Positions 1-36,437 of a DNA stretch of 36,437 nucleotides are shown piece by piece. Both the position numbers and the translations under genes were made by a program. Below the pieces are notes generated by a model. That model did not search any database, was not told the DNA's origin, and worked only from the letters and a program-made list of their open reading frames with translations. Source of the DNA: a virus; IMG/VR virus record IMGVR_UViG_3300036832_000776, positions 1 through 36,437 of that record; one strand, given 5' to 3'. Every line of letters starts with the position of its first letter. The first letter of the stretch is position 1.

Positions 1-701
1 CACGTCTCCAGCAACGCCGCCTGCGCTTCCGCTACGGATTGCGGCCCAAGCTCAAGCACCCAGACGCTGATCGAATTGCCCTGCGCGAAGAAGGTGGTGG
101 CCATCTGGCCGAGTTCGGTCGCGCCCGCCGGTTGCACCGTGCCTAGCGTGGTCGCCGGACCGGGGTCCACCGCCAACGCGGCGCTGGTGTAGGTGAACGA
201 GGTGGCGTCGATCACCGACGAGACCACGCCGACGCCGTTGTAGGCCTCTGGCACGCACCCCTGAACATTGACCGTCGGCGCGTCACCCGCCTGCCACACC
301 GGGCCGCCAGCGGCGACGGTGCAGGTGACGATGCCGTTGTTCCACGTCAGGCTGAGAATCGAGGTCTCGGGGAAGAGGACGGCTTCAAGGTCCTCGCGCT
401 GGGTGAGCAGCGCCACCTGTTGCGTCTCAAGCTGGGTCGCGCCGTAGGAGACGAAGCACCCGCTCTGTTGATAGGTGTTCGGGGTCGGGGCGATGATCGT
501 GGAGACGTTGACCGTCACGATGGAGTTCGGGTCGGACGGGAAATGGACCGGCGGCGGCGACGGTTCGGCCGCGAATTGGCCGGGAGCGCCGAATTGGGTC
601 ACGCGCCCGCGCGCCTGCCCAACCTTGTAGCCAGCGGACTTGGTGACCTGCCGCCGAATGTTGCGCGCTTGGAGAGAGAACTTCGAGGCTAGGGAGGTCA
701 T
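1..701 (-). CDS. Putative contractile-tail sheath-like protein, 3' end missing
   Basis: About 233 codons read from the ATG at 701 to the window edge, so the C-terminal part is absent. The start is supported by GAGGGCGAA just upstream (706-714). The visible protein has a basic N-terminus, a segment beginning VNVSTIIAPTPNTYQQSG, an Ig-like stretch (SILSLTWNNGIVTCTVAAGG) and then TTFFAQGNSISVWVLELGP. This succession of a short leader, a beta-rich insert and a 'VWVLELG' strand resembles sheath-like proteins of myoviruses (established resemblance recalled from family patterns, not searched). Its place downstream of capsid and neck genes fits a tail protein. It could instead be another major tail structural protein; the subtilisin-like core expected of a sheath would lie outside the window. 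Confidence 0.55.
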   Translation of the reverse strand, partial: MTSLASKFSLQARNIRRQVTKSAGYKVGQARGRVTQFGAPGQFAAEPSPPPVHFPSDPNSIVTVNVSTIIAPTPNTYQQSGCFVSYGATQLETQQVALLTQREDLEAVLFPETSILSLTWNNGIVTCTVAAGGPVWQAGDAPTVNVQGCVPEAYNGVGVVSSVIDATSFTYTSAALAVDPGPATTLGTVQPAGATELGQMATTFFAQGNSISVWVLELGPQSVAEAQAALLET

Positions 702-729
702 GAGATTCGCCCTCTCACGACCACTCAGG

Positions 730-918
730 TCATGTCTGAGCGGCCTTGTGGTGGTTGTTGCGCTTGGTGGTCGGCGGTGTCGGGGATGGCGGCGGCGCAG
801 GATCGGCGCGGCGTTGCTCGCCCGCGCGGGACCCACCGCCGGTGCCGGGGACCGCCATCGCCTTGCTCATCAGCGGATAGGTGACGTCCCAGAGCGGCTT
901 GACCCAGTTCTGCGGCAT
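730..918 (-). CDS. Small proline-rich phage protein (62 aa), unknown function
   Basis: The ORF starts at ATG 918 with a well placed GAGGG (923-931 complement) and begins MPQNWVKPLWDVTYPLMSK. Its C-terminal half is low-complexity, rich in Pro, Gly and Arg. It lies between the 457-residue structural gene and the sheath-like gene, with short gaps on both sides, so it is probably cotranscribed with the tail genes. A TTG at 948 overlapping the preceding stop is an alternative start, but it lacks an equally good ribosome-binding site. I do not recognise a family. Confidence 0.5.
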   Translation of the reverse strand: MPQNWVKPLWDVTYPLMSKAMAVPGTGGGSRAGEQRRADPAPPPSPTPPTTKRNNHHKAAQT

Positions 919-944
919 AGCGTTCGCCCTCGCTTGCTCTTCGC

Positions 945-2318
945 TCAATACTGCACCAGCGCGGCCTCGCGCTCAATGGGGTCATCAAGGGGGTTGACGA
1001 CCGGCGGCGCAGGCGACCGATACAGGTTGAACTCATTCTGTACTAACGCCCTTTTGATCACTTGTCGCGCCAGATCGCGCGCGACGCTTTGCAAGTAGGA
1101 GACCTCGAAGGTCACGATCTTCTTCTGCGCGAGGATGCGGAACTCCGTCTGGTTCCGCTTCTCATCCTCGATCACCGGCATCGCGTTCATCAGCCCCATC
1201 TTGCAGTCGTTGCGGATGATCTGGAGCACGAAGTCCATGAAGTCGGCCGCCTGCGCGGCAGTCGCGCCATAGAGGGTGACCCGCACCACGTCCTTCGACA
1301 ATTGGTCGCGCTCAAGATGCCGCCCGCGCATGGGCGCGCTCTGAAGAGCGACGGTGTTGTCGATATGGACGCTGCCATAGGGCAGTTCGGCGTTATCCGG
1401 GGCGAGGAAACTTGGGTAGAGCGGGAACGGGCAGGTGAGGCCCCAATAGGGCGGCACATAGCCGGGGAAGCTCAACCAGATCGGCAGCGAGTTGGAGACG
1501 AACAGGTCCGGCGTCCAGCCGACCGGGTCATCGATGATCAAGGATTTGTTGATGCTGATCAGCGATTGCCCGACGTAATGCCAAAGGTCCGCCGCCTCGT
1601 AATAATGACCGCGCGACGAAAATGAGAAACGGATGGCGTCGCGTTCGCCGATATAAAGCTCGTCCGGGCCGACCCCATTGAAAGACTGCACCTCGTTCTT
1701 CGAGGTGAACTCGACCGCGTTCTCATCCACCACCGCGTCTTCTTCCTGCTTGGTCTCGCTGGCGTAGTGCAGCGACCCGGCTTGATTGATCGAGACCGGC
1801 AGATTGCTGATGTTGACCGAACGCTGCACGACGACCGTGAACGTGTGTCCTCCGGTCGGCGTCGAGACCCACGCCCCGTTTGCTGGCATCGGCGGAATAT
1901 CGACGCCTTCACCGGGCCTTAGCTCGATGGTGGTGCCGTCATCCGGGCTGGCTGAGGCGGGGCCGGTGAAATTGACGTGGGCCGCTTCCGCCTCGAACAC
2001 GCCCTGATCGGCGGCGCTGAGCGGGTTCTCGATCCGGCCGCCGATGATGTCCGCCGCGCCGACGCCGCCGGACACCACTTGGATCGAGCGATTGTCCTCC
2101 AGCGTCGCATGGGCGAGGCCGCCGGTCAGCGCCGTGCGGGCGTCGCCGGTCAAGGCCCTGACCCAATAGACCATGCCGTCGAGCGGCGAGACCCATTTGC
2201 GATAGAGGTTGAAGGTGACGTGCTCGTCGCCGCTGATCTGGCTGACGCCGCTCTTCAGGAGCGCCGCCGCCGCTGTCTGCACGCCGCCGCTGTTGGCGAT
2301 CTCGTTGATGCTAGGCAT
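945..2318 (-). CDS. Phage structural protein, neck/tail region (457 aa), unrecognised family
   Basis: A long ORF with strong GC3 bias and natural composition, sitting between neck-type genes and the sheath-like gene. The start ATG overlaps the stop of the upstream gene (ATGCCTAG). The N-terminal part contains WVSPLDGMVYWVRAL; the middle is beta-rich (HTFTVVVQRSVNISNLP, RFSFSSRGHYYEAADLWHYVG); residues around 340-400 contain HLERDQLSKDVVRVTLYG and a helical stretch. Position suggests a virion component such as a tail terminator, tube-initiator or connector-associated protein; sequence alone does not decide. No signal peptide or membrane helix is visible. Confidence 0.7.
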   Translation of the reverse strand: MPSINEIANSGGVQTAAAALLKSGVSQISGDEHVTFNLYRKWVSPLDGMVYWVRALTGDARTALTGGLAHATLEDNRSIQVVSGGVGAADIIGGRIENPLSAADQGVFEAEAAHVNFTGPASASPDDGTTIELRPGEGVDIPPMPANGAWVSTPTGGHTFTVVVQRSVNISNLPVSINQAGSLHYASETKQEEDAVVDENAVEFTSKNEVQSFNGVGPDELYIGERDAIRFSFSSRGHYYEAADLWHYVGQSLISINKSLIIDDPVGWTPDLFVSNSLPIWLSFPGYVPPYWGLTCPFPLYPSFLAPDNAELPYGSVHIDNTVALQSAPMRGRHLERDQLSKDVVRVTLYGATAAQAADFMDFVLQIIRNDCKMGLMNAMPVIEDEKRNQTEFRILAQKKIVTFEVSYLQSVARDLARQVIKRALVQNEFNLYRSPAPPVVNPLDDPIEREAALVQY

Positions 2319-2490
2319 TGGGGTTGATGCCCAAGCCGAGCGCGATCTCGACGGTCAGCTTCTCGACCCGCTTCATCCGCTCGTCCATCGCCTGAACATC
2401 GACCAACAGGCGCATCACCCGGTCAAACAAGGCGTCCAGCCGATGCGGGTCTTCAGGCGGGTTGGCCGGTGTCGGCGTATCGCGCATCAT
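2311..2490 (-). CDS. Small coiled-coil-like protein (59 aa) in neck module
   Basis: The ATGATG at 2490-2485 overlaps the TGA of the upstream gene, giving start MMRDTPTP. The sequence is proline-rich at first and then a predicted amphipathic helix (HRLDALFDRVMRLLVDVQAMD onwards) with heptad-like hydrophobic spacing. Overlapping start and stop codons on both sides (stop overlapping the ATG at 2318) argue for translational coupling in the structural operon. Function is not recognised; small helical proteins in this position can be assembly accessories. Confidence 0.6.
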   Translation of the reverse strand: MMRDTPTPANPPEDPHRLDALFDRVMRLLVDVQAMDERMKRVEKLTVEIALGLGINPNA

Positions 2491-2903
2491 TCCACCCACG
2501 CGCGGAAGGCGCTGACGTAAAGCCCGGTGTCGAAAAAGGACGGGCGCGGGCCGCGCTTGGCGTAGGGACGCTTCAGCCGATGGTTGACCCCACGAAGGGA
2601 GGCTTTGGTGGGGACGCCCGCCACACGCCCGTCAAGCCGCTTGGCCAGAATGAACGATTGGAACATCGCCTTGATCTCGGCCATCATCGGCTGGAGCGAC
2701 GGTTCCCGACCGGCCACCACCGCCTTGGCGTGGCGCTCGCTCTGCCGTTTGATCAGCGCCCGAATCTCCTTCTCGTTGTCGGTGACAAAATGCTCGATCA
2801 CGCCGTAGCGGCGCTCAAGGAACTCGGCCACTTCGTGCGTCGAGCGCGGCTGGCCGCCGTAGGCGTAGGGCACGTCGGTGACGCCGAAATGGAGCTTGGC
2901 CAT
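2487..2903 (-). CDS. HK97 gp10-like neck/tail-completion protein (putative)
   Basis: A 138-residue protein starting at ATG 2903, which overlaps the preceding stop (TGATG) and has AGAAGG 5 nt upstream. The helical N-terminal part (EVAEFLERRYGVIEHFVTDN) is followed by a basic region and a C-terminus reading RPSFFDTGLYVSAFRAWVE. The 'D-T-G-L-Y-x-x-x-F-R-A-W-V' ending resembles phage neck or tail-completion proteins of the HK97 gp10 group, which close the head-tail interface. The assignment rests on length, position and this ending; no search was run. An in-frame ATG at 2921 is the alternative start. Confidence 0.5.
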   Translation of the reverse strand: MAKLHFGVTDVPYAYGGQPRSTHEVAEFLERRYGVIEHFVTDNEKEIRALIKRQSERHAKAVVAGREPSLQPMMAEIKAMFQSFILAKRLDGRVAGVPTKASLRGVNHRLKRPYAKRGPRPSFFDTGLYVSAFRAWVE

Positions 2904-3094
2904 CAAGCCTTCTCCATGCACTTGTGGCGGAAGACGGTGACGAACACCTCGTTGTCCACCTCGACATAGCTCTCGATAGCCAGCGGATCGGGACGGGTCT
3001 CGACCACCACCCAGCGCGGCTTGAGACGCTCTGAGGGCCGCCAGCGCTCAACGAAGTCGATGAACGCGCCGCAAGCTTGGCATCGGGTCTCCAC
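2903..3094 (-). CDS. Small zinc-ribbon-like protein (63 aa)
   Basis: Best start is GTG 3094, preceded by GGGGGAGGGGGGATA; longer in-frame starts would run into the divergent HNH gene. Near the N-terminus there is CxxC (CQACGAF) and near the C-terminus HxC (RHKCMEKA), a plausible single zinc site. The middle reads LKPRWVVVETRPDPLAIESY. It is translationally coupled to the following neck gene (TGATG). Function is unknown. Confidence 0.55.
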   Translation of the reverse strand: METRCQACGAFIDFVERWRPSERLKPRWVVVETRPDPLAIESYVEVDNEVFVTVFRHKCMEKA

Positions 3095-3129
3095 TATCCC
3101 CCCTCCCCCACTGATGCTATCACTGGAGC

Positions 3130-3561
3130 ATGGAAGAGTGGCGACCAATCCCTGACTATCTCGGCTACGAGGCGTCGTCGCTTGGGCGCATCCGCAGTCG
3201 TTGGAACATCCTGACGCAATGGCCCAATGAGAAGGGCTACCTGCGCGTCATCATCAGGGGCAAGCATCGCAAGGTCCATCGGCTGGTGTTCGCGGCGTTC
3301 AACGGCTGGTGGCCGCCTGAGACCAACCACAAAGACCTCGACAAGGCGCACAACGAACCGGGCAACCTCGAACCATCCACGCGCTTGCACAACATGGGAC
3401 ACGCGCGAGCGAACGGCGCTTACGTGCCCTTCGTCCCGTCGGTTGCGATCTGTGAGCGATGCGGCGGCGAGTATCGAGCACGCGGGCGCGAGGGCAATCG
3501 CCCAGCCTCGCGTTTTTGCTCTCGTGAATGCTCGAACAAGCATTTACGAAATTCCCCATAG
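3130..3561 (+). CDS. HNH homing endonuclease with NUMOD4 motif
   Basis: The 143-residue protein opens with a NUMOD4-type segment (EEWRPIPDYLGYEASSLGRIRS, about residues 2-23). An HNH core follows: V49H50 in KVHRLVFAAF, N66H67-D69 in NHKDLDKAHNEP, and the typical GNLEP about residues 78-82. A C-terminal Cys cluster (C108/C111, C130/C134) may bind zinc. These families make site-specific DNA breaks and move by homing. It is a single plus-strand gene within the minus-strand neck module, between 3094 and 3544, and its last 18 nt overlap the 3' end of the convergent neck gene. GGAG lies 3 nt before the start. This arrangement is typical of a mobile free-standing endonuclease. Confidence 0.9.
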   Translation: MEEWRPIPDYLGYEASSLGRIRSRWNILTQWPNEKGYLRVIIRGKHRKVHRLVFAAFNGWWPPETNHKDLDKAHNEPGNLEPSTRLHNMGHARANGAYVPFVPSVAICERCGGEYRARGREGNRPASRFCSRECSNKHLRNSP

Positions 3562-4095
3562 TGTTCCCCATTGGCCGACGATCTGCATATACCGGCGGCC
3601 CCATGGCGTCTTTAAGAGATCGAGGCCCATCAGGGTCATGTCGGCGATCTGCGAGGGGATTTGCTGGCTGGCGCTGGTGCCCTGATCGGACGCGCTGGAG
3701 ACGAAGCCGTAGCTCATCACGTTCATACCGAGCTTCTCGCGCAGGTCGGCCCAGAAGGTCGCCGCATTGTCCGGCGGCGGTGCGGCGTCGGGATCGTCGG
3801 TGGCGATGGTGACGAGGATGTGGCCGCCGAGATTGTAGAGCGCGATGGCGTAGATCGACGGCGACTGATTGGGCGGCGCGGCGGGCGGCGGCGGCAGGAC
3901 CGAGAGATTGGGCACCGCTTGCAGGCCCGCATAGGTGAGATTTAGCGCCTCGTCGTAGGCCATCTGAAGATAGGGCGAATCGACCGGCAGCACGCTCTGC
4001 GGCGCGCCCATGACGGCGTAGACCCAGTTGGTGAAGCCCTCGACGGTCGGATCAGGCGCGGTGACCGGGACGAGCTTGGGAACAAGCCTGTTCAT
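3544..4095 (-). CDS. Phage neck/head-tail connection protein (183 aa), putative
   Basis: The protein is continuous and natural in composition, starting MNRLVPKLVPVTAPDPTVEGF. It contains a hydrophobic central strand (SIYAIALYNLGGHILVTIA) and ends MQIVGQWGTLWGIS. Its position between capsid-proximal genes and the neck genes, and its size, fit a head-completion or connector-associated protein. The 3' end overlaps the HNH endonuclease on the other strand by 18 nt, suggesting the endonuclease inserted with little disturbance. No exact family is recognised. Confidence 0.6.
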   Translation of the reverse strand: MNRLVPKLVPVTAPDPTVEGFTNWVYAVMGAPQSVLPVDSPYLQMAYDEALNLTYAGLQAVPNLSVLPPPPAAPPNQSPSIYAIALYNLGGHILVTIATDDPDAAPPPDNAATFWADLREKLGMNVMSYGFVSSASDQGTSASQQIPSQIADMTLMGLDLLKTPWGRRYMQIVGQWGTLWGIS

Positions 4096-4112
4096 GCGCG
4101 CCCTGCATCGGT

Positions 4113-4616
4113 TTAGTTCGGCGGACTTTGCGGGCGCTCTTCACGTTCGGCGCGGAAGCCCTCGGCGACATGGCTGTCGTCCGGATTGGTGAACCCGGCG
4201 CGCGGTTCGATTTCGGCGACTGAGACTTCGTAATTCTTGGCGATCTGGCCGGTCTCGTTCTCGATGGTGTTCATCATCGCAATCGCGGCGTCCTTGCGAA
4301 GCTGCTTGCCGCGCTCAACCAGCACGTCCTCGCGATAATGGGTCGCTCGCGCCAGCTTCTCGGAAGCAATCGGCTTGCCGACCGAGATCAGATAACCCTC
4401 GAAGTCCTTGCGCACCGATTCGATCTCGGTGGCGTTGACGAGGCCGTACTTGCCCCATTGCTCGAAGATCGCGTCGATGTCCTTCTGACTGCAATCGACA
4501 GCCAGCCTTACCTGCTTGAAGACGCCGACACGCTGGGTGACCAGCTTGCGCTCCGGCAGCTTGTAGGCGAACTCCAAGATTTGCTTGGTGGCGTTGCCGA
4601 TGAAGACGTCGGTCAT
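4113..4616 (-). CDS. Phage head-tail region protein (167 aa), unknown function
   Basis: Starts at ATG 4616, overlapping the stop of the upstream gene (ATGA). It is mostly helical and charged (VFKQVRLAVDCSQKDIDAIFEQ; HYREDVLVERGKQLRKDAA) with an acidic, proline-containing tail. The place downstream of the major capsid gene and the size suggest a head-completion protein. No catalytic motifs, signal peptide or membrane helices are visible, and the family is not recognised. Confidence 0.6.
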   Translation of the reverse strand: MTDVFIGNATKQILEFAYKLPERKLVTQRVGVFKQVRLAVDCSQKDIDAIFEQWGKYGLVNATEIESVRKDFEGYLISVGKPIASEKLARATHYREDVLVERGKQLRKDAAIAMMNTIENETGQIAKNYEVSVAEIEPRAGFTNPDDSHVAEGFRAEREERPQSPPN

Positions 4617-4939
4617 GCCTGTCCCGTGGTGTAGGCTGGCGGCTGCGCGGGCGCGGGCGCGGCAGGCGCGGACTTGCCTTCTTTGGGCTTGCGCTTCGTC
4701 TCCTCTTCAGGAAACGCGCCGGGGTAGAGGATGTTGACGATGCGCGCCGCGTCCTCGCGGTTGGTGATGCCGGGCGAGACGCCGTTCTTCACGATGGCGG
4801 GGCCACCAGCCCATGCGGGGCGCGAGTACATCCACAATCCGCTGGGGTCCTGTTCGAGCACCATCGGCGGCATTTCCTTGGGCAGTTCGGCAGGCGGTTC
4901 TGACCGACCCTGACGAGGCGGCGGCGGGGTCTGCGGCAT
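4613..4939 (-). CDS. Small phage protein (108 aa) with Pro/Ala-rich ends
   Basis: Start ATG 4939 overlaps the stop of the endonuclease VII gene (TGATG). Proline-rich termini flank a core reading PPMVLEQDPSGLWMYSRP and NGVSPGITNREDAARIVNIL. This is likely a small structural or assembly protein of the head module. The same frame stays open upstream to 5263, but that part reads as random sequence antisense-like to the nuclease gene, so the longer version is rejected. Confidence 0.55.
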   Translation of the reverse strand: MPQTPPPPRQGRSEPPAELPKEMPPMVLEQDPSGLWMYSRPAWAGGPAIVKNGVSPGITNREDAARIVNILYPGAFPEEETKRKPKEGKSAPAAPAPAQPPAYTTGQA

Positions 4940-5316
4940 CACTGTGTTCCTTCTGACAGGTAGGCCGAGACCTCGGCCTCGTGTTTCTCCAGCCAGCCCA
5001 GATGACTGTTGCAGCGCAGGCAGAGCAGACCGCGCACGCGCATGGTCTTGTGGCAGTGATCGATGTACGGCCGGTCGTGGATGTCGGTCGGACAGATGCG
5101 GCACTTGCCGTCTTGGCTGGCCAGCATTGCATCGACATCCGCTTGCGTGAGGCCGTAGCAATGCTTCAGGTGCGCTGCCCGGACCTTCTCCGGATTGGCC
5201 TTTCGCCACTGTCTTTGGTAGGCGGCGTAGGCTGCTTTCTGCGCCTTGGTCGTCGGCTTCCAATCACCGTGCAAAGCACGATGACGCGCCTGTCTCTCTG
5301 CGCCCGTGTCACTCAT
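4939..5316 (-). CDS. Recombination endonuclease VII-like (HNH/treble-clef nuclease)
   Basis: The 125-residue protein has the endonuclease VII signature: C72xxC75 (KCRICPTD), IDHCHK at 85-90, and LLCLRCNSHLG with C99xxC102 and N103. The four Cys form the structural zinc site, and D86/H87/N103 match the nuclease centre of phage T4 gp49-type enzymes, which resolve branched DNA. The N-terminal part is basic and helical. Its start overlaps the last 8 nt of the major capsid gene and its stop overlaps the next start. Either it serves DNA debranching before packaging, or it is a homing-type nuclease next to the capsid gene, as often seen for this family. Confidence 0.88.
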   Translation of the reverse strand: MSDTGAERQARHRALHGDWKPTTKAQKAAYAAYQRQWRKANPEKVRAAHLKHCYGLTQADVDAMLASQDGKCRICPTDIHDRPYIDHCHKTMRVRGLLCLRCNSHLGWLEKHEAEVSAYLSEGTQ

Positions 5317-6334
5317 ATTGCATGCTGATTATGGTTACACATTCGGGTCTGAGCGCCCAGCCTGCCGTGGTCCGCATCTCCTGAATGACGTCGATGGTGC
5401 CGCCCGCAATCGGGGTCGGGATTTCGCGCGGCGCGACCATGTCGTTGAGCATCAACAGGCACGCCTCAAGCGACGGGCTGAGCTTGGCGAACTCGTTGGT
5501 GTTGATGGTGCCGCGCCCCTTGGGCTGCTCGACCTCCGGCATCACGATCAGGACCGCGTCGTTGCCGCCCGCGCCCTTGCCGATCAGTGTGTCGTCGTAG
5601 GCCCAGATGACCTCGTCGTCGTTCATCGCCAGCACGTCCTTGAACACCCCAGCGGTGGTGGTCGAACCCGCGCCCTTGCTCTGGAACTGGGCCAGCATGA
5701 CGATGTTCTGATATTCCATCTGGCCGAGCGTGCGCTGCGGCCCAAGGACGACGAACTTGCGTCCGATGCCGAGTTGGTTGGTGCGGGTCTTGATCGCGCT
5801 GACCTGCGACAGGAGGAAGGTCGCCATCTCGCCGTTGTCGTAGGTGACCACGGTGTCGTTGGAATTGCCGTCCGGCGGCAATGGGATCGAGGTCGCCCCG
5901 ACCGCGTTGACCAGCCCCTCGCCGTTGACCGGGTTGAAGCCATACAGCAACCCGTTGCGCTGAAGCTGGAAGTTGGCTTGACGCATGCCAAGACGGTGCA
6001 GGTCGGCGATGCCGACGCCCCACTTCGACACCGCCGCCGTGTCGTGATGGTCCCATTGCGCGCGGCAGCGCAGGAGATAGGTCGGCGCGCTGATCTGGGA
6101 GAAGGTGAAGCTGACGCCGGGCAGTTGGTTGGGCGCGCTCTGGCCCGCTTCCATCGTCGTGCGCAGTTCGATGCGCTTGATGTAGGCGTACATGTCGCCT
6201 TCGCTCAGCCTCGTCAGCGGCGCGCCGGTCGGCAGGCAATCGAATGCGCCCGACGCCTGTGTGTAGGGCATCAGGAGTTCAGGCATCACGTAGGAGGGGT
6301 GAACCTGAATGAATGAGGGAGCGAGCACGCCCAT
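5309..6334 (-). CDS. Major capsid protein (DUF2184-like)
   Basis: A 341-residue protein starting MGVLAPSFIQVHPSYVMPELL, with GGAGAAGCGAA upstream of the ATG. It contains the pattern of DUF2184-type phage capsid proteins: a region about Tyr49-Arg55 (DMYAYIKRIELRT), GVGIADLHRLGMRQANFQLQ and a C-terminal PIAGGTIDVIQEMRTTAGWA. This family forms HK97-fold shells. Its place after the protease, scaffold and decoration genes supports the call. There is no N-terminal delta domain of HK97 type, so a separate scaffold (7010-7963) is likely used. The gene's end overlaps the endonuclease VII start. Confidence is high for capsid, moderate for the exact family. Confidence 0.82.
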   Translation of the reverse strand: MGVLAPSFIQVHPSYVMPELLMPYTQASGAFDCLPTGAPLTRLSEGDMYAYIKRIELRTTMEAGQSAPNQLPGVSFTFSQISAPTYLLRCRAQWDHHDTAAVSKWGVGIADLHRLGMRQANFQLQRNGLLYGFNPVNGEGLVNAVGATSIPLPPDGNSNDTVVTYDNGEMATFLLSQVSAIKTRTNQLGIGRKFVVLGPQRTLGQMEYQNIVMLAQFQSKGAGSTTTAGVFKDVLAMNDDEVIWAYDDTLIGKGAGGNDAVLIVMPEVEQPKGRGTINTNEFAKLSPSLEACLLMLNDMVAPREIPTPIAGGTIDVIQEMRTTAGWALRPECVTIISMQYE

Positions 6335-6346
6335 TTCGCTTCTCCG

Positions 6347-6943
6347 TTAGAGGATGCAGATCGCCGCTGCGGCGTTGCGGTTCCAGTTCAGGAACTGGTT
6401 TGCGGGCGTGTAGACCGCCGCCATGCAATTGCCGGGGAAGGTGCGGATGATCCTGACGTTCAGCCCGGTCCCGGTGACGATCCGCTGGTTGACGAAATCC
6501 CAACCGACAGCTTGGAGGATCGGGTCGCCTTCGAGGCCAGTGGCCAAGGAGGGGTCGAGTTCGAGCGCCACCCGCGCGCCGGACCCAAGCCGGTAGAAAG
6601 CGACGAAGCCGCCGGGGCCGGTCTGCGGCGCTTGCGACTGCGGCGCGTTGATCGCCGCATAGTTCTGGTCGAAGACACAGAAGCCGCTGAGATGGGTCTC
6701 GTCGGCCGCCCGCTTGATGTGGCCGCCAAGCTCCGCGCGCGGGCCTGCGATGCCGGTTCCGGGGATAGTCTCGTCAATGGCGACGCCGCCCCACATCGGC
6801 AGCGTCTCGGTGTCATCGAGAATGCCGCCGGAATGGGCGAAGCGGGTCGCCGGGTCGGGATAGGCCGTGCCGACGATGACGCCGTCGGAATGCGTAATGA
6901 ACGACCCAGCCGCGTTCGTCATGATCGCAGGATTGATATTCAT
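6347..6943 (-). CDS. Putative capsid decoration/cement protein (198 aa)
   Basis: Ala/Gly-rich, beta-type protein starting MNINPAIMTNAAGSF at ATG 6943, with GAGGGCGAA upstream (6947-6955). Position directly upstream of the major capsid gene, in the slot often held by a head-stabilising or cement protein, is the main argument. Segments such as GFVAFYRLGSGARVALELD and NVRIIRTFPGNCMAAVY suggest a compact beta fold. The gap to the capsid gene is only 12 nt, consistent with coupled high expression. It could also be a minor head protein of another type. Confidence 0.5.
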   Translation of the reverse strand: MNINPAIMTNAAGSFITHSDGVIVGTAYPDPATRFAHSGGILDDTETLPMWGGVAIDETIPGTGIAGPRAELGGHIKRAADETHLSGFCVFDQNYAAINAPQSQAPQTGPGGFVAFYRLGSGARVALELDPSLATGLEGDPILQAVGWDFVNQRIVTGTGLNVRIIRTFPGNCMAAVYTPANQFLNWNRNAAAAICIL

Positions 6944-7009
6944 CGCTTCGCCCTCGATGTGTGCAGCACGCTAGAGGTTGGAGGACCTCGCGCGCGCTGT
7001 TTCGCTCCC

Positions 7010-7963
7010 TTACGCCATGTTGCGGTTGCGGAACCCGACCACGCGACGGCCGGGGCGGCCAAGGTCTTTGATGAAGCTGTGGTTGCCGTACCAGTGAATC
7101 TGCTTCAGCCCGGTGTCGGGGTCGGTCTTGGTCACCTTGCGGAACTCGCCGTCGCCGAGATCGGTCGGCTGCAACGCCGCCGCCGCCGCGTCGGAATAGA
7201 TCGCCTTCTCGATGTTGTCGAACGCCCTATCGGGCAGGTCCGACATCTTCACGTCCTTCCACTGCGGCGAGTGGATGCGGAACTCGGTCGCCAACCGACG
7301 GCGGTAGGTGCCGAGCGACTCGCCGGTCAGCCAGCGCTTCGCCTGCTTGCCGAACAATTGCGCCACGTCGTCCGCCCGCGCCTGCGCGTCGGCGTATTTG
7401 GCGACATCGTCGTCGGCCATCGTGTCGCGGCTTTCGAGCTTGGCGATGCGGTCGGCCATCCGGGCGATGATCGCGTCGGCGCGAGCGTCGCCCTTGGCGA
7501 TCTCGGCTTCCTGCTCGTCCTCGCCCTTGCCCTCGTCGGCCTTCTTCTTGGCTGCGTCGGCCTTGGCTTTGGCGACGACAGCGGCGTCGTCCTTCTCCTT
7601 GTCCTCGTCCGGCGGCGGGAACTCGTCCTTACGGCCCTTGCCCTTGGAATCGTCCTTGTCCTTGTCCTTGTCGGGCCACTCGTCGGCCTTCTTGCCCTTG
7701 CTGTCAGGCTTCATCGGCGGCGGTTCGCCGCCCTGCACCTGCTCCGGCGGCTTCTCGCTGCCCTCGTGCTGGAGGGTTAGGTCGCCGTCGTCGCCCACCC
7801 GCACGGTGGTGCGCTTGCGCGCGTCCGCGACCGCCTGATCGGCCTTGGCCTCAATGGCGTCCATGCGCGTGTGGATGCTGTCGAGCTTGGACAGCACCTT
7901 GTCGAGGGTGGTGCCGCCACCGCCTTCGTCAGCCTTAGATTTGCCTGCTGCTGCTTCGCCCAT
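7010..7963 (-). CDS. Putative capsid scaffolding protein
   Basis: The 317-residue protein has a long central, very highly charged low-complexity region (runs of Lys, Asp and Glu, about residues 60-160) flanked by a coiled-coil-like N-terminus (LDKVLSKLDSIHTRMDAIEAK) and a helical C-terminal part with repeated Asp/Ala. Acidic/basic helical composition and position between the protease and capsid genes are typical of scaffolds. Its start lies inside the last 29 nt of the protease gene, as in phages that link protease and scaffold translation. The very C-terminus is basic and ends VVGFRNRNMA. Confidence 0.6.
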   Translation of the reverse strand: MGEAAAGKSKADEGGGGTTLDKVLSKLDSIHTRMDAIEAKADQAVADARKRTTVRVGDDGDLTLQHEGSEKPPEQVQGGEPPPMKPDSKGKKADEWPDKDKDKDDSKGKGRKDEFPPPDEDKEKDDAAVVAKAKADAAKKKADEGKGEDEQEAEIAKGDARADAIIARMADRIAKLESRDTMADDDVAKYADAQARADDVAQLFGKQAKRWLTGESLGTYRRRLATEFRIHSPQWKDVKMSDLPDRAFDNIEKAIYSDAAAAALQPTDLGDGEFRKVTKTDPDTGLKQIHWYGNHSFIKDLGRPGRRVVGFRNRNMA

Positions 7964-8690
7964 TGTCGCGCTCCATGGGAGGTGGTCCGCGCGTTGATCC
8001 TCCCTCGATGTGCTGGAGGATTGCCCAGATATTCACCCTTGTTTCCAAGTCGTCAATAGAGTCGGCCATCCGGATCATCGCCGTCTCCCGCAATCGGTCA
8101 CGGTCGCCGTCGCTGACCACCCCGTCCGGAGCATGGTCCTTGTCCCAGACGCCGTGCATGCAAATGGCCACGTGATCGAGCAGGCTGGCCGCGCCCTCGA
8201 CCAGTAGCTGCGACCCGTCGTCAAGCTCCAGCTTCATGTTCACCGCCGGGTCGCGGAACACCACGCTGGGCGATGTGGACAGCCCGTCGCTGGCCATTTC
8301 GGCGGCGGCCTTCTTGTCCCAAATCTTGGCGATGGCCCACACTTCGTCGGCCTCGATGAACGGCAGACAGACCGAACCGACGATGCGCTTGGCGAACTCC
8401 TCGCTCGTCAGCACCGCTTTCGACGGGTGCTCCCAGATCACCGGCAGGCCGTTGCAGCGGTCGAGGAAACGTGGGGTGAGGTAGTTCTCTGGCCGACGGT
8501 AGACATACTCGTCGTGCTTGGGCCGATAGGCGTAGCCGACCCCGGTCACCCTGATCTTGAACAACGCCATGTTGGCGACGTATTGGGGCGAGGTGAGGTC
8601 GCCATCACGGATCATCTCCATGACGTCGAGTTCGTCACCGTGCATGAGACGGAGCGCGGCATGAGCGCCCGGATGCAGCCGCATGTCCAT
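7935..8690 (-). CDS. Prohead protease-like protein (DUF2213-like)
   Basis: The 251-residue protein contains the run of motifs seen in DUF2213 proteins of phages: YRRPENYLTPRFLDRCNGLPV, then WEHPSKAVLTSEEFAKRIVGSV, GLSTSPSVVF and LLVEGAASLLDHVAICMHGVW. These are thought to act as prohead maturation proteases. The His of EHP and Ser residues in the SPSV strand are candidate catalytic residues (inference). Position upstream of scaffold and capsid genes fits. The ATG at 8690 has only a weak ribosome-binding site, with M3 (8684) possible. The last 29 nt overlap the scaffold start. Confidence 0.75.
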   Translation of the reverse strand: MDMRLHPGAHAALRLMHGDELDVMEMIRDGDLTSPQYVANMALFKIRVTGVGYAYRPKHDEYVYRRPENYLTPRFLDRCNGLPVIWEHPSKAVLTSEEFAKRIVGSVCLPFIEADEVWAIAKIWDKKAAAEMASDGLSTSPSVVFRDPAVNMKLELDDGSQLLVEGAASLLDHVAICMHGVWDKDHAPDGVVSDGDRDRLRETAMIRMADSIDDLETRVNIWAILQHIEGGSTRGPPPMERDNGRSSSRQI

Positions 8691-8766
8691 TGTTCTCAGG
8701 CGAGGGAGGTCGCCATTGAGCGGCTACACTAAAGCCAGCGCGGGGAAAACAAAAGGGGTCGCCACA

Positions 8767-8988
8767 ATGATCTGCGAAGCTTGTCACGGCGAAGGCCGCT
8801 ATTGGAATTGGCTTGTCAGCGAGCGGCGTCTGTGTCCCGATTGCGACGGTTCGGGAATCGCCTCGTGCTGCGACGCCGCCGGGTCGTCACAGCCCAGCTT
8901 CACCTGCCCGCGCTGTGAGGCAGTCAGCTACAATCCCAATGACATTCGCGAACGCTATTGCGGGCGCTGCCACGCATGGCAATTGTAG
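8767..8988 (+). CDS. Small DnaJ-type zinc-finger protein (73 aa)
   Basis: Starts at ATG 8767 behind AAAAGGGG. The protein begins MICEACHGEGRYW and continues LCPDCDGSG, giving two CxxCxGxG repeats like those of the DnaJ cysteine-rich domain. Two more CxxC pairs follow (TCPRCEAV; YCGRCHAW), enough for two zinc ions. It is a plus-strand gene inside the minus-strand head module and overlaps the next plus-strand gene. Such small zinc proteins in phages may bind nucleic acid or proteins; function is unknown. An in-frame ATG at 8683 would extend into the protease start and is less likely. Confidence 0.65.
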   Translation: MICEACHGEGRYWNWLVSERRLCPDCDGSGIASCCDAAGSSQPSFTCPRCEAVSYNPNDIRERYCGRCHAWQL

Positions 8989-9239
8989 CGCTGATCCTCA
9001 GTTGGTGGCGCGCCTACCAGCGCAGCATCGACCTTCGCCTCTTGTGGCCGATCTGCAAGCAGGGCGCTGCGGAGCGCTTCGTGTTTACCCCGCTCAATGA
9101 CCCCGATGACGTGAAGCGGCGCGACGACCAAGCATTGGACTATGCCCGCGCGGCGTTCGCGGTCCACGCCTTCAACGATCCGGCGTGGCTGACTTTGGGT
9201 GAGGATGAGATCGTCCGGCAGATCGACGCGCTCGAATAG
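8976..9239 (+). CDS. Small phage protein (87 aa), unknown function
   Basis: The ATG at 8976 lies inside the end of the zinc-finger gene (13-nt overlap), indicating coupled translation. It starts MAIVALILSWWRAYQRSID, a short hydrophobic N-terminus that is probably not a true signal peptide, followed by a charged helical part (DDVKRRDDQALDYARAAF) and DEIVRQIDALE. It ends just before a hairpin at 9244. I do not recognise the family. Confidence 0.55.
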   Translation: MAIVALILSWWRAYQRSIDLRLLWPICKQGAAERFVFTPLNDPDDVKRRDDQALDYARAAFAVHAFNDPAWLTLGEDEIVRQIDALE

Positions 9240-9243
9240 AAAG

Positions 9244-9263
9244 GGAGGGCCGAAGCCCTCCCC
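9244..9263 (-). terminator. Rho-independent-like terminator with TTCG loop
   Basis: Read on the minus strand this is GGGAGGGC-TTCG-GCCCTCCC, an 8-bp perfect stem with the very stable TTCG tetraloop, followed by TTTCTATT. It lies 30 nt after the stop of the minus-strand proline-rich gene (9294). It could also slow plus-strand transcripts from 8767-9239, but the T-rich tail is on the minus side. Confidence 0.7.
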
Positions 9264-9293
9264 AACCATGCGCTTCTCGCTTTGGTCGTTCGC

Positions 9294-10112
9294 TTACTTC
9301 TTTGGCCCCGGCACGGCTGGCGGGCCTTCAGGCGATTCCGGCGGCAGACCCTGATCGGGGCGCGGCGGGCGCGGCTGCGGCCAGACGCCCGGTGGACGCT
9401 GCCCCGGAGGACGTGGCCACACGCCGGGCTGATCGCCGGGCAAGCCATGATCGGGGTGCGGCTGGCTGCCCGGCAGGTCGTGACCGGGGCTTAGCGACGG
9501 ATCGATCACGATCCAACGATAGCCGACGCCAACGATCCACACGAAGGCGATGATTAGGCCGGTGATCGAGGGCGGCAGCGGCGGCCACACCGAACCCGGC
9601 GGCAGCGCAATCGGCGGCATCGGATGTCCACCTTCCGGCACGCCATAACCCGGATCGACCGGGCGACCTCCCGGCGCAATCGGATGAGACACTCCCGGCT
9701 GGTCACCCGGCAGACCCTGATCGGGGCGCGGCCCTCCCGGCGCAATTGGATGGGACGGCCTACCGCCCGGATAGATTGGATGGCTGGGATAGATCGGCTG
9801 CAACGGCGGCCAAACCTCCACTGGCGGGGTCGGCCAGACGCCCGGCGCAACCGGCACGCCGTAATCCGGATCAACCGGGTAGGTCGGCGGAATCGGGTGC
9901 GACGGATGGTTGCCGCCCGGAGGGTTGGGCCACACGGTCACCGGCGGCAGCGGGATGCCGTAACCCGGATCGACCGGGGCATCGACGCCGGGCAGCGTGT
10001 TGTCGATATAATCCGGCGGCTTGCCGCCCCAGATGCCGGGGGGCTGACCGGGAAGCTCGTTGCTTGGACCGACCGGCATGATGTCGAGGTAGCCCTTTAC
10101 ATATTGACCCAT
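9294..10112 (-). CDS. Proline/glycine-rich repeat protein (272 aa)
   Basis: About half the residues are Pro or Gly, arranged in imperfect repeats such as PDQGLPGDQPGV, SHPIAPGG and VDPGYG(V/I)P. One non-repetitive hydrophobic segment (SITGLIIAFVWIVGVGYRWIVID, about residues 183-205) could be a membrane helix or a buried beta strand pair. There is no signal peptide. GGAGGAG lies 7 nt before the ATG. A promoter-like sequence precedes it and a terminator follows, so it may be a separate transcription unit. The extended polyproline-like chain suggests a virion surface or linker protein. It is also a conceivable substrate for the phage's own prolyl hydroxylase (24303-24848); that is speculation. 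Confidence 0.6.
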   Translation of the reverse strand: MGQYVKGYLDIMPVGPSNELPGQPPGIWGGKPPDYIDNTLPGVDAPVDPGYGIPLPPVTVWPNPPGGNHPSHPIPPTYPVDPDYGVPVAPGVWPTPPVEVWPPLQPIYPSHPIYPGGRPSHPIAPGGPRPDQGLPGDQPGVSHPIAPGGRPVDPGYGVPEGGHPMPPIALPPGSVWPPLPPSITGLIIAFVWIVGVGYRWIVIDPSLSPGHDLPGSQPHPDHGLPGDQPGVWPRPPGQRPPGVWPQPRPPRPDQGLPPESPEGPPAVPGPKK

Positions 10113-10149
10113 TTTTGTCTCCTCCTGCCAGTTGACCGGCGGTTAAGGC

Positions 10150-10178
10150 TTAGTAGCAAAGCTTCGTGTCAGCAACAA
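10150..10178 (-). promoter_or_regulatory. Possible sigma70-like promoter for the proline-rich gene
   Basis: On the minus strand TTGTTG (complement of 10173-10178) is separated by 17 nt from TACTAA (complement of 10150-10155), in the 80-nt gap between the giant gene and the proline-rich gene. The -10 and spacing are good and the -35 is moderate. No mapping data exist here. Confidence 0.35.
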
Positions 10179-10192
10179 AACGCCACAATTTC

Positions 10193-13100
10193 TCACAGTT
10201 GCAGCCGCGCGAAGCGGGCGTCAAGCCGCTCGACCGCGTCGGCGATGGCGGCTAGTTCGTCGGCTTGGGCTTCTTCACGGAAGCTGGCGGCATAGCGAAG
10301 CTGAATCCCATCCCAGATGTCGTCTGCTCCTCGAACCCCGCTTCCTTTAATGATTCGGGCGTAACGCTGTTGGGCGTCGCGTCGCTGCTCTTCGTCGCTG
10401 GCGTCGTCTTTGTTTGATCCGACGAGTTCGGCATCGACCCGGTGGTAGGCGACTTTGGCATCGAAGTGCTCCGCTGCTTCCTTGACCGCCTTCATGACTT
10501 TTTCGTTGCCGTCGGCGCTGGCGATGTAGACGGTCGCGCCGCCGTCTTTGGGGACAATGGTATGATACTCGATGGCGGTCGAGAGCAAGCCGTCGTTGAT
10601 CGTGTCGGGCGTGCCCTTGACCTCGAACTGGTAGATCACGCCCTTGCCCTTGGGATTGGCCAGCGCGACCATCACCGCGCGCTGGTCGGCCAACGCCCCC
10701 TTCATCGCCGCCGCGACCTTCAGTTGCGCCATCGTCGCCCCCTTCGAGACGGTCATCACTGTGTCTTCCGCCCCGTCCTCCCACGCGCCGATGGCTGACC
10801 GGTCCTGACTGTCGGTGATGCCGAGCGCGGCGTCGATGTCGTGCGACGCCGTCAACAGCGCCTTGTGCCGCTTGCTGTTCAGCGCTTTGACCGCCGACGG
10901 GATGTCGGTCCCCTTCTGGACGTTGGAGGAGACGAATTGCTCGCCCTCGAACTTCGCCGTCTCGGCGCGCTCCCACGGCAACGAAGCCATCAGCTTGGAG
11001 ATCGAGTTCTCGCCGCCGACCTTGGCCCCAATCGCCTTCACCGCCTTCTTGATCAGCTTGCCCGCGTTCTCCGGCGTTATGCCCAGCCATTCGGCCGCTT
11101 TCTCGACCGCGTAGCCGACCGCCGCTGAGGCGATCAGATGCGGAAGGCCGAAGCCGAGTACGCTGACGCCCGCGATGGTGACCGCGCCCATGATCGCATT
11201 GTTGACCACCTCCGAAACATGCTCAGCGACAAACTCGGCCCCCTTCTTCACCAGCACTTCGCCGAACATGTCCGGCGTTTCTTTCACCGCGTCGGCGGCG
11301 ACCTCGGCAATCGCCCCATGCACCGCGTGGTCCTTGAAGAAGGCGTCCACGTTCTGGATGTGCTTGGCCATCTTGGCCTTGTGCTTGCGCCGCGCCTCGA
11401 CGTTCGCCGAATGCCGGTCGATCAGCTTGTGGACCCATTCCACCGCCGGAATATCGAGCTTGTCCGGGTCCTCGCCGCCCTTGGCTGGGCCTGCGCTGGA
11501 TTTCGGGGCTGCCGGGGCCTTGGGCGCGGCCGGGGTCTCTGGCCCAGCCTTGGCCGCCGGGGCCGCCGGTTCGGCTTTCTTCGCTTGAGCGCCGCCGGGG
11601 CCGAATTGGCCGGGGTTGCCCGGTTGCCCGCGCGGGTGCTTGCCCTCTTCCCAATCGGCGTCGGCGCGTCGGCTTAAGCGGGCGGTCCTCGCGTCGAGTC
11701 GGGCGACGGCGTCAGCGACGGCGGCGAGGCCTCGCCCTCCCAGCCCATCAGCTTGCGGATGCCCGCCGTCATGGCGTTGAGTTCCTCCGGCGTCATCGGG
11801 TCTTGCGGCGGGTCCGAATCCTCGCCCATCATTTCGGCCGCTGTCCGGTCGTCGTCGGTCTGCTCCTCCTCCGGGTTGTCCTCCTCCGGCAGGTCGCTCT
11901 CCTCCGGGTCCTTCTCCTCCGGGTCCTGCTCCTCGTCCGGTTCCTTCACCTCCGGTTCCGGGTCCCGCTCCTGCCCCGGCCTTTGGTTTGGGCTTCTGGG
12001 CGGATTTGGCTGGCTGCGGGTCGGGGTCGGGGTCTCGTCCGAGAAGTCGCCTGAGTTCGTCATCGCCATGTCCCTTCTTGCGCGCGATGGTCTGCTGGGC
12101 GGCCGAATAATCACGCAAGCCGCCGCGCGGACCGCGCGACCCCATGTGCTTCCACAGGTCCTTTTCAGGATACCAGATCGTCGCCTGAAGGTCAGCGTTG
12201 GACATCTCGGTGCCCTCGGCCTTCAGCTTCTCCCGCGCCCGGTTGACGATGTCGCCGCGCCACTTGCGGTCGGCCGCCGAACCGGGGTCCTCCTGCACGC
12301 CGTTGTGGTAGGCGTCCATCCGCTTGGCGGCCATCGCCGCCTCGGGCTGTTGCAGAAGATCGGAATGATCCTCGCCGGTCTTGACCCGCCGCTGGCGCTC
12401 CTTTTCCGCCGCCCGGTACTCGGCCCCGTGCGTCTCGTAATCCTTCTCGGCCTGCTTGAACCGATCCTTCGAGCGCGCGTCGAGGTCCTCGCGCGACGCC
12501 CCGCTGAGGTCCTCGCCGGTCTCGTCGCCGAGCGCCTTGCGGAAGCGCTCGTACATGTCGTCCACCCCCTTCGAGGTCTTGACGACGTCGCGCAGGGTGC
12601 CGGTCATCCGCCCGAAGGTGCGCATGAACCACAGGTCTTGGGTCACCGGATCGTAGTTGCCGGAGAGGTTCTGAAAGAAACCCTGACCGACCTTGGGGCC
12701 GAAGATCGCCGACCCGTACACCGGTTCGTCCATGGCGAAGCCGCCGACCGGCTTCTTGATGATCCCGGCGTCGATCATCTCCTTCATGGTGGTCTTTTTG
12801 TGCAGGAACTCGCGCGTCTTCTCCGGCCCAAGGTCCTCGACCATCTTGTCGTATTTGGCGAAATTGGCCAGCATCTCCGGCGCGTGCTTGGCCGAGAACG
12901 CGCCCTCGCCCTCGCCCAGATTGAACTTGTTGCCGGTCTGGTTGCCCTGCTTGTCAAAGCTGGGATTCTGCTTCCAACTCTCATAGGCGCGGTCGGCGAG
13001 GCCAGCGTTCGAGTCCACCGTCTCGCCCTGCGAGGTCACCGCCAGCGCCAGCTTGAACGCGGTCTGCGCCGGGCTGCCCTCCTCGGCGATCTCCGGATGG

Positions 13101-14113
13101 TGCAGCGCCGCCACCTTGACCGCCTCTTCGATCTTCTTGGTGTACCAATCCGCGCCCGACCCCTTGTGGTCCTTGAGCGCGTCCTTGGCTTCCTCGGCGA
13201 TGATGTGGGCGAGCGCGTCGTCAATCGCGGGCGTCGAGTTGGTCGAGTTGACCCGGCCGTCCTTGTAGCCCGCCTCCTTCAGCCAATCCTGCGCCCGCTT
13301 GGCCAAATCCCCGGCGACCTCGCCGACATTGCGCGACCCCTCCTTCTGCTCCGGCTGCTCCATCAACGGCATCTTGGACATCGCGTGCAGGCGCTCCGCG
13401 CTGAGCGCCTTCATGTTCACTTCCGGCGCGGGTCCGAGAGCGGCGGGCTTGTCCTCCTTGGGCGCTTTGGCCTCGCCCTTGCCCGCGCCCTTGGCCGGGG
13501 CCTTGCCCTTGGCTGGACCTTGGGCGGGGCCAGCCGCCGCCTCTGAGGCGGCTTTGCCCTGCTTCTGGACCGATAGCGCCTCGGGATCGGAAGGGCCGCC
13601 AGCGGCCTTCTGTGGCCCTCCACCGCCGCCGCCATGGCCGGGACCGAACTGGCCCTTGTTCTTGGGCTGCCCGCGCGGGTGTTTGCCCTCTTCAAACTTG
13701 GCGATCTCGCCCTCGTCGCCGAACGCCAGCATCAGCGGCGGCGGCAAGGCGACGTTCATCGCTTGGCCGGAGACGTCGTTGAGCAGGCTGACCGGGTTCA
13801 CCCACCCCCACGCGTCGTGCTCGTGGTTGAGCTTGGGCACGAACTCGTCCTCGACGTCGCAGACGAAGGTGGAGAAATCGACCCCGTCCTTGACCCGGCG
13901 CATGTGCAGGCGGCCGACCCCGCCCAGCCGGTGGCCGGTCTCCTCGAAGAACTCGCGCCACGCGGCCTGATCAGCCTCTTCGCCCTCCTTGATGCCGCCG
14001 CCGGGAAACGCCCAGCCCTCGCCGTCGGTGCGGCGGCACATCAGGATGCGGCCCGCCTTCGAGCGCGCGATCACCCCGGCCGCATGGACGATGTCGCCGT
14101 CTTCGCCGTCCAT
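10193..14113 (-). CDS. Giant multi-domain virion-type protein with N-terminal Nudix hydrolase (1306 aa)
   Basis: Start ATG 14113 overlaps the preceding stop (TGATG). Residues 1-135 form a Nudix domain with an intact box (GGIKEGE, then REFFEETG, about 39-61), the Mg-dependent site that hydrolyses nucleoside diphosphates linked to X. A basic linker EEGKHPRGQPKNKGQFGPG (about 141-159) and an Ala/Pro/Lys-rich stretch follow. A helical domain then contains YDPVTQDLWFMRTFGRMTGTL, a motif of DUF7178-like phage proteins. A second EEGKHPRGQPGNPGQFGPG linker leads to a C-terminal part with a Gly/Ala/Val-rich hydrophobic segment (AIMGAVTIAGVSVLGFG) and a domain with AIGAWEDGAEDTVM and AAAMKGALADQRAVM. 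The size, hydrophobic stretch and position suggest an internal or ejected virion protein. Between about 11674 and 11990 another frame looks coding (see that entry), so this may really be two genes or a frameshifted pair. Confidence 0.7.
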   Translation of the reverse strand: MDGEDGDIVHAAGVIARSKAGRILMCRRTDGEGWAFPGGGIKEGEEADQAAWREFFEETGHRLGGVGRLHMRRVKDGVDFSTFVCDVEDEFVPKLNHEHDAWGWVNPVSLLNDVSGQAMNVALPPPLMLAFGDEGEIAKFEEGKHPRGQPKNKGQFGPGHGGGGGGPQKAAGGPSDPEALSVQKQGKAASEAAAGPAQGPAKGKAPAKGAGKGEAKAPKEDKPAALGPAPEVNMKALSAERLHAMSKMPLMEQPEQKEGSRNVGEVAGDLAKRAQDWLKEAGYKDGRVNSTNSTPAIDDALAHIIAEEAKDALKDHKGSGADWYTKKIEEAVKVAALHHPEIAEEGSPAQTAFKLALAVTSQGETVDSNAGLADRAYESWKQNPSFDKQGNQTGNKFNLGEGEGAFSAKHAPEMLANFAKYDKMVEDLGPEKTREFLHKKTTMKEMIDAGIIKKPVGGFAMDEPVYGSAIFGPKVGQGFFQNLSGNYDPVTQDLWFMRTFGRMTGTLRDVVKTSKGVDDMYERFRKALGDETGEDLSGASREDLDARSKDRFKQAEKDYETHGAEYRAAEKERQRRVKTGEDHSDLLQQPEAAMAAKRMDAYHNGVQEDPGSAADRKWRGDIVNRAREKLKAEGTEMSNADLQATIWYPEKDLWKHMGSRGPRGGLRDYSAAQQTIARKKGHGDDELRRLLGRDPDPDPQPAKSAQKPKPKAGAGAGPGTGGEGTGRGAGPGGEGPGGERPAGGGQPGGGADRRRPDSGRNDGRGFGPAARPDDAGGTQRHDGGHPQADGLGGRGLAAVADAVARLDARTARLSRRADADWEEGKHPRGQPGNPGQFGPGGAQAKKAEPAAPAAKAGPETPAAPKAPAAPKSSAGPAKGGEDPDKLDIPAVEWVHKLIDRHSANVEARRKHKAKMAKHIQNVDAFFKDHAVHGAIAEVAADAVKETPDMFGEVLVKKGAEFVAEHVSEVVNNAIMGAVTIAGVSVLGFGLPHLIASAAVGYAVEKAAEWLGITPENAGKLIKKAVKAIGAKVGGENSISKLMASLPWERAETAKFEGEQFVSSNVQKGTDIPSAVKALNSKRHKALLTASHDIDAALGITDSQDRSAIGAWEDGAEDTVMTVSKGATMAQLKVAAAMKGALADQRAVMVALANPKGKGVIYQFEVKGTPDTINDGLLSTAIEYHTIVPKDGGATVYIASADGNEKVMKAVKEAAEHFDAKVAYHRVDAELVGSNKDDASDEEQRRDAQQRYARIIKGSGVRGADDIWDGIQLRYAASFREEAQADELAAIADAVERLDARFARLQL
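11674..11990 (-). other. Alternative-frame coding segment inside the giant gene (frameshift candidate)
   Basis: In the frame of the giant gene this stretch reads as Gly/Arg-rich low-complexity with codons mostly ending in A (GGA, CGA, GCA), unlike the rest of the genome. In the +1 frame the same bases give G/C-ending codons and an acidic, natural-looking sequence (DPMTPEELNAMTAGIRKLMG and repeated EEDP-type motifs), ending in TAA at 11676-11674. The switch lies near a run of four C at 11974-11977. Removing one base there would join the upstream domain smoothly to this tail. The downstream part of the giant ORF has no ATG, GTG or TTG near 11750 to start on its own. Possible explanations are a base-calling error, a real frameshift mutation, or programmed frameshifting. 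Confidence 0.6.
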
Positions 14114-14661
14114 CAGCGCGTCATGTGGGTGCGGTTGGAGACGGCCTGATCCCATTCCGCCATCGCGTGCTGAAGGGTCTCCTCTGGGTGCTGGCCGCCC
14201 TTGCCCCATTCGGCGATCTGCTTGCCCTTGGCCGGATTGGTCTTGTTCAACTTCTCCAGATATTCCAAGGTCGGATTGGCGTCGTCCCGGCCGTTGCGGA
14301 CCATCGCCTCTTCGCAGGCGTCAAGCCGCGCGTCGAGGGTGTCGCAATGGGCGGCGATCTTCTCCAGCAAGCGATCCTCGTCGTAGCGCGCCTCGGCCTT
14401 GGCCAGCGGGTCGGCGTCGTCGCTGACCGGCAGGTGGTAGAGCGCGTCCTTGCCCGGATGAGGATCGATGTGGCCGGGGCCGTTGTCGGCCGCCGCGCCC
14501 GCGCTGGCTGGAGCGGCCATCACCGTGCCGTCGTCCGCTTTGTCGATGCCGCTGATCTTCCCAGCGTTCTTCGACGCGTAGAGAACCCGTTCGGCCTTTT
14601 CCGGGCCGTAGGTCTTCTCCATCGCCGACTTGATTTTTTCGCCCTTGGCTGTCAGCGGCAT
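14113..14661 (-). CDS. Phage protein with conserved 'GEKIxxAMEKxYG' N-terminus (182 aa)
   Basis: Starts at ATG 14661 behind GGAGGGCGAA (14667-14675). The N-terminus (AKGEKIKSAMEKTYGPEKAE, then RVLYASKNAGKISGID) matches a short module found in many phage head or portal-associated proteins, where it precedes a variable tail (recalled pattern). A coiled-coil-like segment LLEKIAAHCDTLDARLDACEEA follows, resembling the ADAV-RLDAR-ARL repeats of the giant gene downstream. A C-terminal part reads PAKGKQIAEWGKGGQHPEE. It is likely a virion-associated protein coupled to the Nudix-headed giant gene. Confidence 0.6.
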   Translation of the reverse strand: MPLTAKGEKIKSAMEKTYGPEKAERVLYASKNAGKISGIDKADDGTVMAAPASAGAAADNGPGHIDPHPGKDALYHLPVSDDADPLAKAEARYDEDRLLEKIAAHCDTLDARLDACEEAMVRNGRDDANPTLEYLEKLNKTNPAKGKQIAEWGKGGQHPEETLQHAMAEWDQAVSNRTHMTR

Positions 14662-14689
14662 GGGGGTTCGCCCTCCCCTCAGTAAGCGC

Positions 14690-14917
14690 TCAGTAAGTGC
14701 CGCACTCTATGACGACGAAGCCGGTGGGGGAATAGACCTCGATGTCGCCCGCGATGGTGGTCTGCGCGGTGATGTGGCCAGCCAAGCCAAGAGTGGTGCC
14801 GATCTGGCCGCCGAAGGCGACCGCCGGAGCGAGGTCGGCGACGAGGTGGCGCTGGAAGCCGATGCGGGCCTGACCCATCACCACCACCCGGATGTCAGCG
14901 GCGAGATCGACAATCAT
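14690..14917 (-). CDS. Small beta-rich tail-module protein (75 aa)
   Basis: Start ATG 14917 overlaps the upstream stop (ATGA). The sequence is a regular alternation of hydrophobic strands (MIVDLAADIRVVVMGQARIGF ... TTLGLAGHITAQTTIAGDIEVY) ending FVVIECGTY, suggesting a small beta-sandwich or beta-helix. It lies between the tail fibre block and the giant gene. Function is unknown; it could be a capsid or tail decoration. Confidence 0.55.
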   Translation of the reverse strand: MIVDLAADIRVVVMGQARIGFQRHLVADLAPAVAFGGQIGTTLGLAGHITAQTTIAGDIEVYSPTGFVVIECGTY

Positions 14918-15162
14918 TCGGACCCCTCCATGAAATCAGGCCAGCGCCGCAGGGCCTCGCTGCGATTGCGGCCCATGCCGTGGTCGAACCAGCCGTCGGC
15001 GTAGAGTTGCTGATCCTTCGCGGTCGCGCCGCCGTAAGCCGGATTGTAGGTTCGCCCGTGCTGGCGGTCGGTCACGCCGCGCAGGTAAGACCAATATTCC
15101 AAGCCCTGCCGGACCCGGTCCCAAGGGCTGCCCGGCTTGGCGTCGTCCCAAGGGTCGGTCAC
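14914..15162 (-). CDS. Small phage protein (82 aa), GTG start
   Basis: The GTG at 15162 overlaps the preceding stop (GTGA). The protein begins VTDPWDDAKPGSPWDRVRQGL and contains YLRGVTDRQHGRTYNPAYGG, then QLYADGWFDHGMGRNRSEALRRWPDF. The open frame continues upstream to 15303, but that part is antisense-like sequence within the neighbouring gene. The family is not recognised. The position suggests an accessory of the fibre cluster. Confidence 0.55.
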   Translation of the reverse strand: MTDPWDDAKPGSPWDRVRQGLEYWSYLRGVTDRQHGRTYNPAYGGATAKDQQLYADGWFDHGMGRNRSEALRRWPDFMEGSE

Positions 15163-15524
15163 CGTGAGGTGATGGTCAAGGTGCCGGGGGTGAACTGCGC
15201 GACGTCGCCCGCCTTGATCGGCTTGGGCACCGCAATCGCCCCCGACCCCATGAACTCGCCGCTCACCCCGTTCCAATTGCCGACGAAGGTCGGCGTGCCC
15301 CAATCGGCGGTCGCGGGCGGAAAGCTGACATTGTCGGTGTTCGAGGCCACGGTCGGGTTCGACCCGCTGTTGAGGAACGGCGTCGGCCCCTGCCGCGCAT
15401 AGCCATTCCCGGCAAGCTCGTTCGCCCCGGTGTCGCCGGGGTCGGCCGAGTGCAGCGAGGCGAAGGTGTTATTGGTCAGGACCTGAAGGATGGCCGCTTG
15501 GCCCTCTGGCGACAGACCGGACAT
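15159..15524 (-). CDS. Tail fibre-associated protein with 'LHSADPGDTGANEL' module (121 aa)
   Basis: ATG 15524 overlaps the stop of the S74-type fibre (TAATG) and has GGGAG upstream. The protein begins MSGLSPEGQAAILQVLTNN and carries FASLHSADPGDTGANELAG with NGYARQ, a pattern common in small phage tail or fibre-associated proteins. The rest is a beta-rich, Gly/Asn-rich domain ending LTITSR. The role is probably structural at the tail tip or as a fibre adaptor (inference from pattern and neighbours). Confidence 0.6.
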   Translation of the reverse strand: MSGLSPEGQAAILQVLTNNTFASLHSADPGDTGANELAGNGYARQGPTPFLNSGSNPTVASNTDNVSFPPATADWGTPTFVGNWNGVSGEFMGSGAIAVPKPIKAGDVAQFTPGTLTITSR

Positions 15525-16618
15525 TATCTCGCTCCCTCTAACGCCTCGATGCGGGCTTGCGCCTCTTGCAACGTCTTGGTCAACGCGGCGATCACCGTCC
15601 ACGGGTTGGGCGATTGGATGCAATCCTCCTGATCCTTGACCCCGGTGGCGGCGTCCTCGATCAGCGTCTCTTGAAGCTCATGCGCGACCAGCCCCCAGCG
15701 CTCCTTGTCGTCGCCCTTGATCAGGTCTTTGTAGGGGCGCAGCTTGTAGCTGATCGGCCTCAGCGCCTTCAGCCGCTCCCACATCGACGGCAGCGGCGTG
15801 AGGTCGCGCTTGATGCGGTAATCGGAGTTGAAGGCCAGCGTGCCGAAATAAGTGGCGTCGATCCACCACTGCGTAGAACCGTTGCTGCTGTCATACCAAG
15901 CATGAAACCAATTGCCGCCGTAAGCGCCGTTGATCCCTTGACGGCATCGATAGCCGGGGCACCAAAGATAGCCATTCAGTGAAACGCTGGCGTCGCTTCT
16001 TAAGCTAAGATTGCCACTGCCGGTCAAGTTGCTGAGCACCAGCGAACTGTCGGCATAGCTCCAGTACAACCATCCAACGATTGTCCCGGCTGGATTCTGA
16101 AACCCAACATGGCAATTGGCGGTCGCGTTTGGGGCGCGCGTATAGAGCACGCCGCTATTGGCATGGACACCGCCACTGGCGGTTATTTCGCCGGTCGCGG
16201 TCAAAGCGCCGTTGACGGTCGCCCCGGCGCTGGTGATCTGAACTGTCGCCACGCCCTCGGAGACAAGGTTCAGCGTCCCGCCGGTGATGCTGAAACCGTA
16301 GTTGCCGCCGTACAGGTCGATGTGGTGGCTAAGGTCGAGCGGGCCGCTCCCGGTCGCGTTGACGAAGGTCTCGCCGTTGGCGAATGTCGCCGGTTCGGCG
16401 AAGTACGCCGACGCCCTGAATGTCATGTCGCCGCTGATCAATCCACCGCTCGACCACGCGCCGTTCACCCGGCCGTACAGATTGCCGTCCTCGGGCGCGT
16501 CGGCGAATATCGCGACGCCGCCAGAGGCGGTCCATTTCACCCCGTCCCATGTCCATTTCAGATTGTTGGCGACGAACTCGTCGCCGGGGCTTGGGGTATC
16601 GGGGAAGTTCGCGCCCAT
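15524..16618 (-). CDS. Tail fibre with C-terminal S74 intramolecular chaperone (364 aa)
   Basis: Start ATG 16618 lies just after the upstream stop (TGAGATG); an in-frame ATG at 16642 is the alternative. The N-terminus NFPDTPSPGDEF and WTWDGVKWTASGG is the same attachment-like module as in the two upstream fibres. A repetitive beta region (Gly/Ala/Thr/Asn-rich, typical of a trimeric shaft) follows. The C-terminal 115 residues form a peptidase S74 chaperone: NSDYRIKRDLTPLPSMW, LKALRPISYKL, WGLVAHELQETL, and a coiled-coil end (ALTKTLQEAQARIEALEGAR). In this family a Ser/Lys pair (here the Ser of SDYRIK and its Lys) cleaves the chaperone off after the trimer has folded. It likely binds the host receptor. 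Confidence 0.88.
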   Translation of the reverse strand: MGANFPDTPSPGDEFVANNLKWTWDGVKWTASGGVAIFADAPEDGNLYGRVNGAWSSGGLISGDMTFRASAYFAEPATFANGETFVNATGSGPLDLSHHIDLYGGNYGFSITGGTLNLVSEGVATVQITSAGATVNGALTATGEITASGGVHANSGVLYTRAPNATANCHVGFQNPAGTIVGWLYWSYADSSLVLSNLTGSGNLSLRSDASVSLNGYLWCPGYRCRQGINGAYGGNWFHAWYDSSNGSTQWWIDATYFGTLAFNSDYRIKRDLTPLPSMWERLKALRPISYKLRPYKDLIKGDDKERWGLVAHELQETLIEDAATGVKDQEDCIQSPNPWTVIAALTKTLQEAQARIEALEGAR

Positions 16619-16619
16619 C

Positions 16620-17960
16620 TCAGAAATCCGCAAAAGCTGCATAGTGAAACTTGATCATGTCGCCCGCCGCCACCGCTACGCCCTGCACCCCCATTGAAAC
16701 CGACGTGGTGCTGGCGCTCCACACCCCTGCCTGAAGCGAGACGCCGGTGTTTTGCTCCCAGCATGACCCGACCGCGCCGGTATGCGGATCGTAAAGCGTG
16801 AAGGTGGGACGAATACGCATCGACGGGAACGTCGCGGTGAGGCCGCACCAATTGTTGTTGGCGGACACGCCGGTGTAGACCTGAAGCGCCGACGCATCCT
16901 GCGACGCCGTTCCCGGCGCGACGCCATAAGTGTATGAGGTTCTGAAGTATCGCTGGCAATCGGCGAGATTGTCGGCAAACGACTTGATCTCAGGTTCCGC
17001 GTTCACCGCCGCCTCGCCCACCACCAGCCCCACGCGGGTAAACCAGATGTTGGCATTCGCCATCTCGACCGGATTCAGCGCGCCGGGGGCGCTTTGAAAG
17101 TAGCCATCAACCCACACATCGGGGGCGGTGACGTAGGTCGAACCCGTGCCAAGACTAAAAACCAGACATGCGGCAAGCGCGTTGTCGGCAACCGCCCAAG
17201 CTCCAACCGTATCGCCGGGAATAGTGATGCGGATTTTTTGCCATGCGCCAGCCACCAGATCGAAGGTGAACACATAGGAGCGGTCCTGCGCGCCTCTTTG
17301 CAGCGCTCCAGCATAGGTGCCAGCCAGCGTCGTGTAGACCGTAAACACCAAGGTGACCGGCTGGGCCGACGCGGTGCCGAAATTGGCGACGTTGAAATCG
17401 CACCCTTCGATGCCGGTAAAAAACTCAAGAGTGTCAGTCGCGCCAACGGCGGTCGCCGTCGTTGTTGACCATTGGAGGGAATGCAGGCAGCCGGTGTCCC
17501 TGATATCAATCTCGTCAGCCCCGGCTTGCCGAGCAAAACCGGCATTGGCTGGGGTGCCGCCAAACCACCACCGATCAACAATATAGCCCTGCGCCGTTAG
17601 CTGGCCGGTGGTCCACTGATTGATCGCGATGTCTGGGTTGCCGACGCAATTGCGAGCGATGTTTGTGACGTTGACCCACGCGCCGTCCCTGCGACCGTAG
17701 GCGCTGCCGTCGCTCTTCGCGTCGGGCAGCGTCGGCTGGTTGATCGTCACTACCCATTGTTCGGATGTGCCGTCGTCGTAGCGCACGTAGAGGGCAAGGC
17801 CGACGGTGTCGAACCACAGGTCGCCCGGCTTGGGGTTGGCGGGCGGTGTGTCGGACGCGACGACGGCGGCCGGGGCGTTGGTGGAAATCCACTTCTCGCC
17901 GTCCCAAATCCACGACCCGTAGAGGTCGCCGCTGGTCGGATTGGCGGGGAAATCAAGCAC
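16620..17960 (-). CDS. Tail fibre/receptor-binding protein (446 aa) with shared N-terminal module
   Basis: Starts best at GTG 17960 (VLDFPANPTSGDLYG), overlapping the upstream stop and matching the MLDFPNNP start of the neighbouring fibre; ATG 17978 is an alternative. Residues about 1-100 contain two adaptor-like modules (IWDGEKWIS; PKPGDLWFDTVGLALYV ... QWVV, DGSAYGRRDGAWVNV), both repeated in the other fibres. The rest is beta-rich and resembles the jelly-roll type of carbohydrate-binding domains, starting with NPDIAINQW and containing YIVDRWW. There is no S74 chaperone here. It is probably a second host-recognition fibre or a fibre tip. Confidence 0.75.
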   Translation of the reverse strand: MLDFPANPTSGDLYGSWIWDGEKWISTNAPAAVVASDTPPANPKPGDLWFDTVGLALYVRYDDGTSEQWVVTINQPTLPDAKSDGSAYGRRDGAWVNVTNIARNCVGNPDIAINQWTTGQLTAQGYIVDRWWFGGTPANAGFARQAGADEIDIRDTGCLHSLQWSTTTATAVGATDTLEFFTGIEGCDFNVANFGTASAQPVTLVFTVYTTLAGTYAGALQRGAQDRSYVFTFDLVAGAWQKIRITIPGDTVGAWAVADNALAACLVFSLGTGSTYVTAPDVWVDGYFQSAPGALNPVEMANANIWFTRVGLVVGEAAVNAEPEIKSFADNLADCQRYFRTSYTYGVAPGTASQDASALQVYTGVSANNNWCGLTATFPSMRIRPTFTLYDPHTGAVGSCWEQNTGVSLQAGVWSASTTSVSMGVQGVAVAAGDMIKFHYAAFADF

Positions 17961-19674
17961 GGGCGGCCTCAAGCGCAATGATGCGTTCGGTCAGTTCATC
18001 ATTCTTCATCGCCAGTGTCTCGATGCGCTCCATCGCTTCCTGCAACGCCTTGGTCAGCGCGGCGGTCACCAGCATGAGATTGGGTGATTGCAGAATTTCC
18101 TTGTCGTCCTTCACCCCGGTCGCCGCCCGTTCGACCAGCGTCTCTTGCAGTTCGTGGGCGACGAAGCCCCACCGCTCCGCATCGTCGCGTTCGATCACCG
18201 GCTTCGCGCCTTTCGGCGCAGATGGGTAGGAGGATTCCTTTTGCTGATAGCGGATCGGCCTCAGCGCCTTGACCCTGTCCCACATCGACGGCAGCGGCGC
18301 GATGTTGGTCTTGATGCGATAGTCGCAGGCCGGATTGGCGAAATCCCTTGAGGTCCAGAATTGAAACGAGGTCATGCCAATCGACCAACCGCCGATATAA
18401 AAATTGCCGTTCGTGGCCATCCCGAAATTGGTCGCGAATTGACCGGGGATGTGGAAGGTCATGAAGGCTTCGCCGCCCTTGGTCTGCACCATGAAGCTGC
18501 CGCCGCCCGCTTGCACGATGTTGCCAGCGTTCGGGTAGACCGTCACCGCCCCGCTGCCGTTAAAGCCGTTGGCGGCGTTGACCATGTCGCTCGCATAAAA
18601 GCCGCTGGTCGAAATGCTGCTAGTGGCCAATGTCCCAATGGACACCTCCCCACTGGCGCGGTTGATGGCAATCGGGCTGTCGATATACGTTCCGCCGTCA
18701 TCGAAACGCTGGATGCTGAAAGCAGAACCGACGTTGCCGCCGGTTTCAGCCGCGCCGTCGCCAAGGTTGATCGTCCAACGCACATCCGCCCCAACGTAGC
18801 CGATGATCTGGTTGCCTTGGCCAGCGGGCGTGTAAAGCTGCAACTGCCCCCAGCCCTCGGTCGTGATGCTGATGCCACCGGTTAACGCGCCGCCCGCGCG
18901 CGGGAGGAACTCATCCGAGATTGGCGACCAGACGGCGCTCTCGCGTCCATACATGACGCCGTCCAGCGGTGCGTCGCCGATGCTGCCCCCGGCGCTCGAT
19001 GTCGCCACCCATTGGTTGGTGTCTTGATCGGCGAACCAGACGAACAATTGCCCGCCGATTGAATCCCACCACAGGTCGCCGGGTTGCGGCGAGGCAGGCG
19101 GCTGATCAGCGACGGTGACGCTCGAACCGCCCGCCGCGCCGCCCAAGAGCAGATTGAGCAGGACTTGATTGCTGTCGGCTAACGGCGCGCCGCCGCTGGA
19201 ATGGTGGATGACCGGAACATAGACATACTCGCCCGCCTCGCTGGTCACGTCCGAGCACTCGTAGACACGCGCGTTGGCCGCCGTGTCGAAGTCCTGAAGA
19301 AACAGCATGTCGCGCGGCTTGATCAGCGACAGGATGGTCGAGGCGTCCACCCCGTCGCTGGTGGTCTTGCAGATGTAGAGCGTGGTGATCAGGGTCTGAT
19401 CGGCATTGTCGCCACTGATGGTGTAGCCCTTGGCCGGACGGACGGTCGGCGGATTGGTCGAGGCGTCCCACGTGTACTCGCCGGTCGCGCCGTAGGAACC
19501 GCCGCCGGGCGGGCCTTGCGGACCCATCGGGCCGACCGGGCCTTGCGGGCCGACCGGTCCCTGCGGACCGCCCTGCACCGTGGTCATCACCCATTTGACC
19601 CCGTCCCACTGCCAGACCAGATCGCCTGATTCGTAGGTGTCCAAGAGCGCCGGGTTGTTGGGGAAATCGAGCAT
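17953..19674 (-). CDS. Collagen-like tail fibre with S74-type chaperone bearing Cys at the cleavage site (573 aa)
   Basis: Starts at ATG 19674 (TGATG with the upstream stop; GTG 19677 is also possible). Domain order: LDFP-type N-terminal module with WQWDGVKWV; seven Gly-X-Y triplets (GPQGPVGPQGPVGPMGPQ then GPP, about residues 36-57); an adaptor module (PQPGDLWWDSIGGQLFVWF); a beta-repeat shaft; and a C-terminal S74 chaperone (DYRIKTNIAPLPSMW, KALRPIRYQQ, WGFVAHELQETL, coiled-coil end). The residue at the expected Ser of the S74 site is Cys (codon TGC): PACDYRIK, against NSDYRIK in the sister fibre. Cys could still support an N-S acyl shift, or cleavage may be altered. The triplets should form a collagen-like triple helix and are candidate substrates for the phage prolyl hydroxylase. 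Confidence 0.87.
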   Translation of the reverse strand: MLDFPNNPALLDTYESGDLVWQWDGVKWVMTTVQGGPQGPVGPQGPVGPMGPQGPPGGGSYGATGEYTWDASTNPPTVRPAKGYTISGDNADQTLITTLYICKTTSDGVDASTILSLIKPRDMLFLQDFDTAANARVYECSDVTSEAGEYVYVPVIHHSSGGAPLADSNQVLLNLLLGGAAGGSSVTVADQPPASPQPGDLWWDSIGGQLFVWFADQDTNQWVATSSAGGSIGDAPLDGVMYGRESAVWSPISDEFLPRAGGALTGGISITTEGWGQLQLYTPAGQGNQIIGYVGADVRWTINLGDGAAETGGNVGSAFSIQRFDDGGTYIDSPIAINRASGEVSIGTLATSSISTSGFYASDMVNAANGFNGSGAVTVYPNAGNIVQAGGGSFMVQTKGGEAFMTFHIPGQFATNFGMATNGNFYIGGWSIGMTSFQFWTSRDFANPACDYRIKTNIAPLPSMWDRVKALRPIRYQQKESSYPSAPKGAKPVIERDDAERWGFVAHELQETLVERAATGVKDDKEILQSPNLMLVTAALTKALQEAMERIETLAMKNDELTERIIALEAARA

Positions 19675-21071
19675 CACTTCGCCCTGATGATCTTGTTCAG
19701 CGCCATGAACGGCTGCATCACATTGTGGGCCGCGCCGCCGCCGTTGGCGTAAATGCCGATGCCGGTGCCAGACCCGCTATTGTAGACCCCGGTGGCCGCG
19801 CCGTAGACGCCCAAGCCGACGCCAGCGGCGTAATTGAAGCCGCCGGTGCCAGCGCCGATGATTTGCGCGTAATCGCCAGCGACGCCCATGCCGGTGCCCG
19901 CGCCATAGACGCCGATGCCGCAGCCGCGAAGGTCAGTCTGCCCCGCAGTATGCAACCCCCCTCCGGGCGAACCCAACGCATACATGCCGGTGTTGGCCTG
20001 CATGACATTGGCATGAACGTGACCGGGGTCGGCGAGACTATGCGCGTGTCCGGGGTCGGAGAGGCCATGGTAATGCAGGTTTTGACTATGGTTGTGGCCG
20101 GGGTCGCCAAAGCTGTGATTGTGGCCCGGATCGTAAAGATTGTGGGCGTGGGTCGGGTCGTTCATGCCGTGATTGTGGCCGGGGTCGGCGATATCATGCG
20201 CGTGCGACGGCATCTCGTCGGCGGTCAGGGTGTGGGTGATCTCGCCGCCGGTGGCGAACAGCGCATAACCGCCGCCTGCGCCGATGGTCACCCGGTCGAT
20301 CAGGTTGGGCGCGGCGAAGGTGACCCCGTCGGCCGACAGCATCGGGCCGAGCACCGGATAGTCCACAACGTTGTAGACCACCCCGTCGCACATCAGGAAG
20401 TTCTCGGGCGCGCCCACGCCGACGAAATCGAGCACGACGCCGATAGGCACGCCCGCGACCTCGGACCAGCCGCCATCCTTGCGCGCGTAGGCTTTCCCGT
20501 CCTCGGCCGCGTCCGGCAGGGTGGCGGCGTTGGTGGTGCAGACCCATTGGGTCGAGCTTTGATCGTAGTAGGAAATGTAAAGCTGGCCGCCCATGGTGTC
20601 CCACCACAGGTGCCCCGGCGTGGTGTCGTAGGGCGGGTCCGGACCGATGGAGACGCTCGCCCCGCCGCCGCCGGGACCGCCGCCTTCGCCGGGCGGCCCT
20701 TCCGGCCCCTGCGGTCCGGGCGGGCCGGTGTCGCCCGTGTCGCCTTTCGGGCCGGGCGGCCCCTGCGGCCCTACAGCGCCCCCAGAACCGCCAAGCTGGG
20801 TCCATTGCGCCCCATCCCACGCGCCGGGCGGGATGGCCGCGTTGGCGACCCACAGGCCGCCTTGGTAGGCGACGTGATCGGCTGAGGCGTAGGCGGCGCT
20901 GGCGCGCCAATGCCGCACCGCCAGAAAATCGACGGCGCTCTGGTCGAACACCCCCAACTGGAGATCGGCGAGGTTGACGTAGAGTTCGCCCGGCGTCGAA
21001 GGCCCGACGCCCTCGAACGGCGGCCTGCGCCCAGCAATCCACGACCGCGCTACGCGCAGGATGTTGGGCAT
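19674..21071 (-). CDS. Collagen-like tail fibre with phage tail-collar domain and HxH repeat tip (465 aa)
   Basis: AGGGCAGGGCG precedes ATG 21071. The order is: an N-terminal part (ELYVNLADLQLGVFD), a WDGAQWTQLGG module, ten Gly-X-Y triplets starting GPQGPPGPKGDTGDTGPP (about residues 99-130), an adaptor module (GHLWWDTMGGQLYISYYD), and a tail-collar-type domain (VGAPENFLMCDG, YPVLGPML, PNLIDRVTIGAGGG, HTLTADEMPSHAH). Next come repeated DPGHxH or related units giving eight HxH motifs (SHAHD, GHNHG, THAHN, GHNHS twice, LHYHG, GHAHS, GHVHA), then a Gly-rich end and NVMQPFMALNKIIRAK. HxH motifs in the T4 long-tail-fibre tip bind iron; the same is likely here. It probably contacts the host surface. 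Confidence 0.9.
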   Translation of the reverse strand: MPNILRVARSWIAGRRPPFEGVGPSTPGELYVNLADLQLGVFDQSAVDFLAVRHWRASAAYASADHVAYQGGLWVANAAIPPGAWDGAQWTQLGGSGGAVGPQGPPGPKGDTGDTGPPGPQGPEGPPGEGGGPGGGGASVSIGPDPPYDTTPGHLWWDTMGGQLYISYYDQSSTQWVCTTNAATLPDAAEDGKAYARKDGGWSEVAGVPIGVVLDFVGVGAPENFLMCDGVVYNVVDYPVLGPMLSADGVTFAAPNLIDRVTIGAGGGYALFATGGEITHTLTADEMPSHAHDIADPGHNHGMNDPTHAHNLYDPGHNHSFGDPGHNHSQNLHYHGLSDPGHAHSLADPGHVHANVMQANTGMYALGSPGGGLHTAGQTDLRGCGIGVYGAGTGMGVAGDYAQIIGAGTGGFNYAAGVGLGVYGAATGVYNSGSGTGIGIYANGGGAAHNVMQPFMALNKIIRAK

Positions 21072-21083
21072 CGCCCTGCCCTT

Positions 21084-21857
21084 TTAAGCTGCGGCGCGCC
21101 CCTTGGCGGTGAGGGCCTCGTCAGGCGCGTCGATCAGATCATAGACATAACGGTACTGGCAGCGGCAATTGATCAGGACGCCCGGCATGTCGAACTCGTC
21201 CATGTAGCCTTCCGGGTGCTTGATCAGGCCCTGCTCGTCGGCCCACGATCCCCGGCGGACGTAGAACAGGTCGTGCCGCGCCGCGTGCTCCGGCCGGTGC
21301 TTGCGCTCGATTTCCCATGTCGCGTCCCAGAAGCCGCCAATCGACCCGGCATCGGCGGCCACCACCTCGTCCATGGTCGCCATCAGCTTCTTGGTCTGAT
21401 CGACCGCCGTCATCCGCTCCTGCGCGCGGGCGTCGCGCATCGCCTTGGTGATCGGCTTGGCGTGCTCGCGCGCCGCGCCCGGCTTGGCCCCGGCGGTGGC
21501 CAAGCCAAGGAAGCGGTTCTGCACCCGCTCCAAGGCCTGCCGGTGCGCGCCGTCCACCGCCTCGCGGGCGGCGTACAGCCGCTTCTCCAGTTCGCCCCGA
21601 AGCTTGGGTTCGAGTTGGTCCATGCTGAGCTTGGACACTTGGCCCTTGCGGCCCTGAAGACGCCCCCGTCCCAGCGCGCGGGTGAAAGCCCCCGATAACG
21701 CCCGTTCAACCTTGGCCTTGGCGGTGTCGGCATCGAGCGCGCTCTCGGCCGCCGCGTTCAGCCGCGTCGTCCAATCGTTGACGTCGGCCGGACTGGTGAA
21801 GCCGAAGTGATTGAAGTGGCTGACCGCCTCGCGCAGGAGCTTGTTGAACGCCGCCAT
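21084..21857 (-). CDS. Phage head morphogenesis protein, SPP1 gp7/Mu gpF-like
   Basis: The 257-residue protein is helical in its first 150 residues and ends with the family's signature region: WEIERKHRPEHAARHDLFYVR, then PGVLINCRCQYRYV, where the CRC motif and His/Arg residues are typical of the MuF C-terminal domain. These minor head proteins sit near the portal and help procapsid assembly or DNA entry. It follows the portal gene by 10 nt, the standard arrangement, and is followed by the fibre genes instead of a protease, which is unusual. Confidence 0.85.
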   Translation of the reverse strand: MAAFNKLLREAVSHFNHFGFTSPADVNDWTTRLNAAAESALDADTAKAKVERALSGAFTRALGRGRLQGRKGQVSKLSMDQLEPKLRGELEKRLYAAREAVDGAHRQALERVQNRFLGLATAGAKPGAAREHAKPITKAMRDARAQERMTAVDQTKKLMATMDEVVAADAGSIGGFWDATWEIERKHRPEHAARHDLFYVRRGSWADEQGLIKHPEGYMDEFDMPGVLINCRCQYRYVYDLIDAPDEALTAKGRAAA

Positions 21858-21867
21858 CAGCGCACCA

Positions 21868-23574
21868 TCAGCGCCGCACGCCGGAACGCTGCGCCAGCCC
21901 GTCCATCACCGCGCTCACCAATTGCTTGGTCTTGTCGTGCTTCTGCGGCAGGCGCTGGACCGAATCGTGCAGCCGGTTGAGGGTGTGGCTGATCTTGTCG
22001 TCGTAGCTGTCGCTCGACCCGCCGCCAGAGGCGCTGATCCGTTTCGGTTTCGGCACCTTCTCGGCCCCGAACGGCGACCCGCCGCCGCCCGGTTGCCCAC
22101 CGCCGCCGGGCGAGGGCTTCTGGCCCGGCTGGCCGGGTTGGCCGGGTTGTCCGCCGCCTTGCGCCAATTGCTTCTGTTGCTCGTCCTCCTGCTCCTTCTG
22201 CTCGTTGAGATGATCTTCGAGCGCCTCGATGTCGAACTCCAGCGGCGTCCGGAACAGCGTCTCCTGATCGTTGATGGTGTCGGCCAGCCACGACGCCAGC
22301 GCCGCCTGATTGTCGGGGTCGCTGATCGGCAGGAGCGTCTGCACCGCCGCGATGGCGGCGTTGAGGATCACCTCCTCGACCTGAATCTTCTCGTTGTCCT
22401 CCGGTTCCAGCCAGTTCGGCCATTCCGCCTTGAAGCTGTTCTTCCATGCGTAGAAGGCGCTGACATAGGGGATGCGGCCGAACACCTCGGGGTAGCGGCG
22501 CTGCACCGTCTGGTAGAAATCCGGCCCCCATGCGCGATGCATGGTCATCTCATCGAACCAGCGATATTGCGGGTCCATCTCCTCGCGCATCCGCTTGACG
22601 AACATCGCCACCCGGCGGGCGTCCTCGGTGCCCTCGCCGAAGCCCTCGACAAAGGTCTCCTCGTTCAACAGCACCGCTGGCATGTCGGCGGCGACGGCGC
22701 AGTTCTTCAGGATGTTGCCGCGCGCCATGGTCAACGGCGCTTCCATGTTCATCAGGTCGAGCGAGGCGATTTCCTCATCCGGACTGATATTGATGACGTT
22801 GCCAATTTCGGCCTCTTTGACGACGTTGCGCTTCTGTCCGAACGCCGCCGACATGACGTTGTCCACGAAGCCGCCCGGCATCTTGATCTTGGCCACGATC
22901 ACGCCCGCCTTGGTGGCGACCATGTCGTCGGCGATCATCGTCTTCAGGTAGCTCTTCAGCGGGAACCACGCGCGCTGATAGACCGAGCGGCCGACGAAGC
23001 CGTAAGAGGCGCTGGTCCACGAGAGATAGACCGGGCGCTCGTTGATCACCACTTGGGTGCGCGAGGGGTGATAGGCCTGCCCCTGCACCGCGACGTGGCT
23101 TCCCTGCTTGAGAAAGTCGAGCGCGTTGGGGTTCTGGTTGAACACCAGCGACCCGGCGGTGTTGAGCGGGTCCCAGATGTTGAAGGCGATGCGCAGGTCG
23201 CGCATCTGCTTGGGGGTCAGCGGCCGGTCAGGCGGCACGCCCTCGGCGACCACGCCGCAGGTGGCTATGCCATAGACGCGCGACATCACCTTGGTTTGAC
23301 GAATGGCCTCGGTCGCGCCGATGAATTTGAACTCGTCCTCGAACGCCTGCATCGCCACCGACGGCGCGCCCGGTGCGCTCAGCTTGCGCGCTTGGCTTTG
23401 CGCCATCACCACCGGGGTCTCGGCCATCTTGGCCCCGACCGGGTGGGCGACGTAGACCGACTTGCAGGCTTGGTAGCTGGGTTCGTCTCCCGGCGTCAGT
23501 TCCGAGAGCAGCATGAAGTCCTTCAGGCTGTTCGGCAGCCCGGTGCCAGCCCGCAGGTTGATATATTCGACCAT
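21868..23574 (-). CDS. Portal protein (DUF1073-like)
   Basis: The 568-residue protein has the portal core of the DUF1073 type: ACKSVYVAHPVGAKMAETPV early, then AIRQTKVMSRVYGIATCGVV, NIWDPLNTAGSLVFNQNPN, LSWTSASYGFVGRSVYQRAW, and a helical C-terminal wing (EMDPQYRWFDEMTMHRAWGPDF). The last 110 residues are a Gln/Gly/Pro-rich flexible segment and a charged tail, common in portals. Twelve copies form the DNA channel at the capsid vertex. Start ATG 23574 has GAGGGCGAA upstream (23578-23586) in a 21-bp block also present before the decoration gene. It lies upstream of the MuF gene as expected. Confidence 0.87.
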   Translation of the reverse strand: MVEYINLRAGTGLPNSLKDFMLLSELTPGDEPSYQACKSVYVAHPVGAKMAETPVVMAQSQARKLSAPGAPSVAMQAFEDEFKFIGATEAIRQTKVMSRVYGIATCGVVAEGVPPDRPLTPKQMRDLRIAFNIWDPLNTAGSLVFNQNPNALDFLKQGSHVAVQGQAYHPSRTQVVINERPVYLSWTSASYGFVGRSVYQRAWFPLKSYLKTMIADDMVATKAGVIVAKIKMPGGFVDNVMSAAFGQKRNVVKEAEIGNVINISPDEEIASLDLMNMEAPLTMARGNILKNCAVAADMPAVLLNEETFVEGFGEGTEDARRVAMFVKRMREEMDPQYRWFDEMTMHRAWGPDFYQTVQRRYPEVFGRIPYVSAFYAWKNSFKAEWPNWLEPEDNEKIQVEEVILNAAIAAVQTLLPISDPDNQAALASWLADTINDQETLFRTPLEFDIEALEDHLNEQKEQEDEQQKQLAQGGGQPGQPGQPGQKPSPGGGGQPGGGGSPFGAEKVPKPKRISASGGGSSDSYDDKISHTLNRLHDSVQRLPQKHDKTKQLVSAVMDGLAQRSGVRR

Positions 23575-23636
23575 CGTTTCGCCCTCGATGTGAAGGCGAA
23601 GCTACACCGAAAGCGCGCTCGTGCTAAACCGGGTCG

Positions 23637-23783
23637 ATGCTCGAACCTCTGATCGCGTTCCTGATCATGCTCCTGATCGCCGTGGTGGCGCTCGAAGGCT
23701 GGCTGATTCAGCGCGACATCAGACGCGCGACCGCCGCCCTCCTGCGCGGGCTGGAGGAACTGTTGGGCAAGAGGAATAGATGA
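23637..23783 (+). CDS. Small membrane protein (48 aa), plus-strand island
   Basis: ATG 23637 to TGA 23783. A single strong hydrophobic helix (LIAFLIMLLIAVVALEGWLI, about residues 5-24) is followed by a basic, helical tail (RRATAALLRGLEELLGKRNR). It is divergent from the portal gene and overlaps the next plus-strand ORF (ATGA). It might be a membrane anchor or a lysis accessory, but the evidence is only topology. It is short, and its ribosome-binding site is unclear. Confidence 0.45.
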   Translation: MLEPLIAFLIMLLIAVVALEGWLIQRDIRRATAALLRGLEELLGKRNR

Positions 23784-23995
23784 CCAGTTTCGAGAAGGAA
23801 GCTTCGCTCGCCCTAACCGGGCTGCTGGAGGACATGCGCTATCTGCGGGCCGAGCTTGACCGCCTGCACGCGCTGCAAGACGTCCGGCAGCAGTCGCTGG
23901 TCGAACTCCTGCGCGAGCTTTACCGTCGCGACTCACAACCGCTTACGGCGGACCATGGTCAGGATGGTCCACAAACTGCGCCCACGTCGCCGTAG
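23780..23995 (+). CDS. Small coiled-coil protein (71 aa), plus-strand island
   Basis: ATG 23780 overlaps the stop of the small membrane gene (ATGA). Residues 8-52 form a strong amphipathic helix (LALTGLLEDMRYLRAELDRL, then LRELYRR), followed by a disordered tail. The last 53 nt overlap the convergent coiled-coil gene on the minus strand. With the preceding gene it makes a two-gene unit of membrane anchor plus coiled coil. Function is unknown. Confidence 0.45.
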   Translation: MTSFEKEASLALTGLLEDMRYLRAELDRLHALQDVRQQSLVELLRELYRRDSQPLTADHGQDGPQTAPTSP

Positions 23996-24206
23996 CGATC
24001 TGGCGCTCAGTCAGATCGACCCGCTCCTCCAGCCGCTTGAGTTGAATCGTCAGGGCCTCGAAGCCCGCCAAGTGGGTGTCGCCAAGACCTTGGATTTGAA
24101 CCTCCAGCGCTCGCGCCAGACGGTCGCCGCGCTTGAGGCTTCCAAACAATATCGCCGCACACACAATCATTCCGGCGGCGATCACCCACAAGGCCAGCGT
24201 CAGCAT
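23943..24206 (-). CDS. Membrane-anchored coiled-coil protein (87 aa)
   Basis: Starts at ATG 24206 with GGGGAGAGGGGA directly upstream. An N-terminal transmembrane helix (LTLALWVIAAGMIVCAAILF) is followed by heptad-like helix (LARALEVQIQGLGDTHLAGF ... LKRLEERVDLTERQ). The topology resembles inner-membrane spanin-like or other envelope-active phage proteins, but there is no outer-membrane partner or endolysin in the window to support a lysis role. It is convergent with 23780-23995. Confidence 0.5.
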   Translation of the reverse strand: MLTLALWVIAAGMIVCAAILFGSLKRGDRLARALEVQIQGLGDTHLAGFEALTIQLKRLEERVDLTERQIATATWAQFVDHPDHGPP

Positions 24207-24302
24207 TCCCCTCTCCCCAGATGTTCCACGGGCATTTGCGCCAAGGCTTACCACACGGGCATTTGTCGGAGCGGAACCCTCGCATCATGCGCCTCCAGAC
24301 CA

Positions 24303-24848
24303 TCAGACAAACCACGTGATCATTGCGTAGCGGGTGCCAGCGGTCACTGGCAGAATCTGGTGCGGATACATGAAGTTGGGCGGGAACATGATCGCACACC
24401 CAGCCGTCAACCGGATGGTCTCGCGCTGCCAGAACTGGAACTCGCCGCCGCTATAGGAATCATTGAGGGCAATCGACATCGCCAGCACGCGTGGCGCATC
24501 ATCATCGACATGAGAATCAATCCGCTGTCCGGTCTCGTAGCGCAGGATGTCGAAGCCCGAATCCGATTGCGTGTGGATCGGATATTTCTCCCCATAGCGG
24601 CGCAGGGCTTGGCGGGTCACTTTCACCAAGGTGTGATCGGCTTGCCTGACCGCGTCCAACCGGCCCTGCGGCAGCGGGTAGCCGCCGCTGACCGCCAACG
24701 ACAATGGGAAGCTCGTGCAGGTGCGGTCATAGCCCTGATGCTTGGGCACGCGCCACTCGATCCCCTCGGTCACGGCCAAGATGCCCGTCAGGGTCGCTTT
24801 GCTTAACAGAGGTTCTGTGACGACGATGTAGTCAGCTAGTTTTTCCAC
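24303..24848 (-). CDS. 2-oxoglutarate/Fe(II) oxygenase, prolyl 4-hydroxylase-like (181 aa)
   Basis: The C-terminal half carries the double-stranded beta-helix motifs of prolyl 4-hydroxylase-type oxygenases: HxD at H113/D115 (RIDSHVDDD), the distal His H163 (YPHQI), and R173 (GTRYAMITWF) for the 2-oxoglutarate carboxylate. FDILRYETGQ and SGGEFQFW are the usual flanking strands. All expected iron and cosubstrate ligands are present, and the length (181) fits a catalytic domain alone. The enzyme would use O2 and 2-oxoglutarate to hydroxylate a peptide. The phage's own collagen-like fibres (17953-21071) supply Gly-X-Pro sequences, the classical substrate. Alternative substrates are host proteins or nucleobases. 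It lies just before the portal block on the same strand. Confidence 0.88.
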   Translation of the reverse strand: MEKLADYIVVTEPLLSKATLTGILAVTEGIEWRVPKHQGYDRTCTSFPLSLAVSGGYPLPQGRLDAVRQADHTLVKVTRQALRRYGEKYPIHTQSDSGFDILRYETGQRIDSHVDDDAPRVLAMSIALNDSYSGGEFQFWQRETIRLTAGCAIMFPPNFMYPHQILPVTAGTRYAMITWFV

Positions 24849-24992
24849 CCATCATCGCCCTTAAGCAGCGGGAAGGCGGACCCGGCTTGGGGGGTTAAGA
24901 CAAATCCACCTTCCCTAGACGCCGACCCTGCGCGGTCCCTTTTGCTGGGGGGCAATACACGGACCCCGCCGGGGCGACGTTTCCCGATCATA

Positions 24993-25136
24993 TCACGGCG
25001 CGGCTATCGCCAGCGCCCAGCCGAGAAAGATCAGCAATGCGCCCGGCGCGGCCAGCGCCAGCCAGCCCCAGAAATTCTCGGTCAGTTTCCACATCACCAG
25101 CGACAGCGCGCACGCCATCATGCCGTTGAGAATCAC
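24993..25136 (-). CDS. Small two-helix membrane protein (47 aa)
   Basis: Start GTG 25136 (VILNGMMACALSLVMWKLTE), with ATG 25121 also possible. Two hydrophobic stretches (MMACALSLVMW and FWGWLALAAPGALLIFLGWAL) separated by KLTEN suggest a hairpin across the membrane. It follows the first PEPxxWA-CTERM gene by 24 nt, so it may be cotranscribed with it. It could be a holin-type protein or a helper of the exported proteins; neither is shown. Confidence 0.45.
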   Translation of the reverse strand: MILNGMMACALSLVMWKLTENFWGWLALAAPGALLIFLGWALAIAAP

Positions 25137-25159
25137 CCGCGCCGGATTGAGACGTCCGT

Positions 25160-25852
25160 TTAGACGGCTGACAAGCGGCTTGCCCGCTTGCGCCACAACG
25201 CGCTTAAGCCAATGAGGCCGAAGCCGGTGATCAACATCGCCCATGTTGACGCCTCTGGAACAACCGCCGAAACCACCGGCGCGAGTCCGCTGATCTCGAT
25301 GTGCTTGATTTCATCGAAGCCGGTCAGCGATTTGATGTTCACTTCATCGAACGCGCCGCCGACCGCTGTGGCCGAGAATTGCTTGTCGGTGTCGGCCGCG
25401 TCAAATTCCGTGCCAACACCATCGGAGACATGCGCGCCGGAGAAGGCGCTGATGGTGAAGCTGTCGGTCGATTGGCCGCTGACCGGAGTCAATTGCGCGT
25501 CGAACGCGATGTCGGTGAAGGTGAAGCCCGGAATGGTGATGTCGAGGCCGTTGAAGTCCACGAAGCCATGCGCCGGAGTGATGGTGCCGAAGCCGCTGGA
25601 TAGGTCGATTGAAAGGTTGAGCATCCCGCCGTCAGACGAGAGGTCCATGACCGGAGCGCCGGACTTTTGGCTGCCGATATCGCCGAAGCCGAGTGCGGTC
25701 GCCTTGGCGGCGTCGAGAAACACCTTGACCTCGCTTGGCCCCTCGCACGTCCCGCCCTCGCTGTCAGGGCCGCAGAAGGTTGCGGTCACCGCCCACGCAG
25801 GGCTTACGCCTATCGCCGCCAGCAACGCTGCGGCCAGATAGAAAGACTTCAT
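25160..25852 (-). CDS. Exported PEPxxWA-CTERM protein 1 (230 aa)
   Basis: Start ATG 25852 is preceded by AAGGGG; the frame stays open upstream but runs through the tRNA. A signal peptide (MKSFYLAAALLAAIGVSPAWA) leads to a beta-rich, Thr/Ser/Gly/Asp-rich body without recognised enzyme motifs. The C-terminus is a full sorting signal: VPEASTWAMLITGFGLIG, hydrophobic helix, then WRKRASRL. In bacteria such tails are cut by an exosortase and the protein is displayed or exported, often with polysaccharide. No exosortase is in the window, so a host enzyme would be needed. It belongs to a minus-strand block between the terminase and portal genes. Confidence 0.85.
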   Translation of the reverse strand: MKSFYLAAALLAAIGVSPAWAVTATFCGPDSEGGTCEGPSEVKVFLDAAKATALGFGDIGSQKSGAPVMDLSSDGGMLNLSIDLSSGFGTITPAHGFVDFNGLDITIPGFTFTDIAFDAQLTPVSGQSTDSFTISAFSGAHVSDGVGTEFDAADTDKQFSATAVGGAFDEVNIKSLTGFDEIKHIEISGLAPVVSAVVPEASTWAMLITGFGLIGLSALWRKRASRLSAV

Positions 25853-25875
25853 TTGGTTCACCCCTTCGTTTGGTT

Positions 25876-25959
25876 TGGTGGGCGACCGGGGAGTCGAACC
25901 CCGCTGCACAAAGGCACGGGGTTTACAGCCCCAATCAGCCACCGGACTTGTCGTCGCCC
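25876..25959 (-). tRNA. tRNA-Tyr (anticodon GTA), CCA encoded
   Basis: The 84-nt minus-strand sequence folds as a class II tRNA. Its acceptor stem is a perfect 7 bp (GGGCGAC/GTCGCCC) with encoded ACCA. The anticodon arm is TGGGG-CTGTAAA-CCCCG with anticodon GTA, the variable arm has a TGC/GCA stem, and the T arm is CGGGG-TTCGACT-CCCCG. Long variable arms are normal for bacterial tRNA-Tyr. The D arm is weak (only about three pairs, CAA/TTG). Its 5' end lies one nucleotide after the stop codon of the second PEPxxWA-CTERM gene, so the tRNA is embedded between two protein genes and must be processed from their transcript. Confidence 0.9.
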
Positions 25960-25960
25960 T

Positions 25961-26686
25961 TTAGAACGCCAGCCGCTCTTTGCGCGCCTTGCGGAAGCCC
26001 ATCAGCCCGATCAGGCCAAAGCCGGTCAACAGCATCGCCCACTGGGAAGGTTCCGGAACGCCCGTTTCCATGCTCTGGTTGAAGCCCGTTATACTACCTG
26101 CGGTTGTGAGATTGAGCGAGGCCGCCTCGGTCATCGAGAACGGGCCGAGCGCGCTGAACGCCGACAGGCGCGAACCGGCGAAGCTGTCCGGGTCGGTGGC
26201 CGGGACGCCGCTCACGCTCTCCAACAGCGCGCCCGGCGTATTGAGCGGGTTGGCCCCTTGCGCATTGGCCGCGTCGGCGAAGAACGACAGCGTCGAGGCG
26301 CTCGACCCGACCGCGTTGTTGAAGGTCAGGCTGCCACTGTTCTGGACGAAGCTGACCGGCGGAAGGAAGCTGGTGTCGCCCGCCACCAAGGTGATGGTGA
26401 TCGGCGCGCCTGATTCATTGAGGATGTTCGAGCTTGAAAGCTGAAGCTCGTTGATCTTGCCGAACGTGCTCTGCGCCAGCGTCAACTGGACGAACGCCCC
26501 GCCGACCGTCTGGTCGATGGTCAAGAGGTTGTTGGCCCCGCCCGACACGTCGCAGGACAGTTCGCCGTCGAAGCACGAGAACGTGCTGCCGTTGGCGTTG
26601 ATCGAGAGTTGCAGCCGCGCCTCGGCGGGTGTCGATGCAGCCGCCCATGCGGTGATCAGTGCAGCAAGCGAAATCAACTTAAGCAT
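25961..26686 (-). CDS. Exported PEPxxWA-CTERM protein 2 (241 aa)
   Basis: ATG 26686 has GAGGAAGATCACT upstream and overlaps the end of the preceding small gene by 8 nt. A signal peptide (MLKLISLAALITAWAAAST) leads to a beta-rich mature part with one Cys pair (FSCFDGELSCDVSG) and long strands (TIDQTVGGAFVQLTLAQS). The end is VPEPSQWAMLLTGFGLIG plus FRKARKERL, the canonical PEPxxWA-CTERM sorting tail for exosortase. The body is not obviously a duplicate of protein 1; the two share only architecture. Overlap with a neighbouring phage-type ORF argues that it is part of the phage gene order and not loose host DNA. Confidence 0.87.
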   Translation of the reverse strand: MLKLISLAALITAWAAASTPAEARLQLSINANGSTFSCFDGELSCDVSGGANNLLTIDQTVGGAFVQLTLAQSTFGKINELQLSSSNILNESGAPITITLVAGDTSFLPPVSFVQNSGSLTFNNAVGSSASTLSFFADAANAQGANPLNTPGALLESVSGVPATDPDSFAGSRLSAFSALGPFSMTEAASLNLTTAGSITGFNQSMETGVPEPSQWAMLLTGFGLIGLMGFRKARKERLAF

Positions 26687-26885
26687 AGTGATCTTCCTCA
26701 GCGCCGACCTCGCCCATGTCTGACCGCCTCGGCGAGCGGCCAGCCTCTAGTTCGTCAACGCGCGCACGCAACTCAGCAATCTCGCTGATCGCCTCGATCA
26801 GCCAGTTAGCGATCACCTCGAACGCCGCGTCCCGCCCCTTGGGCAGGATGCGCGCCCGTTCCTCTGGGAACCTGACGACACTCAC
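26679..26885 (-). CDS. Small coiled-coil protein (68 aa), GTG start
   Basis: The GTG at 26885 overlaps the upstream stop (GTGA) and the TAA overlaps the next start. The protein begins VSVVRFPEERARIL in the genomic code (Met in vivo) and has a helix AAFEVIANWLIEAISEIAEL with a leucine/isoleucine heptad continuing ELRARVDELEAG. It is probably a small dimerising protein. The coupled position between a basic DNA-binding-like gene and an exported protein suggests a shared operon. Function is unknown. Confidence 0.55.
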   Translation of the reverse strand: MSVVRFPEERARILPKGRDAAFEVIANWLIEAISEIAELRARVDELEAGRSPRRSDMGEVGAEEDHYA

Positions 26886-27367
26886 TCTGATTTGGCCTTG
26901 CTGTCACGATAGAATTTCGCCTTGCTGATCCCCAGCGCTTTCCACGGCTGTCCCACTTTACCCGATCCTTTGGGAGGTCCCGGCCGCTTCTTCTTCGCCC
27001 CCGCCCCGTTGCCATCGGCCTTCTTGGCCTTGACCGTCGCCCGCTTGAGCGCCGCCTTGGCCCGCTTCATCTTATCCGGTTTCGTGACGGACTTTGCAAT
27101 ACCGCTTTTCTGCGACGGTGGCTTGACAGCGGTCTTCCCGGCGGCCTCAGCGATCTCCCGCATACTTGTTGGCTTGACGGTATTCTTTGCCTTGGTGATA
27201 GGTGGTGGACCGGCAGTCGAGGGCGAATCGATCACCGGTCCACCGTCCGCCCGAACGGACCTCCCTCCTTTCGGGTGGATTCCTCCGCGTCGCCCAAGCG
27301 CCTGTATCTGGGCCAGCTTGGAACCGGGCTTGGCGACGTGGACTGAACTCTTCTCTTTCTCAACCAT
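26882..27367 (-). CDS. Lys/Ala-rich basic protein with HTH-like C-terminus (161 aa)
   Basis: Start ATG 27367 (MVEKEKSSVHVAKPGSKL) has AGGAGGTGA upstream; a GTG at 27418 would add 17 residues and reach into the GTCTCA repeats. The middle is low-complexity and very basic (KRAKAALKRATVKAKKA), like histone H1-type tails. The C-terminus (GQPWKALGISKAKFYRDSKAK) resembles a recognition helix of a helix-turn-helix. It likely binds DNA, possibly the repeat cluster just upstream of its own gene (inference). Roles could be regulation, DNA condensation or recruitment for packaging. Confidence 0.6.
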   Translation of the reverse strand: MVEKEKSSVHVAKPGSKLAQIQALGRRGGIHPKGGRSVRADGGPVIDSPSTAGPPPITKAKNTVKPTSMREIAEAAGKTAVKPPSQKSGIAKSVTKPDKMKRAKAALKRATVKAKKADGNGAGAKKKRPGPPKGSGKVGQPWKALGISKAKFYRDSKAKSE

Positions 27368-27402
27368 CGGCTTGGCCTCACCTCCTGCCCGCCCAAGCCG
27401 AG

Positions 27403-27507
27403 TGAGACTCTGTCTCACGCCTAATTCCGTCTCACGTCAAGGTAATTTTGTCTCATAACTCCGTCTCAACGACAATTGTGTCTCAGTCTCATGAAAATTT
27501 TGTCTCA
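27403..27507. repeat. Cluster of seven GTCTCA direct repeats plus one inverted copy
   Basis: GTCTCA occurs at 27412, 27429, 27450, 27463, 27480, 27486 and 27502, with spacings of 17, 21, 13, 17, 6 and 16 nt. On the minus strand most copies read TGAGACNNARTT. The first copy forms a perfect inverted repeat GTGAGAC-TCT-GTCTCAC (27403-27418). The stretch is much more AT-rich than the rest of the window. It lies between the end of the large terminase gene and the start of the basic DNA-binding-like gene, so it could be an operator array, a replication or partition iteron set, or a packaging site. Confidence 0.75.
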
Positions 27508-27598
27508 GCCGTGCTAGCTTCACCCCGGTCGCGCTGGGGAGGGTTCCGGAGAACTCCCCGGAGGGATCGGCATCAACTGGGGCCTCACCCTCTGCCAT
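27437..27598 (-). CDS. Possible short ORF (53 aa) across the repeat cluster
   Basis: ATG 27598 lies 24 nt after the large terminase stop, and the frame runs to TGA at 27437. It begins MAEGEAPVDADPSGEFSGTL and ends in a Gln/Glu/Arg-rich part derived from the GTCTCA repeats. Codons in the first half are GC-rich and plausible, but there is no convincing ribosome-binding site. It may be a real small protein or merely open repeat DNA. Apart from this ORF I see no other gene in 27420-27622. Confidence 0.25.
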   Translation of the reverse strand: MAEGEAPVDADPSGEFSGTLPSATGVKLARLRQNFHETETQLSLRRSYETKLP

Positions 27599-27622
27599 GT
27601 ATGAGGAAGCCCCCGTGGACCC

Positions 27623-28948
27623 TTAGAACCCGTCCGGATTGCCGCAGGTGATGGCGATCCCGTAGGTGAAGCAATCGAGCAGATCGTCCTCGATCTGCTC
27701 TTTGTTCCCGACCCGGTAGCCGATCACCTGCCGCCGGAAATGATTGGCGTAATCCCCCTTGTAGTTGACCGAGCGGCTGTAGGCGTCCGGGGTCAGCTTG
27801 ACCCAGCCCTTGAAAACGTAGCCGGAGACATTTAGTGCCCGCTCCTCCTTGCCCCAAGAGGTGATTTTGGCGTCGATGGGCACCACCGGCATCTCGCGCC
27901 GTTTCGCCTGTTGGATCAGGATGCTGCCGGAGTTCTTGTCTTCGATGAAGCAGCCGAACCCCCAGCGCGCCTTGTATTGCTTGGCGTATTCGCGCCCGCG
28001 ATTGATCACGTTGGGCAGCCAAAGCTCCAGCATCGCGCCCTCGATCTGGATCAGGTCCCAATCGAGGATGTAGAGGCGCGGTTCCGGGTAGCGGACATAG
28101 GCCGACCACATCACGGCGGTGCCGTCGTGCTCCTTGCCGGTCTTGGTGGCGCTGTCGATGGTGGCGACGATGGCCTCGCAATGGCGCGGCGGTTCGACCG
28201 GCTGGCCGTTGATGGTCAGGCTTTCGAGGCTGAAGAAGGCGTGCCCCGACCAATCCACGAACTCGGCGCAATATTCCTGCGAATAGACCAAGGGCGGATT
28301 ATCGCTCTCCAGCCGGGCGATCTCGGTCTGGCTGAGGTTCGGATTCAGCCAGCTTGGCGCGTGCCACTCGCGGTAGCCGAACTTCTCCTTCTGGGTCGCC
28401 GCCATGTAGAAAAAGCTTTCCGGATCAACGCCCTTGGGCGTCCCGGCCATGGTGATGGTGCCGCCCCGGTCGAGCAGCGTCGGGGTGATCGCCTGCTCGA
28501 TGATCTCCTGCAAGCCCTTGAGCTTGAGGCTGGCCTCATCGATCACCACGTGGTCGTAGTCGCGCGAGCGCCCGGCGTCCGGATTGTCGAGGGTCCAGAA
28601 CTCGATCAGCCCGCCGTTGATCAGTTCGAGGATGTTCTCGGTCCGGCTGGAGTGCAGGGTGACCGGCCGCAGCAGGCGCGCCATGCGGTTGAAGGTCGGC
28701 CGCATCAGCTTGTAGTCGGGGGTGAACCAGCCGACCTTGTGGCCATAGCCATCGCCGCTGCCAGCCAGCGCGCGGGCGGCGAAAGCGGTCTCCAGCAATG
28801 ACGTCTTGCCGAACCGCCGCCCGCAGCGAAGCAGGTTGCGCCTGCCTAGCTCATTGTAGATTTTCTGTTGGTTCTCGTGGAGTTTGAGCGGCCAGACTTT
28901 CAAGCCATCGGAGTCGCTCGATCTCCGGGTTGTTGATGATCTCCACAC
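27623..28948 (-). CDS. terL: Terminase large subunit
   Basis: The protein has a packaging-ATPase Walker A (RCGRRFGKTS, residues 41-50), Walker B (HVVIDEAS, catalytic E138) and coupling motif (TITMAGTPKG, about 164-173). A C-terminal RNase H-type nuclease follows, with acidic residues in VATIDSATKTGKEHDG, FIEDKNSG and EDDLLDCF. It drives DNA into the prohead and cuts the concatemer. The GTG start at 28948 gives 441 residues and a 98-nt overlap with the small terminase gene. A TTG at 28903, closer to the usual N-terminus (KVWPLKLHENQQ), may be the true start. The adaptor of host or phage type cannot be told from this sequence. Confidence 0.95.
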   Translation of the reverse strand: MWRSSTTRRSSDSDGLKVWPLKLHENQQKIYNELGRRNLLRCGRRFGKTSLLETAFAARALAGSGDGYGHKVGWFTPDYKLMRPTFNRMARLLRPVTLHSSRTENILELINGGLIEFWTLDNPDAGRSRDYDHVVIDEASLKLKGLQEIIEQAITPTLLDRGGTITMAGTPKGVDPESFFYMAATQKEKFGYREWHAPSWLNPNLSQTEIARLESDNPPLVYSQEYCAEFVDWSGHAFFSLESLTINGQPVEPPRHCEAIVATIDSATKTGKEHDGTAVMWSAYVRYPEPRLYILDWDLIQIEGAMLELWLPNVINRGREYAKQYKARWGFGCFIEDKNSGSILIQQAKRREMPVVPIDAKITSWGKEERALNVSGYVFKGWVKLTPDAYSRSVNYKGDYANHFRRQVIGYRVGNKEQIEDDLLDCFTYGIAITCGNPDGF

Positions 28949-29387
28949 GCACGATGCCCACGTCTGAACGGTCGCCCTCGTTCACCCGCACCGTGGTCAG
29001 CGGCTGGACATCGACGCCCATCAGCCGCGACCGGCGTTGCATGATGTGCAAGACCCGGTCTACAGCGGCAACATCGCCGCCCTTGGCCGCCGCGTAAAGG
29101 CCCTCGGTCAGTTCGTCCAATCGCAGAAGCTCCATCTGCCGCACCTCCTCGACCGTCTCGGAGGCGAACTCGGCCATGGTCTCGGTGATGATCTGGTAGA
29201 CGCGCGGGGCCGAGATGCGCGGCGTCTGCGCCTGACCGATGGCGTACAAGCTCTTGCCGGTCAGCCGCAGCGCCATGATCGCTTGCAGCCGCTCCCAGCG
29301 CTTGAACTTGGCGGCGCTGGTCTCCTTGGTCACCGGCCCGGATGGCTTGCCACGGTGCCTGCGCTTACGCTGGGTTGTGGTGGACAT
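28851..29387 (-). CDS. Terminase small subunit-like (HTH DNA-binding)
   Basis: A 178-residue protein directly upstream of, and overlapping, the large terminase. The basic N-terminus (TQRKRRHRGKPSG) precedes a helix-turn-helix-like region (ALRLTGKSLYAIGQAQTPRI, then SAPRVYQIITETM). A long helical oligomerisation region follows (EEVRQMELLRLDELTEGLYAA). Small terminases recognise the packaging start site and load the large subunit. Position and domain order give the call; the sequence family is not certain. Confidence 0.75.
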   Translation of the reverse strand: MSTTTQRKRRHRGKPSGPVTKETSAAKFKRWERLQAIMALRLTGKSLYAIGQAQTPRISAPRVYQIITETMAEFASETVEEVRQMELLRLDELTEGLYAAAKGGDVAAVDRVLHIMQRRSRLMGVDVQPLTTVRVNEGDRSDVGIVRVEIINNPEIERLRWLESLAAQTPREPTENLQ

Positions 29388-29715
29388 GAAGCAGCTTAGA
29401 CGTCCTCGATATTAAGCTGAGCGACGACCGACCGCCTACCGGTTCAACCTTTGGAGAAGGTCCATTCGCCGGACCATCGTCGCCCAGCGGCGAGTCTCCA
29501 CACTCCGGCTTGGATTGCAATGTCGGATTACGGCCGAGATGCCACCGCATGCAGCCCGAACAGAGGTAGACGCTGAGGTTGTGGCGGCCCTTGACGTTAG
29601 CGATGACGAGGCGTTCAGCCTCGGCCGCGTTTCGGCTGGGATAACACAGTTTGCCGGTAAACGGGCACAGGCCTCGCCACCGCTTTTTGCCCGTGTTCAA
29701 CCATCTCCTGACCAT
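29365..29715 (-). CDS. Small zinc-ribbon protein (116 aa)
   Basis: ATG 29715 has GAGGGCGA immediately upstream (29715-29723). Zinc ligands are likely in CPFTGKLC (C17/C24) and VYLCSGCMRWHLG. The second half is Ser/Pro/Gly-rich and probably disordered. Its start overlaps the preceding gene by 101 nt and its end overlaps the small terminase start by 23 nt. The CPFTGKL-x(5)-NAAEAERL part resembles SPFTGRLLKFDSAQEAADH of the upstream gene, suggesting a common origin. Phages often encode such one-ribbon proteins near the terminase; the role is unknown. Confidence 0.6.
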   Translation of the reverse strand: MVRRWLNTGKKRWRGLCPFTGKLCYPSRNAAEAERLVIANVKGRHNLSVYLCSGCMRWHLGRNPTLQSKPECGDSPLGDDGPANGPSPKVEPVGGRSSLSLISRTSKLLHVHHNPA

Positions 29716-29875
29716 TCGCCCTCTCCCTGTCGGTGTCGATGTAGAAAGCCTTGCCGCTGAGGCCCGCGCGGGTGATGTGATCGGCGGCCTCTTGGGCGCT
29801 GTCGAATTTTAGCAGCCGACCGGTGAACGGCGAATAGATCGGCCAGTGATCGGCGGTGCGGTAGAGGTAGATCAT
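29615..29875 (-). CDS. Small phage protein (86 aa) related to its neighbour
   Basis: Starts MIYLYRTADHWPIYSPFTGR at ATG 29875, overlapping the upstream stop (ATGA). The first 50 residues are natural and contain the PFTG(R/K)L module shared with the next gene but without its Cys residues. The last 35 residues overlap the next gene in another frame and read as less natural, so the coding end may be earlier or the overlap may be recent. Function is unknown. Confidence 0.5.
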   Translation of the reverse strand: MIYLYRTADHWPIYSPFTGRLLKFDSAQEAADHITRAGLSGKAFYIDTDRERANGQEMVEHGQKAVARPVPVYRQTVLSQPKRGRG

Positions 29876-30060
29876 CGCTGCTTGGCCAGCGCCGCCGCCA
29901 GCGCCGCCTCGACCTCACGCACCGTGTCCTTCAGCGTCGCGTTGAAGGTGTAGGCGGCGTCCTCGACCCGGCCGCCGATCACCGCAGCGCAGAGCTTGGC
30001 CGCTTCGTCGCGCAGGTCCTCGGCCGCTTCGCGCAGGCTTGGGCGCTGCGCGCCGGTCAT
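29872..30060 (-). CDS. Small helical protein (62 aa)
   Basis: ATG 30060 overlaps the upstream stop (ATGA) and its stop overlaps the next start. The sequence is nearly all alpha-helical and Ala/Glu/Arg-rich (REAAEDLRDEAAKLCAAVIG ... EVEAALAAALAKQ). It is part of a chain of short coupled genes from 31.4 to 29.6 kb. I do not recognise it. Confidence 0.55.
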   Translation of the reverse strand: MTGAQRPSLREAAEDLRDEAAKLCAAVIGGRVEDAAYTFNATLKDTVREVEAALAAALAKQR

Positions 30061-30308
30061 AGCCCGGCCCGCTCGCGTTCGTCCTTGAGCGCCCGCAGGA
30101 GGGTCTCGGAATAGCCCTCGCCGGGCAGCCGGTTGGCCTTCAGGGCCTCGACCACGGACGTCGGCAGGAAGATCGGCACCATGCCCTTGGGCGGCGCGCC
30201 GTAGCGGGCTGCGCCGACCTTGAGTTGCTCTTCGAGCGAGGCTGCGCCCGCGAGCAGGGTGGTGGCCGCCGCATCGAAGGCGGCCTCGGTGATCAATATG
30301 CGAATCAT
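30057..30308 (-). CDS. Small phage protein (83 aa), unknown function
   Basis: ATG 30308 has the recurring leader CCTCTGACAAAAGGACC just upstream (30317-30333). It begins MIRILITEAAFDAAATTLLAG and contains MVPIFLPTSVVEALKANRLPG, ending in a charged helix. The C-terminal 'LP--VV-AL--NR-PGE-YSE-LLRAL' shape resembles ribbon-helix-helix-type small proteins, but that is only a suggestion. Confidence 0.55.
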   Translation of the reverse strand: MIRILITEAAFDAAATTLLAGAASLEEQLKVGAARYGAPPKGMVPIFLPTSVVEALKANRLPGEGYSETLLRALKDERERAGL

Positions 30309-30316
30309 GGAAACCG

Positions 30317-30333
30317 GGTCCTTTTGTCAGAGG
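30317..30333 (-). promoter_or_regulatory. Recurring translation leader (CCTCTGAC...AAGGACC)
   Basis: On the minus strand CCTCTGACAAAAGGACC lies 8 nt before ATG 30308. AAGGA is the ribosome-binding site. The full block recurs at least six times in 30.3-35.1 kb. Confidence 0.65.
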
Positions 30334-30349
30334 TCGAAAGTCGAGGTGG

Positions 30350-30544
30350 TCAGCGTCTCCACGGCTGGAGACGGGCGTTCTTCACCGCGCTCATCTTGTC
30401 GTATTCGAGATCGCGCAGCATGCGGGTGAACTCGCGCAGGCTTTCCTGATCGAGCGCGTCGTAGTTGATGCGGTAGCGCCGGTGGGTGGCGCGAATGACC
30501 GCGCCCTCCACCTCCTGCGCCTCGCGAGAGACCGGGTCCTTCAT
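30350..30544 (-). CDS. Small basic protein (64 aa)
   Basis: ATG 30544 overlaps the upstream stop (ATGA). The protein reads MKDPVSREAQEVEGAVIRAT, then RRYRINYDALDQESLREFTRM, and ends in basic residues. The frame is open further upstream to 30640, but that part is antisense-like sequence of the previous gene. Function is unknown; it is one member of the short-gene chain. Confidence 0.55.
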   Translation of the reverse strand: MKDPVSREAQEVEGAVIRATHRRYRINYDALDQESLREFTRMLRDLEYDKMSAVKNARLQPWRR

Positions 30545-30822
30545 GACCGGTGCCTCGCCTTCTCCGGCTTGGCGCACACGCTCATGTGCGCGGCGCTGCC
30601 AAAGTCGATGTCCTGCCATTCCCTGCCGCAGGACAGGCACTCGACACGGTCGTAGCGCGCATCAGCGTTCCAACTGGCTTCCGAGTTCATCTTGACGCAC
30701 TCGTCCTGATAGGCCGGATGCCAAATCGGGCTGATCGGATCGACCAGCGGCTTGTAGTGCTCGCGCGCCGACTGACGGAACGCCGCCTCTTCAGCCGCGT
30801 CTAAAACCTTGAACAGTCTCAT
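30541..30822 (-). CDS. Small Cys-containing protein (93 aa), possible zinc finger
   Basis: ATG 30822 (MRLFKVLDAAEEAAFRQSAR) overlaps the upstream stop. It contains PISPIWHPAYQDEC and then RVECLSCGREW with a later His and Cys (HMSVCAKPEKARH), enough for one zinc site of CxxC...H/C type. Function is unknown. Confidence 0.55.
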   Translation of the reverse strand: MRLFKVLDAAEEAAFRQSAREHYKPLVDPISPIWHPAYQDECVKMNSEASWNADARYDRVECLSCGREWQDIDFGSAAHMSVCAKPEKARHRS

Positions 30823-31019
30823 TCTCGTTCCCCTTTCTGTGGGCCAAAAGTATTGAGGACATTGTCGGCCCATTGATCGGCCGATATCCGCTTCGCCGGT
30901 CGCGGGCTTTCAGCAAGGCGCTGATTGGCGATGCGCTCGACCAGCGGCCGAAGGCCGGGGCAGTCGAAGGCGGCGAAGGTCAGGCGGTGGATGTCGTCAT
31001 TGGTCAGATCGATGATCAC
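30819..31019 (-). CDS. Small phage protein (66 aa), GTG start
   Basis: GTG 31019 has AAAGGA upstream and starts VIIDLTNDDIHRLTFAAFDC. The rest contains LVERIANQRLAES and SADQWADNVLNTFG. It follows the 109-residue gene by 11 nt and overlaps the next start. No family is recognised. Confidence 0.55.
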   Translation of the reverse strand: MIIDLTNDDIHRLTFAAFDCPGLRPLVERIANQRLAESPRPAKRISADQWADNVLNTFGPQKGERE

Positions 31020-31030
31020 TGGTTTTCCTT

Positions 31031-31360
31031 TCACCTGAGATAGAGCGCCCCGTGCGGCCCCATGCCGCCGAGACCGTTGTTGGCGTCGAAGATGTTGCCG
31101 CGCGCGTGCTTGGCCGGTTTCTTCCACCCGTCCGCCTTGAGGACATTGCCGGTGGCGATCTCGACAAAGCAGTGAACGCGGCGGCTGCCGTTGCCGCCGT
31201 CATGCAGGACGACGCGCACGTTCTTGGGACCACGTTCGGTCTCGAACACGCCGCGATGGAATTTGTAGCCTTGCGCGGCGTGGTGGGCGGCGAGGATGTC
31301 GTCGCAGCCCTTGACGAAGCTGGCGAGCGCCGCCTCGAAGGTCGGATCAATTTTTGTCAT
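31031..31360 (-). CDS. Phage protein (109 aa), first gene of the minus-strand early chain
   Basis: ATG 31360 sits behind the recurring leader (31368-31385). The protein starts MTKIDPTFEAALASFVKGCD and continues with a compact alpha/beta-looking part (NVRVVLHDGGNGSRRVHCFVEI, then GNVLKADGWKKPAKHARGNI). It ends with Gly-rich MGPHGALYLR. The ending 'ARGNIFDANNGL' is common in small proteins of unknown function in phages, so a conserved family is likely. It lies about 140 nt downstream of promoter 31505-31532 and heads a run of seven short genes. Confidence 0.6.
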   Translation of the reverse strand: MTKIDPTFEAALASFVKGCDDILAAHHAAQGYKFHRGVFETERGPKNVRVVLHDGGNGSRRVHCFVEIATGNVLKADGWKKPAKHARGNIFDANNGLGGMGPHGALYLR

Positions 31361-31367
31361 TCGCGTA

Positions 31368-31385
31368 GGTCCTTTCCGTCAGAGG
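31368..31385 (-). promoter_or_regulatory. Recurring translation leader
   Basis: On the minus strand CCTCTGACGGAAAGGACC lies 7 nt before ATG 31360. It differs from the consensus only in the spacer bases. Confidence 0.65.
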
Positions 31386-31394
31386 CCCTGATCG

Positions 31395-31419
31395 GCCCCG
31401 CCTACAGTCCCGGCGGGGC
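31395..31419 (-). other. Leader hairpin in the 5' UTR of the minus early chain
   Basis: GCCCCGCC (31395-31402) pairs with GGCGGGGC (31412-31419) around a 9-nt loop. It lies between promoter 31505-31532 and the first gene, inside a leader of roughly 135 nt. It may attenuate transcription or stabilise the message. No gene is seen between 31361 and 31748; the segment holds this leader, the promoter, and the hairpin at 31718. Confidence 0.45.
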
Positions 31420-31504
31420 GGCGTCGGCGTTGCTGGCTGCTTTCCGGTCTCATTGCGCCGGGGCTGCGCCAGCCGACTGTCGTTTCGTCAGAGTTGTCTT
31501 TGTC

Positions 31505-31532
31505 AATATGCCAACGAAATCGAAAATATCAA
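31505..31532 (-). promoter_or_regulatory. Sigma70-like promoter, early family copy 1
   Basis: On the minus strand TTGATA (complement of 31527-31532), a 16-nt spacer and CATATT (complement of 31505-31510). Flanking bases (AAGTCCGCTGG upstream, TTGACAAAGA downstream on the read strand) are shared with copies at 32666 and 33116. It reads towards the minus-strand chain starting at 31360. Confidence 0.7.
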
Positions 31533-31717
31533 GTCCGCTGGATCGAAAAAAGCGGTGATGGCGGGTCGCTTCATCGGGTTGCCCCTCCACGTTGCCCGCC
31601 TGACGCCGTCACTCGGCGACCCCTCCGGGGTCCGGGGCTTTGTTTACGGGAACCACCCCGCTTCAATCATCGGAGCGCCACTCCGACTAGCCGCTGGTCA
31701 GGCGGCGCGGCCGAGTA

Positions 31718-31741
31718 GGGGCTGGCCATTTCGCCAGCCCC
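31718..31741 (-). terminator. Hairpin after the DUF932 gene
   Basis: GGGGCTGGC (31718-31726) and GCCAGCCCC (31733-31741) form a perfect 9-bp stem with a 6-nt loop, 8 nt beyond the DUF932 stop. There is no clear T-tract, so it may be a weak or Rho-aided terminator, or protect the mRNA 3' end. Confidence 0.55.
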
Positions 31742-31748
31742 AATTGGG

Positions 31749-32609
31749 TTAGGCCTTGAGTTCGGCCATCCGCTCGCCGAGCGTCCACAGAGCGCGGTTG
31801 AGATTGACGCTCATGTCAATCCCGTTGACCGGCCGGGTGGTGGTCCGGCGACGGCGGCCATTGGGCGAAACCAGTTCGCCTTCCATGCCGCCCGCGATCA
31901 CGTTCTCCTGCACGCGGGAGAAGGTGGTCCAGAGGTCCGGCGCGCGGTCTTCCTCACGGCGCACCGTGTTGAACTCCGACGCGTCGATCACCCGCTGGTT
32001 CTGACCTTCGACCGGCGGGCCGAGACGGAGCACCGCAGCCGATTCGGCAAACGCGCGCTGCTCGTCGCCCGACAGGCGAATCTGCTTCCACGCGTCAACC
32101 TCGCCCATCACCTTGTCGAAGCTCTGGACCAGACGGAACGCCGCCTCGACCACGTCCTCGACCAGCTTGCCGGAATGGCGCAGCCGGATGTCGTCATGCA
32201 CGTCGCCGTAGACGTTGCTGTTGAGGCAGATGCCTCGGAACACGCCGTTGAACAACTGGAACCGGCTTTCGCCGCCGTGGCTATTCAGGGTCACGATCTC
32301 CGGCACTTCGCCCGTGCGGGCCTTGATGTCGCTCTCCCGGCGGAACCGCACCAAGTGCTTGGTGTAGCCCTTGCGGCTGGGGTCGCGGGTGTTGGCCTGC
32401 GCCGCGAACACCGGCCGGAAGCCCTCTTTGGCAAGGCCTTCGATGATGTCGCAGGTCGGGATGTAGGTGTAGCGGTCGGACCGCGAGAAATGCGGTTCGG
32501 CGGCGAACAGCGACGGGGTCACCCGGCGCAGCGTGTCCTCCGACAGGAACGAGTTGAGGTCGCCGACCTTGGCGACGTTGCGGAGGTTGAACTTGGATAC
32601 CATTTGCAT
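31749..32609 (-). CDS. DUF932 family phage/plasmid protein (286 aa)
   Basis: The protein shows the DUF932 pattern: YTYIPTCDIIEGLAKEGFRP, FAAQANTRDPSRKGYTKHLV, IVTLNSHGGESRFQLFNGVF, GICLNSNVYGDVHDDIRLRH, and SGKLVEDVVEAAFRL. Family members are common in phages and plasmids; the function is unresolved. Length (about 290) is normal. It has its own promoter (32666-32693) and hairpin terminator, so it is a single-gene unit between the two early chains. TAGGAG 9 nt before ATG 32609 serves as ribosome-binding site; M3 at 32603 is an alternative. Confidence 0.88.
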   Translation of the reverse strand: MQMVSKFNLRNVAKVGDLNSFLSEDTLRRVTPSLFAAEPHFSRSDRYTYIPTCDIIEGLAKEGFRPVFAAQANTRDPSRKGYTKHLVRFRRESDIKARTGEVPEIVTLNSHGGESRFQLFNGVFRGICLNSNVYGDVHDDIRLRHSGKLVEDVVEAAFRLVQSFDKVMGEVDAWKQIRLSGDEQRAFAESAAVLRLGPPVEGQNQRVIDASEFNTVRREEDRAPDLWTTFSRVQENVIAGGMEGELVSPNGRRRRTTTRPVNGIDMSVNLNRALWTLGERMAELKA

Positions 32610-32665
32610 GATTGAAGCTCCTATTTTTGTCAGTCGTTGCAGCGCCGATCAGCGCCGTCTTTGTC

Positions 32666-32693
32666 AATATGCCAATGAAAGTGAAAATGTCAA
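32666..32693 (-). promoter_or_regulatory. Sigma70-like promoter, early family copy 2 (for DUF932)
   Basis: On the minus strand TTGACA (complement of 32688-32693), 16 nt, CATATT (complement of 32666-32671), followed by TTGTCAATAT-type flanks read as CATATTGACAAAGA. It is near-identical to copies 1 and 4 over about 40 nt and lies about 57 nt before the DUF932 start. Confidence 0.75.
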
Positions 32694-32719
32694 GTCCGCT
32701 GGAAAAAGATTCAGCCGGG

Positions 32720-32747
32720 TTGATATTCGGCCCAACCGGGCCATATC
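32720..32747 (+). promoter_or_regulatory. Sigma70-like promoter, variant copy 3 (for 32789)
   Basis: TTGATA (32720-32725), 16 nt, CATATC (32742-32747), with a short inverted repeat GGCCC-AACC-GGGCC in the spacer. It has the same box spacing as the other copies but a different spacer sequence, and drives the plus-strand gene at 32789, divergent from copy 2. Confidence 0.6.
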
Positions 32748-32765
32748 ATCCGCAGTTCGAAACCA

Positions 32766-32783
32766 CCTCTGACAAAAAGGACC
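32766..32783 (+). promoter_or_regulatory. Recurring translation leader
   Basis: CCTCTGACAAAAAGGACC, 5 nt before ATG 32789. Same module as at 33154, 33951 and, on the minus strand, 30317 and 31368. Confidence 0.65.
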
Positions 32784-32788
32784 AACCA

Positions 32789-33094
32789 ATGCCTGACCAC
32801 TATTTCGCGGGTGTCCCGCACCCGATGCAGAAGCCCCGCTGGACCGCGACCAAGATCAAGGTCGGCCAGTGGCCCAAAACCCGCTACGACTACTACGTCA
32901 CCGGGCGCGGCGATTTCCCGTTCGACATGCTGCGCTACGACGCCTGCTGGCCAGCGACCGGCGACGATGCGGCCAAGCTCGCGCCGCGCAACCTCCAGAC
33001 CCACCGCTCGATCCTGATGCGTTCGTACAAGGAACCGGAAATCGGCCGCTGGTCGTCGTTCGGCTGGCCAGCCGGGACAGAAAAACTGGACTGA
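32789..33094 (+). CDS. Phage protein (101 aa), unknown function
   Basis: Starts at ATG 32789 behind the leader module. The sequence MPDHYFAGVPHPMQKPRWTA and RYDYYVTGRGDFPFDMLRYD, then HRSILMRSYKEPEIGRWSSF, is natural and aromatic-rich, without signal peptide or known motif. The FPFDMLRYD(A/G)CWPA segment recurs in small phage proteins I recall without a function. It is a single-gene unit between promoter 3 and promoter 4. The longer in-frame ORF from 32612 runs through the divergent promoters and is rejected. Confidence 0.6.
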   Translation: MPDHYFAGVPHPMQKPRWTATKIKVGQWPKTRYDYYVTGRGDFPFDMLRYDACWPATGDDAAKLAPRNLQTHRSILMRSYKEPEIGRWSSFGWPAGTEKLD

Positions 33095-33106
33095 CAATTT
33101 CCCACT

Positions 33107-33137
33107 CCAACGGACTTGACATTCTCAAGTCCGTTGG
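33107..33137. promoter_or_regulatory. Perfect 13-bp inverted repeat (probable operator) over the -35 box
   Basis: CCAACGGACTTGA (33107-33119) and TCAAGTCCGTTGG (33125-33137) are perfect reverse complements separated by CATTC. The left arm overlaps the first four bases of the -35 box TTGACA and the right arm fills most of the spacer up to the -10. This is the expected shape of a repressor or activator dimer site. Copies 1 and 2 of the promoter keep only one arm (CGGACTTGA) intact. Confidence 0.7.
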
Positions 33138-33143
33138 CATATT
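33116..33143 (+). promoter_or_regulatory. Sigma70-like promoter, early family copy 4
   Basis: TTGACA (33116-33121), 16 nt, CATATT (33138-33143), followed by GACAAAGATA and the leader module. It drives the plus-strand chain from 33178 rightwards. Confidence 0.75.
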
Positions 33144-33153
33144 GACAAAGATA

Positions 33154-33171
33154 CCTCTGACAGAAAGGACC
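33154..33171 (+). promoter_or_regulatory. Recurring translation leader
   Basis: CCTCTGACAGAAAGGACC, 6 nt before the GTG at 33178. The predicted transcription start of promoter copy 4 would be only a few bases upstream, giving a very short 5' leader. Confidence 0.65.
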
Positions 33172-33177
33172 ACCAAC

Positions 33178-33414
33178 GTGAGTTATATTCCTGAAGTTGT
33201 CGGCCAAGGCGAGACGAAGTTTTTCGGCAATGGCATGCGCTTCGCCACGCCGGAAGAGGCCATTGCCTATTGCATCGACCTGCAAGGTCGATGGATGGGT
33301 TGCAAGGCCGGGGCCGAGAACCGCCGCGCGACCGAGTCGTCCGACCCGGTCAATTACGAGTGGTCGATCATCGACCATCGCCTCGCGCCAGTGAAACCGG
33401 GAGACGTCGCATGA
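33178..33414 (+). CDS. Small phage protein (78 aa), GTG start
   Basis: Starts VSYIPEVVGQGETKFFGNGM at GTG 33178, directly behind leader and promoter copy 4. It contains RFATPEEAIAYCIDLQGRWM and VNYEWSIIDHRLAPV, a pattern of small phage proteins where an aromatic-rich core is followed by a short end (recalled, no function). It overlaps the next gene by ATGA. Confidence 0.6.
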   Translation: MSYIPEVVGQGETKFFGNGMRFATPEEAIAYCIDLQGRWMGCKAGAENRRATESSDPVNYEWSIIDHRLAPVKPGDVA

Positions 33415-33923
33415 CCGCACCCACTCAACCGACTCTTGCCGATCTGGTGCGCATGGCCCGTGAACAGGCCGAGCGCATCCTGATCGGCACCACCGAAGAA
33501 CTGATGCCGCTCTGGCACATCGTGCCGGGAGACGGCAGCCCGCACGTCATTGTCGGCACGCCGTTCGAGGGCGGCCCGTCGAAGGATATGGTCGCCTTCG
33601 CCGTCTCGAAGCTGATGCGTGACCATCAGGCGGTCAAATACGCCTTCATGAGCGAGGCGTGGATGGCCACGGTCAAGCAGGAGGATTGGAACGAGGACGG
33701 GGACAACACCCCGCCCAGCGAGCGCCCCGACCGGATCGAGATCGTCATGGTGCTCGCCCAAGGCTACGACGAACCGACAATTCAGCGCGCTTGGAAAATC
33801 CTGCGCGGGGAGGATGGCAAGACCTGCATCGGGCTTGAGGAGATGCCTGACCCCGGCTACGACGGGATACAGGGCCGCTTCGCCAACCTGTTGCCGCCGC
33901 GCTCGACGCCCACCAAACACTAA
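33411..33923 (+). CDS. Phage protein (170 aa), unknown function
   Basis: ATG 33411 overlaps the preceding stop. The protein begins MTAPTQPTLADLVRMAREQA and contains LWHIVPGDGSPHVIVGTPFE, AFMSEAWMATVKQEDWNEDG, and EIVMVLAQGYDEPTIQRAWK. The 'F-SEAW---' then 'P--RPDR-E-V---A' arrangement recalls conserved phage and bacterial proteins of unknown function that start with a helix and end in a beta sheet. A hairpin follows 2 nt after its stop. Confidence 0.55.
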   Translation: MTAPTQPTLADLVRMAREQAERILIGTTEELMPLWHIVPGDGSPHVIVGTPFEGGPSKDMVAFAVSKLMRDHQAVKYAFMSEAWMATVKQEDWNEDGDNTPPSERPDRIEIVMVLAQGYDEPTIQRAWKILRGEDGKTCIGLEEMPDPGYDGIQGRFANLLPPRSTPTKH

Positions 33924-33925
33924 AG

Positions 33926-33943
33926 CTGGCGCGCAAGCGCCAG
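33926..33943 (+). terminator. Hairpin between early genes (weak terminator or processing site)
   Basis: CTGGCGC-GCAA-GCGCCAG is a 7-bp perfect stem with a GNRA-type tetraloop, extended by A-T and G-T pairs, followed by TTCTCT. It stands between 33923 and the leader at 33951, so it may reduce read-through or stabilise the upstream mRNA. Confidence 0.55.
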
Positions 33944-33950
33944 TTCTCTA

Positions 33951-33968
33951 CCTCTGACAAAAAGGACC
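33951..33968 (+). promoter_or_regulatory. Recurring translation leader
   Basis: CCTCTGACAAAAAGGACC, 7 nt before GTG 33976; identical over all 18 bases to the copy at 32766. Confidence 0.65.
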
Positions 33969-33975
33969 GACAAAC

Positions 33976-34452
33976 GTGATTCACAAACCGAGATACAAGT
34001 GGCAGCCGCTGCAACGAGCGACCTCGTTCAAGCCGCCCGCCGAAGACCTGATCAAGCTGGTGATGGACGGCGACAAGGTCAGCCGGGCCGAAGCCATCCA
34101 AAAGATCGAGGAAGACCGCGACGCGATATGGGCCAACGACCTCTATCAGGTCGCGGCCCACTGGGTCGAAGACGTCGGCATGGTCCAACTCAACATCCGG
34201 CGGCGCGACGGCGGCCCGCTGTTGCGCGATTGGCGGCACTTCCAGCAGATCAAGAATGAAATCTTGGGGCCGGAGTGCGAGGCGGTCGAACTCTACCCGG
34301 CCGAAAGCCGCAAGGTCGATACCGCCAACAAGTTCCACCTGTGGGGCTATCCCGATCCGACCTTCCGCTTCCCGTTCGGCTGGAAGAATGGCGAGGTCAA
34401 ATATGACGACAACGGCACCACGACGCCGGGTCTGAAGCAGAGGCCGCTATGA
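33976..34452 (+). CDS. DUF7694-like phage protein (158 aa)
   Basis: Starts with GTG 33976 (VIHKPRYKWQPLQRATSF). The C-terminal half (MVQLNIRRRDGGPLLRDWRH, QIKNEILGPECEAVELYPAE, SRKVDTANKFHLWGY and FRFPFGW) follows a widely conserved pattern of proteins annotated DUF7694 in phages and proteobacteria (recalled). No function is established. The family often sits in accessory or early gene blocks, as here. It overlaps the next small gene by ATGA. Confidence 0.75.
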   Translation: MIHKPRYKWQPLQRATSFKPPAEDLIKLVMDGDKVSRAEAIQKIEEDRDAIWANDLYQVAAHWVEDVGMVQLNIRRRDGGPLLRDWRHFQQIKNEILGPECEAVELYPAESRKVDTANKFHLWGYPDPTFRFPFGWKNGEVKYDDNGTTTPGLKQRPL

Positions 34453-34619
34453 ACAAGCGACGATCAACGCGCTTCTACGCCGCCGTATTCGCCAGAGCAC
34501 ACGGCGTTGATGGGCGCAAGTTGCGCCGGAAGCTCCGCGCCAAAGGATTGAGAGCGCCCTACCAGCCCTACGACATCGAAACGGTGCTCAAGGAATGGGC
34601 TGAGGAGGAAGGGCGATGA
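34449..34619 (+). CDS. Very small basic protein (56 aa)
   Basis: ATG 34449 overlaps the preceding stop, and the TGA at 34617 overlaps the next ATG at 34616. It reads MNKRRSTRFYAAVFARAHGV and is Arg/Lys-rich in the middle (RKLRRKLRAKGLRAPYQPYD) with an acidic helical end. The overlaps on both sides are the main evidence that it is translated. It may bind nucleic acid. Function is unknown. Confidence 0.55.
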   Translation: MNKRRSTRFYAAVFARAHGVDGRKLRRKLRAKGLRAPYQPYDIETVLKEWAEEEGR

Positions 34620-35092
34620 ACCACAGCCGCGACTACCTCCAGATGCAGGTCGATGCCTTTGGCCGCAAGCACGCCCCGCTGGCGGCTTGGATACTCGACC
34701 ACGGACGCGAGTTCGCGGTCGATGCGCGCACCTTCAAGGGACGGCGGATGCGGGCCAAGAACTGCTTTGGCAACGCCACCGCGATGGTGCTGCGCGACTC
34801 CAGCCTGACCTATGTCGAGGGCTATGTCACCGCGCTGATCCCGATTCACCATGCGTGGGTGATGCGCAAGGACGGTTCGATCATCGATCCAACCCTCAGC
34901 CTGAAAGGGCTGAACGGCACGGCGCGTGACGTCGATGGCTATTTCGGCGTGCCATTCTCGTTCGACTACCTCGCCGAATGCCTCACCGCCAACCGGGTCT
35001 ACGGCATCCTCGACGGCATGAACCGGACCCTGCCCGACCTGATCGAAGGCCGGGTCGATTTCACCTCTGACACCAAGGAACGCCTCACATGA
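34616..35092 (+). CDS. Putative cysteine-peptidase/transglutaminase-like phage protein (158 aa)
   Basis: Starts at ATG 34616 (MNHSRDYLQMQVDAFGRKHA). It contains KNCFGNATAMVL with C50 at a helix start, then YVEGYVTALIPIHHAWVMRK with H78/H79, and DGSIIDPTLS with D91. The order Cys, His, Asp with this spacing is that of papain-like or transglutaminase-like folds. The distance from Cys to His is short, however, so the assignment is tentative. Alternatively it is a conserved phage protein of unknown role with a coincidental triad. Its end carries a degenerate copy of the leader for the next gene. Confidence 0.6.
   Translation: MNHSRDYLQMQVDAFGRKHAPLAAWILDHGREFAVDARTFKGRRMRAKNCFGNATAMVLRDSSLTYVEGYVTALIPIHHAWVMRKDGSIIDPTLSLKGLNGTARDVDGYFGVPFSFDYLAECLTANRVYGILDGMNRTLPDLIEGRVDFTSDTKERLT
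35064..35080 (+). promoter_or_regulatory. Recurring translation leader embedded in coding sequence
   Basis: CCTCTGACACCAAGGAA lies inside the last codons of 34616-35092 and 8 nt before ATG 35089. Retaining the module within a coding region suggests it matters for translation. Confidence 0.55.
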
Positions 35093-35406
35093 GCACGAAC
35101 ATCCACGTCCTCGTCATCGACCCCAAGTTCCACCCCGACCATCTCGGCTACGTCCCATCGTTCCTTGATGAGAACGACCCGCGCAAGGCGGCTGAGCAAT
35201 TCAACGAGCGCTACCAAGGCGGCTGGCGGGCGCAAGAAGGCTTCACCACAAACAACGACGCCCCGACGCTCTACTACCCCGGCGACCCGCCGCTAAACCC
35301 GCTGGCGTGCTTCGAGTGGCGCGAGGAAATCGTCTTCGTCTACCCCTACGGCTACATCGGCATCTTCCAGCCGGACGGGTCGTTTGAAATCTGTCGGATG
35401 GACTGA
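35089..35406 (+). CDS. Phage protein (105 aa), unknown function
   Basis: ATG 35089 overlaps the upstream stop (ATGA). It begins MSTNIHVLVIDPKFHPDHLG and has a compact mixed core (GGWRAQEGFTTNNDAPTLYY and EWREEIVFVYPYGYIGIFQP) ending CRMD. No motif, signal peptide or membrane helix is seen. Confidence 0.55.
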   Translation: MSTNIHVLVIDPKFHPDHLGYVPSFLDENDPRKAAEQFNERYQGGWRAQEGFTTNNDAPTLYYPGDPPLNPLACFEWREEIVFVYPYGYIGIFQPDGSFEICRMD

Positions 35407-35407
35407 C

Positions 35408-36016
35408 ATGAGCACCAAGATATTTCCTTTCCGCCGGTACAATCCCGACAAGGGCCGCGCCGAGACCGGCCTGCCCTCGCCGCCGCCTCCGAACCCGGAG
35501 GAGCAGCGCATCATGCGCGAGCTTCTGGCCGAGCAGGCCGAGCAGACGCTCGCCAAACGCGCGGCGGCCTTGCCGCCAACGCCAGCGAAGGTCGCGCCCG
35601 CGCCCATCTTGGTCTGGGGTTTCGAACCGGAATATGTGCTGGCCTATGAATCGCTGCCGCGCCGGAACAAGCGCGCTGGCCCGCTCGCCGACCGCCGGGC
35701 GATGAACGCCGCCTCCGGCTTCCTGCGCCGGTTTCGCAAGGGCGAGCAATTCTTCTGCACGATCTGCAAGACGGACATCACCAGCGCCGATCCGGGCGGC
35801 GAGCACGTACCCTATGGAGTGTTCGTCTGGACACAGCGGGAGGAAATCCACGCCTCCGGGCTTTGCGGGCTGTGCTCTGTAAGAACGATAGGCGTCGAAT
35901 CAATCGGCGAAACCGAAGACGGCACCCCATGCACCGTCACACTCGTGGAGTGGATGTCAACCGCCGAAATCAAAGACAAGACCGACAAAAACTGGCTTCT
36001 GAGAGAGAACGAATGA
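35408..36016 (+). CDS. Phage protein with CxxC...CxxC zinc-binding pairs (202 aa)
   Basis: ATG 35408 follows the previous stop by 1 nt (TGACATG). A charged, Pro-rich N-terminal half includes a helix (EEQRIMRELLAEQAEQTLAK). The second half has FFCTICKTDITSAD and then GLCGLCSVRT, two CxxC pairs about 38 residues apart that probably bind one zinc. Its stop overlaps the next start. Likely a nucleic-acid- or protein-binding accessory; the family is not recognised. Confidence 0.55.
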   Translation: MSTKIFPFRRYNPDKGRAETGLPSPPPPNPEEQRIMRELLAEQAEQTLAKRAAALPPTPAKVAPAPILVWGFEPEYVLAYESLPRRNKRAGPLADRRAMNAASGFLRRFRKGEQFFCTICKTDITSADPGGEHVPYGVFVWTQREEIHASGLCGLCSVRTIGVESIGETEDGTPCTVTLVEWMSTAEIKDKTDKNWLLRENE

Positions 36017-36204
36017 ACGCGCTAATCGCCATCGCCCTCGTCTGTTCGACGTGGCAGGGGATTCAGACCTGTCAGGACGAGCACGGCTACGTCAGCCACG
36101 AGACCGAGTGGCAGGGCCGCACCACCGGGACCGACAACCAAGGTAACGATTGGTCAACCTATCGCTGGCACGATCAGACGGTCACTGAGGGCCGTCCGCG
36201 ATGA
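36013..36204 (+). CDS. Small exported protein (63 aa)
   Basis: ATG 36013 overlaps the upstream stop (ATGA). The N-terminus MNALIAIALVCSTWQGIQTC resembles a signal peptide of about 15-19 residues. The mature part is polar and aromatic (HETEWQGRTTGTDNQGND, then WSTYRWHD). Overlap with the next gene, which also has a signal peptide, makes an exported pair. Function is unknown. Confidence 0.55.
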   Translation: MNALIAIALVCSTWQGIQTCQDEHGYVSHETEWQGRTTGTDNQGNDWSTYRWHDQTVTEGRPR

Positions 36205-36437
36205 GAGCGCTCACCCTAGCCGCCGCCTTGCTGATGGCGGTCCCTGCCCCGTCCTTGGCCGCCGACGACTACCCGCCCGGCCTGTTCGAGAAATCGCCGG
36301 AGGTGCCGGAACTCACCTGCGACATGCAGCACCAGTGCTATCACATGGACCCGGCCCACCCCGACAAGGTGACGCCGCCGCCCGCGCCGCAATATCCGGG
36401 CGTCACATCTAAACCGTTCGTGCAGCCTGCGCCGGAA
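36201..36437 (+). CDS. Exported protein with signal peptide, 3' end missing
   Basis: ATG 36201 overlaps the previous stop (ATGA). It reads MRALTLAAALLMAVPAPSLA, a clear Sec signal peptide with an ALA-type cleavage site, then ADDYPPGLFEKSPEVPELTC and a Pro-rich segment. At least two Cys (LTCDMQHQC) may form a disulfide. The window ends within the gene, so its family is open. With the preceding gene it may act in the periplasm, for example in lysis or exclusion (speculation). Confidence 0.6.
   Translation, partial: MRALTLAAALLMAVPAPSLAADDYPPGLFEKSPEVPELTCDMQHQCYHMDPAHPDKVTPPPAPQYPGVTSKPFVQPAPE

Follow-up and report, generated by a model that had tools for sequence, protein, structure and literature searches.

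What would a phage hydroxylate when it carries an oxygenase gene close to tail fibres with collagen-like repeats? The question is raised by a 36,437-base phage fragment from IMG/VR (the window), an incomplete genome of environmental source, in which the genes for a 2-oxoglutarate (2OG)/Fe(II) oxygenase, the portal protein and the fibres with collagen-like runs are all on the minus strand. Bacteria and viruses have been held to lack the prolyl hydroxylase required for proline in the Y position of Gly-X-Y triplets (PMC3368898). Phage 2OG-Fe(II) oxygenases have already been noted as widespread (PMC12774648), and the viral use of prolyl 4-hydroxylase "remains cryptic" according to a survey (PMC9301287).

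Collagen-like runs in the tail fibres

An earlier note on this DNA had described Gly-X-Y runs of seven and ten triplets, with Gly-Pro-Pro units, in two adjacent fibres, and both were recovered. The ten-triplet run (GPQGPPGPKGDTGDTGPPGPQGPEGPPGEG) is found in a 465-aa tail fibre (19674..21071, minus strand; phrog_8469 tail fibre, E 1e-38), with looser GSG GAV and GGP triplets on its flanks (Gly-X-Y run GSGGAVGPQGPPGPKGDTGDTGPPGPQGPEGPPGEGGGP, 20673..20789, minus strand), and is followed by a His-rich collar-type domain with LTADEMPSHAH ... DPGHNH repeats. The seven-triplet run (GPQGPVGPQGPVGPMGPQGPP, 19507-19569) is located near the N terminus of a 574-aa tail fibre (17953..19677, minus strand) that carries a C-terminal S74 chaperone domain (PF13884, E 1.5e-6). 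The two proteins have a fibre module in common, which is also present, without a collagen run, in a 452-aa fibre-like protein (16620..17978, minus strand; phrog_3304, E 2e-5), and a 372-aa fibre with an S74 chaperone domain is encoded at 15524..16642 (minus strand; PF13884, E 5e-7; phrog_1980). A head morphogenesis protein (21084..21857, minus strand; phrog_324) lies between these fibres and the portal protein (21868..23574, minus strand; phrog_146, E 6e-42).

The fibre runs are short (7-10 triplets), uninterrupted and beyond chance, as they appeared in 4/20000 shuffled versions of the seven-triplet protein and in 0/20000 of the ten-triplet protein. The two fibres have four Gly-Pro-Pro units in total, and the collagen family PF01391 is matched in the window with E 1e-4, below the Pfam cut-off. 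Gly-X-Y runs in phage fibres, with Pro mainly in the X position as here, are also known from the EPcl proteins of E. coli prophages (PMC3368898).

The oxygenase and its relatives

The compact oxygenase that had been placed 0.7 kb upstream of the portal, with its four ligands, was confirmed at exactly those positions. The 181-aa protein is encoded by an ORF with a GTG start (24303..24848, minus strand), 0.73 kb upstream of the portal start (23574), and matches Pfam 2OG-FeII_Oxy_3 (PF13640) with E 2e-13, above the curated cut-off, as well as phrog_61 and phrog_3531. Numbered from the start codon, H113, D115 and H163 are the predicted iron ligands and R173 the predicted 2OG-binding residue, all four being invariant in the four closest relatives. 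The hallmarks of the 2OG/Fe(II) superfamily, namely the HxD...H triad, the basic 2OG ligand and the double-stranded beta-helix, are thus present in the sequence and in an AF2 model built from 21 sequences (pLDDT 95). A first model from five sequences (pLDDT 50), with P3H1 as its top fold match, was unreliable and was superseded by this one.

By profile and fold, the window oxygenase is a member of the protein prolyl/lysyl hydroxylase group. In particular, the fold matches of the pLDDT 95 model include PHD2, the P. putida hydroxylase PPHD (P4H/EF-Tu complex), PBCV-1 vCPH and PiuC, while the profile search against the PDB gave the B. anthracis prolyl 4-hydroxylase first (9e-12) and human LH3 with 2e-8; when the profile was made from the five closest sequences, LH3 became the best PDB match and mimivirus L230 was also listed. 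The nearest profiles and folds are therefore those of amino-acid hydroxylases and not of nucleobase oxygenases. An AlkB/TET-like enzyme acting on DNA or RNA would belong to the same superfamily, and CcTet and AlkBH8 do match weakly, but the pLDDT 95 model has only amino-acid hydroxylases among its leading profile and fold matches and neither an AlkB nor a Tet_JBP Pfam match was obtained, which makes this activity, considered by the earlier note as an alternative, extremely unlikely.

Comparison with known enzymes places the phage protein close to several of them and apart from each. The B. anthracis prolyl 4-hydroxylase (3itq, 5hv0) has the HxD...H triad in common with the phage enzyme; however, its 2OG ligand, ten residues after the second His, is Lys, whereas the residue is Arg in the window and in 20/21 aligned sequences, so that the Lys expected of a collagen prolyl 4-hydroxylase is lacking in the window enzyme. 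LH3 has Arg at the aligned position, as in the phage enzyme, but both LH3 and L230 are multidomain proteins with a fused glycosyltransferase, while the phage fibres contain few collagen Lys. PBCV-1 vCPH (5c5t), which its PDB entry describes as a collagen-type prolyl hydroxylase, is likewise viral, although from an algal virus, and matches the window enzyme by fold (TM ~0.68 to the AF2 model). The PKHD-type hydroxylases PiuC and Sbal_3634 match by profile and fold, but they are cellular and about 225 aa long, and the NCBIfam Fe2+-dependent dioxygenase match of the phage enzyme is far below cut-off. The same domain is found in phage oxygenases (phrog_61, phrog_3531), including those of cyanophages S-H9-1, S-T4 and S-SCSM1, to which, with similar cyanophage enzymes, the window protein is 32-49% identical over the matched parts. 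The window oxygenase is a lone domain, whereas many relatives have a second oxygenase-like domain, either fused or preceding. In a scan of bacterial genomes, two distant relatives were the only hits, and at that sensitivity the close family seems to be restricted to phages.

Collagen as a candidate substrate

The earlier note had proposed that enzyme and fibres form a self-contained hydroxylation system, and had suggested a survey of related phages for co-occurrence. Such co-occurrence exists: collagen runs are present in 5/5 enzyme-positive records that extend into the fibre region, as against 13/50 phages from the same capsid family that lack the enzyme. The enzyme-free status of these 50 relatives is given by an empty search with the enzyme model, informative only jointly with a PF13640 search, which detected the domain in all known enzyme positives. 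When only records that include the fibre region are compared, the association has p=0.015 at record level and 0.07 at lineage level, the enzyme-positive phages of the close group representing only about three lineages.

A collagen-specific prolyl hydroxylase would modify the Y-position Pro of the runs and thereby stabilise the triple helix. In keeping with this, the best PDB profile match, the B. anthracis enzyme, is active on Pro-Pro-Gly peptides (PMC8968730), and the gene order of the sister phage L006 places a collagen fibre beside the enzyme. Against it, besides the lineage-level p value and the Arg ligand, Y-position Pro is not enriched by the presence of the enzyme (10.0% with vs 8.8% without, p=0.96), and Gly-X-Y runs occur in only 2/73 loci of the wider enzyme family. 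Because of the collagen-bearing enzyme-free phages, the Y-Pro comparison and the wider-family loci, collagen as the specific substrate is disfavoured and this reading appears rather unlikely. The proposed pairing thus stands as regards the protein-hydroxylase type, the fibre linkage and the co-occurrence, but not as regards specificity for collagen: the repeats are real, but the enzyme probably serves another purpose.

Hydroxylation of Lys, in Gly-X-Lys or elsewhere in the fibres, would instead provide a glycosylation site. The LH3 and L230 profile matches and the Arg ligand common to the enzyme and LH3 point in this direction, and a single Y-position Lys is present in the collagen of each of three phages (G000, G007, G004). 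In one clade of relatives, tandem GT25-like genes follow the oxygenase, but their GT25 match does not reach the Pfam cut-off, and no glycosyltransferase was recognised near the window enzyme. As two enzyme-positive phages (G002 and G003) have no collagen Lys, this activity is kept only as a rival, and a very improbable one.

Linkage of the enzyme to collar-type fibres

In the window, the oxygenase gene is 3.2 kb from its collar-type fibre, with three genes between. In L006, whose portal and enzyme are 88% and 75% identical to those of the window, the enzyme gene lies immediately downstream of the head-morphogenesis gene, and ~15 bp separate its end from the collar/collagen fibre. The gene precedes the portal in one phage and the fibre in the other; it has therefore moved, yet stayed by structural genes. 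In the wider family, a collar-type fibre gene lies at most five ORFs away in 37/51 non-redundant loci, mostly upstream of the enzyme with a peak at 3-4 ORFs, and this synteny recurs in several different gene contexts and phage groups. In the cultured cyanophage S-SCSM1, for which virion mass-spectrometry data exist (PMC9602691), the oxygenase (ORF248) is located in a tail-fibre module with the fibres ORF244 and ORF245, and the same order is seen: tail fibre (an annotated virion protein, 52% identical to environmental ones), short tail fibre, two small genes and oxygenase. Among the capsid relatives, a collar-region match was obtained in 5/5 enzyme-positive and 4/50 enzyme-negative phages; over the records in which the fibre region was seen, the association has p=0.002 at record level and 0.02 at lineage level.

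The enzyme does not adjoin fibre genes in L017, L020, S-T4 and ACG-2014f; in L017 and L020 the fibre genes are far away. Its late-region neighbours may be hitch-hikers. Upstream of the window enzyme, two phage-borne PEP-CTERM proteins are encoded, one adjoining the oxygenase (25160..25942, minus strand, true start probably internal; NF035944 E 6e-8, just under cut-off; PF07589 over cut-off) and one at 25961..26686 (minus strand; NF035944 E 9e-9). Among the enzyme-positive records of the close group, homologues of the latter are missing only from two 7-kb fragments; PEP-CTERM proteins were rejected as the enzyme's true partner, as they are also present in enzyme-free relatives (G045, G080, G085, G030, G037), and a shared host type explains the co-occurrence at least as well.

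EF-Tu and ribosomal proteins are among the substrates of bacterial 2OG/Fe(II) superfamily members, and for this reason a host target has to be weighed for the window enzyme. It would then modify a host protein, such as a translation factor or receptor, or serve another auxiliary metabolic role, and its proximity to fibres would be incidental. The EF-Tu complex among the top fold matches and some relatives located among replication or nucleotide genes are consistent with this, and a role via host 2-oxoglutarate and nitrogen metabolism has been predicted for cyanophage oxygenases (PMC9602691). Two observations argue the other way, the strong synteny with tail fibres that recurs across several phage groups and the relocation of the gene beside the fibre in L006, leaving a host target unlikely.

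A proposed role in fibre maturation

From the observed domain, ligands, fold and fibre linkage, we infer an activity, a substrate, a modified residue and a benefit. On balance, we lean slightly towards a cytoplasmic protein hydroxylase that modifies freshly synthesised tail fibres of the phage itself, before they are built into virions. With O2, 2-oxoglutarate and Fe(II), such an enzyme would hydroxylate at least one fibre side chain. The most likely substrate would be the collar-type fibre (19674..21071), with the modified site either in the His-rich collar domain or in the collagen-like run. We favour the collar, since it is collar-type fibres, rather than collagen, that are found with the wider enzyme family; collagen is at most one of several predicted targets. 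The likely benefit would be a change in fibre stability or receptor binding or, for some relatives, the provision of a hydroxyl group to a phage glycosyltransferase.

More broadly, and more tentatively, phage 2OG/Fe(II) oxygenases, usually filed as auxiliary metabolic genes, may largely represent a post-translational system of tail-fibre maturation, based on the O2-dependent hydroxylation of receptor-binding fibres, to which some phages would add glycosylation; collagen-like fibres would then be a special case. Given the steady association with tail-fibre genes, the idea that the fibre is what these enzymes modify can be put to the test. Were it correct, adsorption of the phage would depend on the oxygen, iron and 2-oxoglutarate of the host during virion assembly.

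The oxygenase and its relatives

The window oxygenase (24303-24848, minus strand, 181 aa) is genuine, as the earlier note had held, with a Pfam match at 2e-13 and four ligands that are invariant in close relatives. In an alignment of 21 phage and bacterial relatives the four ligands are kept, the sole exception being one locus (L005) that is without the Arg. A structure model built from the 21-sequence alignment (pLDDT 95, pTM 0.90) finds its top solved-structure matches, at TM of about 0.6-0.72, in PKHD-type oxygenases, the HIF prolyl hydroxylase PHD2, the P. putida prolyl hydroxylase and the PBCV-1 viral collagen prolyl hydroxylase. The top profile matches are B. anthracis P4H (9e-12) and human LH3 (2e-8), and the close subfamily taken alone prefers LH3. 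The structure-model and profile matches thus mark the protein as a predicted enzyme of protein-hydroxylase type, although B. anthracis P4H carries Lys ten residues after the second His where the window oxygenase carries Arg. Among the bacterial relatives, one in a gammaproteobacterial MAG (L051:3894-4469) is surrounded by TPR-domain and sulfotransferase/glycosyltransferase-looking genes. Separately, phage proteins named 'ferrochelatase' in PHROGs and GenBank (phrog_2954, phrog_3531; L246:5296-5880, L193:664-1218 among the relatives' loci) in these loci adjoin or are fused with 2OG-Fe(II) domains and are oxygenase-like in appearance; the name looks like a mis-annotation.

Tail-fibre neighbourhood of the wider family

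Scanning with the wider alignment gave at least 569 relatives, of which the best 80 were considered. Among the matches listed, small collar-type fibre genes lie within five ORFs of the oxygenase at 66 of 84 loci (37 of 51 once near-duplicates are removed), with a peak three to four ORFs upstream; ORF calling around the oxygenase was mechanical, and single-linkage BLAST served to group the fibre families. The fibre annotation of this family rests on the cultured cyanophage S-SCSM1, in which the oxygenase's neighbour is 52% identical to these collar-type fibres and carries the annotations tail fibre and virion protein; the S-SCSM1 virion proteome has been measured (PMC9602691). The tail-fibre rule is not absolute, since in the S-T4 and ACG-2014f cyanophages a related oxygenase is located elsewhere, away from fibre genes. 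Gene context otherwise varies by group, with T4-like neighbours, lysis genes, nuclease/porin-like genes or glycosyltransferases. In most loci of the wider family the stretch from collar fibre to oxygenase also contains genes of small unnamed families (L252:8275-8610, 8607-9407 and homologues); the two commonest occur in 68 and 48 loci among the matches listed, and one member weakly matches 'tail fiber assembly' (phrog_4912).

In one clade of relatives (L203, L222, L240, L244, L250, L260-L262), collar fibres and oxygenase are directly followed by three tandem GT25-like glycosyltransferase ORFs, one of which has a GT25 match slightly under the Pfam cut-off, a DegT-type aminotransferase fragment and an Asp_Arg_Hydrox-like gene. 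By analogy with LH3 and mimivirus L230, this arrangement hints at a hydroxylate-then-glycosylate chemistry in that one clade; no genes of this kind are visible near the window enzyme.

Gene order in the window and its close relatives

The window is a 36-kb fragment of an environmental phage. Its minus strand carries, in order, a terminase-like gene, a pair of PEP-CTERM genes and the oxygenase; after a small gene come portal, head morphogenesis and four fibre genes, and last a long protein with a NUDIX domain and the capsid genes. The capsid gene is 40-55% identical to those of cultured relatives such as Klebsiella phage Chronis, Yersinia vB_YenM phages and Escherichia phage Rac-SA53. The long protein (10193-14209, minus strand, 1338 aa) has its NUDIX domain at the N terminus and matches profile phrog_15528, which ties a NUDIX domain of this type to a portal-protein family. 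The PEP-CTERM genes (25160-25942 and 25961-26686, minus strand) encode exosortase-sorted surface proteins of PEPxxWA type, with a tRNA-Tyr (GTA) gene (25876-25959, minus strand) between them. Such proteins recur in the phage group (window, L002, L003, L006, L007, G003, G004) and suggest an exosortase-bearing host; they are present in enzyme-free relatives too (G030, G037, G045, G080, G085). A literature search found no paper with phage-encoded PEP-CTERM proteins as topic of its title or abstract.

A search of 2.9 million viral contigs returned seven further enzyme-bearing contigs at 58-75% identity. In the sister phage L006, whose portal is 88% identical to that of the window, the enzyme follows the head-morphogenesis gene and ends about 15 bp before the collagen/collar fibre, whereas in the window the head-morphogenesis and fibre genes directly adjoin each other, the enzyme lying upstream of portal. 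The oxygenase gene has therefore moved within the structural region.

Collagen runs and the enzyme

The Gly-X-Y runs of the two window fibres (17953-19677 and 19674-21071, both minus strand) are as described earlier and exceed chance. Collagen runs occur in all five enzyme-positive records long enough for fibres (G000, G002, G003, G004, G007), the short fragments G001, G005 and G006, with fibres not in view, being left out; the enzyme-positive records of the close group are fragments and represent about three independent lineages. In 50 contigs of 15 kb or longer that encode a homologue of the capsid protein, neither the enzyme nor any PF13640 domain is found; 13 of these 50 have collagen runs, so that collagen does not depend on the presence of the enzyme. 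The association of collagen with enzyme gives a Fisher p of 0.0025 by record. It weakens when restricted to records showing the fibre region, to 0.015 with records and 0.07 with lineages as the unit. The collar region is matched in 5/5 enzyme-positive vs 4/50 enzyme-negative records (restricted in the same way, p is 0.002 for records and 0.02 for lineages), in a test relying on a PHROG that includes the window fibre itself.

Selection for Gly-X-Pro hydroxylation would be expected to yield fibres rich in Y-position proline in enzyme-positive phages, but no such enrichment was found (10.0% with the enzyme vs 8.8% without, p=0.96), and X-position proline stands at 48% vs 46%. The known phage pattern of Pro in X and few in Y (PMC3368898) is unaltered in enzyme-positive phages. 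The fibre-hydroxylation system proposed earlier, pairing enzyme and collagen, finds support insofar as every fibre-showing enzyme-positive record has collagen runs; against it stand the frequency of collagen without the enzyme, the unenriched Y position and the rarity of runs in the wider family (2 of 73 loci, together 836 kb, that do not belong to the close group and come from the best 80 relatives). The collagen run would accordingly be graded a live but minor option as substrate.

Two further observations concern collagen-like genes. In G067, the record of L131, several TAG codons interrupt a collagen-like frame (C1:25578-25985); they may be read as Gln in Gly-Pro-Gln triplets, which would make this a recoded phage. 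G024 and G025 (records of L044 and L045) are contigs of about 45-50 kb with 10-12 PF13640 oxygenases each, among collagen-like genes.

A putative substrate in the tail fibre

Phage 2OG oxygenases as a class (PMC12774648, PMC9602691) and collagen runs in phage fibres (PMC3368898, PMC8968730) are already well recorded, and one survey set viral P4H and collagen fibres side by side, terming their use 'cryptic' (PMC9301287). We found no report of tail-fibre synteny of the oxygenase, or of the fibre tested as its substrate, in the open-access literature, beyond which papers could exist. Collectively, what the enzyme loci have in common is a tail-fibre module, in which the most frequent partner is the collar-type fibre, while collagen is frequent in the window's capsid family regardless of the enzyme. 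Since this is so, gene neighbourhood points to a substrate that likely lies in the tail fibre, the collar part being a more likely candidate than the collagen run.
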